Shown: in pieces, positions 1 to 54,960 of the stretch
How the letters are laid out: every line of letters starts with the position of its first letter
How positions within the stretch are numbered: the first letter of the stretch is position 1
Source: a virus
Strand: one strand, 5' to 3'
Length of the DNA: 54,960 nt
IMG/VR virus record: IMGVR_UViG_3300046028_005371
Location: 1-54,960 of that record
Notes under the pieces: model-generated
Databases searched by the model: none
The model's input: only the letters and a program-made list of their open reading frames with translations
Told to the model about the DNA's origin: nothing
Position numbers and translations under genes: made by a program

Positions 1-191
1 AGTGTGCTACCTACATACCCAACTTGTCCCCTTGATCCAGAATAACCAACAGTTAAACTTAGTAATGCTCGTGCTTGTGGAACAGTAAGATACTGCGCTA
101 CAGCTGAGTCTTGAACAACAATAAGAGTGTTCGCTTCGCTAGGCGTTGTTAACTGCGGTAAATTTACGAGATCCGGACGTGGTGTTGTCAT
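1..191 (-). CDS. Partial virion protein with collagen-like repeat
   Basis: The reading frame starts at the ATG ending at 191 and stays open to the left edge, so only the first 63 residues are visible. After about 45 residues it enters a Gly-x-x pattern (GYSGSRGQVGYVGS), the collagen-like repeat common in tail or fibre proteins of marine T4-like phages. The upstream leader contains the palindrome CACTATTTAGTG (209-220) and no clear Shine-Dalgarno sequence. It lies next to the Ig-like structural gene on the same strand. A tail-fibre or baseplate-associated role is inference from the repeat and the neighbour; the C-terminal part is outside the window. Confidence 0.7.
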   Translation of the reverse strand, partial: MTTPRPDLVNLPQLTTPSEANTLIVVQDSAVAQYLTVPQARALLSLTVGYSGSRGQVGYVGST

Positions 192-229
192 GTTTGTTTT
201 TTCACTTACACTATTTAGTGGTTTTTAAC

Positions 230-1801
230 CTATGCGAGCCTTGAACTCCTGTTCAGTAATAGATATTTAGCCCCAGACTCGTTTAGTGCATTTTGCACTA
301 TAACCCGGTCTATTTCAAAATCAAATGTATTAAATTTAAAACCACTTTCGTTTATTTTTCTAATTATAGTGGCACTTTTTTCGGGCAAGGTAAAGCATAG
401 TGGAACAAATGCAATATACCCCGGTTTAACCAAGTCACCTTCCTGCAAAAAGTTTGTAAAGCTAGGATTTCTTACTGTGGTGAATTTTGCCTCAGTGGCA
501 AGTTTTGCCCTCATGTTTAGTATGCTAGACGGATAGTATGTATTTTTATTGAATGTTATTTCTTTAGGTACACTAATTCTATCTAAATTAACGTGTTTAT
601 CTATCACTTCTACATAAATTATTTCATGTCTTACAGTGCCGTCAGTGTTTCTAGCCACGGCCGTTTTTAATCCGCCCAGTGAAATTTTCCGTCTATCAAA
701 ATTGGTCTGCATTAAATTGGCATAACCAGTTGTTGATAATCTTTCAACACCAAAGTCTATAACAAGTTTTAATTCTTCTTGTTTACTAAAATTAGGATCA
801 ACTGGTCTGTATAATAGATTGGGTATAAAAATTTCTTTGTTTCTAATAAATTCTAAAAATTCGGTGCGTTTACTTTGTTTTAAAAGTGGTTTTGCGTATA
901 TTTCTGTGTAAGTTGAACTACTAGTTTGACGAAGATTTATTGAAAACGCTCCTCTTAACAAATTATTATTGTTGGTATCACTGATAGCCACTACAAAACT
1001 ACTAGTAGACGTTGCAGTAGTAACTGCGGTATTAACATCGACTCTTCCGCTGATCGTGCCGTCTCTATTTAAAGTAAGTCCATTAGGTAATGAACCACTG
1101 ATTAATGAATAAGTTGTATATACAGTGGATGTAGAAAACTGTCCCTTAACATATAATTCGCTAATTTCTCCGGGAACTAATGTACCGATTGTGCCAGTAG
1201 TTTCCCAAGGTTGTGGTACGTCTAGACCTTTAAAAGGCAAAATGGTTAAAGTAAATGTACCGGTGCTTCTAAAATTTGCCTGGTCTTGTGCTGTAATCAA
1301 ATACTGGGTTGCAGTAGTTGCTAGCCTAGAAGCATTAGAAATAGAACCAGTCACTGAATTAAATTTTAATCCCTCTGGTAAATTTGGACTAATAGACCAA
1401 GTTTTTGTCTTGTAGCCGCCAGCAACTGTTACGGGTACAATCGGTGCTGTGGGAATACTAGCAGTTAATGTTGAATTTGCAATGTCTAAAGATGTAAGTA
1501 ATCGGTTAACTACTGCTAATGTAAACGAATAACTGGCAGTTTGTAAATCAAGCCCCCCACCCGAATCACTGACAGTTATTTGATACGTAATATCATCCGT
1601 TAATGTTGTAGGAGTTCCTGTAATTATCCCAGTAGATGTACTAAAATTTAATCCAGTAAATATGCCGGGTGTAATTGAATACAATAGCGGTGTTGTACCA
1701 CCCGTCGCGGTAATTAGCGCAAACGGAGTAACTGTTTGATTAATATTTAAAACAGAAAGAGTAACCGTTTGAGTCGTGGTTAAAGTTGATAGAGCGGGCA
1801 T
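230..1801 (-). CDS. Phage structural protein with putative Ig-like (He_PIG) repeats
   Basis: 523 residues. At least three repeats carry the putative-Ig signature (LPxGL, then TGxIxG), at roughly residues 28-100, 110-195 and 210-295: LPEGLKFNSVTGSIS and LPNGLTLNRDGTISG are clear cases. Such beta-sandwich repeats are typical of phage tail and fibre proteins that touch the cell surface. The last 220 residues are a different, unrecognised domain. The region before the start codon (1802-1840) holds a GGTAAATA box, a possible late-promoter variant, and an AAGG ribosome site. Residues are Thr/Ser-rich and Cys-poor, which fits a virion protein. A surface-binding role is inference. Confidence 0.75.
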   Translation of the reverse strand: MPALSTLTTTQTVTLSVLNINQTVTPFALITATGGTTPLLYSITPGIFTGLNFSTSTGIITGTPTTLTDDITYQITVSDSGGGLDLQTASYSFTLAVVNRLLTSLDIANSTLTASIPTAPIVPVTVAGGYKTKTWSISPNLPEGLKFNSVTGSISNASRLATTATQYLITAQDQANFRSTGTFTLTILPFKGLDVPQPWETTGTIGTLVPGEISELYVKGQFSTSTVYTTYSLISGSLPNGLTLNRDGTISGRVDVNTAVTTATSTSSFVVAISDTNNNNLLRGAFSINLRQTSSSTYTEIYAKPLLKQSKRTEFLEFIRNKEIFIPNLLYRPVDPNFSKQEELKLVIDFGVERLSTTGYANLMQTNFDRRKISLGGLKTAVARNTDGTVRHEIIYVEVIDKHVNLDRISVPKEITFNKNTYYPSSILNMRAKLATEAKFTTVRNPSFTNFLQEGDLVKPGYIAFVPLCFTLPEKSATIIRKINESGFKFNTFDFEIDRVIVQNALNESGAKYLLLNRSSRLA

Positions 1802-1850
1802 ATTTTAGGAATTTACCTTATACGGTATTTACCTAAAATGCTAGTCTTGT

Positions 1851-2072
1851 TTAGTGTAGGGTTCTTGGCTCAAACTGATGTATATCTTTAATACCAAATA
1901 TTTTTAGTATTTTTTTAATAGAACTAGGAGGATTGTTCATTAATTCCTCTGGAAGCATCATAGTTTTTAGTTCACCGTTTGCGTCAATGATAAAACCGTA
2001 GTCTGTATCACTAAAATCATCATCGTCATCCTCGGGTATCTCTTCAACTACAAGTTCATTATTTTTAGACAT
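1851..2072 (-). CDS. Small acidic conserved phage protein
   Basis: 73 residues, with a run of five Asp near the N terminus (EDDDDD) followed by a basic, proline-containing C-terminal half (PPSSIKKILKIFGI). No enzyme motif. The ATG is preceded by a GGGGAAAATAAT leader and an exact TATAAATA box on the minus strand (2090-2097), so it heads a late transcription unit running into the structural genes. Function unknown; a small late or virion-associated protein is the best guess from promoter and position. Confidence 0.65.
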   Translation of the reverse strand: MSKNNELVVEEIPEDDDDDFSDTDYGFIIDANGELKTMMLPEELMNNPPSSIKKILKIFGIKDIHQFEPRTLH

Positions 2073-2089
2073 ATTATTTTCCCCAATGG

Positions 2090-2097
2090 TATTTATA
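2090..2097 (-). promoter_or_regulatory. T4-type late promoter box TATAAATA
   Basis: Exact TATAAATA on the minus strand, about 18 nt from the ATG at 2072. It matches the late-promoter consensus of T4-like phages and sits in the gap between divergent genes. Confidence 0.75.
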
Positions 2098-2138
2098 GAG
2101 GTTAAATAAAGTATACTTTAATTTAAAGGAATTTAAAA

Positions 2139-2471
2139 ATGGAAATTATTTTAGCACTTGTAGTACTTGCCGCCGCACTTTGGTGGTTCTTCTTTCGTGA
2201 TGAAAAGAAAACAGAAGTTGAAACACCTGTTGTTCGAGAAAATGAGATTGTAGAAGCTACAGTTGAACTAGCACCTGCAGTTGTTGCCGCTACGGTAGTA
2301 GTAGCAGATAACACAGTTGCACCAATGCCAGTTGGAATTGAAGCAGTAGTAGCTGCTCCGGTTGCCAAGGAGCCCCGTAAACCACGTGCTCCTAAGGCAG
2401 AAACTCCAGCTAAGCCAGCCGCAAAAAAAGCAGCCCCTGCTAAGAAGGCCGCTGTTTCAAAGAAGGTTTAA
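2139..2471 (+). CDS. Membrane-anchored Ala/Pro/Lys-rich protein
   Basis: 110 residues. Residues 2-18 form one hydrophobic helix (IILALVVLAAALWWFFF) followed by an acidic and valine-rich linker. From about residue 78 there is a histone-H1-like tail built of Lys, Ala and Pro (AKPAAKKAAPAKKAAVSKK). The start is chosen by an AAAGGA site 10 nt upstream; a TATACT -10-like box lies at 2112-2117. It is the only plus-strand gene in this neighbourhood and its end overlaps the end of the uvsE gene by 15 bp. The tail could bind nucleic acid or anionic polymers at the inner membrane, but this is inference from composition alone. Confidence 0.65.
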   Translation: MEIILALVVLAAALWWFFFRDEKKTEVETPVVRENEIVEATVELAPAVVAATVVVADNTVAPMPVGIEAVVAAPVAKEPRKPRAPKAETPAKPAAKKAAPAKKAAVSKKV

Positions 2472-3488
2472 TTCTTTAGCCTGCTTGTGTAATGCAAAGC
2501 TGGCTAAGTTTTTGCCCTTCGATTCGGCCATGATGTCGAATTGATCTAGAAAGCTCAGAGCCCATTCGTTGACTGCTGTATTCCAGTAGAAATCACTATG
2601 TGCTCTGAGCTTTCCCTTTTTGTAACCACTTTCTAAGAGGGTCTGAAGATTGGGTAACTGGGTTGGGGAATGACCTGTGAGTAAATCTTTGCGAGATACA
2701 CTGTAGTGACAAGCAGGACGCACGCCGCGCCAACTATCAATAATCCTTTTAATACGGTCGTCATTATTTTCAATATATTCTCCTGTGTGTATGTAATGGT
2801 GATGTATGTCTAAAACTAGAGCACAATCGTTGGCTAACTCTAGGCTCGAATCGATACCCCAAGAGATTTCGTCGTTTTCAATTGTGAGGCAGTTTCTTGC
2901 TTCGGGGCTGAGTCTTGGGATAGCTGCTTTGATACCGGCGGGACCGGCTCTACCCGATATGTGTACATTGATTTTAAAGTCCTGAAAGGTTCTGCCGTAA
3001 CCCATCCAACGTGCCATGTCAGCATGATATTCAAATTCCTCTATACTTCGATCTACAATATCTGGGTTATCGCTTGCCAGCACAGTAAACTGACCAGGAT
3101 GAAAAGACAGCCTAACACCGTTCTTGCGAGCCGCATCTCCCACGGTTCTAAATTCTCTTTCGAGATATGCTCTAACGTCGCTAGTCCGCCAAAACCAAGA
3201 CCAATCACGCTGAGTGTAAACAGGCAATATATCGCTGCCGAGTCGTACCATTCTAAGATTTTCATCAAGTGTTCCTACTTTTTCAACAAGTTTACGGACA
3301 CTCTCAATATTACCAGTCATTAGGTCATAGAGTTTTTGTTCCGCAACTTCCTTGCTTTGTCTATTTAACCAAGCAACGGTGGTACTACCTGTGTTATACT
3401 TTTTAGCATCATCTTTGGGTTTGATGCCATCCACTTGTTCTGCATGGTCAATCCACTTGCAGGCAAACCCGATTTTTTTGATTGTCAT
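2457..3488 (-). CDS. uvsE: UV damage endonuclease UvsE/UvdE
   Basis: 343 residues, the usual length of UV dimer endonucleases. These are metal-dependent TIM-barrel enzymes that nick DNA 5' of photoproducts and start an alternative excision pathway. Visible motifs: SFHPGQF (128-134), IENDE (203-207), LDIHHHYIH (226-234) and AHSDF (296-300), which supply the metal ligands of the family. The gene ends tail-to-tail with the plus-strand membrane protein and its start overlaps the end of the next small gene by 41 bp. In a phage it would repair UV-damaged DNA during infection. Assignment is firm from the motifs. Confidence 0.93.
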   Translation of the reverse strand: MTIKKIGFACKWIDHAEQVDGIKPKDDAKKYNTGSTTVAWLNRQSKEVAEQKLYDLMTGNIESVRKLVEKVGTLDENLRMVRLGSDILPVYTQRDWSWFWRTSDVRAYLEREFRTVGDAARKNGVRLSFHPGQFTVLASDNPDIVDRSIEEFEYHADMARWMGYGRTFQDFKINVHISGRAGPAGIKAAIPRLSPEARNCLTIENDEISWGIDSSLELANDCALVLDIHHHYIHTGEYIENNDDRIKRIIDSWRGVRPACHYSVSRKDLLTGHSPTQLPNLQTLLESGYKKGKLRAHSDFYWNTAVNEWALSFLDQFDIMAESKGKNLASFALHKQAKELNLL

Positions 3489-3684
3489 TCTTTAACTCCG
3501 GAATGTTGTTTGTTTTGTCTTCGATTGCATCAATGTGCCAAAAATAAGCTTCTAATTCTCGAATACGTTTAAGTAATTGTTGACCAGTAATAGCATGATG
3601 CCATGCCTCTTGAGTCAACTCTGCTAACAGAGCGTTACGTGTCTTTCTGTTCACTTTTAACTTTCTGAAGGCTCCATGAGCCAT
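3448..3684 (-). CDS. Small hypothetical protein
   Basis: 78 residues, basic N terminus, helical, with no recognised motif. It overlaps uvsE by 41 bp and the upstream AbrB-like gene by 50 bp, which is more than usual here. A GTG at 3654 would shorten the upstream overlap to 20 bp and is a reasonable alternative start. Reality of the gene is moderately supported by its place in the tight minus-strand train. Confidence 0.45.
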   Translation of the reverse strand: MAHGAFRKLKVNRKTRNALLAELTQEAWHHAITGQQLLKRIRELEAYFWHIDAIEDKTNNIPELKNDNQKNRVCLQVD

Positions 3685-3817
3685 CCTTGTTGTCTAACCA
3701 TTCTAAAGTATCTCCTTCGACCCAGCCCTGAATTTGCAAGAATTCTTGGGGCAATGGCATCACAAGATCTCCACTACCGTCCTCTGCTTCTTCAACTGTA
3801 ACAGTCCATTTTGACAT
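3635..3817 (-). CDS. AbrB/SpoVT-like small phage protein
   Basis: 60 residues. The pattern WTVTVEE, DLVMPLP, GWVEGDTLEWLDN, GSWSLQKV resembles the swapped-hairpin AbrB-like fold seen in many small phage proteins and antitoxin-like DNA-binding proteins. The start overlaps the stop of the upstream gene by 1 nt. A DNA-binding role is possible, but the protein is very short and no partner toxin is adjacent. Confidence 0.7.
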   Translation of the reverse strand: MSKWTVTVEEAEDGSGDLVMPLPQEFLQIQGWVEGDTLEWLDNKDGSWSLQKVKSEQKDT

Positions 3818-4047
3818 TAATATTCCTTTGTAAGTGCATGGTAAACTAAAAATTGTTTAAATGCGCGAAAAACTTCTTTGGCTTCTTTTTCGTCTGCTTC
3901 TATTTTTACACCTCTAACATAAAACCCATCTTCGGTAACTTTTAGCATTTCTGTCTGACCTGCGTGAAATATGATATTGTTTGCAGGTTGTGCAGACATT
4001 GATATTACAGGCTTTGCAATAAGAGGAGCAATAGTAAATGTAGACAT
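3817..4047 (-). CDS. Conserved phage protein, predicted leaderless mRNA
   Basis: 76 residues, no enzyme motif. The central stretch EMLKVTEDGFYVRGVKIEAD and the C-terminal helix are of a type I recall from T4-like phage proteins of unknown function. The ATG lies exactly 6 nt after a TAAAAT -10 box (4054-4059) that has a perfect TTGACA -35 element 17 bp further up. There is no room for a ribosome-binding leader, so translation is predicted to begin at the 5' end of the mRNA. It is the first gene of the unit running towards uvsE. Confidence 0.75.
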   Translation of the reverse strand: MSTFTIAPLIAKPVISMSAQPANNIIFHAGQTEMLKVTEDGFYVRGVKIEADEKEAKEVFRAFKQFLVYHALTKEY

Positions 4048-4053
4048 GTTACT

Positions 4054-4082
4054 ATTTTACACTATTTTATATGATTTGTCAA
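4054..4082 (-). promoter_or_regulatory. Sigma70 promoter, leaderless arrangement
   Basis: Minus strand: -35 TTGACA (4077-4082), 17-bp spacer, -10 TAAAAT (4054-4059). Six nt separate the -10 box from the ATG at 4047, placing +1 at the A of the start codon. Confidence 0.8.
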
Positions 4083-4274
4083 TCACCAATGACGAATAGT
4101 ATTTGCCATAATAAAAAAGCAGGTAACAACGTGTATCGCTACCCAGAATGTTTTAAAGAACAAAGCCCATCGGGCTTCTCTTAATGTTAGGATAGGAACG
4201 TCTGGGCGGTCATCATCGGTATTGCCCATTAGATGACCAGTTGCCCTTGCCCAAATACGTTCTAAGCTATTCAC
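4083..4274 (-). CDS. Small single-pass membrane protein
   Basis: 63 residues. A soluble N-terminal part with GHLMGNTDDDRPDVP is followed by one hydrophobic segment (about residues 38-58, FFKTFWVAIHVVTCFFIMA). The start overlaps the stop of the QueD-like gene by 4 nt, so translation is probably coupled. No function can be assigned. Confidence 0.7.
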   Translation of the reverse strand: MNSLERIWARATGHLMGNTDDDRPDVPILTLREARWALFFKTFWVAIHVVTCFFIMANTIRHW

Positions 4275-4777
4275 GCAAACAAGTCCTCATTCCATTCGCG
4301 ATGACCTTCACGGAATGCCATATTGGCCTGTGTCTCACGTACTTCTACACGATAGCACCAAAGTCTAGCAGCCTCGCCTGGACCCCACATCTCTGGAATA
4401 TAAACAGCATTAACATACTTGTAAAGCATATCACTAAGACCTTCACAACCTAATCTTGGTAATACAACTACTTTCGCCATTTTCTTTTCTACTAACAGAT
4501 TGTATGTAGCCATTTCTGGATCATCTGCGGCTACAATAAGTGTATGGTCAAATTGATCTTCTAGAGTTTTCTTTAGTTCTTTTAAACCGCCATAGTCAGC
4601 CGCCCAATTACGGACATCCAGGTCGTTGGTGCCAAAGTAAAATTTCATACTAAATGAATAGCCGTGAATTAGATTACAGTGACTATCAGCTCGCCATTGG
4701 CGATACGCACAGGGAAAGGCGTCGTGATATTCTTTTGTTGAAGTGTACTTATAAAGTACGGGTTGTAGATTTGCCAT
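4271..4777 (-). CDS. queD: QueD-like 6-pyruvoyl/6-carboxy-tetrahydropterin synthase
   Basis: 168 residues. The family (T-fold) turns dihydroneopterin triphosphate into 6-carboxytetrahydropterin, step two of 7-deazaguanine synthesis. Visible: SHCNLIHGYSF (32-42), with Cys34 in the place of the catalytic Cys, the FDHTL motif (76-80) and VRETQ (146-150), whose Glu148 matches the conserved pterin-binding Glu. The zinc site looks altered: HGH is here HGY and the first-ligand region reads CAYRQW. A GTP cyclohydrolase I gene at 19.2 kb would supply the substrate, but no QueE, QueC or transglycosylase is in this window. RBS AAAGGAG precedes the ATG. Activity may be intact or shifted. Confidence 0.75.
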   Translation of the reverse strand: MANLQPVLYKYTSTKEYHDAFPCAYRQWRADSHCNLIHGYSFSMKFYFGTNDLDVRNWAADYGGLKELKKTLEDQFDHTLIVAADDPEMATYNLLVEKKMAKVVVLPRLGCEGLSDMLYKYVNAVYIPEMWGPGEAARLWCYRVEVRETQANMAFREGHREWNEDLFA

Positions 4778-4875
4778 CTCTAGTCTCCTTTGTAAGGTAG
4801 CAAGTTTGACGACATGCAGAGTTTATAAAGCGGGATGAATGTGCGTGAAAGTCCGCTGCCTACTATTTAGTAAGC
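4778..4875 (-). other. Intergenic leader of the QueD-like gene
   Basis: 98 nt between clpP and the QueD-like gene. It holds a TTACTAAATAGTA near-palindrome close to 4870, similar to the one at 209-220, which may be a divergent late-promoter form. I looked for a preQ1 riboswitch here and saw no matching core. Confidence 0.35.
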
Positions 4876-5460
4876 CTATCGTCGAGAAACAATTTTATCG
4901 CATAACCCATAGGCCAATGCTTCTTCTGCACTCATAAAGGTATCTCTATCCATATCTTTTTCAAAATCTGCATAGTTTTTACCTGCTGTATTATGTTCAA
5001 CATATAACTTAGTAAGCATATCTTTCATCTTAGTAATCTCTTGGTATTGAATAGCAATGTCACTTTGCATACCTCGAGCTCCGCCGCTTGGCTGATGAAT
5101 CATATGACGAGCATGTGGTAACATATAACGCTTGCCCGGTGTACCTGCTTGTGCAAGGAATGATCCCATGCTACATGCCTGACCTAGTACATAGGTGCAT
5201 ACATCAGGTTTGACAAATTGCATAACATCATAGATAGCCATACCAGCAGTGATAACACCACCAGGGCTGTTAATATAAAAGTGAATATCCTTCTCAGAAT
5301 CGGCACTCTCTAAATGTAGAATCTGTGCAACAATAAGATTACTACTTGCATCATCTACTCCACCGTTAAGGAACACAATGCGTTCGTTAAGCAATCGACT
5401 AAAAATGTCAAACGCACGTTCGCCCTGTCCTGTTTTTTCAATTACCATTGGTACAAGCAT
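4876..5460 (-). CDS. clpP: ATP-dependent Clp protease proteolytic subunit ClpP
   Basis: 194 residues, close to bacterial ClpP. The catalytic triad is complete and at the expected spacing: Ser97 (GQACSMGSF), His122 (MIHQPSGG) and Asp171 (DMDRDTFMS). The substrate-channel strand INSPGG (64-68) and the C-terminal YGLCDKI are also present. A phage ClpP would assemble as a tetradecamer and work with host ClpX/ClpA, or process phage proteins; no Clp ATPase gene is visible here. RBS AAGGAAA lies 6 nt before the ATG. The gene follows a small membrane-protein gene on the same strand. Confidence 0.95.
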
Positions 5461-5468
5461 ATTTTTCC

Positions 5469-5735
5469 TTATTTTGTATCTGAAGTTTTAATTGTTTCAA
5501 AAAGGTCCAGTTTTTCCTTTTTAAATTCTTTGTAGGCAAGAATCAGTCTATCCCATATCCACCATTTACACATAAAACAATATACAACAGATAGTGATGC
5601 TATAACAATATATGTACTATATGGCGGAGGTACTGCAATGGATGATATTGTAAATATTGTAATAATTATAAAAACTTTTTGCCAAAATTCACTTTTGTTC
5701 CATTGCCAAATAATAAATCTTAAAAATTCCTTCAT
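5469..5735 (-). CDS. Small two-helix membrane protein
   Basis: 88 residues with hydrophobic segments at about 18-38 and 41-62 and a charged C-terminal tail ([20 protein letters not shown]). It overlaps the upstream gene by 4 nt and lies 8 nt before clpP. No recognised family. Confidence 0.65.
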
Positions 5736-6157
5736 TGGTAATCCTTGTCTAATTTAATACCTGTAAGGCCGGCTACTGTTTGAAATTTATTCCAGGCTTG
5801 TTTAGCCATTGGGTTACAATCTAGTTCGTCACTAGGCAATATTGTTTCAAGCCAAAACTCAGGTCGCCGTTGCGGACGGGCGCCAAATTTTCTAGGTTGA
5901 TGTATCTTGCCATCTTCGTAAAGCATAATGCTCACACTGCGGAATTTGTCCTCATCGTCTTTGCTGTGGAAGTCGTAATGTTCCCACTCGGTATTACTTG
6001 CTCCGCCTAGACAATATCCCTGCCAAATTCCCGCCCATTGTTCGTCATCACGTGGATCAAAATCTGTACGAGTAATCAATACCAGTACATCTTCCATGGC
6101 CACACGACCTTCCACGATGTCCAAAACACAACGGCTATAGCTTAATCCAATTTTCAT
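5732..6157 (-). CDS. Hypothetical phage protein
   Basis: 141 residues, soluble, acidic and aromatic (WAGIWQGYCLGG, WEHYDFHS). No catalytic motif recognised. It is joined by 4-nt overlaps to the genes on both sides, so it belongs to one translationally coupled train. Confidence 0.65.
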   Translation of the reverse strand: MKIGLSYSRCVLDIVEGRVAMEDVLVLITRTDFDPRDDEQWAGIWQGYCLGGASNTEWEHYDFHSKDDEDKFRSVSIMLYEDGKIHQPRKFGARPQRRPEFWLETILPSDELDCNPMAKQAWNKFQTVAGLTGIKLDKDYQ

Positions 6158-6468
6158 ACAATTACACTTTCATCTCTTACTGTTTTAAATATATTACGTC
6201 CACACTTTCGAATAGCATCTACTAGTGCTTGTGGTGCTTCTTCTGAATAAATTTTTATTTCTTCGTATTCCATGTCACTCTCAAATGCCCAAATTTCTGG
6301 AAAACGTTGAGGATTTGCCTGAGCTCTTACTATAGCATATCTTGGTATAGGCAAGTCAACCTTTTTCTCGCCTTTTAGGTATGCCATGACCTTTTTCTTT
6401 TCATAATCAGTAACATTAAAAATCCATTCAAACCCTAGACTATCAAAGTAACACATATAAGCAGACAT
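6154..6468 (-). CDS. Hypothetical phage protein
   Basis: 104 residues from the ATG at 6468, chosen because GAGGA lies 9 nt upstream inside the end of the previous gene and the ATG follows that gene's stop by 1 nt. A longer frame to 6486 exists but would overlap. Contains YAIVRAQANPQRFPEIWAF; no family recognised. Confidence 0.65.
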   Translation of the reverse strand: MSAYMCYFDSLGFEWIFNVTDYEKKKVMAYLKGEKKVDLPIPRYAIVRAQANPQRFPEIWAFESDMEYEEIKIYSEEAPQALVDAIRKCGRNIFKTVRDESVIV

Positions 6469-6469
6469 T

Positions 6470-6889
6470 TTACAAATCCTCGTCATATATTATATCTCGG
6501 GCTTTTGCATGTTCTTCGCACAATGTAGTAACCCAACCGCCACCAATACGCTTGCCCGGGTTACCACATTCTTCACAGGTAACACCGCTCATGCTTTCTG
6601 CCATAGTAACCATTCCGTCAATATAGTCGTCCCCACCGGTGTAGTAGAATCTCAATGTACCAAACTTTTCTTTAACTTGGTCCAGTGTGACTTGTGCTAC
6701 AACTTCTTCTTTTTTATTCTTCCAATCAATGTGATGTTGGATATTACCCATGAGCTGATCCAAGATGTTAAACCAACCATCCCTACAATCAAATCCCCAG
6801 CACATACAAGTTTCCTGCATGGGCAAATTACGATTCACCATCATCTTGGGATATCGTTCGCACAACAGTTTATCTAGTTCTTGTTTCAT
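6470..6889 (-). CDS. Hypothetical protein with zinc-finger-like Cys/His cluster
   Basis: 139 residues. The C-terminal part has CEECGNPGKRIGGG then LCEEHAKARD, a likely CxxC...CxxH zinc site at about residues 105-130. The middle contains FGTLRFYYTGGDDYIDG. I recall similar small proteins in myovirus genomes, without known function. It could be a structural zinc protein; no catalytic residues are evident. Confidence 0.65.
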   Translation of the reverse strand: MKQELDKLLCERYPKMMVNRNLPMQETCMCWGFDCRDGWFNILDQLMGNIQHHIDWKNKKEEVVAQVTLDQVKEKFGTLRFYYTGGDDYIDGMVTMAESMSGVTCEECGNPGKRIGGGWVTTLCEEHAKARDIIYDEDL

Positions 6890-7119
6890 TATTCTTTTCC
6901 GAAGTGTTTAATGATTAAGTTTAATGCTTCAATTGATAGAATATTGTCCGTTACATCTCCTGGATGTAACCAGTACCCATCTGGGTTAGAATCTGTCTTG
7001 GGATTCTTTTTCCAGTCTTTTAATTCTTTTTTAAGATATGCTCGATAATCTTGAAGATTTAAAACTGTAATACGATCAGCAGTTTCACCATCAATTGTCA
7101 GTTGCCTTGTCTTGCTCAT
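6889..7119 (-). CDS. Hypothetical phage protein
   Basis: 76 residues, charged, with WLHPGDVTDNILSIEALNLIIKHFG at the C terminus. Start and stop touch the neighbouring genes (1-nt overlap downstream). No function recognised. Confidence 0.6.
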   Translation of the reverse strand: MSKTRQLTIDGETADRITVLNLQDYRAYLKKELKDWKKNPKTDSNPDGYWLHPGDVTDNILSIEALNLIIKHFGKE

Positions 7120-7336
7120 ATTGTTTTACCATTCTATATAAAGGTTCCATTCTTACTGCAAATACATAAGGAGTATATCTAGCAGCCTCCTTCATATCCA
7201 ATTCATTGGGGTAGTGTCGCAACATGGCACGAGCACCATCCTTAATTGCTTTAGGAACTCGTGGAGTACTGAGAATCTCTTTTAGAAATTTTTCAGTCTG
7301 TACTACTGCCCGATACCTTTCATCAGGCAATGTCAT
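7091..7336 (-). CDS. BPSL0761-like small phage protein
   Basis: 81 residues from the ATG at 7336. The N-terminal MTLPDERYRAVVQTEKFL and the later PRVPKAIKDGARAMLRHYPNELDM match the pattern I recall for the BPSL0761 family found in phages and bacteria; function unknown. A longer upstream frame (to 7384) would run far into the preceding gene, so the internal ATG is preferred. The 3' end overlaps the next gene by 29 bp. Confidence 0.65.
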   Translation of the reverse strand: MTLPDERYRAVVQTEKFLKEILSTPRVPKAIKDGARAMLRHYPNELDMKEAARYTPYVFAVRMEPLYRMVKQYEQDKATDN

Positions 7337-7895
7337 TTTCTTCTTTCCAGCGAGCTGCTTTAAGTTTAAGGCCTTCTGGATCATGCTTAAATTCTTCTAG
7401 CAGATCCTTTAGTACATTGTTAATGTACTCGTTAAGAGTAATATTCTGACGATGTGCATTCATTGCGGCTTCTAGCAACATGTCATCGGGTAGATCCAGC
7501 GGAACGCTCACGGTGTTTTCATAATCCTTACCTGCCTTAATAGCTAGACATTTTTGGATAAAATCGTCATCTACTTCTAAGTCTACGTAGTCAACATCAT
7601 CCCATGCTTCATTTAGATTCACATCACGGGACTCGGCTTCCTTATTATGCTTTTCAATCTTGCTAGGATTGATCATGCGATACGCACGATCATTGGTGTA
7701 GTCGCACACACTTACTTCGTAGACTTTTTGTGTCTTAGTGCTGAACACAATACTGAAACTGTATCCGCCCTTACCGTGAACACCGTTCCACGAATCTAGT
7801 GTATAAGAATTATCACCGTAACATTGCCATCCGTAGTCACTACCTTCTGTAATACGGTAGTCGACCAGTTCCATCCATTCTTTCATCGTGATCAT
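7323..7895 (-). CDS. Hypothetical protein, paralogue of the gene at 21.8-22.4 kb, with RHH-like C terminus
   Basis: 190 residues from the ATG at 7895, preferred because AAGGA lies 8 nt upstream and the ATG overlaps the previous stop by 4 nt. The N-terminal part (WMELVDYRITEGSDYGWQCY, later LNEAWDDVDY) resembles the N-terminal part of the protein at 21787-22389. The C terminus (VSVPLDLPDDMLLEAAMNAH, then LNEYINNVL) looks like a ribbon-helix-helix or HicB-type DNA-binding element. A regulatory role is possible. Confidence 0.65.
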   Translation of the reverse strand: MITMKEWMELVDYRITEGSDYGWQCYGDNSYTLDSWNGVHGKGGYSFSIVFSTKTQKVYEVSVCDYTNDRAYRMINPSKIEKHNKEAESRDVNLNEAWDDVDYVDLEVDDDFIQKCLAIKAGKDYENTVSVPLDLPDDMLLEAAMNAHRQNITLNEYINNVLKDLLEEFKHDPEGLKLKAARWKEENDIA

Positions 7896-8350
7896 TTTGA
7901 TTCCTTGGTTAGTTGACATATTAGTATGAACTGTTCATACGCTTTCTTCACTGCTGGGTTTAAGTATAACATATTTGCTTCGTCTTGTAAAGCCTTTATG
8001 CCTGCTTCGGCAATATCTCGAGAACAATTAATATTCAAGGTAGCTAACTCATCACCGAACTCTTTTGCCAATTTCTTCCAGGCCTTGCGCTGTCCTTCAG
8101 TAATAGGAGTTTGTTTAGGACGAAGTTCGCTGGCCTGACTAATGGCCCGAGTCATAGCATCTTCAGCTACCCGACTTGCGGCAATCAGCGCGGCATAGTC
8201 AGGTTGAATGTTAAACCTACGGCTGGACCCCCCAGGGTAGCACATGACTAAGTGATTGCCTTTTGTAAAGCTATCCATAAATTCATTATCATATTCTGCA
8301 ACAGGCACATACCTGCGGCCAACTTTTTCATAGTAAATCTTCTTGGTCAT
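7892..8350 (-). CDS. Hypothetical phage protein
   Basis: 152 residues, starting MTKKIYYEKVGRRYVPVAEYD, with a central CYPGGSSRRFNI stretch and an Ala-rich helical remainder. Conserved in style with T4-like phage proteins of unknown function. It overlaps the upstream gene by 23 bp. Confidence 0.65.
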   Translation of the reverse strand: MTKKIYYEKVGRRYVPVAEYDNEFMDSFTKGNHLVMCYPGGSSRRFNIQPDYAALIAASRVAEDAMTRAISQASELRPKQTPITEGQRKAWKKLAKEFGDELATLNINCSRDIAEAGIKALQDEANMLYLNPAVKKAYEQFILICQLTKESK

Positions 8351-8621
8351 TTTTTAATCCATTACTGTGTTTATCGGTAGTGGTGTCTACATCTTGGAAT
8401 AGCCGCTTTTCTTGTTGTGTTAGTTCTTTAAAAGTTTTCCTGGGGTTGCCGCACATTACACAATTCGGATTACCACAATTCATAGCATGCCTTTTGGCAA
8501 ACTTGTGCGGCTCCTTAACCGGCACTCCGTACTCTTTGGCAATCTTTGTCTGCCTCTTTACAGCATTTTCATCTTTGAGTCTACGTCTGCTATTTTTATA
8601 TTTGTCTTGTTCTGTACTCAC
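8328..8621 (-). CDS. Small Cys-motif phage protein
   Basis: 97 residues. The segment HAMNCGNPNCVMCGNPRKTF (46-65) has a CxxxxCxxC arrangement likely to bind a metal, followed by KELTQQEKRLFQDVD. I recall this segment as widely conserved among myovirus small proteins of unknown function. Overlaps the upstream gene by 4 nt. Confidence 0.7.
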   Translation of the reverse strand: MSTEQDKYKNSRRRLKDENAVKRQTKIAKEYGVPVKEPHKFAKRHAMNCGNPNCVMCGNPRKTFKELTQQEKRLFQDVDTTTDKHSNGLKNDQEDLL

Positions 8622-8974
8622 GTTTTAACTCCTTCTGGAATTTTACTATCTTTAATGGTCTTTAACAATCGATGATTTCGAACATCTTGTTCTTTGCGTT
8701 CTCTCTTAGAGTCGTTACTCAGTTTTAACATTTTATCATACTCACGTGCCCACCTTACTCCAGCTAGCCAATCTTCTAGACGCTCAAGACTGCCTACAAA
8801 CAGTTCAGCATCTCGTGTGTAAATTGGTAGAGCTTCTGTGTCTTTTGGCACAAGGCTTAGGGCACCGTGATTGTCAGTCCAATCACCGTGCTTGCTCTTA
8901 CTGAATTTAAAGCCAAGTTTGTCAACTTCTTGTTCAACCTGTTTAATTTTTTGAATTGTTTCCCAACCTGTCAT
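8618..8974 (-). CDS. Hypothetical phage protein
   Basis: 118 residues, charged and helical (LFVGSLERLEDWLAGVRWAREYDKM). No motif recognised. Overlaps the next gene by 4 nt. Together with its neighbours it forms a train of small soluble proteins. Confidence 0.65.
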   Translation of the reverse strand: MTGWETIQKIKQVEQEVDKLGFKFSKSKHGDWTDNHGALSLVPKDTEALPIYTRDAELFVGSLERLEDWLAGVRWAREYDKMLKLSNDSKRERKEQDVRNHRLLKTIKDSKIPEGVKT

Positions 8975-8983
8975 GATACTTCC

Positions 8984-9181
8984 TTAAACAATTTTAACCA
9001 ATTTCATTCTTCGACATTCTTCTTTAACCTGAATTGGATAGTCAGGATGGAACTCTGCTAAACTGCAATCATATACCTTTTGTCTCGGCAAATGATTACC
9101 TACAACAATTAATCCCACCATGGCCAATACAAGTCCTATAAAAACAAATGCAAGCCCGATAACTTTTAAAAGTTTGATCAC
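8984..9181 (-). CDS. Small single-pass membrane protein
   Basis: 65 residues with a strong hydrophobic segment (about 5-27, LKVIGLAFVFIGLVLAMVGLIV) and a polar C-terminal tail containing two Cys. Overlaps the large upstream gene by 4 nt, suggesting coupled translation. Confidence 0.65.
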   Translation of the reverse strand: MIKLLKVIGLAFVFIGLVLAMVGLIVVGNHLPRQKVYDCSLAEFHPDYPIQVKEECRRMKLVKIV

Positions 9182-10398
9182 TTATATACTTTCAGAATAA
9201 CAATGTCTTCACTAAAGCGACCATTCAACACTGTCTCTGTAGTTTTAACACTCTTAGCAAACCAAGTTTCAAAACGCTTCTGCGTATTCTGCTCTTTGAA
9301 CTCTTTGATCTGTTCTGAAGGTTTACGCAGAGTCTTTTGCGTACTCTTTTCAGTAAATTCAGTAATACTACTGTTTTTAACTCCAAAGCCTGCACTAGTC
9401 TTAGCAATGTAATAACCAATCTTACGTGTTTTAACATTGAGTACAACAACACCTTGAGCACCAATAATAGTAGCAGGAGGCACTGATGTTACACCTAATT
9501 TAGTATCAGTCAACATAAACTTGAGTTTCTTAACAACTTCCTCTGCAGGCTTAATTTTAGTAGCACGTGGCTTCTTAAGCACTTTCTGCTCGGCGGCAAT
9601 TTGCTCACATGCTGCCATAATAGCATTGTAAAATTCAATCAATTTATTAACGTTCTTGCGACTGTTATGCTTGTATGCTTCTTTCAACTGATCGTCTGCC
9701 TTCCCACTAGACAACTCTAATAGTTCATCGTAGTTACGTTGGAAATAACCTTTGATGATACGTGAGTGAGCAGCCTTGGCACCCTTGCCTTTGAGAAGAT
9801 TAACAACTTTAATGTCTTTGGGATTAAATGCTTCTGGGTCAATGATCCAACTGTCAATGGCCGCATCAATTTCCTCACTCATACCACCTGCAGTTTCACG
9901 CAAACGATCTTGAATACTAGGAACATAAACTGCTGTGATCTTAGCTGCCTTAACTGGCTCGTTGGATTCGACCTCATCGTCTGCACCTTGATCAATAACT
10001 TTTTGGATTTCTACCTTGAGCCAATCTGCTGAATTCTTACCTTCGTTAAAACCTGCGTGAACCGCTGGCATACCCCGTAACAGGCAGGCCGCCAATGCCC
10101 CCATTGTGGTTCCGCAACGGCTGTCTTTGGTATCTTTAAATGCTCTAATAACATTTTTGTCGTAGCCATTATGTCCCATCCAGTTGATAACAGACGGCTT
10201 TAATTCTTTAGTAGACTTTTCCAAACGATACCAAGCCATAGCAGAATGGAAGAATCGTGTAAATTGAACTCCACTCCAATCGTAGGCACCATCCCATTTT
10301 GGACTGTAATCTCGCTTGGCATTCTCACGGATGCTTACGCTAGTGACTTTTTCTTTTTTAACTTTGGGTTTAATCTTAACGCCTGCTACTATTGCCAT
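9178..10398 (-). CDS. Large conserved phage protein of unknown function
   Basis: 406 residues, lysine-rich, mostly helical, no catalytic motif recognised. The N-terminal third (DYSPKWDGAYDWSGVQF, FFHSAMAWYR) and MGALAACLLRGMPAVHAGF are the most distinctive parts. It has its own promoter: TATAAT (10431-10436) and TTGACA (10454-10459), with a leader of about 25 nt and an AAGGAG site before the ATG. Its size and strong promoter suggest an early, abundant product, possibly nucleic-acid binding given its charge; this is inference. Confidence 0.75.
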   Translation of the reverse strand: MAIVAGVKIKPKVKKEKVTSVSIRENAKRDYSPKWDGAYDWSGVQFTRFFHSAMAWYRLEKSTKELKPSVINWMGHNGYDKNVIRAFKDTKDSRCGTTMGALAACLLRGMPAVHAGFNEGKNSADWLKVEIQKVIDQGADDEVESNEPVKAAKITAVYVPSIQDRLRETAGGMSEEIDAAIDSWIIDPEAFNPKDIKVVNLLKGKGAKAAHSRIIKGYFQRNYDELLELSSGKADDQLKEAYKHNSRKNVNKLIEFYNAIMAACEQIAAEQKVLKKPRATKIKPAEEVVKKLKFMLTDTKLGVTSVPPATIIGAQGVVVLNVKTRKIGYYIAKTSAGFGVKNSSITEFTEKSTQKTLRKPSEQIKEFKEQNTQKRFETWFAKSVKTTETVLNGRFSEDIVILKVYK

Positions 10399-10430
10399 AA
10401 AGTACTCCTTGTTTGCTAGTGTATGTAGTT

Positions 10431-10459
10431 ATTATACACTGATTTTTACTCTATGTCAA
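10431..10459 (-). promoter_or_regulatory. Sigma70 promoter
   Basis: Minus strand: TTGACA (10454-10459), 17-bp spacer, TATAAT (10431-10436), both perfect. Reads into the 406-residue gene through a leader with an AAGGAG site. Confidence 0.85.
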
Positions 10460-10743
10460 GAGTCGGTTTTACCAATTATGTCCGAATATTTGAGTAAAAA
10501 CATTGTACGTTTTGGTTCATTGAAAAAATCCAAATGGATACGTGTTACACAATAGTTGGTATTGTAACTAACGTCTCTACGATCAACATCGTGTTTAAAC
10601 CATTCTTGGTGTGTTCTAGAAGTAAAACCCAAAACTTCTCGCATCTTGTTGCGAACTAACAACACACTAGGAGGATACTCTTTGGCAATTTGATTGTAGA
10701 TTTTAAGCCAGTTTGCTTCGGATAGAACTACGGGTTTGCTCAT
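10456..10743 (-). CDS. Hypothetical phage protein, predicted leaderless mRNA
   Basis: 95 residues from the ATG at 10743 (MSKPVVLSEANWLK). A longer frame to 10842 lies inside the methyltransferase gene and is unlikely. The start codon is exactly 6 nt after a TATACT -10 box (10750-10755) with a TAGACA -35 element 17 bp away, and no Shine-Dalgarno sequence is present. The protein (VRNKMREVLGFTSRTHQEWF, RRDVSYNTNYCVTRIHLDFF) has no recognised motif. Confidence 0.7.
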   Translation of the reverse strand: MSKPVVLSEANWLKIYNQIAKEYPPSVLLVRNKMREVLGFTSRTHQEWFKHDVDRRDVSYNTNYCVTRIHLDFFNEPKRTMFLLKYSDIIGKTDS

Positions 10744-10749
10744 AGTTTT

Positions 10750-10778
10750 AGTATAGCATAAAATTAGTTTATTGTCTA
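10750..10778 (-). promoter_or_regulatory. Sigma70 promoter, leaderless arrangement
   Basis: Minus strand: TAGACA (10773-10778), 17-bp spacer, TATACT (10750-10755), then 6 nt to the ATG at 10743. Lies inside the 3' end of the methyltransferase gene. Confidence 0.7.
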
Positions 10779-11305
10779 TGCCATTCGGCGTAGATTCTAC
10801 GGCCTTCTTGTTCCCAGCAACATTCCATGAGTCTGAATCCAAACTTGGTGCTTAGGCGAACATGCTCCTCTATGCTCCAGGGGTAAAAGTTAATTTGTTC
10901 ACAGCCCGGATCGGGGTGATCTTTTTGCCCGGGATTACAACGCCAGTAAATCCTGCCATGCGGTTCTAACAAATCGACAACCTTTTGTATTTGTCTTTCT
11001 ATATCTGCAATATTACCAAAGTTAATACTGCCCAGGCATAGTGCCACGTCAAACTTTTGATCTGTTGTAAATTCGTCTATTGTGCATTTTACATCTGCTT
11101 GATCAAACGCAGGATCTATACCTACAAGATTAGGAATAACTCTTTTAAAAGGATTTGTACCGCAACCTACATCTATAACTGTTTCATAGTTGCCTATTTT
11201 GTCAACAAGCTGTAGTCCTGATTTAGTATCCTTTCGACAAGGGTCACTGTTTTTGTGCCATACATTTCCGAAGTATTGATTGAGATAATTTTGATCGACT
11301 GTCAT
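10769..11305 (-). CDS. Class I SAM-dependent methyltransferase
   Basis: 178 residues. Motif I of Rossmann-fold methyltransferases is clear (VIDVGCGTNPFK, about 43-54), followed by LVGIDPAFD (motif II acidic residue) and the motif IV-like strand FDVALCLGSINF. The C terminus has aromatic-rich EQINFYPWSIEEHV. Substrate unknown; small-molecule methyltransferases of this size occur in phages. The gene is transcribed away from the plus-strand sulfotransferase-like gene across a 27-bp palindromic gap. Confidence 0.8.
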   Translation of the reverse strand: MTVDQNYLNQYFGNVWHKNSDPCRKDTKSGLQLVDKIGNYETVIDVGCGTNPFKRVIPNLVGIDPAFDQADVKCTIDEFTTDQKFDVALCLGSINFGNIADIERQIQKVVDLLEPHGRIYWRCNPGQKDHPDPGCEQINFYPWSIEEHVRLSTKFGFRLMECCWEQEGRRIYAEWHRQ

Positions 11306-11311
11306 ATGTTC

Positions 11312-11329
11312 ATTAAATATATATTTAAT
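11312..11329. promoter_or_regulatory. Divergent palindromic promoter candidate
   Basis: Perfect 18-bp palindrome ATTAAATATATATTTAAT in the gap between divergent genes. Each strand presents an ATTAAATA box, the same late-box variant as at 53029-53036, 13-16 nt from the respective start codons. Confidence 0.45.
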
Positions 11330-11332
11330 ACT

Positions 11333-11908
11333 ATGTTACCTAACAGAATATTTTTTACTGGAGTGCCGGGTAGTCGGTGGAGTGGTATTGCTCAAACACT
11401 AGAACAACTAGATGGTTTTAATACCAGCGATCGTACTCCTGCTAGGTTATATAACCATAACCAATACAGTGGTCACCAAGGTGCTTACTTTGGAAAAGAC
11501 ATGGAACTAGAAGCCTACCTTGATGAACGCTACATTGACTATGCCTGGGCAGAGCAAGGTGGTACACGTATTGTTAAAAGTCATGACTGGGCTTATAAGT
11601 TAGATCTAGTTAGACAACAGTTTTCCGATGATTGGATTATGTTAGTTTATAGACCAGACATGGCCAGCTATGCTTGGTGGCACGAAGCAGGCGGATTTAG
11701 TATCAAGTATCCTAGTTATGTAGCATACAAAGACAGCGCAACTATGTTAGGTGAGATTGGTAAACAAAATAATAATATTTTACAATTTGCCAGCGAACAC
11801 GATTTAACATGGAATTATTTTACACCCAAATGGGTAGAACAACACTTTGGACAAAGGATTGAGGTAAACAAAAAATGGTCAGATATATTAGTAACGTTAT
11901 TAAAGTAA
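11333..11908 (+). CDS. P-loop sulfotransferase-like protein
   Basis: 191 residues from the ATG at 11333 (MLPNRIFFTGVPGSRWSG), chosen by alignment with its paralogue at 32966-33598. The N-terminal strand-loop FFTGVPGSRW fits the phosphate-binding loop of PAPS-dependent sulfotransferases; SHDWAYKLD, WIMLVYRPD and AWWHEAGGFSIKYPSY are shared with the paralogue. Such enzymes move sulfate onto hydroxyl or amino groups of glycans or small molecules. No Shine-Dalgarno sequence is seen. The next gene overlaps by 34 bp. Substrate unknown, and another P-loop activity cannot be excluded. Confidence 0.65.
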   Translation: MLPNRIFFTGVPGSRWSGIAQTLEQLDGFNTSDRTPARLYNHNQYSGHQGAYFGKDMELEAYLDERYIDYAWAEQGGTRIVKSHDWAYKLDLVRQQFSDDWIMLVYRPDMASYAWWHEAGGFSIKYPSYVAYKDSATMLGEIGKQNNNILQFASEHDLTWNYFTPKWVEQHFGQRIEVNKKWSDILVTLLK

Positions 11909-12852
11909 TAGCAGTAGCACTGATTGCCACATCGGCACATGCCTGGGAGCCAACTAAACCTATAACAGCAGTTATTGGATTTGCCCCGGGTTCGGGCAAC
12001 GAATTAAGTTTTAGAGGAATTAGTAGCATCATTGAAAAAGCCAATCCAAAGATTAATTTTATTGTAGAAAATCGGCCCGGAGGTGATGGTACTATTGGTA
12101 TGAATCATTTTGTTAAATTGCCCAATGATGGATATCACATTTCTGTACCTAGCCATCAGGGAATATGGGTTACTGCTGATTTTGCTAATCCTGAAAACAA
12201 AAAATATACATTGGATGATTTTGAATATGTTATAACACTGGCAAAGAGTCCTCTTGCTATTATTGCCAATTCTGCCAGCACCGTTAACACACCTCGTGAG
12301 TTTTTAGACAGAGTTAAAAACACAGATACACCTCTTAACATTGCCGCAGGATCGGGTGCCCATAAACTGGCCTATGAGTACATGATGTATAATATCAAAG
12401 GCAATAGATCACTGGTTAAAACAGTTCCTTACAAAGGACCGGCACAGGCAGCTCAAGATGTAGCAGGCGGGCATGTAGAGTTTGGCATTATACCTGTAGC
12501 GGTTGCTAACACACTAACACAATCAGGTAAAATTAAGATCATTGCTTTGTGTAGCGAATATAAAATTGATGCTATTAAAGATGTGCCTTTAATGAAAGAT
12601 CTAATTCCAGGAATGAATGTTTATGCCGCCTGGGGTATTGTGTTACCTAAAAATACAAATAAAGAAATTGTCGATTGGTATGTAACTAACTTTACTACTG
12701 CTATTCGTTCTAACGAAGGTCAACGATTCTTACGTGATAATCTCATGTTTGCTGAACCTAAAGAACAAACACCTCAAGGATTTAAAGCCAGTATGATGAA
12801 ACTAAGAGAAAAATGGATCCCTATTATTAAAGAAGTTGGATGGGGTAATTAG
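11875..12852 (+). CDS. Bug/TctC-family periplasmic solute-binding protein
   Basis: 325 residues. Signal peptide with basic start, hydrophobic core and AHA cleavage site near residue 23, then the family core WEPTKPITAVIGFAPGSG, IVENRPGGDGTIG, and later LNIAAGSGAHKLAYEY and AAWGIVLPKN. These are the receptors of tripartite tricarboxylate transporters, which bind carboxylates in the periplasm; Bug proteins are especially numerous in betaproteobacteria. GAGG lies about 11 nt upstream of the start. No membrane subunits (TctA/TctB) are present, so it would have to work with host components. Probably host-derived; unusual cargo for a phage. Confidence 0.88.
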   Translation: MVRYISNVIKVIAVALIATSAHAWEPTKPITAVIGFAPGSGNELSFRGISSIIEKANPKINFIVENRPGGDGTIGMNHFVKLPNDGYHISVPSHQGIWVTADFANPENKKYTLDDFEYVITLAKSPLAIIANSASTVNTPREFLDRVKNTDTPLNIAAGSGAHKLAYEYMMYNIKGNRSLVKTVPYKGPAQAAQDVAGGHVEFGIIPVAVANTLTQSGKIKIIALCSEYKIDAIKDVPLMKDLIPGMNVYAAWGIVLPKNTNKEIVDWYVTNFTTAIRSNEGQRFLRDNLMFAEPKEQTPQGFKASMMKLREKWIPIIKEVGWGN

Positions 12853-13418
12853 AACTCATTGTTTTGGTCTACAACTATCCACCCTAGTTGTTTAAGATCT
12901 TCTCGTATTTCATCAGTTACTACACTCTCGGAGACAAATGCCTGTCCCTCTTTGTAAAAAATTTGTTGCTCTTCAGTCAGTATGGTAAATTCTTCAGGTG
13001 TTATTTCGTCGTTACCTCGGATACCACTACAATACCAGTCAATATAATCACCTTCTTCACGCATGTCGGCAATAATGCCCCCAGCACTTCTCCACGAGGC
13101 ACTCCACCGCTGATCCTTAAGGATAGGAATAACAGCTAACTTTTGGAAGTCATTGTTGCATATTGCGGCATATAGATTTTGAGAGTAGACTCGACTTTCT
13201 TTAACCTTGACACAAATCCATTCTGTGCTACGGAGATCATACTGCATATTATCTTTTTGCCATGCAGGATCTTCTAGATTAGCCTCATCCTGTTCACGCC
13301 AAGTTTTATACATTTGAATATAGTCGGGATTGGGCAACTTGCCTTCTTCTTCACAGCGTTTAATATAACCTTCTTTTTGAAAGGTATTCCGGTCAGGACT
13401 GCTTGATACTTTGCTCAT
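12849..13418 (-). CDS. Hypothetical phage protein
   Basis: 189 residues, acidic, with WICVKVKESRVYSQNLYAAICN and a central WSASWRSAGGIIADMR stretch. No catalytic motif. It converges with the Bug gene (4-bp end overlap) and its start overlaps the end of a short Cys-rich gene by 26 bp. Confidence 0.65.
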   Translation of the reverse strand: MSKVSSSPDRNTFQKEGYIKRCEEEGKLPNPDYIQMYKTWREQDEANLEDPAWQKDNMQYDLRSTEWICVKVKESRVYSQNLYAAICNNDFQKLAVIPILKDQRWSASWRSAGGIIADMREEGDYIDWYCSGIRGNDEITPEEFTILTEEQQIFYKEGQAFVSESVVTDEIREDLKQLGWIVVDQNNEF

Positions 13419-13566
13419 TTGGAGTTAATGGTCGGTTATTACAAAATTCACAATCACGGTCAGTACAGATGTCCTCAGACCACACATTGCACGATTCACA
13501 ATAGTAACAGTCGTACTTTTCTGAGTACGACTTTGGCTTTTTACAACAGAGTTTAGTTAAGTCCAT
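13393..13566 (-). CDS. Short Cys-rich protein, probable zinc binder
   Basis: 57 residues, MDLTKLCCKKPK at the start. Eight Cys: C7, C8, C20, C23, C26, C34, C39, C42, including YDCYYCESC and CTDRDCEFC, which could hold one or two zinc ions. The ATG at 13566 overlaps the end of the upstream 281-residue gene by 10 bp and the stop lies 26 bp inside the next gene. This fills an otherwise unexplained gap in the gene train. Function unknown. Confidence 0.6.
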   Translation of the reverse strand: MDLTKLCCKKPKSYSEKYDCYYCESCNVWSEDICTDRDCEFCNNRPLTPNEQSIKQS

Positions 13567-14402
13567 AGACTATCTCTTGCTTTAATAAGTCGGATCATCA
13601 TGGCTTCATCTTCTGCTTCGTAGGCTGCTTCGATTTCTTGTAGTAGCTTGTGTGACTTATTGCTCATTTCTTCAAGTTCAGGACTCCTGTCACTCCTAAA
13701 ACTTAACTTGCCGCCATTAGCTATTCTACTTGCTTCACAGTAGTCTGTCCAGCCACTTGCATCATATGGGTCAGGGCGGTTGCGATAAGTCACAGTCCAC
13801 CATGTGTATAACTCTTTAATTTCTTTGGCACGTTCTGCTTGTCTAGTAGGCTTGCCGTGGTTAGGATCAGTTTCTTCTATACCCCAGTCCGAACCCATTG
13901 TTAATGTTACGGCCCAGTCAAGATGATCTAAGCCTGCCTGAGGACAGCGCCATACACGCCAACGGAACCAACCACTTGCCCAGAATGGGGGATTGTATTT
14001 TGCACGGGCTTCTTTATCACCCCAGGCAATGTGGCTCCAAGCTGATTCTATCTCAACAAAATCAACCAGCTCATTGAATAAGCAAGGCAAAAAGCGGTTC
14101 CCCACATCCTGCCATTGACCCGGCTTAATATCCCGGGGATGAGCGGTAAGGCTATGAGTGCGACTAACCCAACGGTTGTTAATGTAGTACTTGATATCAT
14201 ATAGAGTCCTTATAGGCCATGTAACAAAATCTTGGATATGTCCAAGTGCTTCTTCCGCAAGCCAGTAGCGGAAGTTATGTTTCATTTGAGCCCGAGTGGT
14301 CCAGTCATCCCATTCCTCGCTGGTACCTGCGCTAAGTTTTTTAGTGCCGCGAATCCAGTCTGCAAAAGGAGTACAACTCCAGTAGTTTGTGTGTTGTGCC
14401 AT
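13557..14402 (-). CDS. Trp-rich conserved phage protein
   Basis: 281 residues with many tryptophans (WASGWFRWRVWRCPQAGLDH, HLDWAVT). No known catalytic motif. It starts at the stop codon of the PGDYG gene (1-nt overlap). A conserved myovirus accessory protein in style; function unknown. Confidence 0.65.
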   Translation of the reverse strand: MAQHTNYWSCTPFADWIRGTKKLSAGTSEEWDDWTTRAQMKHNFRYWLAEEALGHIQDFVTWPIRTLYDIKYYINNRWVSRTHSLTAHPRDIKPGQWQDVGNRFLPCLFNELVDFVEIESAWSHIAWGDKEARAKYNPPFWASGWFRWRVWRCPQAGLDHLDWAVTLTMGSDWGIEETDPNHGKPTRQAERAKEIKELYTWWTVTYRNRPDPYDASGWTDYCEASRIANGGKLSFRSDRSPELEEMSNKSHKLLQEIEAAYEAEDEAMMIRLIKARDSLWT

Positions 14403-14836
14403 TACACTCTTTCGTATGTTTGTGCGAATATATCTTTCTTGACTACACCGTAGTCGTTTTCACCGTGACGGACAATAACGTCTTCGTCTGTGTTATAGTA
14501 TAACTTCTCTCCCCAGCTTGTGTCAACCGATCCGGAGTGATCAGCAAGTTTAGCTACTTTGACAATCTTCTTTGGTGTGCAAATGCCATCGCCTAGATCA
14601 TCTTTAAGTTCAGCAAACTTTTCTGGAGTAATTGGATACTGCTCACCTTTTGGTCCAGTCATAATATAGTAGCCTGCAGGATACTTAACTGGACCTTCCA
14701 GTGTGTCAATAGTGCCCGGCTCGTCTGCAATCTCATAACGTTCTCCAACAGGGCGCTTGTAGGTTTTAAAACCACCGTCCTTGAACCAGTCGTCGGTAAT
14801 GACAAGACCTTCTACAATGTTTATAAATTCACGCAT
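14402..14836 (-). CDS. PGDYG-domain protein
   Basis: 144 residues. The segment YPAGYYIMTGPKGEQYPITP (68-87) followed by EKFAELKDD fits the PGDYG domain, a small fold of unknown function common in phages. Joined by 1-nt overlaps to both neighbours. Confidence 0.65.
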   Translation of the reverse strand: MREFINIVEGLVITDDWFKDGGFKTYKRPVGERYEIADEPGTIDTLEGPVKYPAGYYIMTGPKGEQYPITPEKFAELKDDLGDGICTPKKIVKVAKLADHSGSVDTSWGEKLYYNTDEDVIVRHGENDYGVVKKDIFAQTYERV

Positions 14837-15525
14837 TATTTTCTATCGCCAAAAAGTTGTAACAAGTTTAGGAACAAGTTGATAAAGTCCATGTAAAGAG
14901 TTAGAGCGCCACGAATTTCCACAACATCACTGGTATTGTAACTGACTTCTTCACGTATCTTTTGTGTGTCATAAGCTGTCAATCCTAGAAAGATGATAAT
15001 TGCCAGTGCAGAGATTACCATCTGCATTACTGTGCTGCCAATAAAGATATTAACAATGCTGGCAATCACAATAGCGATCAATCCAACAAACATAAACTTA
15101 CCAAGGCTATCCAGACTACGTTTGGTAAAGTAACCATAGCCACTCATAACACCAAACAAGATTGCCGCACCCATAAAAGCACTGACAATACTACCCATAG
15201 TAAAAATAGCAAAGATAGTGGCAAAGCTCAGACCCATTAATGCCGCAAAGCCATGTAGGCATAACTGCGCTACACTTTTGCTGGGATTGTTGCCCAGCAC
15301 ATAGCTAATACCAAAGATTGCCACTAGCGGTGCAAAGATCACAATCCATTTTAACACACCGGTAAAAAAGAATTGTAATAATTCTGGAGTCGTTCCTACC
15401 CAATAACTAACCATCATTGATACAATAACAGCAAGGCTCATGTGTCCATAGACACGACCCATTGCTGAGTTGATTTCGCTGGCAGAACGATATGACATTC
15501 CGCCTGTATAAGTTGTTCCAAACAT
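14836..15525 (-). CDS. Bax inhibitor-1 (YccA/YbhL) family membrane protein
   Basis: 229 residues with about seven hydrophobic segments and the family's C-terminal signature LTAYDTQKIREE (about 182-193), whose acidic residues line the pore in BI-1 family channels. Bacterial members (YccA, YbhL) modulate FtsH proteolysis or act as pH-sensitive calcium leaks. Here it might protect the membrane or inhibit host protease during infection; this is inference. An RBS-like GGAG lies close to the ATG. Next downstream is the PGDYG gene. Confidence 0.88.
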   Translation of the reverse strand: MFGTTYTGGMSYRSASEINSAMGRVYGHMSLAVIVSMMVSYWVGTTPELLQFFFTGVLKWIVIFAPLVAIFGISYVLGNNPSKSVAQLCLHGFAALMGLSFATIFAIFTMGSIVSAFMGAAILFGVMSGYGYFTKRSLDSLGKFMFVGLIAIVIASIVNIFIGSTVMQMVISALAIIIFLGLTAYDTQKIREEVSYNTSDVVEIRGALTLYMDFINLFLNLLQLFGDRK

Positions 15526-15537
15526 TTTTACTCTCCT

Positions 15538-15897
15538 TTAAACAAATGATTTGAGATCGGGCGGTACCCAGCCCACGGGTTTTAAAACTTTACCATCTTC
15601 ACGTTTGCGAACTTTGCCAGTTTCGTGATCGATCTTGGCAAAGTTGGTTTTCATTACTTCTTTCCATGCACCTTCTGCATCTGCACCCATGCTATGGATA
15701 GCACCAATAGTAACAACTAAAATATCAATCAGTGCGTCTAATTGTTCTACTCTATCTTCTGATAATGTAGCTTCTAACAATTCCTGATGTTCTTCATTGA
15801 TAAGGTTAACATACATTGCATACTGTAGTTCATCAAATGAGTCTACGGTTTGATCGCAGGCCCGCATAAATTTTTCTTGGTCTCTAAAAGGATTCAT
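15538..15897 (-). CDS. MazG-like nucleotide pyrophosphohydrolase
   Basis: 119 residues, all helical. INEEHQELLEA (33-43) and LDALIDILVVTIGAI (53-67) give the EExxE and (D/E)xxxD metal-binding pattern of all-alpha NTP pyrophosphatases. The C-terminal TNFAKIDHETGKV and DGKVLKPVGWVPPDL are typical of the phage and PRA-PH-like branch. It would hydrolyse a (d)NTP or ppGpp-type nucleotide to the monophosphate and PPi; the exact substrate cannot be told. Confidence 0.85.
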   Translation of the reverse strand: MNPFRDQEKFMRACDQTVDSFDELQYAMYVNLINEEHQELLEATLSEDRVEQLDALIDILVVTIGAIHSMGADAEGAWKEVMKTNFAKIDHETGKVRKREDGKVLKPVGWVPPDLKSFV

Positions 15898-15898
15898 A

Positions 15899-16084
15899 TT
15901 AATCTACTAAAGTTAATTGTTTTTCGTTATAGATATGCAGGGCCCCTGCAATTTCTAAAACAGTACATTCTACTACTACCCTGCGTTCATTTGATAACGT
16001 ATCAAATACTGATACTACAACGCCCGGCCACCTGTATCCACTTGTTTTTTCTACTTTATCGCCAACTTTAAATTGTGCTTCCAT
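15899..16084 (-). CDS. Small SH3-like/KOW-type protein
   Basis: 61 residues: FKVGDKVEKTSGYRWPGVVV then RRVVVECTVLEIAGALHIYN, a small beta-barrel pattern. I recall near-identical small proteins across phages and bacteria with no known role. Lies 1 nt from the MazG-like gene. Confidence 0.7.
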   Translation of the reverse strand: MEAQFKVGDKVEKTSGYRWPGVVVSVFDTLSNERRVVVECTVLEIAGALHIYNEKQLTLVD

Positions 16085-16092
16085 TATAACCC

Positions 16093-16842
16093 TTACATTG
16101 AATTCATTAGATCATTAACTATTTTTGATCTAGTCTTGGGAGTTTTTTCCCCTAATATAGCTAATCCGTATATATCGTTCTCATACGTAATCAACATTAC
16201 TAAACATCTACCTGCGGCATTTGTAAACCCTGTCTTACTGATCAGTATATTATTATATTTTACTATATCTGGATTGGTATTTTTAATAGGTAATACTATC
16301 TGTTTCTTTTTATTTTCGTAGTGAAGTTTTTCATTAGGACTCGATGACAACGAAATTATTAATGGCTGATTTCTTAAACTCCAAACAAAGTTTACTAGAT
16401 CTTCTGCGGTACTAACATTACCAGATCCTAATCCACTTGCATCTTCAATTTTGGTATTTTGTAATCCTATAACACCTGCCATATCGTTAACATCTCTAAT
16501 AAACTTCTGGTATCCACCTGGATACGTATGTGCCAATGTATCTGCTGATCTGTTATCACTTGCAATTAACATTGCCTTCATTAATTCAATTCTAGTAACC
16601 ATTGATCCGACAGGAAATTTTCCTGTACTTTTACCCTGAACTCTAACCTTTTCATTTAGGTCTAGATTTTCATTGAGAATCAACGATGCTGTAAATAACT
16701 TTGTAATGCTAGCAATAGAAACAACTTCGGTGTGTTGATTTCTAACAATAGACGTAGCATTGGTAAAATTATACAATTCTATACTACCAGCCTGACTAGA
16801 CAATACGGTATATAGTAGTAATCCTATTAAAAGTTTTTTCAT
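16093..16842 (-). CDS. Peptidase S11 D-alanyl-D-alanine carboxypeptidase (PBP5/7-like)
   Basis: 249 residues. Signal peptide (MKKLLIGLLLYTVLSSQAGS), then the three active-site motifs of low-molecular-mass penicillin-binding proteins in order: SITK (45-48), SDN (95-97) and KTG (203-205). There is no C-terminal beta-sandwich or amphipathic anchor, so it resembles the short PBP7/PbpG form. It would trim peptidoglycan cross-links in the periplasm, as a modifier or a lysis helper. ATG at 16842 overlaps the upstream stop by 4 nt. Not one of the common endolysin types. Confidence 0.88.
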   Translation of the reverse strand: MKKLLIGLLLYTVLSSQAGSIELYNFTNATSIVRNQHTEVVSIASITKLFTASLILNENLDLNEKVRVQGKSTGKFPVGSMVTRIELMKAMLIASDNRSADTLAHTYPGGYQKFIRDVNDMAGVIGLQNTKIEDASGLGSGNVSTAEDLVNFVWSLRNQPLIISLSSSPNEKLHYENKKKQIVLPIKNTNPDIVKYNNILISKTGFTNAAGRCLVMLITYENDIYGLAILGEKTPKTRSKIVNDLMNSM

Positions 16843-17072
16843 CCACGACCACTTGTTGTTTTGTTAATAGATGGTCCTGCACTGGTAAAATCAATGCCAG
16901 CCATCTTTCCTTCGTATAATTTACCATTCCAAGTCATTGGAAGTTTAACACTTTTATTTAACACCACAGTGAGATTTTTTCTTTCTTTAAATTCAAATAC
17001 TACAGCTTCTACTGTTTTGCTTGAGTTTGCTTGTTTAACGGTACAGGTTTCACCGTATCTTATTATTTCCAT
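16839..17072 (-). CDS. Hypothetical phage protein
   Basis: 77 residues, beta-rich, with a short repeat of basic and hydrophobic residues (VVFEFKERKNLTVVLNKSVK). Overlaps the upstream gene by 23 bp and the carboxypeptidase gene by 4 nt. No function recognised. Confidence 0.6.
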   Translation of the reverse strand: MEIIRYGETCTVKQANSSKTVEAVVFEFKERKNLTVVLNKSVKLPMTWNGKLYEGKMAGIDFTSAGPSINKTTSGRG

Positions 17073-17358
17073 CTTTGCCCCATCTTAGATAAAATTCACT
17101 TAGTTTTTTTGCTTCGAGTTCTGCTACTATAATATACTGGTGCCCATAAGTTTGGGCATCTACTTGCCTGTGCCACACAGGTTTATCAACAGCATGGTCC
17201 ATGACAAACTTACCTTGCTCACTCTCTTGCCAGTTCCACAGAGGTTCCGCGGCATACAAATCTGGATCTTCAACGTCGCCCATTGTAAATTGATGAACTA
17301 CTACCTTGTGAATTTCTTTCACAATATCGTTTTCAACTTTATATCTTAATGCTGCCAT
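17050..17358 (-). CDS. Hypothetical phage protein
   Basis: 102 residues with EPLWNWQESEQGKFVMDHAV and TYGHQYIIVAELEAKKLSEF, a pattern I recall in several myoviruses. No catalytic motif. Overlaps the upstream gene by 13 bp. Confidence 0.65.
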   Translation of the reverse strand: MAALRYKVENDIVKEIHKVVVHQFTMGDVEDPDLYAAEPLWNWQESEQGKFVMDHAVDKPVWHRQVDAQTYGHQYIIVAELEAKKLSEFYLRWGKDGNNKIR

Positions 17359-17681
17359 ATTAAATGAAATAAGGTTATAAACTTTTCAGCATCACGTTTG
17401 TATTTAAATTGCCACATGTCCCATGCAGTCCTATTGCAGTCTTTCCATTTTGATAGTTCTTTATCAGTCCACTCAACAATATCATCTAACATGATAGATC
17501 CTGAATTAATAGTATAGGATCCTCCTGAATCATGATGCCATTCTTCTTCAAGAGTTAATCTCCATTGATTTTTTACTTTTGTAAGAACTGGTTTAATACT
17601 AGGACCTTTTTCCATTGAATATTTTAAATCGCTGTATTCTGGATACGCTTGTCCTAGCATGTGGACCCATGCAGAACTCAT
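17346..17681 (-). CDS. Hypothetical phage protein
   Basis: 111 residues; N-terminal MSSAWVHMLGQAYPEYSDLK, C-terminal FKYKRDAEKFITLFHLIWQH. 1-nt overlap with the upstream stop. No motif recognised. Confidence 0.6.
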   Translation of the reverse strand: MSSAWVHMLGQAYPEYSDLKYSMEKGPSIKPVLTKVKNQWRLTLEEEWHHDSGGSYTINSGSIMLDDIVEWTDKELSKWKDCNRTAWDMWQFKYKRDAEKFITLFHLIWQH

Positions 17682-18175
17682 TATACTTTTTTCTTCTTAA
17701 AGTATCTGCGTTTAGGTTTATCGTCTTTGAGATTTAGCGGACTATGGCTAACATCTTGTTTAGACTTTTCTAAGGCTGCATGGATAGCATCTGGACTAAT
17801 GTTATCATCTTCTTTGTAAAAGTCATCTAATGTACTGCCCATACCATCATGTCCGTCACCGTCATAATCTTCACCAGCATCCGAAACAAATGCCATTCCA
17901 GTCCTGGCCAACATTCGATGTGCGGCATCTGGATTAGTAAAAGCATCACGCAACGATCCAACGTGGCCGTCTTTAGTTTGACTGATAGTTTGCCATGTTC
18001 GAATCTCAAGCAACGGTTCTATCTCTGTAGGAATGGATACAACATAGTGCATATCATTATATCCCTCAATATTAAATGATTTAACTACAGTACCTTGTGT
18101 GGATTTATCATTAGCTCGACGAACACCGTAAATCCAAACAACATCACCTACATTATATTTCTTTTTAACTGTCAT
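17681..18175 (-). CDS. Hypothetical protein with N-terminal KOW-like segment
   Basis: 164 residues. KYNVGDVVWIYGVRRA near the N terminus looks like a small barrel of the KOW/SH3 type; the C-terminal half is acidic and then ends in KPKRRYFKKKKV, a nucleic-acid-binding-like basic tail. Function unknown. Confidence 0.6.
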   Translation of the reverse strand: MTVKKKYNVGDVVWIYGVRRANDKSTQGTVVKSFNIEGYNDMHYVVSIPTEIEPLLEIRTWQTISQTKDGHVGSLRDAFTNPDAAHRMLARTGMAFVSDAGEDYDGDGHDGMGSTLDDFYKEDDNISPDAIHAALEKSKQDVSHSPLNLKDDKPKRRYFKKKKV

Positions 18176-18178
18176 ATT

Positions 18179-18349
18179 TTAACCCGCAGGTTGTGTTACT
18201 GCTTCTTTAGCTTCAAGAAGATCTTTGACAAACTTAATTGCTTTTCTGTCAGAATCGTAAACGAATTCTTGATCTTCATCTTCGTCGGTACGTAATGTTA
18301 CGATAACACCGTTACGTACCTTTCGAATTTCTATGCTTTCAAACAACAT
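18179..18349 (-). CDS. Small hypothetical protein
   Basis: 56 residues (MLFESIEIRKVRNGVIVTLR..., ending LLEAKEAVTQPAG). It fills the gap between two minus-strand genes, with the stop 4 nt before the next ATG. The coding sequence contains a 9-bp inverted repeat (18287-18295 with 18312-18320, GGTACGTAA/TTACGTACC). No recognised family. Confidence 0.6.
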   Translation of the reverse strand: MLFESIEIRKVRNGVIVTLRTDEDEDQEFVYDSDRKAIKFVKDLLEAKEAVTQPAG

Positions 18350-18361
18350 GGGGTTCCTTTC

Positions 18362-19153
18362 TTATTGTGGAACTGATAAATTATAGTTAAAGTGGAAAAT
18401 ACCAATGTGTGCTGTTTCCCTACTTAGTTCCTGATCACACCATATTTGATATCCGGCCTTTTGGGCTTGCTGACAGAAGAAGATATCTTCGCCAATCTCA
18501 AGATTTAATGATGGAATAAATTCTTGCAGATAGTGAGGTTGAGGAATCCGTTCATAGACTTCTCTCTTACATAGTACCATACCGTGCGGTAGTACGTCGA
18601 TTAATTCCATAGGCGGACTTTGATCCGTAGTTTGGAATTCTGTGAATTTACCAGCACTGCCGCTCATGCCGGTAAAGTTAGGGTTGGGAAAACGTCTTCG
18701 ACGATAGTTAGCACCTACAATCTCTTTGCCTCGTGCTAACAATCGCATAGGTGCATCAATTGGAAATTTCATATCACTGTCAACCCACCAAATGTAATCA
18801 AAGTCTGACTTCAAAAAGATGTCAACTAGGTTACGACGAGCAATAGTAATAACACTACCAATATTAAAAGCACAGTTGATCTTAATACCATTAGCAACCA
18901 TATTGGCTGCGGCCATGGCCAAGTGTTGTGCAAATTCAGCATTAACCATTTCCATTGCTGGAACAGCGATCATAACACTTGGTGGTTTTCCATTCTGTGC
19001 CGGTGCCTGTGGAGTAGGCCGAAAGTTAGTTGGCATAGTCTGTCCAGACGCACCTGGACGATTAAATGCCGTCTGCATAGCCGCAGTTGCAGCCGTAGGT
19101 GTTGCAGGGGGAGTAGTCGCCCGACTTGGAATGTTTAGTTTACCTTTTTTCAT
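18362..19153 (-). CDS. Family 2-like glycosyltransferase (GT-A fold)
   Basis: 263 residues. After a Thr/Ala/Pro-rich leader (1-55), SVMIAVPAMEMVNAEFAQ begins a GT-A domain; YIWWVDSDMKFP (about 120-131) holds the DxD metal/nucleotide-sugar motif, and GEDIFFCQQAQKAGYQIWCD (about 225-244) is the usual acceptor-side acidic region. Likely transfers a sugar from a nucleotide sugar to a phage or cell-surface acceptor, consistent with nearby GalE and UDP-sugar dehydrogenase genes. A TATAAT box at 19171-19176 and an AAAGGAAA site precede it. Confidence 0.8.
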   Translation of the reverse strand: MKKGKLNIPSRATTPPATPTAATAAMQTAFNRPGASGQTMPTNFRPTPQAPAQNGKPPSVMIAVPAMEMVNAEFAQHLAMAAANMVANGIKINCAFNIGSVITIARRNLVDIFLKSDFDYIWWVDSDMKFPIDAPMRLLARGKEIVGANYRRRRFPNPNFTGMSGSAGKFTEFQTTDQSPPMELIDVLPHGMVLCKREVYERIPQPHYLQEFIPSLNLEIGEDIFFCQQAQKAGYQIWCDQELSRETAHIGIFHFNYNLSVPQ

Positions 19154-19170
19154 TTGTTTCCTTTAAAATT

Positions 19171-19199
19171 ATTATACTTGGTAATTGTTGAAAGAGCAA
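19171..19199 (-). promoter_or_regulatory. Probable sigma70 promoter
   Basis: Minus strand: perfect TATAAT (19171-19176) with a weak TTGCTC -35 (19194-19199) at 17 bp. Reads into the glycosyltransferase gene. Confidence 0.5.
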
Positions 19200-19214
19200 G
19201 AACTGATTTTGCCA

Positions 19215-19952
19215 TTATCTAGGTGCAAATTCTTGTTGCAGTTTAATATTGTCAAAAAACTCTTTTTTGGTATTGCCATCGTCTTTAAACGCACCTTTTA
19301 ATACCGTAGTTTGAGTTAATGAGCTATGTGCCATAATGCCACGATTTTCACAGCATCCGTGTACTGCTTGGATGTATACGCCTAGGTCTTTGGCTCCCGT
19401 AGCCTTTTCGATTTCCCTAGCAATGTCATTACAAAGTTCCTCTTGGAGAGTACCTCTTCTTGCACACCACTGGGCGATGCGTGTGTACTTACTGAGTCCG
19501 ATAAGTTTCTCGGCAGCAATAATGCCAATATAAGCAACACCACTAACGGGTTGGTGATGATGACTACACATACTGCGAAGCTCACTACGTACAACAAGCA
19601 TACCTTCATAACGGTCCGCTGAATCATTTGGAAATGCTGTTGCGTCTGGTGCTGGTTCATATCTTCCTGCCATTATTTCATTGAAGTACATTTTAGCAAG
19701 GCGTCTTGCTGTACCTTTGCTATTAGGATCATTTTCTCTATCTATTAATAGAGTATCTAGCACACCTTCGAATGCCACTGTTGCTTCGTCGATCAGTCTA
19801 GGAATATCTTCCTCACTAACATAGTCGCTGATATTATCTCCAGCCCAAAATCTTTTGCCATTGCGTCTCATTACTGCACCCAAATAGCCATGCATTGAGC
19901 CTTCTTCATAGCCCTTGTCGTCTATGTTGTTTAATGTCACTGGTTCACTCAT
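19215..19952 (-). CDS. folE: GTP cyclohydrolase I
   Basis: 245 residues from the ATG at 19952, which has GGAG 9 nt upstream. Zinc and catalytic motifs are clear: RSMCSHHHQPVSG and HGCCENRGI, with EKLIGLSKYTRIAQWCARR between them. The enzyme makes dihydroneopterin triphosphate from GTP, feeding folate or, with QueD, 7-deazaguanine synthesis. An upstream in-frame ATG at 19991 lies exactly 6 nt after a TACAAT -10 box and would give a leaderless version 13 residues longer; both starts are possible. Confidence 0.92.
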   Translation of the reverse strand: MSEPVTLNNIDDKGYEEGSMHGYLGAVMRRNGKRFWAGDNISDYVSEEDIPRLIDEATVAFEGVLDTLLIDRENDPNSKGTARRLAKMYFNEIMAGRYEPAPDATAFPNDSADRYEGMLVVRSELRSMCSHHHQPVSGVAYIGIIAAEKLIGLSKYTRIAQWCARRGTLQEELCNDIAREIEKATGAKDLGVYIQAVHGCCENRGIMAHSSLTQTTVLKGAFKDDGNTKKEFFDNIKLQQEFAPR

Positions 19953-19997
19953 TTTAATTTTCTCCGATGTTAAGGCAGAGGATTGCCACATATTTCT

Positions 19998-20026
19998 ATT
20001 GTACTTTATTTAGATTAAATTGTCAA
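19998..20026 (-). promoter_or_regulatory. Sigma70 promoter
   Basis: Minus strand: TTGACA (20021-20026), 17-bp spacer, TACAAT (19998-20003). An ATG sits 6 nt after the -10 box; the SD-supported ATG is 39 nt further down. Confidence 0.75.
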
Positions 20027-20031
20027 CACCA

Positions 20032-21003
20032 TTAATATTTTGTATACCACTGATATGCGCTATCAATGATTGTTCCAATATCGCTGTGTTCTGGTTCCCA
20101 ATCTAAATCTCTTTTAGCTTTTGATGAATCTGCAATTAATATTGCAGGATCACCTGGACGCTTGTTTCCATAATTCAAAAATTTAAATCCATATTTTTCA
20201 CCAACGTAGTCTGCAATTTGTTTATTGCTTATACCCTGTGCAGTTCCTAGATTGAATACATAAAATCCTGGATTGTATTCTAGATAGTTAATAACTTTAA
20301 TGTGCGCCTGTGCTAGATCTAAAACATGGATATAATCTCTAACGCAGGTACCATCTGGAGTATTGTAGTCATCTCCAAACACATTAAAAGCCCTGCCTTT
20401 AATACTAGCTTCTAATGCTCGAGCGATGATATGTGTGCCACCTACTTCTGCACCTAAATCATATTCACCTGGCCAAGCACCTGCCGCATTAAAGTATCTA
20501 AAACAGATGCTATTAATATCGTAGGCGTTGCTGTAATCTCTCAGCATTGTTTCGACTATTAACTTGGTACGACCGTAAGGGCTGATTGGATTGAGAGGAT
20601 GACTTTCAGGAATAGGTAATTCTTGCGGCTCACCGTAGACACTGGCACTGCTACTAAAAAGAATAGTAGGCTTCTTTTTAAAATTTTTAATGTGATTCAA
20701 CAGTTTAATTGTTGAGCTAACATTGTTTTCATAATATTCAGCAGGATCATAGACACTAGGTTCTACTAAACTTGTTCCTGCACAATGTACAATGATATCA
20801 GGAGATAGGTCACTTATTGCACAAAGCCCAACATCACTGGCAAAGTTATTGCAAGTAAATCCGTCTAGTCCCTTCATGGTATGATAGCGATAGACGCGAT
20901 CTATTAAATGGACTTTATTATTGCCATCAGCATACTTAAATGCTCGTGCAATATGACTACCAATGTAGCCACATCCACCTGTAACAATTATAGTTTTACT
21001 CAT
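20032..21003 (-). CDS. galE: UDP-glucose 4-epimerase (GalE)
   Basis: 323 residues, extended short-chain dehydrogenase fold. NAD-binding TGGCGYIGSH (8-17), catalytic SSSASVYGEP and YGRTK (YxxxK), and C-terminal NLGTAQGISNKQI and RPGDPA typical of GalE. Interconverts UDP-glucose and UDP-galactose. It overlaps the UDP-sugar dehydrogenase gene by 4 nt, so the two are translated together and likely feed one nucleotide-sugar pathway. Confidence 0.92.
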   Translation of the reverse strand: MSKTIIVTGGCGYIGSHIARAFKYADGNNKVHLIDRVYRYHTMKGLDGFTCNNFASDVGLCAISDLSPDIIVHCAGTSLVEPSVYDPAEYYENNVSSTIKLLNHIKNFKKKPTILFSSSASVYGEPQELPIPESHPLNPISPYGRTKLIVETMLRDYSNAYDINSICFRYFNAAGAWPGEYDLGAEVGGTHIIARALEASIKGRAFNVFGDDYNTPDGTCVRDYIHVLDLAQAHIKVINYLEYNPGFYVFNLGTAQGISNKQIADYVGEKYGFKFLNYGNKRPGDPAILIADSSKAKRDLDWEPEHSDIGTIIDSAYQWYTKY

Positions 21004-21803
21004 GATAATCGAAGTAACAAATTCTTCTTTAGTGCCGCTTCAAGAACCTGCATAGTAACACCTAGATCTTTTGATAATGATAACAGTGCTTCAGTGTCCT
21101 TGGGCAAACAATGCCCGCCAAATCCAAATGTACCATCTGAACCCGGAACCCTCATATGGCTACTTCCGATACGTTTGTCTAAACTAACCATTGTAGCAAT
21201 GGCATTATAATCTAATCCGGCAGCTACTGCTACTCCACGGAGCTCATTCATGAATACAACTTTAGTGGCTAGAAAACTGTTTATAGCATATTTGGTTAAT
21301 GCGGCTTCACCAATATCACAATGTACAACAGTTTTTAAATTTTGTTGACTAATCTTAGTAAACCGTTCAGCTTCATTCATGTAGGCTTTGATACTGCCTC
21401 CTATGATAGCAAACTCGCCGTTGCGATAATCTCGCATAGCATCTGCGGCTGTAAGGAATTCGGGTACATGAACTAGGTTCGGATGCCGCTCATTTAACTT
21501 TTGGTATACGCTTGGAGGAGCCGTGCATTTGCTAATAATAACTCCGGTATACTTAATTTTATGTAACCTGGCTAGTACATCTTCTAGAATAGATGTATCA
21601 CAATTTCCATTGTTACTTCGTGGAGTAGGAACACAGACAAATACAGCCTCTGCTCCTGCAAGATCATTGTAGGTAGAGTTGTGACCTTTATCGGGATCTA
21701 TAATTATTAAATCTATAAATCTATCGGATAAAGAATTAAGTATTGCAGACCCTACAAACCCTAATCCAACAATTCCAATTCTAACCTCAAGAAATGAGTT
21801 CAC
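21000..21803 (-). CDS. UDP-glucose/GDP-mannose dehydrogenase family protein, short form
   Basis: 267 residues against about 400-450 for typical members. The N-terminal Rossmann domain (VRIGIVGLGFVGSA), FVCVPTP, KCTAPP and the active-site GGHCLPKDTEAL (Cys nucleophile) are present. The C-terminal UDP-binding domain is missing, as the frame stops shortly after the active site. It may be a reduced dehydrogenase acting on another activated sugar, or need a partner. It is co-transcribed with galE, and its start overlaps the upstream gene by 17 bp. Confidence 0.82.
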   Translation of the reverse strand: MNSFLEVRIGIVGLGFVGSAILNSLSDRFIDLIIIDPDKGHNSTYNDLAGAEAVFVCVPTPRSNNGNCDTSILEDVLARLHKIKYTGVIISKCTAPPSVYQKLNERHPNLVHVPEFLTAADAMRDYRNGEFAIIGGSIKAYMNEAERFTKISQQNLKTVVHCDIGEAALTKYAINSFLATKVVFMNELRGVAVAAGLDYNAIATMVSLDKRIGSSHMRVPGSDGTFGFGGHCLPKDTEALLSLSKDLGVTMQVLEAALKKNLLLRLS

Positions 21804-22389
21804 GCTCTACAATCTCTTTAACAACTTCGGTGTCCATCCAGCTTATTTCTGATCCTTCACCCCAACTGGGTTTCATTGTTTGTTGAAAGTGATTTGCTTT
21901 TGCAACAGCCTCTTCAAGAGAATTTGCTTCGACGTCGAATGTGTATCTGACATCAAGTTTTACTGTATATTGTTTCATAGTGGCCTCATTGGTTTGGTTG
22001 GTAGAGAAATATTCTTTAAAGTCTATAACAGGAAGATTAATATAATCAAGATTTACAATGTCTTCTATGTACTCGAGCATAAGTTCTTCAGTGAGTACAT
22101 TGGTATATGTAACATCGTCCCAGGCAATGTTCCATTCATCTCCTGATTCTTCACAATAGGATTTTTTATAATCTGGATGAATCCATTGAAATGCCATTGG
22201 GTGATTAGGAACTTCTGTACCTAGATACACTACTTCATTGGTATCATTCTTATAGATACAATGGCCACATGGATTATCATTTTGATCTTTAAATGTAATA
22301 TGTGACGAATCACTAAAAGTTTTAAAACCCCAGTCGTCTCCTGTGGTAAATTTGTGATCAATTACTTCAAGTACTGATTTAAGATTCAT
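21787..22389 (-). CDS. Hypothetical protein, paralogue of the gene at 7.3-7.9 kb
   Basis: 200 residues. VLEVIDHKFTTGDDWGFKTF and WNIAWDDVTYTNVLTEE mirror VDYRITEGSDYGWQCY and LNEAWDDVDYVDLEVDD of the protein encoded at 7323-7895. From about residue 138 a second unit (MKQYTVKLDVRYTFDVEANS) looks like a separate small domain that may once have been its own gene. Function unknown. Start overlaps the upstream gene by 4 nt. Confidence 0.65.
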   Translation of the reverse strand: MNLKSVLEVIDHKFTTGDDWGFKTFSDSSHITFKDQNDNPCGHCIYKNDTNEVVYLGTEVPNHPMAFQWIHPDYKKSYCEESGDEWNIAWDDVTYTNVLTEELMLEYIEDIVNLDYINLPVIDFKEYFSTNQTNEATMKQYTVKLDVRYTFDVEANSLEEAVAKANHFQQTMKPSWGEGSEISWMDTEVVKEIVERELIS

Positions 22390-22613
22390 TTAGTTAGTCC
22401 TGCAAAAATAAGTTCACGCTCTGTAACACGAGCCACGGGTTGTAACCATCCATTTTTTATAGCTTCCATAATCATTAATTTATATTGTCTCGGACAATCA
22501 TTGCTAATTTCAAATCCTGCTCGAGGAGCGATTGTTATTCCGTCTTGAATTGTAAAATTAGGATCTTCCTGCCTAATAGTATGTATTTGACTGCGGTGAA
22601 TAGTGTAGCTCAT
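22386..22613 (-). CDS. Hypothetical phage protein, predicted leaderless mRNA
   Basis: 75 residues (MSYTIHRSQIHTIRQEDPNF...). The ATG is exactly 6 nt after a TATACT -10 box with a perfect TTGACA -35 at 17 bp, and no Shine-Dalgarno sequence is present. No family recognised. Confidence 0.7.
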   Translation of the reverse strand: MSYTIHRSQIHTIRQEDPNFTIQDGITIAPRAGFEISNDCPRQYKLMIMEAIKNGWLQPVARVTERELIFAGLTK

Positions 22614-22619
22614 TCTACT

Positions 22620-22648
22620 AGTATAGCAGAATGTTAGGCAGTTGTCAA
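22620..22648 (-). promoter_or_regulatory. Sigma70 promoter, leaderless arrangement
   Basis: Minus strand: TTGACA (22643-22648), 17-bp spacer, TATACT (22620-22625), 6 nt to the ATG at 22613. Confidence 0.8.
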
Positions 22649-23383
22649 CTACCAGTTAATCCAATCTTTGTTTCTATATGGCTTGCCGACTTCAGCGGCC
22701 GGAAGATATCGGACAACTTTCTTTTTGACACGCTGTATTATTGGATGATTGTGATCATGTTCAAATGCTTTAAGATACATACGCCAAGAGTTAGGGCGTC
22801 TTTTCTTGCTCTTTTGATTTTCGTTGAGATAGTTAACAACCTGGACGTTATTCTTACCAAACTTATTCATAAGTTCGCAGGCAATATTAAATCCGTAGGC
22901 ATCTATTTCATCTGAGCAACCTAAATACTCTTGCTCTTCCCTAAGCTCACTCTTTTCAGCATTACTGGCATAATCTGGAAGTTGTTTAAAGTTTCTTCTT
23001 CTAAACTGGCGCATGTGGATAATTTCATGTAGCAGGGTGTCTGCTATAGTTGTACACATACTAGCAAATCTTTTAGAGGTTAAATTTATTATTTTTTCAT
23101 CAGCACGGTATTGGAATAACACTTCGATGCACTTTTTATAATCTGCATCGTAGGCACTATGATAGCAACCACCAACATATACAAATCCCTGATCTACTTT
23201 TGGACTAAATTCTTTACGTACCCTAACAGGTAAGTGTTTTTTTAGTAATGTAGTTATTTTTTTATGGAATTGCTCTACAGTAAGCGATTGCTTTACTATT
23301 TCGGGCGCCAGGGTACTTATCAGCATGATTATGCTGTTTCGATTTAACACAGACCAGTCAAAGTTTTCTGTTGAAGTAGCCAT
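22649..23383 (-). CDS. Zincin-type metallopeptidase-like protein
   Basis: 244 residues. LLHEIIHMRQ (about 118-127) gives the HExxH zinc and catalytic motif, and CSDEIDAYGFNIA (about 156-168) supplies a downstream acidic residue as the likely third ligand, as in SprT-like and other gluzincin-like small proteins. A second, smaller protein with HEMVHVRQ is encoded at 38112-38510. Substrate unknown. A weak TATAAT box lies upstream at 23427-23432 in the divergent gap. Confidence 0.65.
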   Translation of the reverse strand: MATSTENFDWSVLNRNSIIMLISTLAPEIVKQSLTVEQFHKKITTLLKKHLPVRVRKEFSPKVDQGFVYVGGCYHSAYDADYKKCIEVLFQYRADEKIINLTSKRFASMCTTIADTLLHEIIHMRQFRRRNFKQLPDYASNAEKSELREEQEYLGCSDEIDAYGFNIACELMNKFGKNNVQVVNYLNENQKSKKRRPNSWRMYLKAFEHDHNHPIIQRVKKKVVRYLPAAEVGKPYRNKDWINW

Positions 23384-23524
23384 TTTCCATCCAGAGTATA
23401 CTAGTAATTATCACTTGTACGCCTTTATTATATAGTAATTTAATTTTTAAATAAACAATTAATTTTGTCAAAGATGGCTTTACAAATCTGTTATGTAAAA
23501 TTATTTATGTCTGCATTTAACTCT

Positions 23525-23532
23525 TATAAATA
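23525..23532 (+). promoter_or_regulatory. T4-type late promoter box TATAAATA
   Basis: Exact TATAAATA, only 4 nt before the ATG at 23537 of the first gene of the plus-strand enzyme cassette. The predicted transcription start falls on or next to the start codon. Confidence 0.7.
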
Positions 23533-23536
23533 TAGG

Positions 23537-24073
23537 ATGGTATTGCATTCGATAAACGATCTATCAAATCAACATGTAGTTGAGATGTTAAAAAATAATT
23601 TAAGTTTAATTAAAGATCCTACAATAATTAGCAATTATCATCCAGATTATACCAGCACCCCGGGCAATCTTTTTTATATTTTGAATGAAGGTAGGTATCA
23701 AATTGGTAACTATTTTGTAATAGAGGAAGCTGGGGAATATATTGCAAGTGCAGGTTGGAATGAATATGAACTCGATAACGATATAGCGTTGATGTTGACA
23801 CGTATGTATACTGCACCTAAATTTAGGATGAATTACCATGTTGGTAATAACATTTTGCCAATTGCGTTAGGAGAAGTTACAAATTATGAAAAAATATGGA
23901 TAACATGCAATGAGCATAATAGAGCAATCTATGATTGGTTTTCTAGGGTAGAGCATGGTAGACGAGGGGGGTTATTTAATGATTGGCCCGAATTGTATAG
24001 AAGATTTAAACCTATAGGTAAGAAAAATGTCTACTATACTGAACAATATGTAGCAGAGTATAAGAGGACATAA
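23537..24073 (+). CDS. GNAT-like acetyltransferase, predicted leaderless mRNA
   Basis: 178 residues from the ATG at 23537. A frame to 23465 exists, but the late box at 23525 lies inside it. FVIEEAGEYIASAGWNEYE, LMLTRMYTAPKFR and YEKIWITCNEHNRAIYDWF follow the strand order of GNAT N-acetyltransferases, with the last segment as the C-terminal helix and strand. The acetyl-CoA loop is not canonical, so the acyl donor could differ, for example the acyl carrier protein encoded 1 nt downstream. First gene of the 23.5-31.9 kb cassette. Confidence 0.6.
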   Translation: MVLHSINDLSNQHVVEMLKNNLSLIKDPTIISNYHPDYTSTPGNLFYILNEGRYQIGNYFVIEEAGEYIASAGWNEYELDNDIALMLTRMYTAPKFRMNYHVGNNILPIALGEVTNYEKIWITCNEHNRAIYDWFSRVEHGRRGGLFNDWPELYRRFKPIGKKNVYYTEQYVAEYKRT

Positions 24074-24298
24074 ATGAACAGAACAGAAAAATTAAATTTT
24101 TTAATTAATAAAATTAAAAAAATGCATCCAACAACTACAGAAATTGATGAAGATACAGTACTAAGAGAGATAGGACTGGATAGCTTAGATATTGTAGAAT
24201 TACAATTGTATTATGAAGAAGAAACTAATGAGGAAATTCCTGACCCTGAATTTCCTATTGTCACTGTAAAAGATCTTATTAATGTAATATGTCAATAA
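24074..24298 (+). CDS. Acyl/peptidyl carrier protein
   Basis: 74 residues, acidic four-helix type. The phosphopantetheine motif LDSLDIVE is present with Ser37 as the attachment site. The ATG follows the GNAT stop immediately. It would carry an acyl or aminoacyl thioester for neighbouring enzymes (PP-loop ATPase, desaturase, GNATs), after activation by a host phosphopantetheinyl transferase; no such gene is visible here. A carrier protein in a phage is unusual. Confidence 0.87.
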   Translation: MNRTEKLNFLINKIKKMHPTTTEIDEDTVLREIGLDSLDIVELQLYYEEETNEEIPDPEFPIVTVKDLINVICQ

Positions 24299-25230
24299 AC
24301 TTTACTCAAAATAATCATTTAACTTATACAATAGGTGACAGATTATTCGGTTTCAGAGAAACTCCGTACGAACATTATAAAGTATCAGTAGGCGCAATAG
24401 ATCAAGATTACTATAGAACAAGCAATTGGTTAACTGAACAATACAGAACGGCTGATATCATTTACAAAGAATTTGGCAAAGATTTAATTGTTATGTTTAG
24501 TGGCGGCACTGATAGTGAGATTGTTCTAAGAGCCTTTAAACATATAGGTATTATACCTAGAGCAGCATTTATTAAATTTAAAAATGATTACAATATACAA
24601 GACTATGAGATAGCAAAAACTATAACAAATGAGTTAGACATTGATTTAGAAGTAATCGAGTTTGATGTAAAAGAATTTTATAGAAGTGGTGAAGCGGCTG
24701 ATTTTGCGACAATACTTCAATGTCGACAAATTGCTTATCTAACAGTTTATTATAACATATTAAAAATGCAGGCACCTGCAGTCATGGGCGGAGAAATGTT
24801 ACTAAAACGGCATGTGGACCATAGTGAAAGTAAATGGTACTATTGTATTCGAGAAAATGAAGATGCCAGTGCAATGAGATTTAGTTTGAAATACAATATT
24901 CCATTAGTAAACGAATGGTTTAGTTACACCCCAGAAATGATAGGATACTATTTAGAAGATCCGGAAATTCAACGATTAATTACTGAAAGATACAATTATA
25001 AACTATCAAGTGTGAGTTCTAAAAATGAAATATTGCAAAGATTGTTTCCTAATATTATAGATAAAGTAAAGACACACGGATACGAACAACTAATGGGATT
25101 CAATGGGGAAGCATATAGAGAGTTATATCTAACTCATCCTAAGCGATTAGCGCCTAGTTTAGATGGTATTTTTATTGATGATTTAAAATTTCAATTATAC
25201 GGGAAAGATTATGACAGTGGTAAAACTTAA
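24289..25230 (+). CDS. PP-loop (N-type) ATP pyrophosphatase, asparagine-synthetase-like
   Basis: 313 residues. LIVMFSGGTDSEIVLRAF (about 67-84) is the PP-loop SGGxDS of enzymes that adenylate a carboxylate or carbonyl and release PPi. No N-terminal glutaminase domain is present, so ammonia or another nucleophile must come from elsewhere. The start overlaps the carrier-protein stop by 10 nt. Two further PP-loop proteins are encoded at 30807-31913 and 33595-34491. It may activate the carrier-bound or a free carboxylate; substrate unknown. Confidence 0.75.
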   Translation: MSINFTQNNHLTYTIGDRLFGFRETPYEHYKVSVGAIDQDYYRTSNWLTEQYRTADIIYKEFGKDLIVMFSGGTDSEIVLRAFKHIGIIPRAAFIKFKNDYNIQDYEIAKTITNELDIDLEVIEFDVKEFYRSGEAADFATILQCRQIAYLTVYYNILKMQAPAVMGGEMLLKRHVDHSESKWYYCIRENEDASAMRFSLKYNIPLVNEWFSYTPEMIGYYLEDPEIQRLITERYNYKLSSVSSKNEILQRLFPNIIDKVKTHGYEQLMGFNGEAYRELYLTHPKRLAPSLDGIFIDDLKFQLYGKDYDSGKT

Positions 25231-25810
25231 TAGTTCACACACAGAAGCAGTTAAGCAATTGTTTACAACTAAAAAATATATGGGAGTACACGTAACTGAC
25301 GCGAGCTTTACACAAGATCAACCAACGTTAAATTTTAACAAATTAGTATACGATATTTTTTGTTCAAATTATCTAAGTGATCTAACTAATTTTCATGCCT
25401 ACGGTTATTTGGAAGACGGCGTTGTTAAAGCATTAATTTCTTTTTATGAGAGCAACGAAGAGCCGTCTTGGTTCTATACCATTTATCGAAGTAGCGGAAA
25501 CAACAATCTGCTGAGATATGTTCTAGATGAAGTAATTAAACATAACGAAGAACGCGGCAGATTAAAATTTTATACGCTAACCAGTGCTACACATACTAGG
25601 TTGTTACGCAGATTTCATTGGAGTAAATACAATAACGAGCGGTACGGATACTTTGACGAATTTTTAGTGCCAGCTAGAAATAAATGTTTCTATATCAACC
25701 CTTGGGAATTATTATATAAAAGATTCTTAGTTCCTGAAGATTCTATAGTGAGATGCAATTATCTAAAACAAGAATATAGAACTACATTACCTATTGGAGG
25801 AAACATATGA
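25211..25810 (+). CDS. GNAT-fold-like protein
   Basis: 199 residues. HAYGYLEDGVVKALISFYES then WFYTIYRSSGNNNLLRYVLD and LKFYTLTSATHTRLLRRFHW fit the beta-strand and helix order of GNAT transferases, though the pyrophosphate loop is degenerate. Overlaps the PP-loop gene by 20 nt and the desaturase gene by 4 nt. Probably part of the same pathway. Confidence 0.5.
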   Translation: MTVVKLNSSHTEAVKQLFTTKKYMGVHVTDASFTQDQPTLNFNKLVYDIFCSNYLSDLTNFHAYGYLEDGVVKALISFYESNEEPSWFYTIYRSSGNNNLLRYVLDEVIKHNEERGRLKFYTLTSATHTRLLRRFHWSKYNNERYGYFDEFLVPARNKCFYINPWELLYKRFLVPEDSIVRCNYLKQEYRTTLPIGGNI

Positions 25811-26601
25811 ATTACTTAACTACTATACCAAAATCTTTTTGGTTTCAATTCTTGCCAGCATGGATCTTTGGATGTACTGCAATTATACTATTATTTGTAG
25901 GCATTATTCCTGCATATTATCTTATTGCTACGTTCATTATGTGGATATTGGTATGTGGGTTAGGTATTGCAGTAGGGTATCATAGAGTATTCAGTCATAG
26001 AACACATCAACTTTCTACATGGAAAGAAAATATTATTTTATTTCTTGCAACATTTGCAGGCCAAGGCGGCAGTATATTTTGGGCAGCTATGCATAGGGGC
26101 TATCATCATCCACATAGTGACACTATAAAAGATTTACATAGTCCCGTGGCATACGATAAAAAAACTGCGTTTGTTGGATGGTATTTTAAAGTTACAGAAG
26201 CATCAAATCCTATCAATATAAAGTATGCTGTTGATTTATTAAAGAAACCTAATCATGTATTTTTTCATAAGCATAGTATAAAAATTCTTTGGGGAATTCC
26301 TTTGCTAGTAGCAATGTTTGATTGGAAACTTGCATTAACTGCATTTTGGTTAGTAACGCTAATAGGATCTACTCAAGATAATTTAGTTAATGTATTTGGT
26401 CATGTAAAAGGTTGGCTCGGCTATAGAAACTTTGAAACCAAGGATAATTCTCAGAATAATATCATCTTGGGATATCTAGCTTGGGGTCAAGGGTGGCACA
26501 ACAATCATCATTACGCACCGGCATCATATGATTTTGGTAAAGGTGTTAGCGGCAAATGGTGGGAATGGGACCCTTGTAATATTTTTAAGGTACTGCTATG
26601 A
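25807..26601 (+). CDS. Membrane fatty-acid desaturase (acyl-CoA/acyl-ACP type)
   Basis: 264 residues with hydrophobic segments at about 15-55 and 75-95 and again around 160-195. All three histidine boxes are present: GYHRVFSH (57-64), HRGYHHPHSD (96-105) and WHNNHH (230-235), the di-iron ligands of delta-9-type membrane desaturases. It would introduce a double bond in an acyl chain at the inner membrane. Together with the carrier protein two genes upstream, it suggests a lipid-derived product or altered membrane lipids. Overlaps both neighbours by 4 nt. Confidence 0.92.
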   Translation: MNYLTTIPKSFWFQFLPAWIFGCTAIILLFVGIIPAYYLIATFIMWILVCGLGIAVGYHRVFSHRTHQLSTWKENIILFLATFAGQGGSIFWAAMHRGYHHPHSDTIKDLHSPVAYDKKTAFVGWYFKVTEASNPINIKYAVDLLKKPNHVFFHKHSIKILWGIPLLVAMFDWKLALTAFWLVTLIGSTQDNLVNVFGHVKGWLGYRNFETKDNSQNNIILGYLAWGQGWHNNHHYAPASYDFGKGVSGKWWEWDPCNIFKVLL

Positions 26602-27194
26602 ATAAAAATGATTTGCTTTGCCATATTGGACAAAACTTTAAAGTTGATTGGGATGTTGAAGGAGTTTTAAAAAAACTTGACCGGTATGTAGTCGATGAAC
26701 CAACAAATGATTTGAAAGAACATCATCCATTAAGAAATATAGACTATCCTTGTTTCCAAAAATATCCAAGTGGAGTAGCAGTCACTCATAATTTTTCTAA
26801 ATTCTTCTTAGAAGAATGCATTAACCTGTGTGATAATTTAACTGAACTACAACGTAATATTAAAGATCAACCTATAAACTCTACTATGTTTAAACAATTT
26901 ATCACAGTTTCTTTTCACCCCAGATTTGTGAGATTGATAGAATGTAATAACCCTATAATACCCCATACAGATTTAAGAGAATATGCACTTAATATAGGTT
27001 TAAAAAACACATCTAACGGAATAACAAACGTCAGTGAATCAAAAGATAAAAAAAATGTTAAGGGTGTACCTTCTTATGAATTTCAGATGAATGATGGGGA
27101 TGTAGTAATGTTAAATACTCACCACGCTCATTGGGTTAATTTAATAGATACTAATGTCAAGCGATATATTATATCATATAATTTAAAAACCTAA
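26598..27194 (+). CDS. Fe(II)/2-oxoglutarate-dependent oxygenase-like protein
   Basis: 198 residues. IIPHTDLREYALNIGL gives the H123-x-D125 iron pair, THHAHW gives the distal His (178, or 175/176), and KRYIISY gives Arg189 for 2-oxoglutarate, in the spacing of double-stranded beta-helix oxygenases. Would hydroxylate or desaturate a substrate using O2 and 2-oxoglutarate. Overlaps the desaturase gene by 4 nt. Substrate unknown. Confidence 0.7.
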   Translation: MNKNDLLCHIGQNFKVDWDVEGVLKKLDRYVVDEPTNDLKEHHPLRNIDYPCFQKYPSGVAVTHNFSKFFLEECINLCDNLTELQRNIKDQPINSTMFKQFITVSFHPRFVRLIECNNPIIPHTDLREYALNIGLKNTSNGITNVSESKDKKNVKGVPSYEFQMNDGDVVMLNTHHAHWVNLIDTNVKRYIISYNLKT

Positions 27195-27238
27195 TAGTAT
27201 GCCAATTTGTTTATCTGCATTGTGTCATAATTACACGG

Positions 27239-27246
27239 GGTAAATA
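27239..27246 (+). promoter_or_regulatory. Late-promoter-like box GGTAAATA
   Basis: Variant of TATAAATA, 5 nt before the ATG at 27252. A GGGG run just upstream of it could alternatively serve as a ribosome site, so the leaderless reading is less certain here. Confidence 0.4.
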
Positions 27247-27251
27247 TAATC

Positions 27252-27842
27252 ATGGACGCACAACACACTTTAAAATTTTGGGACACACACGGCGGATATG
27301 TTGCAGGACAACCTAATAAGACTGAATTATTAGAAGTAGTTGTGGATTATAAAGATAGCTACGCTGAAATAATCGATAATAAAAATAATTTTACAGCGCA
27401 CTCATATAATCCTGTTTATGTCACTACTGGCCCTCTTAGGGAATGCATAACTGCTCACTTAATAAATGATTCAAAAACTCAGTTAGAAGCGGATAATAAA
27501 TTTTCAAAAACTTTTCTACTACTAGACAAATTGAAACAAATAGTTGATCCAAGCAATAATAAAAAATTAACAAGGGCGTATGTTACTTGTTTAGAATCAG
27601 GTAAGCAAATTTATGCTCATTCTGATACAAAAGGATCTTACTGGGATGCAATAAATCGTTATCAATTTTACTTTACTGGAAACGATGACATGGAGCAGAT
27701 AATAAACGATACGTTGTTCTTAATTAGACCAGGCTATCTTTATTATTTTGATCACAAACAAATACATTCATATCACAATAACAGTTCTCAAGATTTGTTT
27801 TTAATGGTGTTTGATGTAGAAAAAAATACTATAGAAAGATAA
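27252..27842 (+). CDS. Aspartyl-hydroxylase-like (cupin-fold) oxygenase
   Basis: 196 residues. IYAHSDTKGSYWDAINRYQF carries H123-x-D125, and GYLYYFDHKQIHSYHNNSSQ carries the distal His172, as in the aspartyl/asparaginyl beta-hydroxylase branch of Fe/2OG enzymes. Preceded by a 57-nt gap with a late-promoter-like box. Followed after 3 nt by a radical SAM gene. Substrate unknown. Confidence 0.65.
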   Translation: MDAQHTLKFWDTHGGYVAGQPNKTELLEVVVDYKDSYAEIIDNKNNFTAHSYNPVYVTTGPLRECITAHLINDSKTQLEADNKFSKTFLLLDKLKQIVDPSNNKKLTRAYVTCLESGKQIYAHSDTKGSYWDAINRYQFYFTGNDDMEQIINDTLFLIRPGYLYYFDHKQIHSYHNNSSQDLFLMVFDVEKNTIER

Positions 27843-27845
27843 ATT

Positions 27846-29132
27846 ATGTTCTGTAAAACAGTGTGGAACGGGTTACACATTTTGCCGGATGGTTATATTA
27901 GGCTTTGTTCGATTGGGAATAATTTTGACAGTACATTAGATATGCAACGAGCAAGAGACAAAGATGGCAAAGTAATGCACATACTAACTCACGATATCAA
28001 GGATATTATGAACTCTGATAAACATAAACAGGTTAGAGCGACTAATATTAAAGATCCTAGTGCATGGAGCCCTCATTGCGATTGTTGTGAAAATAGAGAA
28101 ATAGTTACAGGTTTTGACAGGAAACATCCTAACAAAAGTCGTCGTGTGTATTTGATGCAGGTAGACAGTGAAGTTAATGAAGATAATTTTAAAAATTCTG
28201 CAGAAATCGATGGGACAGTTGACTGGATGCCAAATAGTTTAGATATTAGATTTGGAAACTTATGTAATCAAAAATGTATAATGTGTAATCCTACTTTTAG
28301 TAACTTATGGTATGATGAGCATTACGGTTATTTTAAAAATAATAATTTTGGTCAAGGATCAAAAATTACTGTTATAAAAGATGAAAAAACAGGTAAGTGG
28401 ATTGAGCCCCCTGAATTAAGTTGGTTTGAAGATCCTAGATGGTGGCCGAAGTTTGACACTATGATGCCCTATCTAAAACATATCTATGTTACAGGAGGAG
28501 AACCCATGGTAGCTCCTGCACACGATATAATGTTAGATAAATTAATAGAATCGGGATATGCAAAGGATATTTGGTTAGAATATGATAGTAACTGTAGCGC
28601 CATTAATAATAAAATTGTCGAAAGGTGGTCGCATTTTAAAAGAGTAGATATTCGAGCAAGTGCAGATGCTATTAAAGATCAATATGAAGTTATTCGATAT
28701 GGCGGTAAATGGGACAAGTTTGTAACCAATATTAGAAAATTAAAACAACACCAAAAAGAATCTAATAATAAAATTAGATTAATGAGCGTGTCAACTTGTT
28801 TTCAGATTGCTACATCTATGAGTATTATTGAAACCGAAGAGTGGTGTAAGGAAGAAGGAATTGATTTCCATATGAGATTCTTAACAGGACCAGATTTTCA
28901 TGCAGTATCAAGTCTGTCCGATACTGCAAAGATAAAATTAAGAGATTATTATCTTCAGTATGTTAATACATCTTTAAAGGCTCCTATGATTGTAAAATAT
29001 TTAAATAATCAATTAGGAAAACACAAACCCTCTGCAGTTGAAGAATTTAAGAAATTTATGGATTTTTTAGACACTACTCGGAATACCAATTGGAAAAAAA
29101 TATTTCCAAAAATCGTAGGCTTATTAGATTAA
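27846..29132 (+). CDS. Radical SAM protein with N-terminal twitch-like region
   Basis: 428 residues. LCNQKCIMC (C140, C144, C147) is the CX3CX2C iron-sulfur motif and GGEP (217-220) binds SAM. The N-terminal 130 residues hold extra Cys (C21, C78, C80, C81), matching the twitch-domain radical SAM proteins found in phages, which bind an auxiliary cluster. Related SPASM/twitch enzymes modify peptides or sugars by radical chemistry. Stands between two oxygenase-like genes. Substrate unknown. Confidence 0.88.
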   Translation: MFCKTVWNGLHILPDGYIRLCSIGNNFDSTLDMQRARDKDGKVMHILTHDIKDIMNSDKHKQVRATNIKDPSAWSPHCDCCENREIVTGFDRKHPNKSRRVYLMQVDSEVNEDNFKNSAEIDGTVDWMPNSLDIRFGNLCNQKCIMCNPTFSNLWYDEHYGYFKNNNFGQGSKITVIKDEKTGKWIEPPELSWFEDPRWWPKFDTMMPYLKHIYVTGGEPMVAPAHDIMLDKLIESGYAKDIWLEYDSNCSAINNKIVERWSHFKRVDIRASADAIKDQYEVIRYGGKWDKFVTNIRKLKQHQKESNNKIRLMSVSTCFQIATSMSIIETEEWCKEEGIDFHMRFLTGPDFHAVSSLSDTAKIKLRDYYLQYVNTSLKAPMIVKYLNNQLGKHKPSAVEEFKKFMDFLDTTRNTNWKKIFPKIVGLLD

Positions 29133-29133
29133 G

Positions 29134-29745
29134 ATGGCAAATTATTACAAATTAGGAAAACTCTCTAACAATTTAGTCGACGTTTTTAAATTAGAGATAG
29201 AAAAATTAAAAAGCCACGAAAACTATCAGTGGATTAAATTTAATGATAAAATGCAAGAATTATTTTTAGAGATATTTTCTAGCAAAGAATTAACCATTCA
29301 AAAAAAAGATAACGGGGAATATGTTCAAAAAGTATTTTATTCAGCCCCGGGTCACGGTTTTAGGATTCACAAAGACGGCATCAGATGTAAAAGTGCATTA
29401 AATATTGCTATATCTTCAAATGAATCTGATTGGGTAAGATGGTATAATGAAGATTTTATTAGAAAATTATCTAAGTGTACTACTGTAGACAATGAGTGGA
29501 ATAATTATGGATTATCTAGAAATACAGAAATATACCAATACGATGCAATTCCATTTGAAGATGAGTTAAGGGTAGAAGTTGGAGATATTTACATTTTAAA
29601 TGTTGATAAGTTTCACAGTTTTAAGTGTAACGGCCCTAACCCAAGAATAATTATGCAGACTAAATTTGAGAATTTTCCGTCATTGGACGAACTTTATAAA
29701 AAAATATCTATTAACAATTTTAAAATTCAACCAAATGAAAATTGA
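29134..29745 (+). CDS. Fe(II)/2-oxoglutarate oxygenase-like protein
   Basis: 203 residues. FRIHKDGIRCKSALNIAI contains H79-x-D81, VGDIYILNVDKFHSF contains His161, and NPRIIMQ contains Arg171: a complete iron and 2-oxoglutarate pattern. Begins 1 nt after the radical SAM stop. One of three such proteins in this cassette. Confidence 0.65.
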   Translation: MANYYKLGKLSNNLVDVFKLEIEKLKSHENYQWIKFNDKMQELFLEIFSSKELTIQKKDNGEYVQKVFYSAPGHGFRIHKDGIRCKSALNIAISSNESDWVRWYNEDFIRKLSKCTTVDNEWNNYGLSRNTEIYQYDAIPFEDELRVEVGDIYILNVDKFHSFKCNGPNPRIIMQTKFENFPSLDELYKKISINNFKIQPNEN

Positions 29746-30178
29746 TACAATTTTACTAAACAATAAAAATGTTGAGGTATTTAATAGTAATATGATTGCA
29801 CAGTCTCCTCCATTTAAAATAGCAATGAAGTGTTTTGTTGAACTCCTTGAAAATGATATGGCAACTTCTGTAATACCTTTTCGAAATGTGTCATCTGTAA
29901 TTTGGCTTGAGGATACTGAGAAAAGAATTTTAGGTGGTATTGTTTATGAGATTATTAGCGATAGGCAAGAAGGTTGGATTGATTTGAGCTTTACCGATCC
30001 AAACTTTAGAAACATGGGAGTCAACACAGCATGTCACGAAATTCTTTATAAAATACTAAAGAATAAAGGTATTATTTCTGTAGGCAGTACAGTGTCTGTT
30101 AAAAATACAAGTCGTCTTGCCTCGGCAAAGAAAGTTGGGCTTGAACCTTTATATTACAGAATGTTTAAAAAATTATGA
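29735..30178 (+). CDS. GNAT family N-acetyltransferase
   Basis: 147 residues from the ATG at 29735, which overlaps the oxygenase stop by 11 nt; the frame is open to 29666 but that start is inside the upstream gene. IWLEDTEKRILGGIVYEI and IDLSFTDPNFRNMGVNTACH match GNAT motifs D and A (the latter normally RxxGxG/A, here RNMGVN), with VSVKNTSRLASAKKVGLEP as motif B. Substrate unknown. Confidence 0.75.
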   Translation: MKIDTILLNNKNVEVFNSNMIAQSPPFKIAMKCFVELLENDMATSVIPFRNVSSVIWLEDTEKRILGGIVYEIISDRQEGWIDLSFTDPNFRNMGVNTACHEILYKILKNKGIISVGSTVSVKNTSRLASAKKVGLEPLYYRMFKKL

Positions 30179-30810
30179 ATGACAAGTACATCGTAGTTGA
30201 TATGGAGACTGAGGGTGTACTTTGTGAATCAATAACTCCTAGCATAGCACAAGCAGTATCGCTGGGGTTTATTAATTCTACTATTAAAGTGCTGCCTTTG
30301 AGTTTTTCAAAATTTAAAGAAATGTATGAGAATTATAACTTTAATCAACTAGACATATTTTACACACATCAAAATATGCAAGTTAAAGAAATGAATCCTA
30401 ACATCGTTACAGATAAGTGGATATCTTCTAAAAAATTAGCACACCTAAGAAATAATTTCCATACAGCCTGGGAAGCAAGATGTAAGCAATTTTTGCAAAA
30501 CAGAAATCATGATTTTCATACTCTCGGAGTTCTTGATGGATATTTGTGGAATCAAATAGAAAAATGCGATCCATTAAATGATTATTATACTCAAGCAATT
30601 CACGAATGGGCTTCAATTAGCGATGTTCCACCAGACACTGCATATCAAGAATTAAAAATAAGAGCAGAATCTATAGCATTACAGTACATTAGAAATCATG
30701 CGGTGTACCAGCGATATGTACATTTAATCAATAAAGAGAGAACTGAAAAGGAAATGAGGAAAGTATTTCGTAACGGAATGGAACACCTATACGGAAGGGT
30801 GCAAATATGA
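30175..30810 (+). CDS. Unknown protein of the enzyme cassette
   Basis: 211 residues, soluble, helical C-terminal half (WEARCKQFLQNRNHDFHTLG, HEWASISDVPPDTAYQELKI). No catalytic motif recognised. Linked by 4-nt overlaps to the GNAT and PP-loop genes on either side, so it is almost certainly part of the same unit. Confidence 0.65.
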   Translation: MNDKYIVVDMETEGVLCESITPSIAQAVSLGFINSTIKVLPLSFSKFKEMYENYNFNQLDIFYTHQNMQVKEMNPNIVTDKWISSKKLAHLRNNFHTAWEARCKQFLQNRNHDFHTLGVLDGYLWNQIEKCDPLNDYYTQAIHEWASISDVPPDTAYQELKIRAESIALQYIRNHAVYQRYVHLINKERTEKEMRKVFRNGMEHLYGRVQI

Positions 30811-31913
30811 ATTCTTTATACTTAGCACGATGTACATCGTTAACTCAGTATCAATCTGCGTCAGTGCAACGCTGGGGGAATATGTATAAACTAATAGGTC
30901 TAAATATCAGTGTAGTAGATAGGACTGAGTATGTAAACATGCCGTTTAATTTTAAACTGTTTGACGGATTTAAAATACCAAATATTAAACCTAATTTTAA
31001 TATGTCCTACGAAGACTGTTGTAATCAGAGGGCAGTTGAAATTATAAACTTATCTCGTAGATTAAATAAACCTATTCGTGTTTTGTATTCTGGAGGGATT
31101 GATAGCACTCTTACACTAATATCTTTAATTAAAAATTTAAGTGTACAAGAAAGAAGAGATAGAGTTGTCGTAGCATTGAATACTGATAGTATTGTTGAAA
31201 ATCCTAACTTCTATTACGAACACATACGAAATAATTTTAAAATAGAATCAAGTGATAATATTGGCGCATTCTTAACAGGCGATTGCATAGTACTAGGTGG
31301 AGAATTTAACGATCAACTTTCAGGAAGTGATGTTGTTGGAAAAATTTATAGGCAATATGATTATTCAAAAATAACTTATCCATATTCTCGTGAATATATA
31401 GTTGGTTGGTTTACATTACAGGGGATGTCCGAAGATGGTGCTAACACTTGGTTTAATCTTATTGATTACCAAATAAAAAATATTGCACCCTGCGAAGTTA
31501 AAACAAATTTTGATTTTTTCTGGTGGGTCAACTTTTGCTTTAAATGGCAAACAGTTTTTTTTAGAATGTTAGCAAGAGTTGATGAAAATTATAGGAAACA
31601 CATTACTTTTGATTTTCTTAAAGAACATTTTATTATGTTTTACGGAACGCCCGAATTTCAAATGTGGAGTATGACCAACCCTGATAAAAAATTATTTTCA
31701 ACTTGGAATACATACAAGTGGGAAGCAAAACGAGTAATTTATGAATTTAACAAAGATCAAGATTACCGAGACAACAAAGTAAAAATGGGAAGCCTGTATA
31801 AATTGTTTATACAAAAGAAATCTGCAGAAGCAATAGATTCGAATTTAAATTTTATACACGAGGATGATTTAAATCCTGCTAACTTTTATAATCCAAATAA
31901 CAGCTTCGTTTAA
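30807..31913 (+). CDS. PP-loop ATPase, asparagine-synthetase-like
   Basis: 368 residues. IRVLYSGGIDSTLTLISL (about 90-107) is a canonical SGGxDS PP-loop. The C-terminal half is long and aromatic-rich (FWWVNFCFKWQTVFFRML) and unrecognised. It is the last plus-strand gene of the cassette and converges with the PLP-fold gene 4 bp away. Likely adenylates a carboxylate or amide carbonyl; substrate unknown. Confidence 0.75.
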   Translation: MNSLYLARCTSLTQYQSASVQRWGNMYKLIGLNISVVDRTEYVNMPFNFKLFDGFKIPNIKPNFNMSYEDCCNQRAVEIINLSRRLNKPIRVLYSGGIDSTLTLISLIKNLSVQERRDRVVVALNTDSIVENPNFYYEHIRNNFKIESSDNIGAFLTGDCIVLGGEFNDQLSGSDVVGKIYRQYDYSKITYPYSREYIVGWFTLQGMSEDGANTWFNLIDYQIKNIAPCEVKTNFDFFWWVNFCFKWQTVFFRMLARVDENYRKHITFDFLKEHFIMFYGTPEFQMWSMTNPDKKLFSTWNTYKWEAKRVIYEFNKDQDYRDNKVKMGSLYKLFIQKKSAEAIDSNLNFIHEDDLNPANFYNPNNSFV

Positions 31914-31917
31914 TAAA

Positions 31918-32841
31918 TTAAATAACTGAATTTGGAATTCTAGTATTACAATAGAATTTGCTAAAACAGATTCTATTGTTGTTATCTGATCCTCGATTAT
32001 ATCGTTGATATTTTTTTGATTCATCTAGCCCAAATATGACAGTGTTGCTAGGAATAAGATTGAATTTGTTACAAAATTCTAATTGGGTGTTTCTATAATC
32101 GTTATATGTGCTATCAGCAGTTTTAATTTCTAAAACTTTCAATCCGACATAGGCGCTTAACCTATTTTGGTATTGAGAATTAGTGTATGCTCCAATACCG
32201 TCCAAGTCTGTGTACTTTGAAAATCGCATTCCTATTCTTAATAAATTTACAGGAAATGTTTTGCTTAGACTAAAACAAACTTCTTTAATAGCAGGATGAG
32301 TAAAGTCAAATTTAATATTACTACATATACCAAAATATGCACAGTCTAGAAGAACAGGTATGTTTTTACTATGACATGTATCTAAAAAATTCGAATTAAA
32401 CAGATGATGTACATTTCCTGTATCTGCAAACGGTAGGCTTACTATTACAGCATCGTTTTCTAAAAGATCTTCTGAATTTTCGATAGTTGCATAATTGGAA
32501 TTTTCTAATGATATTTTATGATAAAGGTATTCTCCTTTAAAAAATCTAAATCGTTTTCCTTGATGTCGTATATAAAATTTATCAAATGCTTCAGATGTTC
32601 CTTGAGTAAAATCTAATCTACTAAACTCCTCTAACCCTGTTACGACATTCGACGTTGTACTGTATATCCATTGTTTATATTTTGATAAAAAATTAGGTAT
32701 TATTGTTTGATCACTTAACGCATCATGATTAACGGCATCGATAATAATATTGTTGATTATCTTAGATAATTTAAGATCTTCTACACAACATGCAGGGGCC
32801 ATTTCTAACCCTAGGAGATTTTCTTGTAACGGTAATGTCAT
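31918..32841 (-). CDS. PLP-dependent aminotransferase-fold protein, divergent
   Basis: 307 residues, shorter than fold-type I aminotransferases (about 390). NDAVIVSLPFADTG, PVLLDCAYFGICSNIKFDF (Asp that binds the PLP ring nitrogen) and EVCFSLSKTFPVNLLRIGM (SLSK lysine that forms the Schiff base) follow the order of class I/II enzymes. Clearly paralogous to the protein at 49402-50172: both share FNLIPSNT and FGLD near the C terminus. Would act on an amino or oxo group of the cassette product. Confidence 0.7.
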   Translation of the reverse strand: MTLPLQENLLGLEMAPACCVEDLKLSKIINNIIIDAVNHDALSDQTIIPNFLSKYKQWIYSTTSNVVTGLEEFSRLDFTQGTSEAFDKFYIRHQGKRFRFFKGEYLYHKISLENSNYATIENSEDLLENDAVIVSLPFADTGNVHHLFNSNFLDTCHSKNIPVLLDCAYFGICSNIKFDFTHPAIKEVCFSLSKTFPVNLLRIGMRFSKYTDLDGIGAYTNSQYQNRLSAYVGLKVLEIKTADSTYNDYRNTQLEFCNKFNLIPSNTVIFGLDESKKYQRYNRGSDNNNRICFSKFYCNTRIPNSVI

Positions 32842-32846
32842 AATTA

Positions 32847-32969
32847 TTAAAAAATATAGATAAACGATATTGCAATTAGCATATCTCGAATTTCGGAATC
32901 GGACATAGTATCTACATCGATTCCTCTTGAAAAAATATTTCCTATATAAGTAAAACAGCTTTTGATCAT
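32847..32969 (-). CDS. Very small protein between cassette genes
   Basis: 40 residues (MIKSCFTYIGNIFSRGIDVD... ending FIYIF). The ATG overlaps the stop of the upstream sulfotransferase-like gene as ATGA and the stop is 5 nt before the next ATG, the same coupling as elsewhere in the cassette. That spacing is the main evidence that it is translated. Function unknown. Confidence 0.5.
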   Translation of the reverse strand: MIKSCFTYIGNIFSRGIDVDTMSDSEIRDMLIAISFIYIF

Positions 32970-33598
32970 AATTTTACCAAGCACACTTTAACTCTTTGAA
33001 AAAATTGTAAAAAATCTTGTGTTTTTAAATTGTTAAGTACTTTGAGATTCTCATCAGTTACTGTATGATTAAAGTTTTCTTGAATCCACCTAGTATTAAA
33101 ATACTCCCACCTTTGGTCGTATTTTTGGGCAAAGTCTGAATAGATTTCATTAAGCTTCATTATTTCGCCCATCATGCCTGCATTTCCGCCGTAGCTCTCA
33201 TAACTTGGATATTTAACAGAGTATCCACCGTGATTATTCCACCAGGCAAAACAATCAATACTGTCTCTTTGAACCATGATTAACCAATCTCCTGCAAATA
33301 GATCTTTTAATCCGTCGAGCATATATGCCCAATCATGGCCTTTTACAAATCTTCCAGGAGCAGTACTTTCAAATGCACTGTCAATATATGCCGCATCTAA
33401 TTTGCAATCAAATTCATACTTTCGATGCGGTAGTCCAAAATATGCACCGTGATGCCCTTGAAAAACATTATGATCGTAACACCTATTTACATTTCTATCG
33501 CTGGTGTTTACTCCTGGTATAGATTCTAAAAGATGGGTTACACTAGTCCATTTACATCCCGGTGCCCCAGTTACAAAAATTCTATTAGGAAGATTCAT
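32966..33598 (-). CDS. P-loop sulfotransferase-like protein
   Basis: 210 residues, paralogue of the protein at 11333-11908: MNLPNRIFVTGAPGCKW, GVNTSDRN, HHGAYFG, VKGHDWAYMLD, WLIMVQRD and YSVKYPSY correspond position by position. FVTGAPGCKWTSV fits a PAPS-binding or other phosphate-binding loop. It overlaps the neighbouring PP-loop gene by 4 nt. Sulfation of the cassette product is one possible role; other P-loop chemistry is not excluded. Confidence 0.65.
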   Translation of the reverse strand: MNLPNRIFVTGAPGCKWTSVTHLLESIPGVNTSDRNVNRCYDHNVFQGHHGAYFGLPHRKYEFDCKLDAAYIDSAFESTAPGRFVKGHDWAYMLDGLKDLFAGDWLIMVQRDSIDCFAWWNNHGGYSVKYPSYESYGGNAGMMGEIMKLNEIYSDFAQKYDQRWEYFNTRWIQENFNHTVTDENLKVLNNLKTQDFLQFFQRVKVCLVKL

Positions 33599-34491
33599 TT
33601 ATTTTCAATATTTACATGACATATTCTAATGCCAGTACTAATCTTATTAAGATTGAACACTGTTTGGTTTTCTAATCGCATTAGTAAATTTTCTAATTTA
33701 CCATGGTCGGTATCCCAATTAGTAGTTTTTCCTTTAAAAATTAAATTTTCGCCCCATAAGTTTTTTATACTATCTCTGTTAGAGATAAGTGGGAGATCAA
33801 ATGTAGTTAGGGGATCATGCCAGCTGGACAATATTAATTCTTTAGTAGATGCAAAGAAGTAATAATCACCATTCCTGTTATGCTGTCTAGCCCATAGCCA
33901 ATATGATATCTCAGTATTTGACATACTCAAAAATTTTGTATTTTGTTCTGTTATAATATCAGAGTTTTGATAATCACCATCACTTTTATTAATATCACCT
34001 TCGCCACAAATAATATAATAATCATTTGGAATTGCTAAAAACAGCATAGGTAAAATTAGATATGTTGGTTTATTAACTCTTACTTTATCATACTGCTCTT
34101 TAGCAAAACTAAATGCATCCTCTCGAGTAACAGTCACTACATTTAATTTTACATCTAATTCTGTAGACAATTGTTGGCACAATGTCAACATATAGTCGTT
34201 TATTCCCCAGTTGCTTAAAAAGAACAGCTCAAAATTTAATCCAATATCCTTTGCTTCTCTAGCAATAATTTCACTATCAACTCCTGATATGCAAACAGCA
34301 AGTTTTTTATCGCTTAACTGCATTAGTCGATTTCGTATAGCTTGTTTAAAAGTAACTGAGGGATTGTATTCCTCATACAGATTTTCGTAATCAAATAAGA
34401 ATTCTACTTTGTTATTATATGGCACATCGGTGTAATCTCCAAATTCAACTGAATTGATTAACCATTTGATGTGTTGAGGAATTGATAGCAT
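33595..34491 (-). CDS. Divergent PP-loop ATPase-like protein
   Basis: 298 residues. KLAVCISGVDSEIIAREA (about 62-79) aligns with the SGGTDSE segment of the 24289-25230 protein but one PP-loop glycine is Val. FELFFLSNWGINDYMLTLC and VKLNVVTVTREDAF continue the same fold order. It may have lost ATP hydrolysis or changed substrate. Its ATG lies 29 nt after an exact TATAAATA late box, with an AAAGGA ribosome site, so it heads the minus-strand half of the cassette. Confidence 0.65.
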   Translation of the reverse strand: MLSIPQHIKWLINSVEFGDYTDVPYNNKVEFLFDYENLYEEYNPSVTFKQAIRNRLMQLSDKKLAVCISGVDSEIIAREAKDIGLNFELFFLSNWGINDYMLTLCQQLSTELDVKLNVVTVTREDAFSFAKEQYDKVRVNKPTYLILPMLFLAIPNDYYIICGEGDINKSDGDYQNSDIITEQNTKFLSMSNTEISYWLWARQHNRNGDYYFFASTKELILSSWHDPLTTFDLPLISNRDSIKNLWGENLIFKGKTTNWDTDHGKLENLLMRLENQTVFNLNKISTGIRICHVNIENK

Positions 34492-34520
34492 AGTTATGTC
34501 CTTTTAGAAAAAGCTATAAG

Positions 34521-34528
34521 TATTTATA
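34521..34528 (-). promoter_or_regulatory. T4-type late promoter box TATAAATA
   Basis: Exact box on the minus strand, about 29 nt upstream of the ATG at 34491 with a normal AAAGGA ribosome site between. Drives the minus-strand half of the first enzyme cassette. Confidence 0.75.
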
Positions 34529-34568
34529 GAATATTATTAGTTGATTAATAGATTTTAATCGTGCTTGA

Positions 34569-35015
34569 TTAAATTTTTTCTATGTTAACTCCTGATTTTT
34601 CTAAAAACTTAATCCCAGAGTCATCTCTATAATTTTTATTATAGTATACACTACTAATGCCAGACTGATAGATAAGTTTAGCACACTCAATACAAGGACT
34701 ATGAGTAACGAATAAGGTTGCCCCCAATCCACTGTTAGTTGATTTTGCAAGTTTTGCAATAGCGTTTGATTCAGCATGGAGTACCTCTGGTTTAGTTTTT
34801 AATCTAATTTCAACAACATTTTCATTAACGTCTAGCACATGTCCAATCTCATCTTCGCAGTTGTTGTCCCAACCTGCAGGCATGCCGTTATAGCCGTAAC
34901 TGATAACTGAATCATCTTTGACAATAACAGCGCCTACCTGCAATCTACGTGCATGGCTTAATTGAGCTGTGCGATCTGCCCAATCCATGTATAGTTTTAT
35001 AAATTTATCCTTCAT
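34569..35015 (-). CDS. Deoxycytidylate (dCMP) deaminase
   Basis: 148 residues from the ATG at 35015. The frame runs on to 35114, but that part overlaps the tRNA-Arg gene and is not coding. LHAESNAI (79-86) gives the HAE zinc and catalytic motif, and SPCIECAKL (106-114) gives PCxxC. GYNGMPAGWDNNCED is typical of phage and bacterial dCMP deaminases, which make dUMP for thymidylate synthesis. Ordinary T4-like nucleotide metabolism. Confidence 0.92.
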   Translation of the reverse strand: MKDKFIKLYMDWADRTAQLSHARRLQVGAVIVKDDSVISYGYNGMPAGWDNNCEDEIGHVLDVNENVVEIRLKTKPEVLHAESNAIAKLAKSTNSGLGATLFVTHSPCIECAKLIYQSGISSVYYNKNYRDDSGIKFLEKSGVNIEKI

Positions 35016-35024
35016 TATTATCCT

Positions 35025-35099
35025 TGGCCGGCCCTGCAGGAATCGAACCCACACCGCTTGGTTCGAAGCCAAGCATTCTATCCATTGAACTAAGGGCCG
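35025..35099 (-). tRNA. tRNA-Arg(TCG)
   Basis: 75 nt with encoded CCA. Acceptor CGGCCCT/AGGGCCG is perfect; anticodon stem CTTGG/CCAAG with loop CTTCGAA. Stands alone between the dCMP deaminase and kinase genes, 3.7 kb before the main array. Confidence 0.92.
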
Positions 35100-35101
35100 T
35101 A

Positions 35102-35563
35102 TTATACATGCCAAATTTCCGTAAAGCCTTCTTCAAGGACAGGCTCTTCCCAACTGGCAATCATGCTGGCAATAACATGATCTGGGATTTCCTTGCCCGG
35201 CCGGCTCATTAATCGACGCATAAGTTCTTTATGCTCTGGTGTTTTGAATACCACAGCAATATGTTCATAGTCTGGAAGCATACGGAACTTCTTAGCACGT
35301 CTAGAAACAGTAGTGTTGGTCTGATCCCAAACTATATCTCGATTCATTTCACGTGCCACAACAACTTCTTCAGCCATTAAGCCAATGGCTGTGGGCATGA
35401 AATCTGTAAACACTTTGGAATAAGTAAGACCTACTTCTTTAGCATAAAGTTCAACCCATTTGTCTGTGCTAACTTTAACACAAGAAAAAGCCCAGGCCTG
35501 CTTATCTACCCAAGTAGATTTGCCGGACCCAGGCACTCCAATCAATTGATAACATTTTGGCAT
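35102..35563 (-). CDS. Polynucleotide kinase-like P-loop kinase
   Basis: 153 residues. Walker A GVPGSGKST (9-17), then DKWVELYAKEVGLTYS and IVWDQTNTTVSRR (lid-like Arg pair), as in the kinase domain of T4 polynucleotide kinase and related AAA_33 kinases. No phosphatase domain is fused; separate phosphatase genes lie just upstream. Would put a 5' phosphate on RNA ends before ligation, fitting the RNA ligase gene nearby. Confidence 0.82.
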   Translation of the reverse strand: MPKCYQLIGVPGSGKSTWVDKQAWAFSCVKVSTDKWVELYAKEVGLTYSKVFTDFMPTAIGLMAEEVVVAREMNRDIVWDQTNTTVSRRAKKFRMLPDYEHIAVVFKTPEHKELMRRLMSRPGKEIPDHVIASMIASWEEPVLEEGFTEIWHV

Positions 35564-35679
35564 TATAATACCTCTACTATATAATATCCTGAATTAGGAT
35601 AATTTTCTAATAACCATTCCAACATGCCTGGTTCAACAGGCAGTTGGATGGAATTGTACTTGTTAGTAATATAAGTCAT
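35563..35679 (-). CDS. Very small protein
   Basis: 38 residues (MTYITNKYNSIQLPVEPGML...). The ATG follows the phosphoesterase stop by 1 nt and the stop overlaps the kinase start as TAATG, so it fits exactly into the operon. Longer versions of this frame run antisense to nothing but overlap the phosphoesterase gene and are not preferred. Function unknown. Confidence 0.5.
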   Translation of the reverse strand: MTYITNKYNSIQLPVEPGMLEWLLENYPNSGYYIVEVL

Positions 35680-35680
35680 A

Positions 35681-36286
35681 TTACATTGTTGGCCCGTTGC
35701 CACTCTTAAATCCAACGCTTCCACCTTCTTCTTCGATGCGTTTGATAACATCTTCAAACAAGATAGGCGCAAAATCCGGAGTTTGCTCCACGCAAACACA
35801 ATGGTAACGTGGATCAATTTTGTCACTGTACAAAACTTCTCCAGTTTTAGCATCAACGCCACGAGCCTTCTTCACGCGATTTGCGTGTAAGTGTCCGTGA
35901 ATGTTGACACCGAAACGACCCATTGAATCCGAATGTAACGGAATATGGCTAAGAATCATACCGTTCATAACGTGATAAGCTCTAAGTTCTCTAAAGTACA
36001 AGCGATAATCGTCGTCTTTAAAGATATCGTGGTTACCACGAATTAAAACTTTGTCGCCGTTAAGTCTGGATAAGATTTTTAACGATTTACGATTGATAAC
36101 AACGTCACCCAAATGATAGACTTTGTCAGTAGGCTTGACTCTTTCGTTCCACGCCTTGACCATCGCCTCATCCATTTCATCTGCGTCATCCCACGGTCTT
36201 AACTTGGTAACACCGTCATTACGTGTGAAGCGACATACACCAGTGTGACCAAAGTGCGTGTCGCTGACTAAAAATACACTAGGCAT
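35681..36286 (-). CDS. Calcineurin-like metallophosphoesterase
   Basis: 201 residues. All five metal-binding blocks are visible: SDTHFGH (8-14), LGDVV, RGNHD, SHIPLH and HGHLH. This family cleaves phosphomonoesters or diesters, including RNA end repair and cyclic nucleotides. Its place between kinase, dual-specificity phosphatase and RNA ligase genes suggests a role in processing RNA termini; this is inference. An RBS AAAAGGAGAAA precedes the ATG. Confidence 0.88.
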   Translation of the reverse strand: MPSVFLVSDTHFGHTGVCRFTRNDGVTKLRPWDDADEMDEAMVKAWNERVKPTDKVYHLGDVVINRKSLKILSRLNGDKVLIRGNHDIFKDDDYRLYFRELRAYHVMNGMILSHIPLHSDSMGRFGVNIHGHLHANRVKKARGVDAKTGEVLYSDKIDPRYHCVCVEQTPDFAPILFEDVIKRIEEEGGSVGFKSGNGPTM

Positions 36287-36301
36287 ACATTTCTCCTTTT
36301 A

Positions 36302-36865
36302 TTAAATATCACCTTCTAATTTTCTACGCTCTCGACGTTCAGCCGCTAACGTAAAAACTTTTTCATTGTCATTGGTCCAATCTATTGCTTTCTTGGGAAT
36401 GATCAAACCAGATTCGAGCGTCACACCGTTAATGGTATGAGTCTCGTTCTCGTCATAGGTCCACCCCAAGTGCTTCATCATACGATGTTTGACGCACAGA
36501 TTAGGACTGCGGAACACTTCGGTATCCTCAAAGCCCATCATGACTCCGACTTCACAGACTGCGCCACTACGGCACACACCTGCTACACAATGAACAACTA
36601 CGTTCATACGGTTATCCAGTGCATGTTGTAGCAACTGAGATAGTTTAGCGGCTTGCTCGTGACTGCAACGCATTTCTTCTTCCAGGCACTCGTCGCGTTC
36701 TTCGATGTCCAAAAATTGAAATTGATGAACTTCTTTAAACTTGTACAACGGAGTAGGAAAATCTCCAGGCGGATCCACAATTTGAATTAGCATGGCGTTC
36801 TCGCCCGGGTTAATGTGATGTCCTTTTTTGATGTCGCTTAGTGCAACGTTTTGAATCCATGGCAT
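36302..36865 (-). CDS. Cysteine-based (dual-specificity/tyrosine) phosphatase
   Basis: 187 residues from the ATG at 36865, one nt after the RNA-ligase stop; the frame to 36877 would overlap that gene. VVVHCVAGVCRSGA carries the CX5R signature (Cys93, Arg99). Members dephosphorylate proteins, or RNA 5' ends in some branches. Whether it acts in RNA repair or on host proteins is open. Confidence 0.85.
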   Translation of the reverse strand: MPWIQNVALSDIKKGHHINPGENAMLIQIVDPPGDFPTPLYKFKEVHQFQFLDIEERDECLEEEMRCSHEQAAKLSQLLQHALDNRMNVVVHCVAGVCRSGAVCEVGVMMGFEDTEVFRSPNLCVKHRMMKHLGWTYDENETHTINGVTLESGLIIPKKAIDWTNDNEKVFTLAAERRERRKLEGDI

Positions 36866-36866
36866 T

Positions 36867-37895
36867 TTAATCACCACCCTTTAATAAAAATTTATTTGAA
36901 ATTGCCTTGAACGAACATTGCATGGCCTTGCTTTTAAACACAAGACCTTCACGTTCACAGCCAATCATTCCCATAACTGATTTGCCTTCTGCAAATTTCA
37001 GAATATTGTCAATGCTGTTGATGCCTAAAGTATCCCACAATTCGGCACCAAATGCTAGCACAGGCACATGTTTGATATCGTGTTCTTCAACAAATGCATT
37101 ACGTTCAGTAGGAGTTAGATATTTGCCAGTATCAATATCGTAGATATCAAACAAGAAAAATTCCTGTCCTTTTTGCTTGTATGGATTACCTTGGATACCT
37201 TCTCCAATCAACTCACCCTGTAGTGCAAGATTACGATTGGCACGACGAAGCTTCAACTCCAAATCATTGCGTACTGCAACCTTCCATAGGCTGTTGGTTT
37301 CGCTGGGCTTGAGTTCAAGATTACGGCTACACACACCAAACTCGCCGTCACGTAGGTACACAGTCATTGAGCTGCCATCCAGCTTTTCAGTGACTTCCCA
37401 TACATGTTGTTCTCTAAGCCAGTAGTCAAATTCTTCTTTCAAGTTTTGAACACGTTCTTGGTCAGTCTTTTGGATCCAACCTGGGAACATGCCTTTGACT
37501 TCTCCTGCCAACTGTGCAGGGACGGGAGCTTCGTATTTCACAATGCCTAGTGGAAATGATACATCGAGTCCTTCAAACAACTCTGATTCTACCATAGTCA
37601 ATGTAGACAACGGCAACAACAGTCCCTGGCTCAATTGCCCACGTAGTTTCATTGTACGCAGTCGTTCACCAGCAATGCCGTCAAACACTCGAGGCTCCTT
37701 GCCCTTGCTCAAGAATGGGGCCAGTGCGTGAGGAATCCAAGAATCGATTTCGCAATACACAGCAAGATCGCCTTGTTTGAATTCGCCCTTTTTAACTACA
37801 GCAGTCCATCCACCGATGACTGCACATTCGATAGCATCGGCATCCGGGATAGGACGCAGAGCATCAATCTTCCTAATGGTTGCTAATTTACGCAT
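36867..37895 (-). CDS. RNA ligase, DraRnl/Rnl5-like
   Basis: 342 residues. An N-terminal OB-fold-like region (about 1-110, starting MRKLATIRKIDALRPIPDAD) precedes the nucleotidyltransferase motif TEKLDGSS with Lys171 as the AMP-accepting residue, followed by LQGELIGEGIQGNPY (motif III/IIIa region) and EGLVFKSK (motif IV/V). That order, OB domain first, is characteristic of the Deinococcus Rnl5 type. Seals nicked RNA; with the kinase and phosphatases it makes a tRNA-repair set against anticodon nucleases. Confidence 0.9.
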   Translation of the reverse strand: MRKLATIRKIDALRPIPDADAIECAVIGGWTAVVKKGEFKQGDLAVYCEIDSWIPHALAPFLSKGKEPRVFDGIAGERLRTMKLRGQLSQGLLLPLSTLTMVESELFEGLDVSFPLGIVKYEAPVPAQLAGEVKGMFPGWIQKTDQERVQNLKEEFDYWLREQHVWEVTEKLDGSSMTVYLRDGEFGVCSRNLELKPSETNSLWKVAVRNDLELKLRRANRNLALQGELIGEGIQGNPYKQKGQEFFLFDIYDIDTGKYLTPTERNAFVEEHDIKHVPVLAFGAELWDTLGINSIDNILKFAEGKSVMGMIGCEREGLVFKSKAMQCSFKAISNKFLLKGGD

Positions 37896-37905
37896 TTTTT
37901 ATTCC

Positions 37906-38112
37906 TTAACATTCTAAATCAATGTGACGACCTTTGTCCAAATCTAATCGAAGATTTCTACTTACTCGTTCTGCGATAATTTGATCAACTCTACGCTCTT
38001 CAATTTTTTTACTGTATTCCTCAGTTCGTTGCTTGTCCATACGAGCCTGATCTACTCTATACTGTTCTAGGTTATATTTTATAACACTTTGTTCTGCTCT
38101 TGAGATTTCCAT
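37906..38112 (-). CDS. Small charged helical protein
   Basis: 68 residues, highly charged, predicted continuous helix or coiled coil (YNLEQYRVDQARMDKQRTEE). 1-nt overlap with the zincin gene stop. Function unknown. Confidence 0.6.
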   Translation of the reverse strand: MEISRAEQSVIKYNLEQYRVDQARMDKQRTEEYSKKIEERRVDQIIAERVSRNLRLDLDKGRHIDLEC

Positions 38113-38510
38113 TATTCTACGGCCCTCCTAAAAATAAGTTCCTGCTTTGAAAACGCATCTTGTTCCCAAGGCATGTCCAAATACTTAGTCTTCTTGTTAT
38201 ATTTCTTTCCGCGCCAGTAATTGACACCATTTTCTACTTTAAGAATACCTTTGGCCATTTGACGAACATGAACCATTTCGTGGGCAAGTGTTACTCCCAT
38301 ATCAACAAACCAACCCGGCTTAACAACTACAACATAGGCATCTAACCCATTTAATGGCATAGTCATACCGTGTCCACCGCATTCGTTGGCAACTCGAACT
38401 AGTAAAACTTTTTTACTATTTTCCAATTTAAGTTGTTTGATCATAGAGGGTAAAATTGCCTCTATGAATTTACGCTTCTTTACGCTACGAGTTTCTACCA
38501 AAAATTCCAT
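38112..38510 (-). CDS. Small zincin-type metallopeptidase-like protein
   Basis: 132 residues. VTLAHEMVHVRQ contains HExxH and the following YLDMPWEQDAFSKQE supplies a candidate third ligand (Glu), the arrangement I recall for small SprT-like or WLM-like phage proteins. Transcribed from a perfect sigma70 promoter (38535-38563) with an AAGGAG ribosome site. Substrate unknown. Confidence 0.7.
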   Translation of the reverse strand: MEFLVETRSVKKRKFIEAILPSMIKQLKLENSKKVLLVRVANECGGHGMTMPLNGLDAYVVVVKPGWFVDMGVTLAHEMVHVRQMAKGILKVENGVNYWRGKKYNKKTKYLDMPWEQDAFSKQELIFRRAVE

Positions 38511-38534
38511 TATATTACTCCTTGCTATGTATAT

Positions 38535-38563
38535 ATTATAGCATGGTTTTACCAGTTTGTCAA
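38535..38563 (-). promoter_or_regulatory. Sigma70 promoter
   Basis: Minus strand: TTGACA (38558-38563), 17-bp spacer, TATAAT (38535-38540), both perfect. The 36-bp block 38531-38566 recurs at 47072-47107 with two differences. Confidence 0.88.
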
Positions 38564-38565
38564 CC

Positions 38566-38573
38566 TATAAATA
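38566..38573 (+). promoter_or_regulatory. T4-type late promoter box TATAAATA
   Basis: Exact plus-strand box, abutting the -35 element of the opposite-strand sigma70 promoter, and only 6 nt before the ATG at 38580. Confidence 0.7.
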
Positions 38574-38579
38574 TATATT

Positions 38580-38786
38580 ATGAAGCCAAAAACTCATCTT
38601 GAAGAAATCCAACAAGAGATCGACGAGTTACTCGAACTTTGTTATAAAGGCGATAAAATGGAATCGTTGATCTATCAACGTGGATTATTATCTGGGTGGT
38701 TGGCAAGGCTTGCATCTACAGACTATATTGTCCATAACGAAATAAAAGAACGCCTTTATAACGCCAAAAGAAAAACCTCACCGTAG
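38580..38786 (+). CDS. Small helical protein, predicted leaderless mRNA
   Basis: 68 residues (MKPKTHLEEIQQEIDELLEL...), all helical, no motif. The start codon lies 6 nt after a TATAAATA box and no Shine-Dalgarno sequence exists, so +1 and the ATG should coincide. It is the only plus-strand gene between 32 and 55 kb. Confidence 0.65.
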   Translation: MKPKTHLEEIQQEIDELLELCYKGDKMESLIYQRGLLSGWLARLASTDYIVHNEIKERLYNAKRKTSP

Positions 38787-38818
38787 AATTACATTCCATT
38801 GGGTGGGGCCGTGTTGTT

Positions 38819-38892
38819 TGGAGCGGGTAGAGAGAATCGAACTCTCACGCTAACCTTGGCAAGGTCACAAGCTACCATTACATCATACCCGC
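38819..38892 (-). tRNA. tRNA-Gly(GCC)
   Basis: 74 nt with CCA. Acceptor GCGGGTA/TACCCGC perfect, anticodon loop TTGCCAA. 3'-most gene of the main array. Confidence 0.92.
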
Positions 38893-38893
38893 A

Positions 38894-39559
38894 TTAAAGA
38901 TATTTTTTTTGTCTTAGTATAGGCGGTTTTGTGTTAGTGCCTATTTTTGTCACAAAAAAGACCTGTGTTAATCTAAGATCAGAATCTGAATAATAACTGT
39001 TTACGCCGTGAGCAGAACTTGAATCAAATGCAATTAATCGATTGTAGACATTATTAAATCTAATTGTTTCAATATATGCATCCCTATGCCTTTGAATACG
39101 GTTATCATAATCAGAATCTATACCATTTTTATAAAAATCTTTTTTAGCATTAGATAGATCTAATTTTTCTTTATCAACTAATTTAAAAATAGAAGTTCCA
39201 CAATTTAAATCTATTTTAGGAGTTAAGAAAATAACTCCGGCAAAAATAACATTTTCATCATAATGAACCCAACCCATATTCTTTGGAGACATTGGATTAG
39301 GATCAACAGACGGTATCAATTGAAAACTTGTGTCTATTTCGTAGCTAATAGATTCAGAATCTAAATCAAAGAATACCGAAAGTAGTTTATTACAAAATTG
39401 ATTAAAAAAATTCTTATCTAATTCATCTAAGCGTTTTGTTCGCTTTCCCGGATAGTTGCCTTCTACCGGCACTGAATATTCCTGCTTTAGTGCAAGTGCT
39501 CGAACACTATCTGGATCACTGTAAAAGTCATCAATACATAAGGCAGGAATATTATTCAT
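38894..39559 (-). CDS. Fe/2OG-oxygenase-like protein of the DUF6445 type
   Basis: 221 residues. WVHYDENVIFAGVIFLTP contains H99-x-D101, GTSIF follows, and NRLIAFDSSSAHGVNSYYSD has His184 with Arg196 (LRLTQVFFV). This is the layout of DUF6445, a 2-oxoglutarate oxygenase-like family frequent in marine phages. It sits between two tRNA stretches and ends 1-2 nt from a tRNA gene. Substrate unknown. Confidence 0.75.
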   Translation of the reverse strand: MNNIPALCIDDFYSDPDSVRALALKQEYSVPVEGNYPGKRTKRLDELDKNFFNQFCNKLLSVFFDLDSESISYEIDTSFQLIPSVDPNPMSPKNMGWVHYDENVIFAGVIFLTPKIDLNCGTSIFKLVDKEKLDLSNAKKDFYKNGIDSDYDNRIQRHRDAYIETIRFNNVYNRLIAFDSSSAHGVNSYYSDSDLRLTQVFFVTKIGTNTKPPILRQKKYL

Positions 39560-39565
39560 GTTGAA

Positions 39566-39796
39566 TTAACGAATCCGTTTTAGATATTCTCGGCCTATCC
39601 TACCTTCTTGAATATCAAGTAAAGCAGCCACAGGTGCATTTAACTGACTTTTGTTTTCAGCATGACGATGTTGTCGTGATAATTCTCTGGCCCTAGTGGA
39701 TGCAATTAGTACCATGTCGAATCGATTTCCTCCAACCATTTCTACACATTTTTCAGTGTCAATTGTTGTACCGCGACTTAGTTGTTTAATAGCCAT
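39566..39796 (-). CDS. rpoZ: RNA polymerase omega subunit-like protein
   Basis: 76 residues. IDTEKCVEMVGGNRFDMVLI then ASTRARELSRQ and VAALLDIQEGRIGREYLKRI follow bacterial RpoZ along almost its whole length (NRFDLVL, RARQL, ALREIxxGxxGxExLK). Omega binds the beta' C terminus and helps assemble RNA polymerase. A phage copy could bias the host enzyme during infection. It lies in front of the tRNA-fMet-like gene. Assignment rests on pattern; the protein is short. Confidence 0.78.
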   Translation of the reverse strand: MAIKQLSRGTTIDTEKCVEMVGGNRFDMVLIASTRARELSRQHRHAENKSQLNAPVAALLDIQEGRIGREYLKRIR

Positions 39797-39818
39797 ATAT
39801 ACCTTTACGTTAAAAAAA

Positions 39819-39897
39819 TGGTTGCGGAGGATGGATTCGAACCACCGATCTCTAGCTTATGAGACTAGCGGGGACGACCGAACTCCCCTACTCCGCG
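39819..39897 (-). tRNA. tRNA-fMet(CAT) candidate
   Basis: 79 nt with CCA. The acceptor starts with C and ends CTCCGCA-A-CCA, giving the C1xA72 mismatch that marks bacterial initiator tRNAs; anticodon loop CTCATAA. The three G:C pairs of a classic initiator anticodon stem are absent. Confidence 0.8.
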
Positions 39898-39905
39898 ATA
39901 ACTAA

Positions 39906-39979
39906 TGGTCTCGGTAGCAGGAATCGAACCTACGCTCCTGCGTCCCAAACGCAGAGTGATACCATTTCACCATACCGAG
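39906..39979 (-). tRNA. tRNA-Pro(TGG)
   Basis: 74 nt with CCA. Acceptor CTCGGTA/TACCGAG, anticodon stem CTGCG/CGCAG, loop TTTGGGA. Confidence 0.92.
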
Positions 39980-40083
39980 AATAAACTAATTAGTGTGTAA
40001 GCATGACCAAACCTGCTACTTACACTTCAGATGTCTTACCTTGTCACGTGGCGTTGTGGTCAAACCATACATCTTACTAAACT
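39980..40083 (-). other. tRNA spacer with two stems
   Basis: 104 nt between tRNA-Pro and tRNA-Val. Contains GTGTAAG...CTTACAC and AGATGT...ACATCT inverted repeats; no reading frame. Confidence 0.4.
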
Positions 40084-40159
40084 TGGTACCTGGTGACAGA
40101 CTCGAACTGTCATCGCTCTCCGTGTAAAGGAGACGTATAACCTCTCTACGCAACCAGGC
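40084..40159 (-). tRNA. tRNA-Val(TAC)
   Basis: 76 nt with CCA. Anticodon stem TCTCC/GGAGA, loop TTTACAC. Followed by the AAGTTT trailer. Confidence 0.92.
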
Positions 40160-40169
40160 ATACTATTTC

Positions 40170-40243
40170 TGGAGCGGGGTAGGAGAATCGAACTCCTCGC
40201 TTTAGCTTGGAAGGCTAAGGTATTACCACTATACGAACCCCGC
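40170..40243 (-). tRNA. tRNA-Gly(TCC)
   Basis: 74 nt with CCA. Acceptor GCGGGGT/ACCCCGC, anticodon stem TTAGC/GCTAA, loop CTTCCAA. Confidence 0.92.
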
Positions 40244-40597
40244 ATACTTTATTGAAACATACTACACCAGCTGGGAGTCTCGAATTTTGCGAGCCATACA
40301 AGATGCAATCTGTTTCAATAAAGTGTCTAGCTACCTACACCACATAGGCCCTAAACTGAGCTGTTACTCTGTCCATAACATTTATTCTTTTGGAAAGGTG
40401 TTATACCTCACCTAATGCGTTCCCGCCACTCCACCACAGAGTACGGATGGTCATTGCACTACAAACCTAGCACTCTCTATGGTGACTGCCCCACCCCCGT
40501 TTATTACGTGTACGGGATCACGGGTTTTCAACAGGTTAATACTAGTTTAGTGACCTAGCAGTCGCCATATTTTTGATAGCTGTAATTAACCTAAAAC
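40244..40597 (-). ncRNA. Gene-free structured spacer, candidate ncRNA
   Basis: 354 nt with no credible reading frame, between tRNA-Gly and tRNA-Thr. Pairings seen: perfect 14-bp stem 40246-40259 with 40311-40324; 8-bp stem 40365-40372 with 40436-40443 enclosing ATAACA/TGTTAT; 11-bp stem 40479-40489 with 40558-40568 (one G:T); 8-bp stem 40533-40540 with 40585-40592. The last two are interleaved, as in a pseudoknot. It would be transcribed with the tRNAs on the minus strand. Confidence 0.5.
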
Positions 40598-40673
40598 TGG
40601 TGCCGGTTGTCGGAATCGAACTGACCACATCCGCCTTACAAGAGCGGCGCTCTACCAAATGAGCTAAACCGGC
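40598..40673 (-). tRNA. tRNA-Thr(TGT)
   Basis: 76 nt with CCA. Acceptor GCCGGTT/AACCGGC, loop CTTGTAA. Confidence 0.92.
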
Positions 40674-40687
40674 ATTAAAATTATTTA

Positions 40688-40867
40688 TTAACCGCCTTGG
40701 ATTGAGTCTTTAACTTCTGATCTTTTAGCAATCTCTTCGAACGCTTCATCTTCATTTTTCTGATCTTCTATTGTGCGAGGATCGGGCTTACGAAAAATTG
40801 CATCATAGTTATTACTAAACTGATTCTGACTAACACTATATGGACGAGGTCTGCTACCTTTGCTCAT
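40688..40867 (-). CDS. Small conserved phage protein (MSKGSRPRPYSV type)
   Basis: 59 residues, beginning MSKGSRPRPYSVSQNQFSNN and containing YDAIFRKPDPRTIEDQKNED. I recall this N-terminal signature from many T4-like phage small proteins of unknown role. AAAGGA lies 8 nt before the ATG. It is embedded between tRNA-Ala and tRNA-Thr. Confidence 0.75.
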   Translation of the reverse strand: MSKGSRPRPYSVSQNQFSNNYDAIFRKPDPRTIEDQKNEDEAFEEIAKRSEVKDSIQGG

Positions 40868-40883
40868 GTTAATTTCCTTTATA

Positions 40884-40958
40884 TGGTGGACCGAGGGAGG
40901 ATCGAACTCCCACCCGAGGCTTGCAAAGCCACTGTGCTCCCATTATCACTATCAGCCC
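40884..40958 (-). tRNA. tRNA-Ala(TGC)
   Basis: 75 nt with CCA. Anticodon stem GTGGC/GCCTC, loop TTTGCAA; acceptor GGGCTGA paired with TCGGTCC. A second Ala(TGC) is at 44644. Confidence 0.88.
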
Positions 40959-40967
40959 ATTGTATTT

Positions 40968-41102
40968 TCATCTTGTAAACTTACGAATAAACATAAGCCA
41001 GTAATATCGAAAACCTCGATATGTTGTCCAGATTTCAAAACTAGGAGTACATTCTCTAGGAATGTTGCCATAGGCACGATCTAAAACATCTTTTGATTTC
41101 AT
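40968..41102 (-). CDS. Very small protein in the tRNA array
   Basis: 44 residues (MKSKDVLDRAYGNIPRECTP..., ending WLMFIRKFTR). A strong AAAGGAG sits 6 nt before the ATG, better than for most genes here, which argues that it is translated. Function unknown. Confidence 0.6.
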   Translation of the reverse strand: MKSKDVLDRAYGNIPRECTPSFEIWTTYRGFRYYWLMFIRKFTR

Positions 41103-41121
41103 ACCTACTCCTTTTTATTTG

Positions 41122-41198
41122 TGGTGCCCTGGGAGAGACTCGAACTCTCAGCTTACGGCTTCTAAGACCGCTGTGTTTACCAATTTCACCACCGGGGC
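41122..41198 (-). tRNA. tRNA-Leu(TAG), reduced variable arm
   Basis: 77 nt with CCA. Leu-type D arm (TGGTGAAATTGGTAAACAC), anticodon stem GCGGT/GCCGT with loop CTTAGAA, but only about 5 nt between the anticodon and T stems where bacterial tRNA-Leu has a long arm. Confidence 0.82.
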
Positions 41199-41218
41199 AT
41201 AAAACTATTGTAACAGGA

Positions 41219-41226
41219 TATTTATA
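41219..41226 (-). promoter_or_regulatory. T4-type late promoter box TATAAATA in tRNA array
   Basis: Exact minus-strand box in the gap between tRNA-Ile(TAT)-like and tRNA-Leu(TAG); +1 would lie about 13 nt upstream of tRNA-Leu. Confidence 0.6.
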
Positions 41227-41235
41227 AACTGTCAA

Positions 41236-41325
41236 TGGTCCCGCAGTGTGGAATCGAACCACATCCTGGACCTTATCTAGATTAATCGCTTATAAAACGA
41301 CCTGCTCTCCTTGAGCTACTGCGGG
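41236..41325 (-). tRNA. tRNA with anticodon TAT and long variable region
   Basis: 90 nt with CCA. Perfect acceptor CCCGCAG/CTGCGGG, D stem GCTC/GAGC, anticodon stem GTCGT/GCGAT, loop TTTATAA, T arm TGTGG/CCACA. About 21 nt lie between anticodon and T stems, forming a class-II-like arm (ATCT/GGAT). TAT would decode AUA (Ile), but no bacterial tRNA-Ile normally has such an arm. Confidence 0.7.
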
Positions 41326-41334
41326 AAAAACTAT

Positions 41335-41410
41335 TGGCGTCCCATAGCGGATTCGAACCGCTGTGAATACCGTGAAAGGGTACTATCCTAGGCCTCTAGA
41401 TGAATGGGAC
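41335..41410 (-). tRNA. tRNA-Glu(TTC)
   Basis: 76 nt with CCA. Acceptor GTCCCAT/ATGGGAC perfect, anticodon stem GTACC/GGTAT, loop CTTTCAC, discriminator G. Confidence 0.92.
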
Positions 41411-41632
41411 AAATAAAATGTTAGGTGTGCTATTACGCTAAAAGGGAATTAATCCTTACCAGTTACGGGGTGACCTTTTACTTCCTAGACTATATCTAGG
41501 CCCTACTCCTTAGAGGATGGACGCTTTTAATCCCACCTTCCTAACCATATAAAAACACACTCTTAAACTCTTCTTCAGCTTCTAGTCGCTATCTCCCTTA
41601 CTAATCGGGCGTTGAGTAAGTGTGTTTATATA
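41411..41632 (-). other. Structured tRNA spacer, two modules
   Basis: 222 nt without a reading frame. Module 1 (about 41420-41545) is closed by GTTAGG/CCTAAC and contains the perfect hairpin CCTAGA-CTATA-TCTAGG (41484-41500). Module 2 (41546-41634) is closed by a 14-nt stem that runs into the CCA end of tRNA-Leu(TAA). Confidence 0.45.
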
Positions 41633-41634
41633 TG
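41546..41634 (-). repeat. AACACACTC stem element, copy 1
   Basis: Arms CATATAAAAACACA (41546-41559) and TGTGTTTATATATG (41621-41634) pair with one A:A mismatch. The copy at 43438-43521 has the same arm design with the same mismatch position, and the same ACACACTC inside the left arm. Confidence 0.55.
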
Positions 41635-41719
41635 GTGCGAGTGGCCGGAATCGAACCGGCACGCCGATTAAAGCGAGAGATTTTAAGTCTCTTGTGTCTA
41701 CCTATTTCACCACACTCGC
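41633..41719 (-). tRNA. tRNA-Leu(TAA), class II
   Basis: 87 nt with CCA. Acceptor GCGAGTG/CACTCGC, anticodon stem AGAGA/TCTCT, loop CTTAAAA, normal long variable arm. Confidence 0.92.
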
Positions 41720-41773
41720 AAATGCTTTTTTACAATTTTAAAGAACAGTGTTAATTGCTTAACATAAGCATAT

Positions 41774-41802
41774 ATTATAGCATCGTTCTGCGTGTGTGTC
41801 AA
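41774..41802 (-). promoter_or_regulatory. Sigma70 promoter in tRNA array
   Basis: Minus strand: TTGACA (41797-41802), 17-bp spacer, TATAAT (41774-41779). Reads into tRNA-Leu(TAA); the -35 end abuts tRNA-Thr(AGT). Confidence 0.85.
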
Positions 41803-41803
41803 G

Positions 41804-41877
41804 TGGTGCTCAGGGAAAGAATCGAACTTTCTATCCAGTCTTACTAAGACTGTGTTATACCATTTAACTACAAGAGC
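41804..41877 (-). tRNA. tRNA-Thr(AGT) candidate
   Basis: 74 nt with CCA. Anticodon stem CAGTC/GACTG perfect, loop TTAGTAA, T stem GAAAG/CTTTC. Acceptor has two mismatches. A34 in a Thr tRNA is rare in bacteria. Confidence 0.75.
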
Positions 41878-41880
41878 AGT

Positions 41881-41955
41881 TGGTCTCGCCACCCCGAATC
41901 GAACAGGGATCAAAAGTTTAGGAAACTTCTATTCTATCCGTTGAACTATAGCGAG
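41881..41955 (-). tRNA. tRNA-Arg(CCT)
   Basis: 75 nt with CCA. Acceptor CTCGCTA/TGGCGAG, anticodon stem GAAGT/ACTTT, loop TTCCTAA. Confidence 0.85.
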
Positions 41956-41960
41956 ATGTG

Positions 41961-42035
41961 TGGTCCGGCGTAACAGAATCGAACTGCTGTTTAGAAGGTA
42001 GAAGCTTCCTGTATTTTCCACTATACGAACGCCAG
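41961..42035 (-). tRNA. tRNA-Arg(TCT)
   Basis: 75 nt with CCA. Acceptor CTGGCGT/ACGCCGG, anticodon stem GGAAG/CTTCT, loop CTTCTAC. Confidence 0.88.
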
Positions 42036-42038
42036 ATA

Positions 42039-42112
42039 TGGTAGTTCCTGAAAGAATTGAACTTTCGTCTTCACCGTGTCGAGGTAGCGTTCTACCATTG
42101 AACTAAGGAACT
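42039..42112 (-). tRNA. tRNA-Val(GAC) with C33
   Basis: 74 nt with CCA. Perfect acceptor AGTTCCT/AGGAACT. Anticodon loop reads TCGACAC, so position 33 is C instead of the near-universal T, and the outermost stem pair is mismatched. Confidence 0.72.
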
Positions 42113-42116
42113 GAAT

Positions 42117-42193
42117 TGGTACCCCTGGGCAGATTCGAACCGCCAACCAACAGATTTTAAGTCTATCCGCACTACCAATTAGCGTACAGGGGC
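42117..42193 (-). tRNA. tRNA with Leu anticodon TAA on a class I body
   Basis: 77 nt with CCA. Anticodon stem ATAGA/TCTGT, loop CTTAAAA, but a 5-nt class I variable loop. Shares the D-arm block CGCTAATTGGTAGTGCGG with the genes at 42526 and 42676. Confidence 0.82.
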
Positions 42194-42194
42194 A

Positions 42195-42464
42195 TTATAG
42201 ATTAAACACGCTGTCCAACCACCAATGTGGAAATAATGGATCATCGTATAATTCTTGCTTGCGAAGATAACCTTTTTCAAAGTCTTCCTTCCACATTTCA
42301 ATATGGACGTTAAGCCATTGCTTGCCAACGTAGTATCCATTTCGTTGTCTGTCTGTTATGTTAGTTCCGTGTGACTCATAGTTGAACATTTCAACTAGAG
42401 ACTCTTCACTGTAGTCTAATACATGTTCCCATTGACGAGAAAATATTCGATAGACTTCAGACAT
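42195..42464 (-). CDS. Hypothetical protein in the tRNA array
   Basis: 89 residues, Trp/Tyr-rich (NGYYVGKQWLNVHIEMWKED, FPHWWLDSVFNL). The ATG has only a weak ribosome site. About 35 nt upstream an AGGAGG site precedes a 7-codon frame (MSSLNAK, ending 18 nt before this ATG), which could be a coupling leader. No family recognised. Confidence 0.6.
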   Translation of the reverse strand: MSEVYRIFSRQWEHVLDYSEESLVEMFNYESHGTNITDRQRNGYYVGKQWLNVHIEMWKEDFEKGYLRKQELYDDPLFPHWWLDSVFNL

Positions 42465-42525
42465 TTTACGAAACTTGTTACTTACTTTGCGTTTAGCGAT
42501 GACATAGCATCCTCCTATTAAATTT

Positions 42526-42602
42526 TGGTACCTTCAGGCGGATTCGAACCCCCAACCACCTGCTTCTAAGGCAAGCCGCACTACCAATTAGCGTACGAAG
42601 GC
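42526..42602 (-). tRNA. tRNA with Leu anticodon TAG on a class I body
   Basis: 77 nt with CCA. Anticodon stem CTTGC/GCAGG, loop CTTAGAA, short variable loop, same D-arm block as 42117 and 42676. Confidence 0.82.
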
Positions 42603-42611
42603 AAATAAAAC

Positions 42612-42668
42612 AGGATCAACTTTGATTTCATTTACAGTGAAAGTTTTTAAGTTTGCTGAACTGATCCT
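42612..42668 (-). repeat. Three-copy covarying hairpin, copy A
   Basis: 57 nt. Outer stem AGGATCA/TGATCCT, inner hairpin TTTCA/TGAAA. Lies just after the CCA of tRNA-Leu(CAA). Copies B and C are at 43842-43897 and 43988-44042. Confidence 0.65.
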
Positions 42669-42675
42669 AAAACTT

Positions 42676-42752
42676 TGGTACCCCGTGTCTGATTCGAACA
42701 GACATCCAACAGATTTTGAATCTATCCGCACTACCAATTAGCGTAACGGGGC
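42676..42752 (-). tRNA. tRNA with Leu anticodon CAA on a class I body
   Basis: 77 nt with CCA. Acceptor GCCCCGT/ACGGGGT, anticodon stem ATAGA/TCTGT, loop TTCAAAA, short variable loop, third member of the shared-body set. Confidence 0.82.
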
Positions 42753-42757
42753 ATATA

Positions 42758-42810
42758 TGGTGGTGGACTTCTGGGCCCATGGAACCCATCACCTCGCGAG
42801 TACGTCCACC
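42758..42810 (-). ncRNA. 53-nt tRNA-like minigene
   Basis: Perfect 7-bp acceptor GGTGGAC/GTCCACC followed by A and encoded CCA, exactly as in the flanking tRNAs, but only 35 nt between the acceptor strands. CTCGCGAG forms a D-arm-sized hairpin and TGGG...CCCA a T-arm-sized one; there is no anticodon arm. Confidence 0.6.
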
Positions 42811-42816
42811 GTAACT

Positions 42817-42892
42817 TGGTACCAACTTGAGGGATCGAACCTCATTCCACGGTGCTTCAAACCGTTGCTATGACCACATCAGCTAAGTTGGC
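42817..42892 (-). tRNA. tRNA-Phe(GAA)
   Basis: 76 nt with CCA. Acceptor GCCAACT/AGTTGGT, anticodon stem ACGGT/ACCGT, loop TTGAAGC. Confidence 0.92.
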
Positions 42893-42898
42893 AAATTT

Positions 42899-42972
42899 TG
42901 GGTTGAACCGGGGAATCGAACCCTCTCTAACTGTTTCACAGACAGTTGTGCGACCACTACACTAGGAACAAC
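42899..42972 (-). tRNA. tRNA-His(GTG)
   Basis: 74 nt with CCA and an encoded G-1 facing C73, the histidine identity pair. Anticodon stem ACTGT/ACAGT, loop CTGTGAA. Two mismatches in the acceptor and a weak T stem. Confidence 0.85.
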
Positions 42973-42978
42973 ATTGAA

Positions 42979-43055
42979 TGGTGCAACCGGAGAGATTCGA
43001 ACTCCCGACACCTGACTTCGTAGGCCAGTGCTCTATCCAACTGAGCTACGGTCGC
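42979..43055 (-). tRNA. tRNA-Arg(ACG)
   Basis: 77 nt with CCA. Anticodon stem CTGGC/GTCAG, loop CTACGAA; canonical D arm (TAGCTCAGTTGGATAGAGCA). Confidence 0.92.
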
Positions 43056-43061
43056 ATTATT

Positions 43062-43137
43062 TGGCAGGGGAGATGAGATTCGAACTCATGATGACGATTT
43101 CAAAGACCGTTGCCTTAGGCCACTAGGCGACACCCCA
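43062..43137 (-). tRNA. tRNA-Gln(TTG)
   Basis: 76 nt with CCA and discriminator G. Starts with T1 as bacterial tRNA-Gln does; anticodon stem ACGGT/ATCGT, loop CTTTGAA. Confidence 0.88.
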
Positions 43138-43168
43138 ACAATTGAATTTGTAAGTAGTTCCCCCATCG

Positions 43169-43333
43169 TTATAGGAACCATTCACCCGTGTAATAAATCC
43201 GGACGGGATTCGGTAAGTCACTTGGGATACTAGTCCAGTTTGTCTCCGTTACAGACACCACCCTTCCGAGTGGTTGGGAGTTGAACCCATCACCTTCTAC
43301 TGCTTCGGTCCTTCGAAGAAACCTAGACAGCAT
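43169..43333 (-). CDS. Possible small protein in the tRNA array
   Basis: 54 residues (MLSRFLRRTEAVEGDGFNSQ..., ending IYYTGEWFL) in an otherwise gene-free 225-nt gap. Only a weak AAGAGA ribosome site. The same DNA can fold into several stems, so it may instead be a structured spacer. Confidence 0.35.
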   Translation of the reverse strand: MLSRFLRRTEAVEGDGFNSQPLGRVVSVTETNWTSIPSDLPNPVRIYYTGEWFL

Positions 43334-43362
43334 GACATTCTCTTGCTGACACTTACAAAACT

Positions 43363-43438
43363 TGGTAGTAACGGTGGGACTCGAACCCACGATCGACACC
43401 GTATGAAGGTGGTGCATTAGCCACTATGCTACGTTACC
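43363..43438 (-). tRNA. tRNA-Met(CAT)
   Basis: 76 nt with CCA. Acceptor GGTAACG/CGTTACT, loop TTCATAC. Elongator Met or lysidine-modified Ile2; the sequence alone does not decide. Confidence 0.85.
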
Positions 43439-43521
43439 ATAGAAAAACACACTCAAGTCCGCGGCACGGAAGGCACTATACCCGCGATGGTCTATGACCA
43501 GGCCTAATGTGTTTATCTATG
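43438..43521 (-). repeat. AACACACTC stem element, copy 2
   Basis: Arms CATAGAAAAACACA (43438-43451) and TGTGTTTATCTATG (43508-43521) close an 84-nt spacer; the right arm overlaps the CCA of tRNA-Lys(TTT) and the left arm touches the 5' base of tRNA-Met. Confidence 0.55.
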
Positions 43522-43595
43522 GTAGGACCGCTGGGACTCGAACCCAGAATTGGCAGATTAAAAGTCTGCTGTGATAACCATTTCACTACGATCCC
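43520..43595 (-). tRNA. tRNA-Lys(TTT)
   Basis: 76 nt with CCA. Anticodon stem GCAGA/TCTGC, loop CTTTTAA. Confidence 0.92.
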
Positions 43596-43732
43596 ATGTA
43601 TGGTCCACAGCGTCAGATTCGAACTGACACCTCATCGGTTAAGAGCCGAGTACGCTACCGTTAAACGCCAGCTGTGGATAGTTACGTATTAAATTTTCTT
43701 TTACGTGCCTATCCAAGACCATACATGGGATC
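43590..43732. repeat. 16-bp inverted repeat enclosing tRNA-Lys(CTT)
   Basis: Perfect arms GATCCCATGTATGGTC (43590-43605) and its complement (43717-43732). The left arm covers the CCA end of tRNA-Lys(CTT), the 5-nt gap and the first bases of tRNA-Lys(TTT). A second stem GGATAG/CTATCC (43675-43680, 43709-43714) lies inside. Confidence 0.7.
43601..43677 (-). tRNA. tRNA-Lys(CTT)
   Basis: 77 nt with CCA. Acceptor CCACAGC/GCTGTGG perfect, anticodon stem CTCGG/CCGAT, loop CTCTTAA. Confidence 0.85.
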
Positions 43733-43797
43733 TTAGAAGACACTAAAGTTTAGCAGAGCTTCGCTTCATTGTGTTACCTCTTTGTGTTTAAGTTAGT

Positions 43798-43826
43798 ATT
43801 ATACAACCTTTTGCAGTAGTTGTCAA
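43798..43826 (-). promoter_or_regulatory. Sigma70 promoter in tRNA array
   Basis: Minus strand: TTGACA (43821-43826), 17-bp spacer, TATAAT (43798-43803). Transcribes towards tRNA-Lys(CTT) after a leader of about 120 nt that contains the right arm of the 16-bp inverted repeat. Confidence 0.85.
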
Positions 43827-43841
43827 CTGTTTTTGTTTAAC

Positions 43842-43897
43842 AGGATTCGCTTTTTTTCATTTACAGTGAAAGTTTTTAAATTTGCTGAAAGAATCCT
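43842..43897 (-). repeat. Three-copy covarying hairpin, copy B
   Basis: 56 nt. Outer stem AGGATTC/GAATCCT, inner hairpin TTTCA/TGAAA. Just after the CCA of tRNA-Glu at 43903. Confidence 0.65.
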
Positions 43898-43902
43898 AAA
43901 CT

Positions 43903-43977
43903 TGGTACTGTCGACGGGTATCGATCCCGCTTCTCCACCTTGAAAGGGTAGCGTCCTAGCCACTAGACGACGACAGT
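43903..43977 (-). tRNA. tRNA-Glu(TTC), second copy
   Basis: 75 nt with CCA. Perfect acceptor ACTGTCG/CGACAGT, anticodon stem CTACC/GGTGG, loop CTTTCAA. T loop reads ATCGATA, so T54 is replaced by A. Confidence 0.85.
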
Positions 43978-43987
43978 GTAATAAAAC

Positions 43988-44042
43988 AGGATGCTTATTT
44001 TTCAATTAAAAGTTGAATTTTATAAGTTGCTGAACGCATCCT
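43988..44042 (-). repeat. Three-copy covarying hairpin, copy C
   Basis: 55 nt. Outer stem AGGATGC/GCATCCT, inner hairpin TTCAA/TTGAA. Just after the CCA of tRNA-Ile at 44048. Confidence 0.65.
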
Positions 44043-44047
44043 AAACT

Positions 44048-44122
44048 TGGTAGCCACGGACAATTTTGAAATGTCGACTTATCGCTTATCAAGCGATTAC
44101 TCTGCCTCTGAGTTACGCGGCT
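44048..44122 (-). tRNA. tRNA-Ile(GAT)
   Basis: 75 nt with CCA. Acceptor AGCCGCG/CGTGGCT, anticodon stem ATCGC/GCGAT, loop TTGATAA. Its 5' 10 nt overlap the end of the HNH gene. Confidence 0.88.
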
Positions 44123-44568
44123 AATTTTCTATTTCTGCCACGCCATGTTGGTGTTTGTGCGTGACAGTTTGGACAAAGACACTCTAAATTAGATCTGTCA
44201 TTGTTTTTGTTGTTTCCATCGATATGGTCTAATTCTAAGCTAAGAGATTCTCCTAACCAATCAGTTAGACCACACTTGTTACATTTATGATCTTGCTCAA
44301 TTAACACTTTCTTACGACGGCCATCGTGGCCTAGTAATTTAGTGTCCGAAGATAGTAATCGTTGTTTAGCAGTAGCAGATCTACCGTTAGACCCTTTTAG
44401 CGACCGCTGTTTTAATTTTTCTTTGCCAAAGGAAGAAAATACTTCCTTTAATTGTTTTGATCTTTCTTCTTTTTGTATATCTGTCCATGTTCTACTATTA
44501 GCACATGTTCTACTACAAAAAATTCCAGGCTTAGTGTGTGCTGTGTTGCACTTAGGGCATAGTTTCAT
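44113..44568 (-). CDS. HNH endonuclease (probable free-standing homing endonuclease)
   Basis: 151 residues. N-terminal CPKCNTAHTKPGIFCSRTC is a zinc-ribbon-like pair of CxxC motifs; the C-terminal KCNKCGL, LELDHIDGNNKNNDRSNLE and CLCPNCHAQT form the HNH (beta-beta-alpha metal) nuclease. Enzymes of this sort nick or cut specific sites and spread into new alleles. The gene is wedged between tRNA-Ile (10-bp overlap) and a tRNA 5'-half remnant, as expected for an insertion into the array. Confidence 0.9.
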   Translation of the reverse strand: MKLCPKCNTAHTKPGIFCSRTCANSRTWTDIQKEERSKQLKEVFSSFGKEKLKQRSLKGSNGRSATAKQRLLSSDTKLLGHDGRRKKVLIEQDHKCNKCGLTDWLGESLSLELDHIDGNNKNNDRSNLECLCPNCHAQTPTWRGRNRKLAA

Positions 44569-44589
44569 AATCGCATATCCTTATAACAA

Positions 44590-44636
44590 ATATATTTATC
44601 CGTTATGCGAATCGTTATACCATTTAACTATCCGGG
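44590..44636 (-). pseudogene. tRNA 5'-half remnant
   Basis: Minus strand from 44636: CCCGGATAGTTAAATGGTAT then AACGATTCGCATAACGG, i.e. acceptor 5' strand, D arm and part of an anticodon arm resembling tRNA-Thr(AGT), but no T arm or 3' acceptor follows. It ends at the HNH gene leader. Confidence 0.55.
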
Positions 44637-44643
44637 AAAAATT

Positions 44644-44718
44644 TGGTGGAGGCCGGGGGTATCGAACCCCACTAGACATGATCATTGCAAGTGAACACCG
44701 CAGCCCTCTGCTGCCCCC
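44644..44718 (-). tRNA. tRNA-Ala(TGC), second copy
   Basis: 75 nt with CCA. D stem GCAG/CTGC, anticodon loop CTTGCAA (stem has one T:T mismatch), acceptor GGGGGCA/GGCCTCC with one mismatch. Confidence 0.8.
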
Positions 44719-44724
44719 AAATAC

Positions 44725-44800
44725 TGGCTCCCCGAGTACGGATCGAACGTACGACATCTTCGTTAACAGCGAAGCGCAACTACCTCTGTGCTATCGGGGA
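44725..44800 (-). tRNA. tRNA-Asn(GTT)
   Basis: 76 nt with CCA. Acceptor TCCCCGA/TCGGGGA, anticodon stem CTTCG/CGAAG, loop CTGTTAA, discriminator G. Confidence 0.92.
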
Positions 44801-44806
44801 ATAAAC

Positions 44807-44883
44807 TGGAATGAGGAGTGGGATTTGAACCCACGAACAACAGTTTTGCAGACTGCGCCATTAGACCTCTCTGGCACCCTCAT
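44807..44883 (-). tRNA. tRNA-Cys(GCA)
   Basis: 77 nt with CCA. Anticodon stem GCAGT/ACTGT, loop CTGCAAA, discriminator T as expected for Cys. Confidence 0.9.
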
Positions 44884-44890
44884 ATAACTT

Positions 44891-44964
44891 TGGCGTACCT
44901 CCAAGGACTCGAACCTTGACTGACGGTTTTGGAGACCGCGATGCTGCCATTACACTAGAGATAC
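44891..44964 (-). tRNA. tRNA-Trp(CCA)
   Basis: 74 nt with CCA. Acceptor GTATCTC/GAGGTAC, loop CTCCAAA, discriminator G. Confidence 0.9.
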
Positions 44965-44970
44965 ATAACT

Positions 44971-45046
44971 TGGTTGCGGGTGTTGGATTTGAACCAACGA
45001 TGCTCCTGGCTTATGAGACCGGAGTAGTGACCGGGCCTTACCCGCA
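44971..45046 (-). tRNA. tRNA-Met/Ile2(CAT)
   Basis: 76 nt with CCA. Acceptor TGCGGGT/ACCCGCA, loop CTCATAA; one mismatch in the anticodon stem. Third CAT tRNA of the array. Confidence 0.82.
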
Positions 45047-45054
45047 ATATACTT

Positions 45055-45144
45055 TGGCGGAACGACTGAGACTCGAACTCAGAACCCGGATTACGCCGAG
45101 CGACAGATTAGCAATCTGCTCTAATACCATTATAGGACCGTTCC
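45055..45144 (-). tRNA. tRNA-Ser(GCT)
   Basis: 90 nt, class II, with CCA. Anticodon stem GCAGA/TCTGT, loop TTGCTAA, discriminator G, long variable arm. Confidence 0.92.
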
Positions 45145-45157
45145 TTAATTCATTAAC

Positions 45158-45272
45158 TGGTACGACCGGTAGGTTTCGAACCTACAAGAGCACGGTAACT
45201 ATGTTATGTGCCCCTTCCCCATTCTATGCTATGAGCATAGCGGGAGGTCTGCCATATTCCACTTACGGTCGC
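45158..45272 (-). ncRNA. 115-nt expanded tRNA-like gene, anticodon CAT
   Basis: Acceptor GCGACCG/CGGTCGT + A + CCA and a canonical T arm (GTAGG/CCTAC) are intact. An anticodon-like hairpin CTATG-CTCATAG-CATAG is perfect. About 40 extra nt follow it, including GCAC/GTGC, and extra bases precede it. Immediately downstream of the promoter at 45281-45309. Confidence 0.6.
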
Positions 45273-45280
45273 ATAATGTA

Positions 45281-45309
45281 ATTATACAATCTTATGTGGA
45301 CTTTGTCAA
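45281..45309 (-). promoter_or_regulatory. Sigma70 promoter in tRNA array
   Basis: Minus strand: TTGACA (45304-45309), 17-bp spacer, TATAAT (45281-45286). +1 falls within a few nt of the 5' end of the 115-nt tRNA-like gene. Confidence 0.85.
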
Positions 45310-45316
45310 TAACTAT

Positions 45317-45408
45317 TGGCGGAAAGCAGAGGAGTCGAACCCCATCCCCGTTAAGAGAACCTGGTTTTCAAGGCCAGTCGCAGGACCATCCCCGCTGCAT
45401 TACTTTCC
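45317..45408 (-). tRNA. tRNA-Ser(TGA)
   Basis: 92 nt, class II, with CCA. Acceptor GGAAAGT/GCTTTCC, loop CTTGAAA, long variable arm, discriminator G. Confidence 0.9.
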
Positions 45409-45414
45409 ATATCT

Positions 45415-45490
45415 TGGTCTCCCATGAAGGACTCGAACCTTCGATTTCCTCGTTCCAAACAAGGAGGCATAGCCGCTAGCCCAATGAGAG
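45415..45490 (-). tRNA. tRNA-Pro(TGG), second copy
   Basis: 76 nt with CCA. Acceptor CTCTCAT/ATGGGAG, anticodon stem CCTTG/CGAGG, loop TTTGGAA. Confidence 0.9.
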
Positions 45491-45497
45491 GTAAACT

Positions 45498-45572
45498 TGG
45501 CGATCCTGCGGGGAATCGAACCCCGATATCCGACTAGACAGGCCGGTATAATAACCACTATATGACAAGACC
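45498..45572 (-). tRNA. tRNA-Asp(GTC)
   Basis: 75 nt with CCA. Acceptor GGTCTTG/CAGGATC, anticodon stem CCGGC/GTCGG, loop CTGTCTA, discriminator G. Confidence 0.9.
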
Positions 45573-45578
45573 ATAACT

Positions 45579-45653
45579 TGGTGCTCCGTGAAGGAATCGA
45601 ACCCTCTTCTGACGCTTACAAGGCGCCTGCATCGCCACTAATGCTTACAGAGC
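45579..45653 (-). tRNA. tRNA-Thr(TGT), second copy
   Basis: 75 nt with CCA. Acceptor GCTCTGT/ACGGAGC, anticodon stem GGCGC/GCGTC, loop CTTGTAA. Confidence 0.9.
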
Positions 45654-45658
45654 TAATT

Positions 45659-45746
45659 TGGTGTAGCGTGATGGAATCGAACCACTTGACTGCCACCCTG
45701 CTTAATAAGTCTACCGGGTTACAGCCGGCAACAGGGAACACACTAC
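45659..45746 (-). tRNA. Atypical tRNA, possibly tRNA-Tyr(GTA) without a D arm
   Basis: 88 nt with CCA. Acceptor GTAGTGT/ACGCTAC and T loop TTCGATT are clear. The best anticodon hairpin is GCCGG-CTGTAAC-CCGGT (GTA), with a class II arm closed by GACT/AGTC, but only 10 nt remain for the D arm. An alternative 8-bp pairing CTGTTGCC/GGTGGCAG competes. Confidence 0.5.
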
Positions 45747-45751
45747 ATATT

Positions 45752-45835
45752 TGGTGGATGCGGTTGGATTCGAACCAACGTGCTGTTACGAACGGATTTA
45801 CAGTCCGTCACCTTCGGCCTCTCGGTCACACATCC
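45752..45835 (-). tRNA. tRNA-Tyr(GTA)
   Basis: 84 nt, class II, with CCA. Acceptor GGATGTG/CGCATCC, anticodon stem ACGGA/TCCGT, loop CTGTAAA. 5'-most tRNA of the main block. Confidence 0.92.
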
Positions 45836-46083
45836 AATTTGTTAACACACTCACGACCGGTAATTACCAATCCATAAGCAAACTATGTTCACTTATAAAG
45901 AATGTGTGTATTAAAATGTTCTAGACTATATCCGTTCCGGCGCTTTCAAGGCGCTATGAAAACATTTTAATACGCTGTAATTTTTCACACTAGAAGAAGT
46001 GCTTCATCCTACAGGCCGCCCATTTGCCCATGTTTTAAGTGCGGGCTAGGATCTCGTTTCCTATAACACTTTGCGGTCTACAA
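45836..46083 (-). other. Structured spacer upstream of tRNA-Tyr
   Basis: 248 nt without a reading frame. Holds a perfect 13-bp inverted repeat (45908-45920 with 45961-45973, GTATTAAAATGTT), which encloses an anticodon-arm-like hairpin GCGC-CTTGAAA-GCGC, and an ACACAC/GTGTGT stem (45845-45850 with 45904-45909) next to an ACACACTC motif. Confidence 0.4.
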
Positions 46084-46230
46084 TCACCCTTGAGCAATCT
46101 CGCGCTTTCTATCTGCTTCGTAATACTGTATAGCACGAGACATTTTGTCTTCAAGCAATTTTTTAAACTGCTCCGGACTTAGCGTATGCTGTCTAGTAAA
46201 CTCTGCTTCTTTAATCTTTCTATCTGTCAT
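46084..46230 (-). CDS. Small helical protein
   Basis: 48 residues (MTDRKIKEAEFTRQHTLSPE..., ending DRKREIAQG), charged helix. AAAGGAAGA lies 5 nt before the ATG. Upstream in-frame codons run through a terminator hairpin and are not preferred. Function unknown. Confidence 0.55.
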   Translation of the reverse strand: MTDRKIKEAEFTRQHTLSPEQFKKLLEDKMSRAIQYYEADRKREIAQG

Positions 46231-46241
46231 TCTTCCTTTTC

Positions 46242-46267
46242 CAAAAACAAAAAACCCCAGGGTTTTT
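46242..46267 (-). terminator. Rho-independent terminator candidate
   Basis: Minus strand: stem AAAAACC-CTGG-GGTTTTT followed by TGTTTTT. Lies after the short frame ending at 46304 and before the gene starting at 46230. Confidence 0.55.
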
Positions 46268-46303
46268 AATCCTAGGGTCCTTGGAGTTTGCGTGTAATTT
46301 GTG

Positions 46304-46450
46304 TTACACAATGTCCTCCCGGACCCTTAAAATCTCTGGTGTGCGATCATATGATAAACTTCCGCAATTAATCGCTAGCCAGTTGGAGGCTATAAAGCCT
46401 ACCTGTTTGGGCATCGTATTAAATTGTTGATGTCTAGCAATGTTTTGCAT
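46304..46450 (-). CDS. Possible small protein downstream of a strong promoter
   Basis: 48 residues (MQNIARHQQFNTMPKQVGFI..., ending RVREDIV). It is the first frame after the promoter at 46511-46539; the leader holds a hairpin ACAGCA-ATGA-TGCTGT (46484-46499). Ribosome site is weak (AAGAGA), so translation is uncertain. Confidence 0.4.
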   Translation of the reverse strand: MQNIARHQQFNTMPKQVGFIASNWLAINCGSLSYDRTPEILRVREDIV

Positions 46451-46510
46451 TTTGTTTTCTCTTAAACCCTTTTGTTTTACATGAACAGCATCATTGCTGT
46501 CTATGTGTTA

Positions 46511-46539
46511 ATTATACAGTTATTTAGTCTTCTTGTCAA
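46511..46539 (-). promoter_or_regulatory. Sigma70 promoter
   Basis: Minus strand: TTGACA (46534-46539), 17-bp spacer, TATAAT (46511-46516), followed by a leader hairpin at 46484-46499. Confidence 0.85.
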
Positions 46540-46570
46540 CTACTTTTTGCAATTTTGACAAATTATTTTT

Positions 46571-46586
46571 GTTGTATTTTTACAAC
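46571..46586. repeat. Palindromic hairpin GTTGTATTTTTACAAC, copy 1
   Basis: 6-bp stem with a 4-nt loop, immediately downstream of tRNA-Arg(TCT) and upstream of the next promoter. An identical copy lies at 47116-47131 in the same setting; probably a processing or termination signal. Confidence 0.45.
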
Positions 46587-46591
46587 ACATT

Positions 46592-46666
46592 TGGTCCGGC
46601 CTACAGGAATCGAACCTGTATTGATAGCTTAGAAGGCTACTGTTCTATCCATTGAACTAAGGCCAG
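46592..46666 (-). tRNA. tRNA-Arg(TCT), second copy
   Basis: 75 nt with CCA. Acceptor CTGGCCT/AGGCCGG, anticodon stem GTAGC/GCTAT, loop CTTCTAA. Own promoter at 46674-46702. Confidence 0.92.
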
Positions 46667-46673
46667 TTGTCTT

Positions 46674-46702
46674 ATTATACTAAAAAATTCTCAGTCTGTC
46701 AA
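46674..46702 (-). promoter_or_regulatory. Sigma70 promoter for tRNA-Arg(TCT)
   Basis: Minus strand: TTGACA (46697-46702), 17-bp spacer, TATAAT (46674-46679). +1 falls at or next to the tRNA 5' end. Confidence 0.85.
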
Positions 46703-46900
46703 CTCAACAAATGTCCTACCCTTGAGGTCTAAGTCTAGCGGCTTCTTGAATCGTTGCACCACCTTTGAGCCTGCCGGCACATAAGCAATAGCCCTGGCAC
46801 TCCGGCCCACGGGCTTCTCTTTAAATATGTAGACATGGTTGGCCCCACCGTTTTCCCACTCGGTGGTCTCCTGCATAATTTTAATCAATTTGGATGTCAT
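46691..46900 (-). CDS. Hypothetical small protein
   Basis: 69 residues: WENGGANHVYIFKEKPVGRS, then AIAYVPAGSKVVQRFKKPLD and a C-terminal FVELTD. Small beta-rich protein of unknown function. The -35 box of the tRNA-Arg promoter lies within its last codons. The start overlaps the upstream gene by 20 nt. Confidence 0.6.
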   Translation of the reverse strand: MTSKLIKIMQETTEWENGGANHVYIFKEKPVGRSARAIAYVPAGSKVVQRFKKPLDLDLKGRTFVELTD

Positions 46901-47066
46901 GGATACGTCCTTGTTTAAAAATGTAGTAAAGATTCATAAAACTATAATAGACCCAGATGCAGTCGTTGCCTTGAGTCATTGTATAGTGTGTAATCCCTTT
47001 CTTAGACATATCCTCTTCAACAAGGATGACTTCGAGTGGGTTAAGTGCTGGATGTATATTAATCAT
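46881..47066 (-). CDS. Hypothetical small protein, near-leaderless
   Basis: 61 residues from the ATG at 47066 (MINIHPALNPLEVILVEEDM). A frame to 47096 would begin inside the promoter and is rejected. The ATG is 9 nt after a perfect TATAAT box, leaving a leader of about 3 nt and no Shine-Dalgarno sequence. No family recognised. Confidence 0.6.
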   Translation of the reverse strand: MINIHPALNPLEVILVEEDMSKKGITHYTMTQGNDCIWVYYSFMNLYYIFKQGRIHDIQID

Positions 47067-47075
47067 GTTGTATAT

Positions 47076-47104
47076 ATTATAGCACGGTTTTACCACTTTG
47101 TCAA
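47076..47104 (-). promoter_or_regulatory. Sigma70 promoter
   Basis: Minus strand: TTGACA (47099-47104), 17-bp spacer, TATAAT (47076-47081). Near-identical in spacer and flanks to the promoter at 38535-38563. Confidence 0.88.
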
Positions 47105-47115
47105 CCTCTTTTAGC

Positions 47116-47131
47116 GTTGTATTTTTACAAC
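47116..47131. repeat. Palindromic hairpin GTTGTATTTTTACAAC, copy 2
   Basis: Identical to 46571-46586; lies 13 nt after the stop of the kinase-like gene and just before the next promoter. Confidence 0.45.
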
Positions 47132-47143
47132 TTATTTAAAGTT

Positions 47144-47704
47144 TTATAACAGTGATTCTAGTTTAAAAATTAACTCAGGGTCAATCTTACTGATCCATTC
47201 TTTTATACTATGTCTTTCTAAGTTAATATTTTGTGCATTCCTAGTAACTGCATATTTAAAATCAAAACACATAAGTTGACCGTTTTTTCCAGTCAAATTA
47301 CACATAGCATTATTTAATTTATACATATTATGCTGTTTAAAAAATTTAAACATATGTTCTATTTGTTCTGTTATATTAGGAAAGACAATATTTAAATCAT
47401 TGCGGGGATATTGTAATAAGTCCGGCCCCGGCCACTCTTGCAAAATATAATATCCAAATTGATCGTCTAATTTGCCATGTTCATATGTTTTTACTAATAG
47501 ATCCGATTTTAATTTTGTAGACCAATATATTTCATTTTTATAAAGTTTGTTAATTTCTTCTATGGTATTATGCACTGGTGGACGATTTTGAATAGTATTG
47601 CCGTTAATTTTATAGTATTTTTTAACCAATTTTTCATCTTTGTCTATCCATACTTCGGCTAAACTTCCTCTAGATCCATTAACTGAATAATATCGTTCAA
47701 ACAT
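47144..47704 (-). CDS. Protein-kinase-fold-like protein (possibly pseudokinase)
   Basis: 186 residues from the ATG at 47704, which overlaps the upstream stop by 8 nt. KLVKKYYKING resembles the beta3 lysine strand, NEIYWSTKLKSDLLVKTYEH the alphaC and beta4 region, YYILQEWPGPDLLQ the hinge, and NAMCNLTGKNGQLMCFDFKY the catalytic loop and DFG segment (here DFK; the HRD Asp is missing). That suggests an aminoglycoside-kinase-like fold that may be inactive or altered. Last gene of the second cassette. Confidence 0.55.
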   Translation of the reverse strand: MFERYYSVNGSRGSLAEVWIDKDEKLVKKYYKINGNTIQNRPPVHNTIEEINKLYKNEIYWSTKLKSDLLVKTYEHGKLDDQFGYYILQEWPGPDLLQYPRNDLNIVFPNITEQIEHMFKFFKQHNMYKLNNAMCNLTGKNGQLMCFDFKYAVTRNAQNINLERHSIKEWISKIDPELIFKLESLL

Positions 47705-48434
47705 ATAAATTATCAATAATCTCTGTGTAATAAGTTTCTAAAATATCTGTCACGTATGATATTTTATCTGCATTGAAATCTTCATTGAGTTGGGTGGATA
47801 GCCAAGACAATATTGCTGCTGTGTCTTTGTTTGATAATAATGTATAAAAATCAAAATATTCTGTAACAGGTTTGTTGTTAAATTTCTTCAATGAATAGTT
47901 CCAAAATATATCAGTCAATGGATAACATATTTTACACCTAGTACTTTGATATAAATTTGCTATTTCTGTCTTTGGAATTAGTGAAATACATCGAATGTTA
48001 TATCCAAGATCCTGCATTTCTTTAAAAGGAATAGCTTTATCCCAAGAATGAATTCCGTATAATATTCTATAATTTTTCATTTCATATTTAGAATTTTCGT
48101 AAAATTTTAATTTGGTATCCCCCCAATTCCACTGTTGTTGGCCGGCCAATAAATGTGTTCCTAAAAATTCAAAAAATTGAACATAGTCATTTATACCAGT
48201 GGGTTCACAACGGTCTAAAAACCAATTAGTAATTCTTTTTGGTACAATTATTTCATATGCTATCTCTCTAGAAGATTTATGAGAATTAATAGGAATATCA
48301 GATAAAATTTTAGTATTGGTATAATCTAATTTAATATCCAACTCTGACCAAATACGCATTAGAAGTTGACCGGATCCGCCGGGTAAATAGTCGAACAATA
48401 TTAATTCATTATTTGTTAAAAATGGGTATTTCAT
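47697..48434 (-). CDS. Unknown protein with P-loop-like N terminus
   Basis: 245 residues. ELILFDYLPGGSGQLLMRIW near the N terminus looks like a strand followed by a glycine-rich phosphate-binding loop, as in sulfotransferase-like or kinase-like folds. The rest (NYRILYGIHSWDKAIPFKEM, CISLIPKTEIANLYQSTRCK) gives no further hint. Joined by a 4-nt ATGA overlap to the radical SAM gene upstream. Confidence 0.5.
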   Translation of the reverse strand: MKYPFLTNNELILFDYLPGGSGQLLMRIWSELDIKLDYTNTKILSDIPINSHKSSREIAYEIIVPKRITNWFLDRCEPTGINDYVQFFEFLGTHLLAGQQQWNWGDTKLKFYENSKYEMKNYRILYGIHSWDKAIPFKEMQDLGYNIRCISLIPKTEIANLYQSTRCKICYPLTDIFWNYSLKKFNNKPVTEYFDFYTLLSNKDTAAILSWLSTQLNEDFNADKISYVTDILETYYTEIIDNLYV

Positions 48435-49405
48435 TGTTTTGTTTTAGTGGTTAACAGATCATGAAAACACCCACATGTAACCTTATTACAAATAACTGCG
48501 TTATTAGAAAAATTATACTTAAGATCGTCAACATGTCCAATTGGGCCAGTGACTCCACATACTGATCTGTTAATAGTCTGGAAGTTAATGTCCAAGAAAT
48601 CTTTTCCTACCTGACATTCCCATCCTAAAAATTTATTCCATTTATTTTTCATAAGTTGTTGAACGTTAATATTTTTTGTAATTCCTAAATTATTAGTTAC
48701 TAATAATTCAGCACCTAACCGTAACTTATTTGGAATAGGAGATTTTTTTTTAATATTTGTTAGTATTCCAGGTTTATAACTAGCGTGTTTAATAATAGAT
48801 AGTTCTTCCTCTGAGTATAGGTCATAGATATCATATTCGTCAATATTCATTCCTTTAATATCAATTATTCCACCAGTGTTGTTTATTAAATAATTAAATG
48901 CGTTAATTGCTTGAGGAATATTATCTTTAGTATGTGTAACTTCACATACTGTTTCAGTTTCAAAATTAAGAAATAAATTCATTATATCAGCAATATTATT
49001 ATAATCAACCGTTTGTTCAGCATGATATGTTAATGCTAGACGAGTTAATATATTATCAATTTTGGCCAATTCTTTCCACCAGCGCATTGTTCTAGAACCG
49101 TTACTTGCTAATATATTCCAAGCACCTTTATTTTTTGAATGCTGCAATAACTCTATTAAATCAGGATATAATGTAGGTTCACCTCCAGTATAAACAATAT
49201 AAAAAGGAGTTCCTACACATGCCTCAGCAATTTTATCAACAATTGATTTGTACTTTTCTAATGTAAACCACCGTTCATTTCCACTATTATTTTCTTTACC
49301 ACAAAAACTACACGAGTAATTGCATACATTATGTAGTTTCCAGTTAATTACTTTAAATGGTTGAGGGACTGATCTTTTAACGTGAATTGGATATACATTA
49401 TTCAT
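48431..49405 (-). CDS. Radical SAM protein, SPASM-like C terminus
   Basis: 324 residues from the ATG at 49405, whose ATGA overlaps the PLP gene stop; the frame to 49429 has no better support. VCNYSCSFC (C28, C32, C35) binds the SAM cluster, and YTGGEPTLYPDLIELL is the SAM-binding GGEP region. The C-terminal third has several Cys (WECQVG, RSVCGV, VICNKVTCGC) that could hold auxiliary clusters. Such enzymes modify peptides or small molecules. Substrate unknown. Confidence 0.88.
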   Translation of the reverse strand: MNNVYPIHVKRSVPQPFKVINWKLHNVCNYSCSFCGKENNSGNERWFTLEKYKSIVDKIAEACVGTPFYIVYTGGEPTLYPDLIELLQHSKNKGAWNILASNGSRTMRWWKELAKIDNILTRLALTYHAEQTVDYNNIADIMNLFLNFETETVCEVTHTKDNIPQAINAFNYLINNTGGIIDIKGMNIDEYDIYDLYSEEELSIIKHASYKPGILTNIKKKSPIPNKLRLGAELLVTNNLGITKNINVQQLMKNKWNKFLGWECQVGKDFLDINFQTINRSVCGVTGPIGHVDDLKYNFSNNAVICNKVTCGCFHDLLTTKTKQ

Positions 49406-50172
49406 AATTTTAGTAAGTGACTTATGCATAAACGATTGACTGATCCCCGTTTAAAACTTATATATTTTTCAGAGTAATCTAATCCAAATAATATAGTATT
49501 AGACGGTATAAGGTTAAATTCTTGGCAAACAGCTAATTGAGAATCTTTATATTTTTGTATCATTGAGTCCGGAGACATTGTATCTAATAATGTATAATGA
49601 TGTTCAGCACAGGCTACTAGTGGATAATGCCACTGCGAATATACGGTTACTGGATACGGATCTACGGTATATAATAATCCAACTCTATGTAATCCTGTGC
49701 CAAAAGATTTAGATAATGAAAAACAAACACTGTGTATATTTTTATAACTAGAAAAATCAAAATCTATATCGTGACATACTCCAAAAAAAGCACAGTCAAC
49801 AAATATGGGTTTATTATAAGAATCTGCAATTTTAATTTTTTCATGTGAACTCATTCCGTCAGCACTAAATGGATGACTTACTACTATTGCATCTGCTTCG
49901 TCTAAATTAAAAGTAACACGATTTTTAATAACCAATGAATGATAGCCATATTCACTTTCAAATATTCCTATCTTATTATACATTCCATACATTTGATTAA
50001 ATGCATCAGTTACACCTGATACAATATAATATGATTTAGGCAATCCTTTTACCGGTTGAGTGGATGAGTGAATCCATTTATTAAATTTTTCTTTAAATTT
50101 AATAAATTGAGAAATATCTACTGATTCTGGCTCTATTGCAATTGCTGCATTTGTTATTTTATCAAATCTCAT
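49402..50172 (-). CDS. PLP-dependent aminotransferase-fold protein, short
   Basis: 256 residues. YYIVSGVTDAFNQMYGMY, DAIVVSHPFSADGM, PIFVDCAFFGVCHDIDFDF and SVCFSLSKSFGTGLHRVGL give the PLP-phosphate loop, Asp and Schiff-base Lys in class I/II order. Paralogue of the protein at 31918-32841 (shared FNLIPSNT, FGLD and CFSLSK). It is about 130 residues shorter than typical enzymes, so the small domain is reduced. 4-nt overlaps on both sides. Confidence 0.72.
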   Translation of the reverse strand: MRFDKITNAAIAIEPESVDISQFIKFKEKFNKWIHSSTQPVKGLPKSYYIVSGVTDAFNQMYGMYNKIGIFESEYGYHSLVIKNRVTFNLDEADAIVVSHPFSADGMSSHEKIKIADSYNKPIFVDCAFFGVCHDIDFDFSSYKNIHSVCFSLSKSFGTGLHRVGLLYTVDPYPVTVYSQWHYPLVACAEHHYTLLDTMSPDSMIQKYKDSQLAVCQEFNLIPSNTILFGLDYSEKYISFKRGSVNRLCISHLLKL

Positions 50173-50648
50173 ATGACTACACCAATTAAATGTAATCTAG
50201 GTTTATTAGAACAATTCATAAACGTATGTAAGTTAACCGTATTAGTCCAGTATACTAAGCCTGCAGGCATATGTCGAATAATGCCTGACTTAAAAACAAA
50301 ATAACATTCTGGATTAGTGATCATAGGTATATGAATTCGAGGAGTAGTGTCTTTGTGCATACTGTAACAGGTCATAGGACTAATCCACATAAGTCTTGTT
50401 CTTTTTAATTTATATTGATTAATTAAATCTTCAAAAATAGTATCTTTGAAAAAGGGATTTAGATTAGTATATGCAAGCTCATCGCCATTGCTTGTACCAA
50501 CAGCACTAGCCCACGGATCTTCATTCTCTTTAAATTGTAATCCGGTTTGTTTCTTACCATTATAATCTGTCCATATAATGTCTTTTTCAATATTAAAATA
50601 GCAGTCTAATATCTCAGTAATAGGGCATGTTTCAATAATCTTTATCAT
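50169..50648 (-). CDS. Aspartyl-hydroxylase-like Fe/2OG oxygenase
   Basis: 159 residues. YSMHKDTTPRIHIPMITNPE carries H98-x-D100, VNLHTFMN carries His141, and PRLHLIG carries Arg151: a compact complete Fe/2OG pattern like the aspartyl/asparaginyl beta-hydroxylase fold. Overlaps both neighbours by 4 nt, between a B12-type radical SAM gene and the PLP gene. Confidence 0.7.
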   Translation of the reverse strand: MIKIIETCPITEILDCYFNIEKDIIWTDYNGKKQTGLQFKENEDPWASAVGTSNGDELAYTNLNPFFKDTIFEDLINQYKLKRTRLMWISPMTCYSMHKDTTPRIHIPMITNPECYFVFKSGIIRHMPAGLVYWTNTVNLHTFMNCSNKPRLHLIGVVI

Positions 50649-52189
50649 ACAGTATTTACTTTGACAATTTCAGCATCATGTTTTAACATAGTTAACAAAT
50701 TTGGAAAATATTCAGTAGTCGGATCTTTGATTGTACCTGTCTCTGAATTGTACCTACGAAAATTATTTACAGTAGATAATTTTATTTTATTTTGTATGCC
50801 AGCATTTAATAGTCTTGCGATTGCATTTGATTGAATAAAACTTGTTATGTCAGAATCATCATTTTTAGTCCAATGACCAATATGCATATTTTCTTTTGTA
50901 ATTACATATCCGTATTTTTCATATGATCTTTCTAGTTCACTTGTAGGTTTATTTGGGTAAAGTTCTGGCGGAGTTATAATTAACGGAAAATAAAATATAT
51001 CATGCACTGGGCAGTCTGGTTGCATAAACCAAGTATGACTCTTACACATATCTGCATAGGATTCATGCGGGAGTCCAATAATATATCCTCCCTGAACACG
51101 TACTCGATCTCCCCATATTTTTTGTACATAATATAAAGTCTGTTTACGTTTTTCTGAATCCATACCTTTACCAATTACCTTGGCACTTTTAGGATGGAAG
51201 GTTTCGATACCAACGAATACCATGTTTACACCAATGTCTAATAATAACTGAGCTTGTTCTGGATGTGTTGCTATTAGATCAATACGTATATAACATCTAA
51301 ATCTTGGTTTGAACGGTAATAACTTTACAACTTCAGCCACACATTTTAATTTTTCAGTTGAATCATTAAAGGTGTCATCGGCTACAAAATAATCAGTAAT
51401 TCCCCATTTTGTATAGTTATCTAATAGTTCTGTATAAAGCGACTTTGAATCTTTAACGTATTTTGCTATATCTTTTTTTCCTATTAACGGCCAGGCGCAA
51501 AATAAACAGGAAAATCGACACCCCCGCGCAATTTCTATAGTCATTAGTTCATCACTACGAATTTGATCATATTTGGTATAACTAGTAAAACTTTCTAACC
51601 ATCCCCAGTTTTTACTCTCGGCAGAGCTATCGTAGTTAATTAAAGTATTCCAAATACGATTTGGTTGTTGTAAAAAATCTAATATTTGTACCTCGCTGTA
51701 TCCTGCCATAAAATGATCCGCTGGAAAATCTGTATACCAATCTATTTTAACACCTCCTAAAAGTATTTTAGTTTTTGAATTGTATTTTTTTACAAGATCG
51801 ACCCAGGGCTTTGCTTTACCTAAGAATGCAGATTCGGTGAGTGTGTTCTGACCATTGTTCCCAAACATTGATCTATCACGATTTACTTCTTTAGAGTCAT
51901 GCGATCCATTCGAGGGAATAGGAAGTTGATTGTCTGTTTTATTTCTATAAGGCCACCAGCTAGAGCTAAAACCTACAAATCTTGTATCGGTGCCTATTGA
52001 GACTTTAAGAATTTCTTCCCAAATATGGATATCAAGTGCTGAAGAAAAATCAATTACTAATACCGAATAACCGTTTTCTCTAAGATGTGTAGCTATTCTG
52101 TGTGCTCCGTATCCCCTAACCCACTTTGGATAGTCTGCGGTATCGGTAACAATTATTGCATTAAAATTATTAGTAGGTACATTTATCAT
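50645..52189 (-). CDS. B12-binding-domain-like radical SAM enzyme
   Basis: 514 residues. Residues 10-180 form a Rossmann-like domain in the place of the cobalamin-binding domain (GAHRIATHLRENGYSVLVID, FVGFSSSWW, ILLGGVKIDW), lacking the DxHxxG lower-ligand motif. IARGCRFSCLFC (C224, C228, C231) binds the SAM cluster, followed by DYFVADDTFND and MVFVGIETFHPKS. Members of this class methylate or rearrange carbon centres. Largest enzyme of the second cassette; substrate unknown. Confidence 0.88.
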   Translation of the reverse strand: MINVPTNNFNAIIVTDTADYPKWVRGYGAHRIATHLRENGYSVLVIDFSSALDIHIWEEILKVSIGTDTRFVGFSSSWWPYRNKTDNQLPIPSNGSHDSKEVNRDRSMFGNNGQNTLTESAFLGKAKPWVDLVKKYNSKTKILLGGVKIDWYTDFPADHFMAGYSEVQILDFLQQPNRIWNTLINYDSSAESKNWGWLESFTSYTKYDQIRSDELMTIEIARGCRFSCLFCAWPLIGKKDIAKYVKDSKSLYTELLDNYTKWGITDYFVADDTFNDSTEKLKCVAEVVKLLPFKPRFRCYIRIDLIATHPEQAQLLLDIGVNMVFVGIETFHPKSAKVIGKGMDSEKRKQTLYYVQKIWGDRVRVQGGYIIGLPHESYADMCKSHTWFMQPDCPVHDIFYFPLIITPPELYPNKPTSELERSYEKYGYVITKENMHIGHWTKNDDSDITSFIQSNAIARLLNAGIQNKIKLSTVNNFRRYNSETGTIKDPTTEYFPNLLTMLKHDAEIVKVNTV

Positions 52190-52190
52190 A

Positions 52191-53024
52191 TTAAAATATT
52201 TTCCAACCTATTATTCTTGTACCCGGCATTAGTAATTCTTGATACTCTGTGTTATTTTCAACTTCAACATCATTTATTTTTATCAATGTTCCTATTGGAA
52301 TATATCCTATGGCCAATCTAGGGTCAGTTATTTTGTATGGCCAGGCCAGTTTACTAGCATAATAAAAATTAGTAAATTTCCTCCAGTCTATTGTAAATTT
52401 AGAAAATCGCAAGGTATGATATGGTGATATTTTATACTGTGGTAAAATTTGATCGGCAGGACAATTGACATCATTATTTACGTACAATTCAAGTGGATGT
52501 CTTCCTATATGACAATAATGTAGCAATAAATCTCCAATATTTCTGTTTGGGGTAAAATATTTAAAATCTTCAATAGATATTAACTCATCCAATTCATTAT
52601 GAGAGTCGGGACATATTAAAATATAATTAAAATTTTTTGCAACATTTAATGTTTCTAATTCATGTATCAAATCATTGTATGCTGACAGTTGTTCTAACCT
52701 ACTAGTGTCTGTTTCTGATTTTTCAAGTTCCGGAAAATGAATATGTAAGCGGTTTAAATTGTTTGCTATTGTATCAGTATTATTAAATGTAATTATTTTT
52801 GTTGGCATCCAACTATTCATTCTTTCAATTAACTGTATTAATTCATTAATTTTATCTTCTATATTATTAATAGCACGAATTGGATTTAAACTTTTTCGTA
52901 GTTGCTCTACATTGCAATTGTTTATTAATTTAGCCCAGGTTTGCGCTGGGCCGTGCGAATACAATTTATAAGTTAATTTTTTAACATTTGGGGTACTTAA
53001 TATAATTTCATAAAAAGAATACAT
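52191..53024 (-). CDS. Unknown protein, first gene of second cassette, predicted leaderless
   Basis: 277 residues, no catalytic motif seen; contains FNYILICPDSHNELDELISI and YHTLRFSKFTIDWRKFTNF. The ATG lies 4 nt after an ATTAAATA late-type box with no ribosome site, which puts +1 at or next to the start codon. The stop is 1 nt before the radical SAM start. Probably belongs to the same pathway by position. Confidence 0.6.
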   Translation of the reverse strand: MYSFYEIILSTPNVKKLTYKLYSHGPAQTWAKLINNCNVEQLRKSLNPIRAINNIEDKINELIQLIERMNSWMPTKIITFNNTDTIANNLNRLHIHFPELEKSETDTSRLEQLSAYNDLIHELETLNVAKNFNYILICPDSHNELDELISIEDFKYFTPNRNIGDLLLHYCHIGRHPLELYVNNDVNCPADQILPQYKISPYHTLRFSKFTIDWRKFTNFYYASKLAWPYKITDPRLAIGYIPIGTLIKINDVEVENNTEYQELLMPGTRIIGWKIF

Positions 53025-53028
53025 CCAG

Positions 53029-53036
53029 TATTTAAT
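53029..53036 (-). promoter_or_regulatory. Late-promoter-like box ATTAAATA
   Basis: Variant late box 4 nt upstream of the ATG at 53024, heading the second enzyme cassette. Same variant as in the palindrome at 11312-11329. Confidence 0.45.
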
Positions 53037-53046
53037 ACCTATGCAA

Positions 53047-53748
53047 TTACGTTACTACTTCAATGGTATTAAAAGACCAACCAAATCCTAACTGTTGGAA
53101 GTACCGCCCGTCATCATTTGGATCAATGCCCATTCTAGCATATTCAGCCGGACCTGTAACGGTCTTAACATGCCTAACTGGATATAGATCAATAACAGCT
53201 ACTCGACCTCCAAACTTAGTTGTACCTGATTTACTGTCAAGAACTCCTGCCCAGTAACCTTCAAGTCCGTAGCCCACACCTGCAGGCATCTTGCCAAAGT
53301 GTTCAGAGCATTCAGGCCAAGCACGTTGACTAAAGATAGGACACATAATTTCTACAGTATCAGTGATGTGCATCTTGGCACCAGGAATTAAAAAGGTGCT
53401 AGGGTGTGTTCTAAAACTGTCGGGAGTTAGTGCAGGCTGCGCCATGTCTAAATTATGTTCTTTACAGAAATTAAATGTAGCCTCAACACCTTCTGGAGTA
53501 GTTAGGCAATCGTCATCTAAAATCCAAATGTATTCATACTGACTTAGATCTTGTTTGCCAGCAAAATCTGCAACAATTTTCCACTTCTGACCTGGCGTAG
53601 TTTCTACATAGGCAGCGTGTTCTAAATTAGTTAATGGAGCAGAAGTCCAATTGAGTACTACTAGATCAAAGTTGCAGTTAGAATAGTCTCCCCACTGTTG
53701 AAATAGTGCATTAGGGCCTGCGGGGATAATTAAAAGATTCGTTTTCAT
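53047..53748 (-). CDS. Glycosyltransferase-like (GT-A/DUF707-type) protein
   Basis: 233 residues. NLLIIPAGPNALFQQWG opens the domain, YEYIWILDDDCLTTPEGV contains the DDD metal/nucleotide motif, and AGVGYGLEGYWAGVLDSK and VIDLYPVRHVKTVTGP follow as in DUF707 and related sugar transferases. Likely sugar transfer using a nucleotide sugar. Lies 3 nt after the dehydratase gene, suggesting a shared nucleotide-sugar route. Confidence 0.7.
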   Translation of the reverse strand: MKTNLLIIPAGPNALFQQWGDYSNCNFDLVVLNWTSAPLTNLEHAAYVETTPGQKWKIVADFAGKQDLSQYEYIWILDDDCLTTPEGVEATFNFCKEHNLDMAQPALTPDSFRTHPSTFLIPGAKMHITDTVEIMCPIFSQRAWPECSEHFGKMPAGVGYGLEGYWAGVLDSKSGTTKFGGRVAVIDLYPVRHVKTVTGPAEYARMGIDPNDDGRYFQQLGFGWSFNTIEVVT

Positions 53749-53751
53749 ATT

Positions 53752-54690
53752 TTACCAAACAAAGTTATTTTTATAATAGTCTACAATTTTAGCTAGTTCT
53801 TCATCGAAGTTGGCCTCAGCTTTCCAACCTAGGGCTTGTAGTTTGCTGTCGTCAATACTGTAACGGACATCCTGTCCTTTACGACCCCAACTAAAGTCGA
53901 TGTAGTCTTCGTAGTTTTCAGTGCCGGTAACTTGTTTGATAATCTTCTTGGCAATGTTAATGTTGCTGTCTTCACTGTTACCACTGATGTTAAAGATCTC
54001 TCCAGTTACTCCACTCTCAACAATGTGGATGATAGCATTAGCTGTATCGCTGACATGTAACCAGGTGCGTCTGGGAGTGCCGTTTTCGTGCAATGGAATC
54101 TTACGGCCAATGCTCAAATACTTAACAGCCTTAGGGATTAGCTTTTCAACATACTGCCCGATACCATAGTTGTTAGTAGGTCGAACAATGACCCAGGGGA
54201 TGTTATGTGTACGAGCCCAAGCACTGATCAACATGTCAGCAGCCGCTTTAGTAGCACTATAAGGGTTGCTTGGCTTTAGGATATCTGTTTCAGTATGACT
54301 ACCTTCTACAATATCTCCGTAGACTTCGTCTGTGGAAAAGTGTAGTAATGTAGGAACCTTGAACTTGTTCTTTTGTAAGTTTTGTAGTAGGTTGTGAACA
54401 CCGTAGATGTTGCTGTTTAAAAATACTTCACTGCCTACAATTGAATTATCTACGTGACTTTCTGCGGCAGTATTAATAACATAGTCGCAGTCTAACAAGT
54501 AAGTGATATCACGAATGTCTTGTTTGATATATTTAAATTTTGGATATGCCTGTAGTTCCGGTAAGAACTGTAGATTGGCAGCATAAGTTTCTTTGTCAAC
54601 ACCTATAACATACCAACCTTTGTCTAAACATTTTTTAGTTACGTGGTAACCAATAAAACCTAAACAACCGGTAACGTAAACAACTTTCAT
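53752..54690 (-). CDS. dTDP-glucose 4,6-dehydratase-like epimerase/dehydratase
   Basis: 312 residues. VTGCLGFIGYHV (5-16) binds NAD; FSTDEVYGD, the catalytic YSATK (YxxxK) and RPTNNYGIGQYVEKLIPK are characteristic of RfbB-type dehydratases, with RRTWLHVSDTANA further on. It would make a 4-keto-6-deoxy sugar nucleotide. AAGGA precedes the ATG, and the start overlaps the upstream sugar-enzyme gene by 4 nt. Confidence 0.88.
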   Translation of the reverse strand: MKVVYVTGCLGFIGYHVTKKCLDKGWYVIGVDKETYAANLQFLPELQAYPKFKYIKQDIRDITYLLDCDYVINTAAESHVDNSIVGSEVFLNSNIYGVHNLLQNLQKNKFKVPTLLHFSTDEVYGDIVEGSHTETDILKPSNPYSATKAAADMLISAWARTHNIPWVIVRPTNNYGIGQYVEKLIPKAVKYLSIGRKIPLHENGTPRRTWLHVSDTANAIIHIVESGVTGEIFNISGNSEDSNINIAKKIIKQVTGTENYEDYIDFSWGRKGQDVRYSIDDSKLQALGWKAEANFDEELAKIVDYYKNNFVW

Positions 54691-54960
54691 TTATAATTCC
54701 TTAGTCCTTGTTCTAATCCAATTAGGTTAAAATTATAACTAGACAATGCTACACTGTCTCCTGTTAAATTATTGCCTGTTGAATTTTTAATTTTAATCTT
54801 TGTTAGTGGCAGTCCTAAATGATTGCACAATATTTTAGCCATCTCACTTAGTCGATATTTATGGGGGTATACCATGTTGACATCAGAATGTTGACTGCGC
54901 CCTTCTACCATACGGTCAAGCATGGGCAAGATGTCTGGAAGGTAAATGTAATCTAAATAG
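54687..54960 (-). CDS. Partial NAD-dependent epimerase/dehydratase, C-terminal part
   Basis: The frame is open to the right edge, so only the last 90 residues are visible. YLDYIYLPDILPMLDRMVEG and YPHKYRLSEMAKILCNHLGL resemble the C-terminal substrate-binding part of extended SDR sugar epimerases. It overlaps the dehydratase gene by 4 nt. Identity beyond the SDR family cannot be decided here. Confidence 0.6.
   Translation of the reverse strand, partial: YLDYIYLPDILPMLDRMVEGRSQHSDVNMVYPHKYRLSEMAKILCNHLGLPLTKIKIKNSTGNNLTGDSVALSSYNFNLIGLEQGLRNYK

Follow-up and report, generated by a model that had tools for sequence, protein, structure and literature searches.

Large hypervariable islands have been described in T4-like aquatic phages. 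In pelagimyophages they contain radical SAM gene cassettes, and the hypervariable regions were termed host recognition clusters, for which serotype conversion was proposed; a freshwater group, the fonsimyophages, encodes fabF, a stearoyl-CoA desaturase and a 2OG protein (PMC7029224). For neither group does the accessible part of that paper report a conserved operon of PP-loop, GNAT, ACP and desaturase genes. Lipid desaturases of cyanophages are a further case of phage-encoded fatty acid desaturases (Roitman et al. 2018, as cited in PMC11480375), a feature shared with the desaturase studied here. The Pelagibacter phage isolate Mosig EXVC030M (MT647606, ~54-68 kb) carries an island that resembles our cassette in having a desaturase (phage-family profile, 5e-35), a gnatA-type GNAT (7.5e-10) and a PLP protein (3e-30); Fe/2OG, TauD, Asp_Arg_Hydrox and radical SAM genes belong to the same block. 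Among isolates, Mosig was the sole one in which this analysis detected a related island. However, this island gave no match for ACP, PPa or gnatB and has a different gene order. Genes for a carbamoyltransferase, a nitroreductase and an FMN reductase take their place, and tail fibre genes adjoin the island.

The window, the whole stretch of 54,960 nucleotides of viral DNA analysed here, holds a cassette of about 15 linked enzyme genes (Table 1). Its coordinates and its two converging units were as described in a first-pass annotation: a tightly packed unit of 12 genes (23537-31913, plus strand) faces a unit of three genes (31918-34491, minus strand). Neighbouring genes mostly overlap by 4-20 bases or are separated by 0-4 bases, and wider gaps are found only at 27194/27252 and 32841/32966. 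Dozens of viral contigs repeat this gene order, so the cassette is a genuine one and no random assembly. The novelty claimed for it has to be reduced in view of the similar islands in pelagimyophages (PMC7029224) and Mosig; since divergent counterparts occur in Bdellovibrionales chromosomes and partly in Mosig, such islands are not wholly new. As for the phage being T4-like, such ancestry is supported for a relative (L025/G006), and we do not extend it to the window itself.

Table 1. Predicted genes of the cassette, the second block and their flanks in the window.
Feature	Position	Strand	Basis or remark
gnatA, GNAT-fold acyltransferase, opens core	23537..24073	+	AlphaFold, Foldseek
ACP, acyl carrier protein, predicted phosphopantetheine site Ser37	24074..24298	+	PF00550, PHROG 5934, PDB ACP profile
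PPa, PP-loop (N-type ATP pyrophosphatase) ligase, in invariant heart	24289..25230	+	motif, fold
gnatB, GNAT-like protein	25211..25810	+	73/78 loci; weak PDB profile
DES, membrane acyl desaturase, stearoyl-CoA desaturase type	25807..26601	+	PF00487, 4ymk
OXa, Fe(II)/2OG-dioxygenase-like	26598..27194	+	motif
OXb, Asp/Asn beta-hydroxylase-family dioxygenase	27252..27842	+	PF05118, motif
rSAM, radical SAM enzyme, N-terminal twitch domain	27846..29132	+	NF033640
OXc, Fe(II)/2OG-dioxygenase-like	29134..29745	+	motif
GNAT acetyltransferase-family protein	29735..30178	+	PF00583
Protein without known family; reading frame overlaps both neighbours	30175..30810	+	
PPb, second PP-loop protein (SGGIDS)	30807..31913	+	motif; weak DndC
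PLP fold-type-I-like protein, shortened	31918..32841	-	SLSK lysine, PDB profile
Protein without known family, kept in L030	32966..33598	-	42% identity to L030 copy
PPc, third PP-loop-like protein, short motif SG-VDSE	33595..34491	-	BLAST family of PPa, alignment
Second block, seven genes	47144..53024	-	Pfam/NCBIfam
Second block, protein without known family	47144-47716	-	
Second block, protein without known family	47697-48434	-	
Second block, radical SAM protein	48431-49429	-	
Second block, PLP protein	49402-50172	-	
Second block, Fe/2OG protein (50169 protein)	50169-50648	-	HxD...H + Arg
Second block, B12-radical SAM	50645-52189	-	PDB relatives AprD4, CysS, TokK
Second block, f126	52191-53024	-	
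Epimerase	20032-21003		flanks 23537-34491 block
UDP-glucose dehydrogenase family	21000-21803		flanks 23537-34491 block
DUF707	53047-53748		flanks 47144-53024 block
Epimerase	53752-54690		flanks 47144-53024 block

PPa is encoded in 78 viral contigs, and its family forms 58 clusters at 95% identity, i.e. at least 58 distinct virus sequences. When other phages were searched for the same gene order, as had been suggested, gnatA-ACP-PPa-gnatB-DES was intact in 25 of the 78 contigs. PPa and gnatB occur together in 73, which are all the contigs that reach beyond PPa, and gnatB follows PPa in each of them; the remaining five stop within ~20 bases of PPa or inside the gene. A desaturase is present in 70 of the 78. 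The invariant heart of the system therefore comprises the PP-loop, GNAT-like and desaturase genes and not the ACP, around which the cassette had been thought to be centred. An ACP is present in only 33 of the 78 loci, and in 24 of the ACP-less loci the 1 kb upstream of PPa holds no ACP-like reading frame. As most of the related loci lack the ACP, ACP dependence cannot be general, and we rejected the ACP as an obligatory centre. The order of the core is maintained across several genome contexts at 54-78% identity. Distances of PPa correlate with those of gnatB (Mantel r 0.62) and ACP (0.61), therefore these genes travel together, and pN/pS values of 0.11-0.51 show purifying selection on the genes. 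Wrong folds or unlinked single genes had been named as grounds for abandoning the first-pass annotation; for the core, most folds stand and the genes are linked. The genes downstream of the core form a variable pool that differs in nearly every phage: at least one oxygenase is encoded in 67 of the 78 loci, in 44 different oxygenase sets, and a 264 kb phage (G005) holds 17 such genes inside ~13 kb.

A PHROGs search left gnatA, PPa and gnatB without a match, the PPa protein had no counterpart among 50,697 phage records, and no near-identical DNA was found in isolated phages. Spread of the core by plasmids was rejected, as 72,556 plasmids gave no match. The desaturase of Acinetobacter phage MD-2021a was also rejected as a relative, because its neighbourhood (accD, trpA/B, btuB and the like) makes the record look like a bacterial chromosome. 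A literature search, with preprints and most subscription journals outside its reach, found no paper describing the operon. Cellular genomes were scanned for PPa relatives with two short peptide patterns only, so that relatives beyond Bdellovibrionales may have escaped the scan. Bdellovibrionales chromosomes (L037, L038, L078 and L086) encode a PP-loop protein 26-29% identical to PPa and relatives of the desaturase, Fe/2OG and B12-radical SAM proteins; in L037, PP-loop, two desaturase, GNAT-like, ACP, B12-radical SAM and Fe/2OG genes lie together. Unlike the phage core, these clusters are cellular and divergent, with another order and spacing.

The start codon of gnatA was placed from an alignment of 20 relatives. 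A Pfam search gave no match, whereas the AlphaFold model (pLDDT 94) adopts a GNAT fold and matched GNAT acetyltransferases in Foldseek (E 2e-5). There were 53 PDB matches at E <= 0.001, and among the matches listed all were GNAT acetyltransferases, so that gnatA is predicted to have the GNAT fold. The carrier protein with Ser37, already recognised in the first-pass annotation, matched the Pfam PP-binding family (PF00550, E 1.4e-6, above cut-off) and a PDB ACP profile (E 2.7e-11) and falls in PHROG 5934. Its D36-S37-L38 (DSL) is invariant in 19 sequences, and it is assigned to the type II acyl carrier proteins, which are four-helix ACPs with a DSL site. In one locus (L022) gnatA and ACP are fused into one protein. 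GnatB, with conserved W87, E113, R117, Y145, R181 and C182, may be GNAT-like; its PDB profile match to the acetyltransferase 3dsb has an E value of only 0.019. The GNAT assignments made earlier thus hold best for gnatA by fold and for the 29735 protein by Pfam (Acetyltransf_1, PF00583, E 2.4e-6; a relative in 12 of the 78 core loci), and less well for gnatB.

In PPa, the motif SGGTDSE is invariant in 27 sequences, and the AlphaFold model (pLDDT 86) matched asparagine synthetase (Foldseek, 1.7e-6) as well as carbapenam synthetase, MnmA and LarE. An SGGxDS motif on a Rossmann-like fold identifies PPa as a PP-loop N-type ATP pyrophosphatase. The modelled PPa shares the PP-loop ligase fold with asparagine, beta-lactam and carbapenam synthetases, but is without their N-terminal glutaminase domain and only ~8-12% identical over the match. 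A glutamine-hydrolysing asparagine synthetase was rejected: only ~60 of the 313 residues precede the PP-loop, and the Pfam search gave no Asn_synthase match. HIV gp120 chains that matched the PPa profile were discarded as low-significance noise. The other proteins annotated as PP-loop ATPases are weaker cases than PPa. PPb shows SGGIDS in an alignment of three sequences and matches DndC weakly (0.0014), and PPc, of the same BLAST family as PPa, has a shortened SG-VDSE in the alignment and matches TtuA (3e-4).

DES matched FA_desaturase (PF00487, E 2.8e-9) and the acyl-CoA desaturase 4ymk (profile E 5e-23), in agreement with its annotation as a three-His-box desaturase. The stearoyl-CoA desaturase family is defined by the boxes HxxxxH, HxxHH, NxxxH and HxxHH; H59 H64, H96 H100 H101, N195 H199 and H231 H234 H235 are invariant in 24 sequences. 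All ten expected metal-ligand positions are thus occupied; DES has the full di-iron ligand set and belongs to this family. DES differs from stearoyl-CoA desaturase in that it has 264 residues, is phage-borne and lies within a ligase/GNAT operon. In the terminal-alkyne systems JamA/B/C a membrane desaturase also stands beside an ACP, and desaturation is carrier-bound. A cassette of that type was rejected, as none of the 15 cassette proteins was recognised by Pfam as an acyl-AMP ligase.

The three Fe/2OG-like proteins of the first-pass annotation were supported, and together with the 50169 protein they are predicted by motif to be Fe(II)/2OG dioxygenases. All four keep the HxD...H iron triad; a conserved Arg follows the distal His in three of them, OXb being the exception. 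The residues are H123, D125, H178 and R189 in OXa (6 sequences), H123, D125 and H172 in OXb, and H79, D81, H161 and R171 in OXc (20-sequence and 11-sequence alignments). OXb matched Asp_Arg_Hydrox (PF05118, E 1.3e-6, above cut-off), OXa reached only 0.076 with JmjC in Pfam, and OXc had no relative by sequence in PDB. The twitch radical SAM call proved sound: rSAM scored 270 bits against the curated NF033640 cut-off of 170 (NCBIfam, E 3.6e-80), and CxxxCxxC (C140, C144, C147) and N-terminal C3, C21, C78 and C81 are invariant, consistent with a twitch-domain enzyme. For the PLP protein, an aminotransferase profile match in PDB (8e-5) and the invariant SLSK lysine 194 give weak support. No support was obtained for a sulfotransferase at 32966..33598, for which neither a Pfam match nor a meaningful PDB match was found; the protein is 42% identical to its copy in the contig L030. 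The 30175..30810 protein had no Pfam, PHROG or locus relative.

The extent given earlier is right for the cassette, but the system reaches further, to the second block at 47144-53024. L030 carries six genes of this block at 84-95% identity and in unchanged order, and we assign the block to the same system because in L030 it lies directly upstream of gnatA-ACP-PPa.

We propose, tentatively and as a reading somewhat short of probable, a modular pathway in large tailed aquatic phages that makes an unsaturated acyl amide, tailored per phage. For substrates, reaction order, product class and purpose we infer the following scheme. Host enzymes would charge the phage ACP with a fatty chain, or host ACP or CoA would serve where the ACP gene is absent, and the SCD-type membrane desaturase would add a double bond. 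GnatA would transfer the chain from the carrier to a small acceptor with an amine group, so that an N-acyl amide forms. With gnatB as its partner, PPa may then use ATP to activate an oxygen of a carboxyl or amide group and join a second amine, a reaction likened to those of asparagine and beta-lactam synthetases. Fe/2OG oxygenases, radical SAM, B12-radical SAM and PLP enzymes and further ligases may decorate the product; that downstream genes and core share one molecule is a proposal. With the core kept and decorating genes exchanged, the variant made would differ from phage to phage, and the core in at least 58 virus sequences suggests that some phages make a small fatty molecule. Its most likely target would be the envelope of the infected cell, or else competitors. 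The acyl-amide pathway is favoured by the GNAT-ACP fusion, the DSL site, the di-iron set and the intact PP-loop with a ligase fold. Against it, no enzyme loading a chosen acyl chain onto the ACP was identified in the cassette, and DES resembles acyl-CoA enzymes most. Since GNAT and PP-loop folds span many reactions, the assignment is a class-level guess. The 'complete pathway' claimed earlier is not borne out, as no acyl-loading enzyme was identified and tailoring genes differ per phage. Possible, with less confidence, is an undescribed non-NRPS, non-PKS pathway class in which a PP-loop ligase/GNAT/desaturase core shared by large aquatic phages makes acyl-amide natural products, diversified by exchange of tailoring enzymes among phages and used in lytic infection.

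Unlikely, though the strongest of the other explanations, is surface glycan decoration, in which an acyl, amide or amidine group, made and attached to an amino sugar of host lipopolysaccharide or of the virion, would alter phage recognition (serotype conversion or superinfection exclusion). PP-loop amidotransferases (WbpG/PseA) and ACP-linked acyl groups are known from O-antigen loci. Sugar-nucleotide genes flank both window blocks, an epimerase-family gene follows the core in L024, L025 and L028, and a group 1 glycosyltransferase lies downstream in L020, L024 and L025. The position of the Mosig island and the serotype-conversion proposal for host recognition clusters (PMC7029224) fit as well. 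However, glycosyltransferase or epimerase families were found near the core in only 18 of the 78 loci, the core is without a transferase attaching its product to glycan, and O-antigen synthesis does not usually involve a membrane desaturase.

Remodelling of membrane lipid is rather improbable. An ornithine-lipid-like phage aminolipid pathway, built from an acyl-ACP-dependent GNAT, a desaturase and an Asp/Arg-hydroxylase-family lipid hydroxylase, would alter fluidity or receptors in infection. ACP, GNAT, SCD desaturase and the Asp_Arg_Hydrox-family OXb do occur together, and OlsB and OlsC of ornithine lipid synthesis belong to the same protein families. The fabF and desaturase genes of fonsimyophages (PMC7029224) also agree with it. 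Yet the PP-loop ligase, the most conserved gene, would be left unexplained, as would the B12-radical SAM, PLP and several oxygenase genes. No second, OlsA-kind acyltransferase was identified, so that the likeness to the pathway of OlsB-type GNAT and OlsA is one of family only.

That the genes are auxiliary ones piled up loosely in a hypervariable region, unrelated and without a joint product, is improbable and for the core already disfavoured. The downstream sets vary in nearly every phage, and at least 544 viral stretches contain a B12-radical SAM relative; the best 80 of these loci had no core PP-loop gene within the 8 kb flank examined, one of them (L142) being the L030 contig, where PPa lies just outside that flank. 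The core, on the other hand, keeps its order across genome contexts and is accompanied by these enzyme families in the chromosomes of Bdellovibrionales as well. Least likely is RiPP-style modification of a phage or host protein such as tail fibres: protein-modifying enzymes commonly come from the auxiliary-cluster radical SAM, Fe/2OG hydroxylase, GNAT, PP-loop and methyltransferase families, and pelagimyophage islands adjoin tail fibre genes, but ACP and membrane desaturase do not fit and an unsystematic look identified no precursor-peptide candidate.

Should a discrete small molecule be the product of the core, lytic phages would run a true secondary-metabolite pathway in the infected cell, beyond boosting host reactions, and would diversify it by swapping tailoring genes; new chemistry could then be drawn from them. 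The many Fe/2OG, radical SAM and B12-radical SAM genes of aquatic phages that lack an explanation would gain a testable role and be tied to a conserved five-gene core compact enough for expression in E. coli.

The T4 late promoter TATAAATA occurs 5 times in the window against 8.9 expected and shows no enrichment. Two of the five sites head the two cassette units, one of them lying within a few bases of the start codon; relatives were inconsistent for TATAAATA at unit heads, and we leave this as an oddity. For the TctC protein, considered as a pointer to the host, the best plasmid-borne relatives are ~30% identical and spread across beta- and alphaproteobacteria.

The core of the first-pass finding is sound, and the cassette is a predicted biosynthetic operon that is conserved, mobile and diversifying, rather than an isolated and complete pathway as had been proposed. 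Its plus-strand unit holds twelve genes, mostly with overlaps of a few bases, and meets a minus-strand unit of three genes. The region is AT-rich (G+C about 0.29-0.34, versus mostly 0.36-0.44 in the flanks), and another AT-rich block lies at 47-53 kb. The protein calls were checked by Pfam, PHROGs, NCBIfam and PDB profiles and by two AlphaFold models. The acyl carrier protein (ACP), the three-His-box desaturase (DES) and the twitch radical SAM enzyme, all called before, each passed the profile tests directly, as did an Asp/Asn-hydroxylase-family protein. A significant Pfam match was not found for the PP-loop ligase PPa; its modelled fold is the asparagine-synthetase/MnmA/LarE PP-loop, in agreement with the earlier call. 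Likewise, gnatA had no match in Pfam, and its AlphaFold model (pLDDT 94) is a GNAT, in line with the earlier GNAT-like call. The three putative Fe/2OG oxygenases are retained based on HxD...H motifs conserved in family alignments, with Pfam added for one. The PLP-fold call is weakly supported and still plausible, and the sulfotransferase-like call failed the Pfam and PDB tests.

Features of the IMG/VR virus record (54,960 bases, 38 tRNA genes) and of related loci
Feature	Position	Strand
Plus-strand cassette unit	23537-31913	+
gnatA	23537-24073	+
ACP	24074-24298	+
PPa	24289-25230	+
gnatB (GNAT-like)	25211-25810	+
DES	25807-26601	+
Minus-strand cassette unit	31918-34491	-
Second block	47144-53024	-
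TATAAATA octamer heading a cassette unit	23525-23532	+
TATAAATA octamer heading a cassette unit	34521-34528	-
QueD-like protein and GTP cyclohydrolase genes	4271-4777 and 19215-19991	-
TctC-type solute-binding protein gene (family f41)	11875-12852	+
Bax inhibitor-1 family membrane protein (Pfam E 9.6e-54)	14836-15525	-
D-alanyl-D-alanine carboxypeptidase, peptidase S11 (Pfam 1.6e-29)	16093-16842	-
tRNA genes	39819-46666; 35025-35099; 38819-38892	
Radical-SAM-rich island (L224)	G005:43-58 kb	
tRNA-Met gene upstream of gnatA	L004:9155-9231	
tRNA-Met gene upstream of gnatA	L024:9056-9133	
tRNA-Met gene upstream of gnatA	L028:9058-9135	

No near match to the window was found among 50,697 phage records. 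A viral scan with its PPa protein gave 35 loci (54-78% identity), and a PPa alignment gave 78. Among these 78, the order gnatA-ACP-PPa-gnatB-DES recurs in 25; gnatA-PPa-gnatB-DES and DES-PPa-gnatB are each found in 18. gnatB is present in 73 loci; the remaining five contigs stop inside the PPa gene or within about 20 bases of it. A desaturase lies at most 4.5 kb away in 70 loci; gnatA was found in 51 and ACP in 33. When PPa was collapsed at 95% identity (58 clusters), its distances correlated with those of gnatB (r 0.62), ACP (0.61), desaturase (0.41) and gnatA (0.34), indicating that PPa and gnatB are the tightest pair and that desaturase and gnatA are swapped more freely. In one locus (L022) gnatA and ACP form a single protein, which argues that the two cooperate where ACP is present.

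Around this core the gene sets vary. Of 13 oxygenase families, one or more occur in 67/78 loci, in 44 distinct sets. A radical SAM family is present in 41/78, an extra PP-loop protein in 38/78, a methyltransferase in 24/78 and an extra desaturase in 11/78. A 264 kb relative, G005, packs 17 such genes into a stretch of about 13 kb surrounding the core; its second island holds four rSAM-family and two rS2-family radical SAM genes. The second block of the window recurs in L030 with 84-95% identity and order kept, immediately upstream of gnatA-ACP-PPa, and the two blocks were therefore treated as one system. Pairwise pN/pS values were 0.11-0.18 for desaturase, gnatB and PPa, 0.3-0.5 for gnatA, ACP and oxygenases and 0.13-0.23 for second-block genes; they are rough, since synonymous changes approach saturation in several pairs of the first block, but show that these genes are under purifying selection.

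Beyond the folds, catalytic motifs, gene order, fusion and selection observed here, a chemistry can be proposed. In these protein families, an ACP holds an acyl chain in thioester linkage, desaturases of the SCD type use oxygen and a di-iron site to put double bonds into acyl chains, GNAT enzymes transfer acyl groups to amines, and PP-loop ligases adenylate an oxygen that is then displaced by an amine. The product would be an unsaturated N-acyl amide, which PPa and gnatB may extend and oxygenases and radical SAM enzymes may tailor. More than half of the loci lack ACP, implying that the ACP or CoA of the host can take its place. The main rival is that the cluster decorates a glycan, as sugar-nucleotide genes flank both window blocks and glycosyltransferase genes lie near the core in some relatives; however, the latter holds for only 18/78 loci. 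For the proposed amide, action on the envelope of the infected cell or against competitors is most plausible.

The isolated Pelagibacter phage Mosig EXVC030M carries, next to its tail fibre genes, an island with related desaturase, GNAT, PLP, TauD and Fe/2OG genes. PMC7029224 describes hypervariable host recognition clusters of pelagimyophages that gain radical SAM cassettes, and freshwater members with desaturase, fabF and a 2OG protein. It is therefore already known that T4-like phages of aquatic habitats carry biosynthetic genes in hypervariable islands. The conserved PP-loop/GNAT/ACP/desaturase operon appears to be an undescribed variant: no description was found in the literature search, and its central genes are absent from PHROGs. 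Relatives of the B12-radical SAM family occur in at least 544 stretches of viral contigs. Many of these lie in islands (L147, L149, L151, L155, L158-L163, L166 and others) that combine several genes of the radical SAM, Fe/2OG, desaturase and PLP types and in which no PP-loop core was seen within the DNA scanned; they form a broader group of cryptic islands in phages.

When 84,980 species were scanned with two short peptide patterns, PPa relatives were found only in four Bdellovibrionales records, and further cellular relatives may be missed because of these patterns. A profile search found them in 24/141 Bdellovibrionales genomes. The chromosomal locus L037 has PP-loop, two desaturase, GNAT-like and ACP genes on one strand, adjoined by B12-radical SAM and Fe/2OG genes, and L038, L078 and L086 have partial sets. 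As identity is below 30%, the kinship with the phages is deep and not a recent transfer. The desaturase of CAKLQH020000002.1 (L097), a record named Acinetobacter phage MD-2021a, was rejected as a relative; the stretch seen resembles a bacterial chromosome (accD, trp genes, btuB, baeRS).

The surroundings of the core differ between genomes. In L018 and relatives it follows ribonucleotide reductase and virion-like genes; in L025 and relatives it lies close to genes for terminase, single-strand-binding protein and recombinase; in the window, L003 and L027 it follows a 22649-type gene. T4-superfamily ancestry of the relative L025/G006 is supported by terminase, a T4-type single-strand-binding protein and helicases. 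In three L025 relatives a tRNA-Met gene directly precedes gnatA and is possibly the insertion point for the core. The T4-late-promoter-like octamer occurs only five times in the window.

All 20 amino acids are represented among the tRNA genes of the window, which form a nearly complete set for translation. The TctC-type gene, of the tripartite tricarboxylate type, is unusual cargo for a phage and is also present in 13/78 core loci. The QueD-like and GTP cyclohydrolase genes suggest that some steps of a 7-deazaguanine (preQ0) pathway are encoded, which may serve in DNA modification.

What the first reader, a model, noticed from the sequence alone, without database searches (positions are those of the whole stretch)
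42612..44042. Three-copy hairpin family with compensatory base changes behind tRNA 3' ends
Copies at 42612-42668, 43842-43897 and 43988-44042 have outer stems AGGATCA/TGATCCT, AGGATTC/GAATCCT and AGGATGC/GCATCCT and inner stems TTTCA/TGAAA or TTCAA/TTGAA, with TTCAGCAA conserved between. Paired positions change together, so the RNA structure is under selection. Each starts a few nt after a tRNA CCA.
Basis: seen in the sequence. Interest (0 to 1): 0.75.

Follow-up and report, generated by a model that had tools for sequence, protein, structure and literature searches.

The report
Phage Ro RNAs that mimic tRNAs
The repeated hairpins are small RNAs from a large phage family that goes together with a phage version of the Ro60 RNA-binding protein, and each carries an imitation of a piece of a transfer RNA, probably to distract or steer enzymes that act on transfer RNAs.

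Summary
They are not stable against shuffles one by one, but comparative evidence is overwhelming. The core is a 7-bp stem joining the ends (AG...CU-G), UUCAGCAA beside its 5' strand, and a 5-bp/7-nt apical hairpin. That hairpin copies a tRNA anticodon arm: C32-U33-NNN-A37-A38. In viral contigs 67 of 121 such loops equal a real tRNA anticodon loop (shuffles: mean 0.4). In isolated and metagenome phages the RNAs lie beside a DUF2828/phrog_850 gene whose predicted fold is Ro60 (12 of 12 best PDB hits). Element and gene co-occur: 22 records both, 3 element only, 0 gene only, 19 neither. Larger siblings carry T arms, D arms or whole cloverleaves, often permuted like YrlA. The window's elements are therefore the minimal, anticodon-arm-only form of a modular tRNA-mimic Y-like RNA family. 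The function is inferred: decoys or adaptors for tRNA-cutting enzymes. Core, ends and size also resemble Dictyostelium Class I RNA (RF01414, below its cut-off). The window itself, a 55-kb fragment, holds no Ro gene.

The parts
42612..42668 (-). Element 1, 57 nt: stem AGGATCA/TGATCCT, TTCAGCAA, anticodon-arm-like hairpin with loop CTGTAAA (tRNA-Tyr GUA type); 7 nt after tRNA-Leu(caa)
   Evidence: R1 54.4 bits, E 4.5e-10
42626..42642 (-). Apical hairpin of element 1: TTTCA-CTGTAAA-TGAAA
   Evidence: sequence; loop statistics
42653..42660 (-). Conserved TTCAGCAA of element 1
43842..43897 (-). Element 2, 56 nt: stem AGGATTC/GAATCCT, loop CTGTAAA (Tyr GUA type); 5 nt after tRNA-Glu(ttc)
   Evidence: R1 60.1 bits, E 2.3e-11; RF01414 34.4 bits, below cut-off 41.5
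43855..43871 (-). Apical hairpin of element 2: TTTCA-CTGTAAA-TGAAA
   Evidence: sequence
43988..44042 (-). Element 3, 55 nt: stem AGGATGC/GCATCCT, loop CTTTTAA (Lys UUU type); 5 nt after tRNA-Ile(gat)
   Evidence: R1 57.5 bits, E 8.7e-11; RF01414 29.3 bits
44001..44017 (-). Apical hairpin of element 3: TTCAA-CTTTTAA-TTGAA
   Evidence: sequence
40533..40592 (-).
   Evidence: R1 29.5 bits, E 2.4e-4; sequence
36867..37895 (-). RNA ligase (context: RNA repair gene in the same virus)
   Evidence: phrog_968 E 4e-90

Best explanation
The elements are small, Y-RNA-like RNAs of a phage Ro60 ribonucleoprotein. The end-joining stem plus CAGCAA is the docking module, read by the phage Ro protein (DUF2828/DUF7788, phrog_850). 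The part above it is a swappable effector module made of tRNA pieces: in this window only the anticodon arm (two Tyr-type, one Lys-type), elsewhere T arm plus D arm in permuted order as in YrlA, or all three arms with the acceptor stem replaced by the Ro stem. They are co-transcribed in the tRNA array and probably cut out by tRNA-processing nucleases. Most likely use (inferred): the Ro particle presents tRNA look-alikes to enzymes that act on tRNAs during infection, above all anticodon nucleases of host defence, as competitive decoys or as adaptors for repair or decay of cut tRNAs. Shown by computation: family, structure, tRNA mimicry, linkage to a Ro-fold protein. Inferred: physical binding, processing, decoy action. 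My odds: identity as Ro-associated RNA 0.85; anticodon-arm mimicry 0.9; decoy or adaptor against tRNA-cutting enzymes 0.4.
For: Mimicry: 5-bp/7-nt hairpins in 114 of 188 inner regions (shuffles mean 15.4, max 27); U33 in 100, A37 in 87, A38 in 82 of 108. 67 of 121 loops equal an anticodon loop of tRNAs in the scanned loci (shuffled inner 0.41, max 3; letters permuted within the loop 5.2, max 14); second set around ro genes 24 of 53 (0.34; 2.0). With loop CUNNNAA fixed, the 5-bp stem forms fully in 19 of 36 (arms re-dealt: 2.7, max 8) and 17 of 41 (1.4, max 6). Linkage: in 80 viral loci fetched by Ro protein alone, 177 stem+CAGCAA elements, 161 on the ro strand and 99 within 500 bp of ro; 59 permuted motifs give 25.1 on average. 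R1 versus Ro gene in 44 records: 22/3/0/19, Fisher 2e-9. R1 hits in 7 of 9 ro loci of isolated phages, none of them in the training set. Ro fold: model pLDDT 89.6, all 12 PDB hits with E up to 0.001 are Ro60/Rsr/TROVE. Larger siblings: 196 distinct (permuted motifs mean 3.6), 117 with a T-arm motif, arm order TD 48, DAT 19, ATD 16; four folded examples give the arms, z -2.5 to -4.0.
Against: No Ro gene in the window, which is a 55-kb fragment; two other R1-positive records, of 114 and 108 kb, also lack it. Two of nine isolated ro loci gave no R1 hit (Vibrio ValKK3, Cronobacter GAP32). The window's elements have no RF02553 hit. 74 of 188 inner regions have no 5-bp/7-nt hairpin, so anticodon mimicry is not universal; element 4 is different too. 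In one search the 'motif-free' control also shows 64 of 122 full stems, probably because it picks up siblings with altered motifs, so it is not a clean control. In Listeria phage CKA15 the most transcribed region (26,236-26,727, PMC12282133) is not these elements. I found no binding, expression or nuclease data for the family in what I read.
Confidence: 0.65

Rival explanations
1. The RNAs are gates and tethers for phage Ro in RNA quality control: they control access of misfolded or broken RNA to the Ro cavity, and the tRNA-like module recruits a tRNA-binding partner (exonuclease, modification enzyme, ligase) rather than acting as a decoy.
For: Known role of bacterial Y RNA with Rsr and PNPase as told in passages of PMC7790460 and PMC12282133; RNA ligase in the window, gene annotated tRNA splicing ligase near the Listeria ro gene.
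Against: Does not by itself explain why the anticodon triplet varies between copies in one phage while the core is fixed.
Confidence: 0.4
2. The elements are armless mini-tRNAs that work in translation.
For: 7-bp end stem, 5-bp/7-nt arm with U33 and A37 in most copies with such an arm, location in tRNA arrays.
Against: 0 of 215 copies carry CCA after the stem; the next bases are GUU in most. The whole stem-CAGCAA core is kept in RNAs that already contain D, anticodon and T arms.
Confidence: 0.03
3. A cis-acting spacer that directs tRNA 3' end processing or protects tRNA precursors.
For: 108 of 215 copies start 5-11 nt after a tRNA end, none lies within 100 nt of an antisense tRNA.
Against: 59 of 215 have no same-strand tRNA within 100 nt; ro-linked copies cluster at the ro gene; co-occurrence with Ro and the anticodon-like loop are unexplained.
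Confidence: 0.06
4. They are direct relatives of Dictyostelium Class I RNA and work through another protein (such as the RRM protein Rnp1A), with the Ro linkage being secondary.
For: RF01414 aligns full length to elements 2 and 3 (E 0.0015 and 0.03; alignment of element 2); shared AG...CUGU ends, CAGCAA motif, about 56-60 nt (PMC7919456, sections read).
Against: All scores are below the Rfam cut-off 41.5; element 1 only 16.4 bits; no RF01414 match at E up to 0.5 in eight loci of Ro-encoding phages.
Confidence: 0.08

Closest known systems
Bacterial Y RNA YrlA (Rfam RF02553)
   Same: Ends joined by a stem, encoded with a Ro protein, effector part mimics a tRNA with T arm and D arm in permuted order; larger siblings score sub-threshold (Kingsolomon L370 37.9 bits, L016 48.9 bits, cut-off 69).
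   Different: The window's RNAs are half the size, carry only an anticodon arm, have the CAGCAA motif and do not match RF02553; the partner is the DUF2828-type Ro, not the TROVE-type Rsr.
Dictyostelium Class I RNA (Rfam RF01414)
   Same: About 56-60 nt, stem joining the ends, motif ending CAGCAA next to the 5' strand, AG...CUGU ends, variable interior (PMC7919456).
   Different: Below the Rfam cut-off; found in phages; apical anticodon-like arm; Class I RNA is held to be unique to dictyostelids and is bound by Rnp1A (PMC7919456).
Ro60 / Rsr (TROVE) ribonucleoprotein
   Same: Phage DUF2828 protein has the Ro60 fold: helical part plus vWA domain, best PDB matches 9kop, 2i91, 1yvr, 1yvp, 2nvo, 9l5y.
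   Different: 12-17% identity in those matches, no sequence match in PDB and no TROVE Pfam match in 25 records; it is phrog_850 / PF11443 + PF25043.
Phage tRNA arrays
   Same: Share the transcription units and possibly the purpose of resisting tRNA loss.
   Different: These RNAs lack CCA and are not called tRNAs by ARAGORN.

Membership tests
Y RNA (Ro-bound small RNA) | Bound by a Ro60-family protein | not testable with these tools
   Only genomic linkage and co-occurrence could be tested
Y RNA (Ro-bound small RNA) | 5' and 3' ends joined by a helix next to the conserved sequence | tested here: met
   128 of 141 full stems with five free positions; window stems
Y RNA (Ro-bound small RNA) | Encoded with a Ro gene | tested here: inconclusive
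   Met for the family (61 of 80 ro loci have a same-strand element, 52 within 500 bp; 22/3/0/19) but no Ro gene in this 55-kb fragment
YrlA (RF02553) | Match to the Rfam model over its cut-off | tested here: not met
   No RF02553 match at the elements; larger siblings only sub-threshold
YrlA (RF02553) | tRNA-like module with T arm and D arm | tested here: not met
   Window elements 1-3 carry only an anticodon-like arm; 48 siblings elsewhere have T then D arm
Dictyostelium Class I RNA (RF01414) | Rfam score over 41.5 bits | tested here: not met
   34.4, 29.3, 16.4 bits
Dictyostelium Class I RNA (RF01414) | Motif with T3, C6, C9, A10, A11 beside the 5' stem | tested here: inconclusive
   C6, C9, A10, A11 met; position 3 variable in the phage set
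Dictyostelium Class I RNA (RF01414) | DUSE promoter about 60 nt upstream; Rnp1A binding | not tested
   Eukaryotic features, not expected in a phage tRNA array
tRNA | Recognised as tRNA, CCA end | tested here: not met
   Not reported by ARAGORN; 0 of 215 copies with CCA directly after the stem

The most novel reading that the evidence does not exclude
Phages of very different bacteria run a Ro60 particle loaded with an interchangeable set of tRNA fragments, down to bare anticodon arms, as a shield against host enzymes that cut tRNA anticodon loops; a phage keeps several anticodons, so the set records which tRNAs are under attack. The same RNA architecture may survive in social amoebae as Class I RNA.
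Probability: 0.3. Interest if true: 0.9.

Novelty: new variant of a known kind. Interest (0 to 1): 0.82.

Why it matters
Ro60 and Y RNAs have been known for decades without a settled purpose (my own knowledge). Here is a very common phage version whose RNAs are modular tRNA mimics with variable anticodons, in tractable phages (Felix O1-like, Listeria P100-like, mycobacteriophage cluster L, Staphylococcus 6ec). That makes the question 'what is the tRNA mimicry for' directly testable by deleting or swapping modules in hosts with and without anticodon nucleases. It also gives a candidate partner RNA to a large family annotated only as DUF2828, and a possible bacterial-virus counterpart for a non-coding RNA class thought unique to social amoebae.

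Tried and rejected
Single-sequence folding as proof of structure: not significant. TROVE Pfam model in 25 element-bearing records: no match; abandoned when the mycobacteriophage 'Ro-like' gene led to DUF2828. The idea that CKA15's most transcribed region would be these elements: rejected by coordinates. PF11443 in 0 of 247 genomes of that phylum group (the tool notes that nothing rang anywhere) and R1 in 1 of 118, the same MAG (only 45 candidates per genome were scored). Literature for a published link: searches; DUF2828 appears in four papers, all on plants by title (search listing only). The key Y RNA papers (Chen 2014, Sim and Wolin 2018, Sim 2020) are not held, so I cannot say what they report on phages beyond what PMC12282133 and PMC7765460 say of them. 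The 100% pairing is by selection (elements were chosen for a full stem) and is not used as evidence. Rows dropped before counts: 191 distinct elements kept of 242 rows; 6 of 114 with more than one hairpin left out of the loop letters; 141 of 177 ro-locus rows kept (plus strand, next base G); only elements with a single CUNNNAA counted.

Full report
What is there. The tRNA array of this 54,960-base virus fragment lies wholly on the minus strand (IMG/VR virus record). The three copies are at the stated places. Read as RNA on the minus strand each is AGGAUNN - N - UUCAGCAA - about 10 nt - hairpin - about 7 nt - NNAUCCU - GUU, starting 5-7 nt after a tRNA end. A covariance model made from relatives finds them at E 2.3e-11, 8.7e-11 and 4.5e-10 and a fourth, altered copy at 40533-40592. 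Taken alone each sequence folds no better than shuffles, so the case rests on comparison.

A large phage family. Fixing only AG..CTGTT and TTCAGCAA, 128 of 141 distinct sequences pair at all five free positions, 3 after permuting the letters (its motif-free control shows 64 of 122 full stems, which I take to be siblings with altered motifs, so it is not clean). In the 239 viral loci 242 of 530 TTCAGCAA sites have a 7-bp stem, against 5 of 65 for the reversed motif (these loci were fetched by patterns that favour such stems). In the bacterial genome collection one MAG contig (L280) is clearly of the family, with five R1 hits.

The apical hairpin is an anticodon arm. Of 188 distinct inner regions 114 hold a 5-bp stem with a 7-nt loop (shuffles 15.4, max 27); no other loop length comes near. 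In 108 with a single such hairpin, U33 occurs in 100, A37 in 87, A38 in 82, C32 in 70, and the middle triplet varies. 67 of 121 loops are identical to an anticodon loop among 3,274 tRNAs found in the scanned loci (233 distinct loops), led by Lys UUU, Thr UGU, Arg UCU, Asn GUU, Tyr GUA and Ser GGA; shuffled inner regions give 0.41 (max 3), letters permuted within loops 5.2 (max 14). With the loop CUNNNAA fixed and the stem left free, 19 of 36 have all five pairs, against 2.7 when arms are re-dealt. The window's loops are CUGUAAA twice (Tyr) and CUUUUAA (Lys). 74 of 188 inner regions lack such a hairpin, so there are other module types.

The partner is a Ro60-like protein. A BLAST search of isolated phages with one element hit mycobacteriophages directly downstream of a gene annotated 'Ro-like RNA binding protein', where three RNAs with a stem and ACAGCAA stand in a row, the middle one a sub-threshold YrlA. 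That protein has relatives in 680 of 50,697 phage records and is PF11443 DUF2828 + PF25043 DUF7788 (9 of 9), phrog_850 'RNA-binding protein' (58 of 58). Loci of Staphylococcus, Campylobacter, Listeria, Salmonella (Felix O1-like), Bacillus and Enterococcus phages carry one to three such RNAs near the gene; R1 finds them in 7 of 9 loci, with none in Vibrio ValKK3 and Cronobacter GAP32. In 80 viral loci fetched by the protein alone there are 177 elements in 71 loci, 161 on the gene's strand, 99 on that strand within 500 bp; 59 permuted motifs give 25.1 (the maximum, 122, is ACAGCA, which overlaps the real motif). Restricted to same-strand elements followed by G, 61 of 80 loci have one, 52 within 500 bp. 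Of 44 records, 22 have element and Ro gene, 3 element only (the window, 114 kb and 108 kb records), 0 Ro only, 19 neither (Fisher 2.2e-9). The 44 are the window, 25 records picked by size because an element pattern matched (3 of them R1-negative) and 18 picked by size for an RNA ligase. The predicted structure of one such protein (pLDDT 89.6, pTM 0.88) has Ro60, Rsr and TROVE structures as all 12 PDB matches with E up to 0.001; the profile comparison with bacterial TROVE proteins aligns only the vWA half (probability 92, E 5e-7).

Modular tRNA mimicry. The same core also encloses 55-170 nt inserts: 196 distinct cases (permuted motifs mean 3.6, max 120 for the overlapping ACAGCA), 117 with a T-arm motif. 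The order of arms is T-D in 48 (as in YrlA), D-anticodon-T in 19, D-T in 18, anticodon-T-D in 16; 82 had no recognised T arm. Folded without constraint, three D-anticodon-T examples give the end stem plus three tRNA arms, and one permuted example gives anticodon arm, T arm, a closed 7-bp acceptor-like hairpin and D arm (z -2.5 to -4.0). So the window's elements are the smallest, anticodon-arm-only members.

How it works (inferred). Docking module: stem + CAGCAA for Ro. Effector module: tRNA look-alike. Co-transcription with tRNAs would let tRNA-processing enzymes release the RNA. Jumbo-phage work stresses that host defences often cut anticodon loops and that phages answer with RNA ligases, and some with a ROT/TROVE protein (passages of PMC7824862); an RNA ligase is in this window. 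For Salmonella YrlA it has been proposed, untested, that its tRNA-like domain is a competitive inhibitor of an anticodon nuclease (passage of PMC7790460). An exposed anticodon arm on Ro fits such a decoy or adaptor better than anything else I know, at about 0.4. A mini-tRNA role is unlikely: no CCA in 215 copies.

Known and new. Y RNAs in mycobacteriophages are already reported according to PMC12282133 (passages and section 8), whose authors also suspect Y RNAs near a Ro-like protein of Listeria phage CKA15; their most transcribed region is not these elements, which lie just upstream of the ro gene. New here, as far as the held library shows: a common core for phage Ro RNAs, the anticodon-arm-only form, the range of permuted and unpermuted tRNA modules, and the resemblance to Dictyostelium Class I RNA. 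That resemblance (full-length RF01414 alignments at E 0.0015 and 0.03, same ends, motif and size; PMC7919456 sections 11, 14 and part 1 of 16) stays below the Rfam cut-off and was not found in eight loci of Ro-encoding phages. I hold common origin or common Ro partnership at about 0.2; whether Dictyostelium has a DUF2828 protein was not tested.

Noticed in passing
window 41543-41632, 43436-43523, 45843-45912 (minus strand): A second set of hairpin-closed elements between tRNAs with AACACAC(T)...(A)GTGTGTT ends; unrelated to the Ro RNAs by motif (by eye; one of them is inverted repeat I2).
   Followed up: no
window 45321-45408 and 45662-45747 (-): Sub-threshold tRNA-Sec-like Rfam matches (34.9 and 25.9 bits), probably tRNAs that ARAGORN missed.
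   Followed up: no
window 44113-44568 (-): A 151-codon ORF inside the tRNA array; that it is an HNH endonuclease is a guess by eye, untested.
   Followed up: no
G003 about 46811-49227, G005 about 114281-116805: The Ro gene is split into two open frames about 1 kb apart in two viral records, as if interrupted by an intron or homing element.
   Followed up: no
L085 2405-2801 (-): A phage contig with a tmRNA match (beta_tmRNA 105.8 bits, permuted tmRNA 119.1 bits) beside small Ro RNAs.
   Followed up: no
L570 1787-1898 (-), Listeria phage CKA15: A third, 112-nt element upstream of ro with a strong internal hairpin (z -3.3), not a clear tRNA module.
   Followed up: partly
Listeria phage CKA15 protein CKA15_055: The Ro-like protein is reported in purified virions with 57% coverage (PMC12282133), so the Ro particle may be delivered with the DNA.
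   Followed up: no

What the first reader, a model, noticed from the sequence alone, without database searches (positions are those of the whole stretch)
42758..42810. 53-nt armless tRNA-like gene
It keeps a perfect 7-bp acceptor, discriminator A and encoded CCA, spaced 5-6 nt from its neighbours like a real tRNA, but has no anticodon arm. It could be a decoy substrate for CCA-dependent enzymes or nucleases, a processing spacer, or a deletion product whose acceptor is still selected.
Basis: partly seen in the sequence, partly recalled or inferred. Interest (0 to 1): 0.7.

Follow-up and report, generated by a model that had tools for sequence, protein, structure and literature searches.

The report
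Anticodon-less mini-tRNA in phage array
Inside a phage's row of tRNA genes sits a 53-letter piece that keeps only the tail end of a tRNA (its closing stem and CCA tip); it is real and not chance, probably cut out like a tRNA, but no relative of it was found, so its purpose is unproven.

Summary
On the minus strand, 42810-42758, a perfect 7-bp helix, discriminator A and encoded CCA enclose 35 nt with no anticodon, D or T arm. It lies 6 nt after tRNA-Phe(GAA) and 5 nt before tRNA-Leu(CAA). Elements of this shape and placement are far above chance in related phage tRNA arrays (16 against 0.27 expected). The interior is not demonstrably tRNA-derived. No homolog was found in 271 array loci, in an exact core search of viral and genome contigs, or in cultured phages. 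So "acceptor still selected" cannot be tested, and "deletion product" is unproven for this copy. Context explains it best: 280 of 594 array gaps of 30-130 nt are closed by a terminal helix (20.8 expected), so array "spacers" are mostly folded RNA units. A few end like tRNAs, including genuine acceptor+T-arm minihelices on 5 contigs. I read the 53-mer as such a folded unit with tRNA-type ends, cut out by the host's tRNA-processing enzymes. A decoy role is possible, with no direct evidence. The larger by-product is a covarying CAGCAA spacer-RNA family (116 members), related to RNAs beside the Ro gene of mycobacteriophages.

The parts
42758..42810 (-). whole 53-nt acceptor-CCA element
   Evidence: read directly; no ARAGORN or Rfam tRNA match
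42804..42810 (-). 5' acceptor strand GGTGGAC
   Evidence: pairs 7 of 7 with 42762-42768
42789..42799 (-). predicted inner hairpin 1, UCGC-GAG-GUGA (4 bp, one G-U)
   Evidence: fold; prediction only
42772..42788 (-). predicted inner hairpin 2, UGGGUUC-CAU-GGGCCCA (7 bp, triloop); holds a GGTTC as in T loops but no 5-bp/7-nt T arm
   Evidence: fold; prediction only
42762..42768 (-). 3' acceptor strand GTCCACC
42761..42761 (-). discriminator base A
42758..42760 (-). encoded CCA
42811..42816 (-). 6-nt spacer AGTTAC after tRNA-Phe
42753..42757 (-). 5-nt spacer TATAT before tRNA-Leu
42817..42892 (-). upstream neighbour tRNA-Phe(GAA)
42676..42752 (-). downstream neighbour tRNA-Leu(CAA)

Best explanation
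The element is a folded spacer unit of the phage tRNA array that has tRNA-type ends. It is transcribed with the array from the minus strand. Its 7-bp terminal helix followed by ACCA is treated by the host's tRNA-processing enzymes as a tRNA end: RNase P would cut before G1, and 3' trimming would stop at or near CCA. The neighbouring tRNAs keep their usual 5-6-nt spacing, and a stable RNA of about 53 nt is released as a by-product. Shown: anatomy, spacing, non-chance helix and CCA, and the rule that long gaps in such arrays are helix-closed RNA units. Inferred: transcription, RNase P cutting, stability, and the absence of any further function.
For: Exact anatomy and modal spacing. Non-chance: 13 elements against 0.11 in 665 gaps; 16 against 0.27 in 396 gaps. 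280 of 594 gaps of 30-130 nt have a terminal helix of 7 bp or more near both ends, against 20.8 (maximum 32) in shuffles. G+C 62% against 44% for the array and 52% for its tRNAs. Other short units with tRNA ends at tRNA spacing: L297 50 nt; minihelices in L205, L346/L328, L366, L408.
Against: No transcript data. One metagenome contig only. No homolog in 271 array loci, so nothing shows that the terminal helix is maintained. Most closed spacers end without NCCA (19 of 280 have it), so a plain spacer would not need a discriminator and CCA. The predicted fold is not more stable than shuffles.
Confidence: 0.45

Rival explanations
1. A tRNA relic: a former tRNA lost its D and anticodon arms by deletion, and the acceptor and CCA persist because they are young or because unprocessed junk would disturb the neighbours.
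For: True deletion products occur in these arrays: 36-37-nt acceptor+T-arm minihelices on 5 contigs (4 sequences), sharing the 3' end of tRNA-Ile(UAU) (95 of 108 hits of that end lie in ARAGORN Ile(tat) genes; the 13 others are 5 minihelices and, by inspection, 8 Ile(tat)-type genes missed or cut off). The element's AGGTGATGGGTTC lines up with the variable loop and T arm of some tRNAs, e.g. Ala(UGC) of L428.
Against: The resemblance is within chance: local score 30 against shuffles up to 30 (2 of 40 reach it); 3'-half profile 34 of 400 shuffles and 48 of 400 gap fragments as good; best anchored alignment 17 of 60 (Ala alone, picked afterwards, 2 of 60). No full tRNA among 3170 has this acceptor: the nearest differ at 2 positions on the 5' side and 2 at the 3' end.
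Confidence: 0.27
2. A decoy: the RNA presents an acceptor helix with CCA to host toxins or enzymes that recognise only that end (for example toxSAS enzymes that pyrophosphorylate CCA), sparing working tRNAs.
For: Acceptor minihelices are sufficient substrates for the toxSAS FaRel2, with determinants G1-C72, C2-G71, G4-C69 and Pu5-Py68 (PMC11559606, passages read); the element has three of the four. The phage carries RNA-ligase-, kinase- and phosphoesterase-family genes beside the array, which fits exposure to tRNA damage.
Against: The second pair is G-C, not the C-G that FaRel2 needs. No conservation, no known host, no test. A decoy under selection should recur in relatives; none of 24 other distinct gaps of 20-130 nt after tRNA-Phe holds it.
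Confidence: 0.12
3. An accident: a metagenome assembly join or a young random insertion that happens to make a 7-bp inverted repeat and CCA.
For: Seen on one contig; exact core absent from viral contigs and genome contigs (near copies of the window's own record may be left out there). The nearest relatives L002 and L186 (99.7-99.9% identical) break or end before the element.
Against: Perfect helix, discriminator, CCA and modal spacing on both sides together: about 0.01 expected in 396 gaps.
Confidence: 0.1

Closest known systems
T4 species 1 and species 2 RNAs (rnaC, rnaD)
   Same: Non-tRNA RNAs encoded inside a phage tRNA cluster, a few nt from tRNA-Arg, annotated as small stable RNAs.
   Different: 139 and 119 nt, no encoded CCA end; rnaC folds with a 5-bp/7-nt TTCGAAT arm near its 3' end, which the 53-mer lacks.
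tRNA minihelix (acceptor + T arm), here found as genes in L205, L346/L328, L366, L408
   Same: Acceptor helix, discriminator and CCA without D and anticodon arms, at tRNA spacing.
   Different: The 53-mer has no 5-bp/7-nt T arm stacked on the acceptor and shares no sequence with them.
Armless mitochondrial tRNAs (Romanomermis and others)
   Same: Strongly shortened RNAs with an acceptor end.
   Different: Those lack D and T arms and act as tRNAs in translation (PMC7730189, PMC12221289, abstracts; that they keep the anticodon arm is recalled); this one has no anticodon arm and carries CCA in the DNA.
Closed array spacers (CAGCAA and AACAYA families of this report)
   Same: Terminal helix within a few nt of both flanking tRNAs.
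   Different: No CAGCAA or AACA motif; those do not end in a discriminator plus CCA (AACAYA members show CCA only as part of a longer stem).
GOLLD and ROOL RNAs
   Same: Structured RNAs near phage tRNA islands (PMC12286853, passages).
   Different: Hundreds of nt; no Rfam match in this window.

Membership tests
tRNA (Rfam RF00005) | 7-bp acceptor, discriminator, CCA | tested here: met
tRNA (Rfam RF00005) | anticodon arm (5 bp, 7-nt loop) | tested here: not met
   no such arm in sequence or fold
tRNA (Rfam RF00005) | family covariance score | tested here: not met
   no match at E<=10 in a 391-nt scan
tRNA minihelix (acceptor + T arm) | T arm with TTCRANN loop directly on the acceptor | tested here: not met
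   7-nt-loop T arm absent; 3'-half profile score not above shuffles
deletion derivative of a tRNA | interior homologous to part of a tRNA | tested here: inconclusive
   within chance
closed array spacer | terminal helix >=7 bp within 14 nt of both flanking tRNAs | tested here: met
stable RNA of T4 species-1 kind | accumulates as a stable RNA | not testable with these tools
   no expression data
toxSAS substrate or decoy | G1-C72, C2-G71, G4-C69, Pu5-Py68 (FaRel2) | tested here: not met
   3 of 4 pairs; pair 2 is G-C

The most novel reading that the evidence does not exclude
Phage tRNA arrays encode a class of 'half tRNAs' (acceptor end with CCA, 36-53 nt, sometimes with a T arm, no anticodon) that are processed like tRNAs and act as expendable bait for host enzymes that attack or modify the CCA/acceptor end. 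The window's 53-mer is the barest member; the minihelices of L205, L346, L366 and L408 and the 50-mer of L297 are others.
Probability: 0.12. Interest if true: 0.85.

Novelty: new variant of a known kind. Interest (0 to 1): 0.45.

Why it matters
If processed, it shows that an acceptor helix with CCA is enough to be handled as a tRNA gene in nature, and that phage 'spacers' are a reservoir of unannotated small RNAs. If it is bait, it would add a counter-defence against acceptor-directed toxins. The broader pattern, that nearly half of the long gaps are helix-closed RNAs with covarying families, can be tested at once by small-RNA sequencing of any cultured phage with a large array.

Tried and rejected
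Chance: rejected by shuffles. Ordinary tRNA missed by ARAGORN: rejected (no arms, no Rfam score). Several longer gap elements ARE such missed tRNAs, e.g. Ser(TGA)-type 45408-45317. Parent tRNA with the same acceptor: pattern GGTGGACN{30,60}GTCCACCACCA in viral contigs gave 101 stretches (102 matches in the fetched DNA), 0 within 300 nt of a predicted tRNA: chance hits. Homologs by core 19-mer: 0. By blastn in cultured phages: 5 records at E about 6, annotated genes, chance. By covariance model from the single sequence: only itself (1.7e-19) and one hit at E = 9 (L222) that by inspection is a tRNA-like stretch with a T arm. By site: none of 24 other distinct gaps (20-130 nt) after tRNA-Phe; a Phe-to-Leu spacing pattern found one contig (L443) whose match was not that arrangement.

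Ro link of the CAGCAA spacers: tempting, because the mycobacteriophage copies lie just 3' of a Ro-like gene, but the TROVE domain was in 0 of 47 records with CAGCAA arrays and 1 of 50 array records without (10 of 57 short records and 16 of 66 chosen controls, of 136 possible, were left out because of the 50-handle limit). Records are fragments, so this weakens the link without excluding a host Ro. Literature: 8 searches; none of the listings showed a description of anticodon-less acceptor-CCA genes or of the CAGCAA family in phage tRNA arrays; only titles and abstract starts were seen except for the passages of PMC11559606, PMC12286853, PMC13096335 and PMC7824862.

Full report
The observation. 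The window is a virus record of 54,960 bases in IMG/VR. Its minus strand carries an array with 38 ARAGORN tRNAs, most between 38.8 and 46.7 kb. Between tRNA-Phe(GAA) and tRNA-Leu(CAA) the 64-nt gap reads AGTTAC, then a 53-mer (GGTGGAC, 35 nt, GTCCACC, A, CCA), then TATAT. The helix is perfect and the CCA is encoded. Nothing inside resembles an anticodon arm. ARAGORN and Rfam do not call it a tRNA, even at E<=10 in a 391-nt scan. The predicted fold has the terminal helix and two inner hairpins, but 22 of 200 shuffles fold as well. Its G+C is 62%, against 44% in the array and 52% in the tRNAs.

Is it chance? I collected viral contigs through a neighbouring RNA-ligase-family gene, a small ORF in the array, tRNA-Phe patterns and a tRNA 3'-end pattern. 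This gave 442 sequences with the window, 271 of them with three or more tRNAs, 4795 tRNAs in all. Requiring 7 pairs, CCA and placement close to both neighbouring tRNAs, 13 elements were seen in 665 gaps against 0.11 in shuffles, and in the larger set 16 in 396 gaps against 0.27. The list is mixed: by my reading three short elements (window 53 nt, L297 50 nt, L205 37 nt), two members of an AACAYA spacer family, two of a D-armless Gly(UCC)-like family, and six tRNA-like genes of about 70 nt. So the helix with CCA is not chance, but only a handful of cases resemble the window's.

Has it relatives? No. A covariance model made from it finds only itself in 272 sources with 2.47 Mb, apart from one E = 9 match. 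The exact 19-nt core is absent from viral and genome contigs, with the proviso that near copies of the window's own record may be left out there. The acceptor pattern found 101 stretches and 102 matches, none within 300 nt of a tRNA. Cultured phages gave only weak chance matches. The nearest arrays, L002 and L186 (99.7 and 99.9% identical over 4.1 and 3.8 kb), break or end before the element. In L183 and L185 tRNA-Phe is followed by a different spacer, of the CAGCAA family. None of 24 other distinct gaps (20-130 nt) after tRNA-Phe holds it.

Is it a tRNA remnant? In relatives real remnants exist: L205, L346 and L328 (identical), L366 and L408 have 36-37-nt genes made of a 7-bp acceptor and a T arm only, ending in the same CGCTGGTACCA as tRNA-Ile(UAU), 8-9 nt after one tRNA and 2 nt before the next where both neighbours are known and adjacent. 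Their 5' strands differ (ATCAGTG, ACTAGCG, ACTGGCG), yet all keep 7 of 7 pairs, 1-2 of them G-U. The search itself demanded 7 pairs, so this is suggestive only. For the window's element the interior does not beat shuffles in three tests, although one stretch, AGGTGATGGGTTC, lines up well with a variable loop and T arm. I leave this inconclusive.

What the context says. Of 594 distinct gaps of 30-130 nt, 280 are closed by a terminal helix of at least 7 bp near both ends, against 20.8 in shuffles. Some are tRNAs that ARAGORN missed (45 hold a T-loop-like motif), but most fall into spacer families. The clearest is AGGNNNN..CAGCAA..NNNNCCTG: 116 distinct members in 67 loci, with all four Watson-Crick pair types at stem positions 6 and 7. 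The stem was chosen to maximise pairing; the control is 80 of 105 gaps against about 19 in shuffles. Three members lie in the window (see noticed items). So long gaps in these arrays are mostly folded RNA units spaced like tRNAs. The 53-mer fits that rule and adds tRNA-type ends.

Mechanism. I infer that the unit is released by the tRNA-processing enzymes. That RNase P accepts an acceptor-type helix with RCCA is established knowledge (recalled); no cutting was tested. Why keep CCA? Only 19 of 280 closed gaps end in NCCA, so CCA is unusual for a spacer. This is the best argument for something more than a spacer: a relic, or a bait for enzymes that read the acceptor end. FaRel2, a toxSAS toxin, modifies acceptor minihelices and needs G1-C72, C2-G71, G4-C69 and Pu5-Py68 (PMC11559606, passages); the element has all but the second pair. 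The phage has RNA-ligase-, polynucleotide-kinase- and phosphoesterase-family genes by the array, in line with tRNA-damage repair reported in jumbo phages (PMC7824862, one passage).

Comparison. T4 has two non-tRNA stable RNAs in its tRNA cluster; rnaC folds with a T arm near its 3' end. The 53-mer is of the same broad kind, a non-tRNA unit in a phage tRNA array, but smaller and with tRNA ends. It is not a tRNA, not a minihelix in the strict sense, and not a mitochondrial-type armless tRNA (see membership tests).

Verdict. Real, not chance, single-copy and unexplained in function; most likely a folded spacer unit processed like a tRNA (0.45), then a tRNA relic (0.27), a decoy (0.12) or an accident (0.10). 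Interest 0.45 for the element itself. The spacer families around it deserve a separate look.

Noticed in passing
window minus strand 42668-42611, 43897-43841, 44042-43987: Three copies of a spacer RNA family AGGNNNN..CAGCAA..NNNNCCTG with a covarying terminal stem (116 distinct members in 67 loci; control). Rfam gives only sub-threshold hits to Dictyostelium Class I RNA (34.4, 29.3, 16.4 bits; threshold 41.5).
   Followed up: partly
L445 1287-1545 and L446 387-650 (Mycobacterium phages Whirlwind and Kingsolomon): Three CAGCAA RNAs with GGAC/GTCC stems lie just 3' of a Ro-like RNA-binding protein gene; one encloses a YrlA-like tRNA-mimic module (RF02553, about 38 bits, threshold 69). Suggests phage Y RNAs, but TROVE was absent from 47 of 47 CAGCAA array records.
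   Followed up: partly
L233 minus strand, gap 2279-2388 (reverse-strand coordinates): A CAGCAA stem encloses a whole tRNA-like sequence with a TCT anticodon loop and a GGGTTCGATTCCC T arm, as if a tRNA module were inserted in the spacer RNA.
   Followed up: no
window 45746-45659 (-); L185 5995-6083; L017 5009-5095; L031 7822-7908; L224 5447-5547: tRNA-Tyr(GUA)-like genes without a D arm: the segment after the acceptor can pair with the variable region (TCCCTG/CAGGG, CCCTAC/GTAGGG, CACTAC/GTAGTG); some have a non-standard T loop. [quoted passage not shown]
   Followed up: partly
L212, L237, L263, L284, L287, L312, L331, L336, most of them between tRNA-Gly(tcc) and tRNA-Pro(tgg) where listed: About 66-nt D-armless RNA with a GGTCCAC loop (UCC), T CCA end and a covarying acceptor: 8 distinct members.
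   Followed up: partly
L205 4675-4711; L346 761-796 (-); L328 46-81 (-); L366 2244-2279; L408 27-63 (-); - strand coordinates count from the reverse strand: 36-37-nt genes made of acceptor plus T arm only (natural tRNA minihelices), ending like tRNA-Ile(UAU).
   Followed up: yes
window gap 43519-43439; also 41632-41548 and about 45912-45842 (-): Second spacer family with AACACA../..TGTGTT terminal stems, often between tRNA-Lys(ttt) and tRNA-Met(cat).
   Followed up: partly
window 43362-43138 (-): About 220-nt structured RNA with an internal T-arm-like GATGGGTTCAACTCCCA, 91% identical in L185 6756-7003; recalls T4 rnaC.
   Followed up: no
window 45272-45158 (-): 115-nt tRNA-like gene with a CAT anticodon loop and large extra arms, not called by ARAGORN; a similar one in L010 4748-4853 has another loop.
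   Followed up: no
window 44568-44113 (-) and about 44640-44600: HNH endonuclease gene following what looks like the 5' half of a broken tRNA (TCCCGGATAGTTAAATGGTATAACG).
   Followed up: no
window 34560-38895: RNA-ligase-, polynucleotide-kinase- and phosphoesterase-family genes next to the array, a likely tRNA repair set.
   Followed up: no
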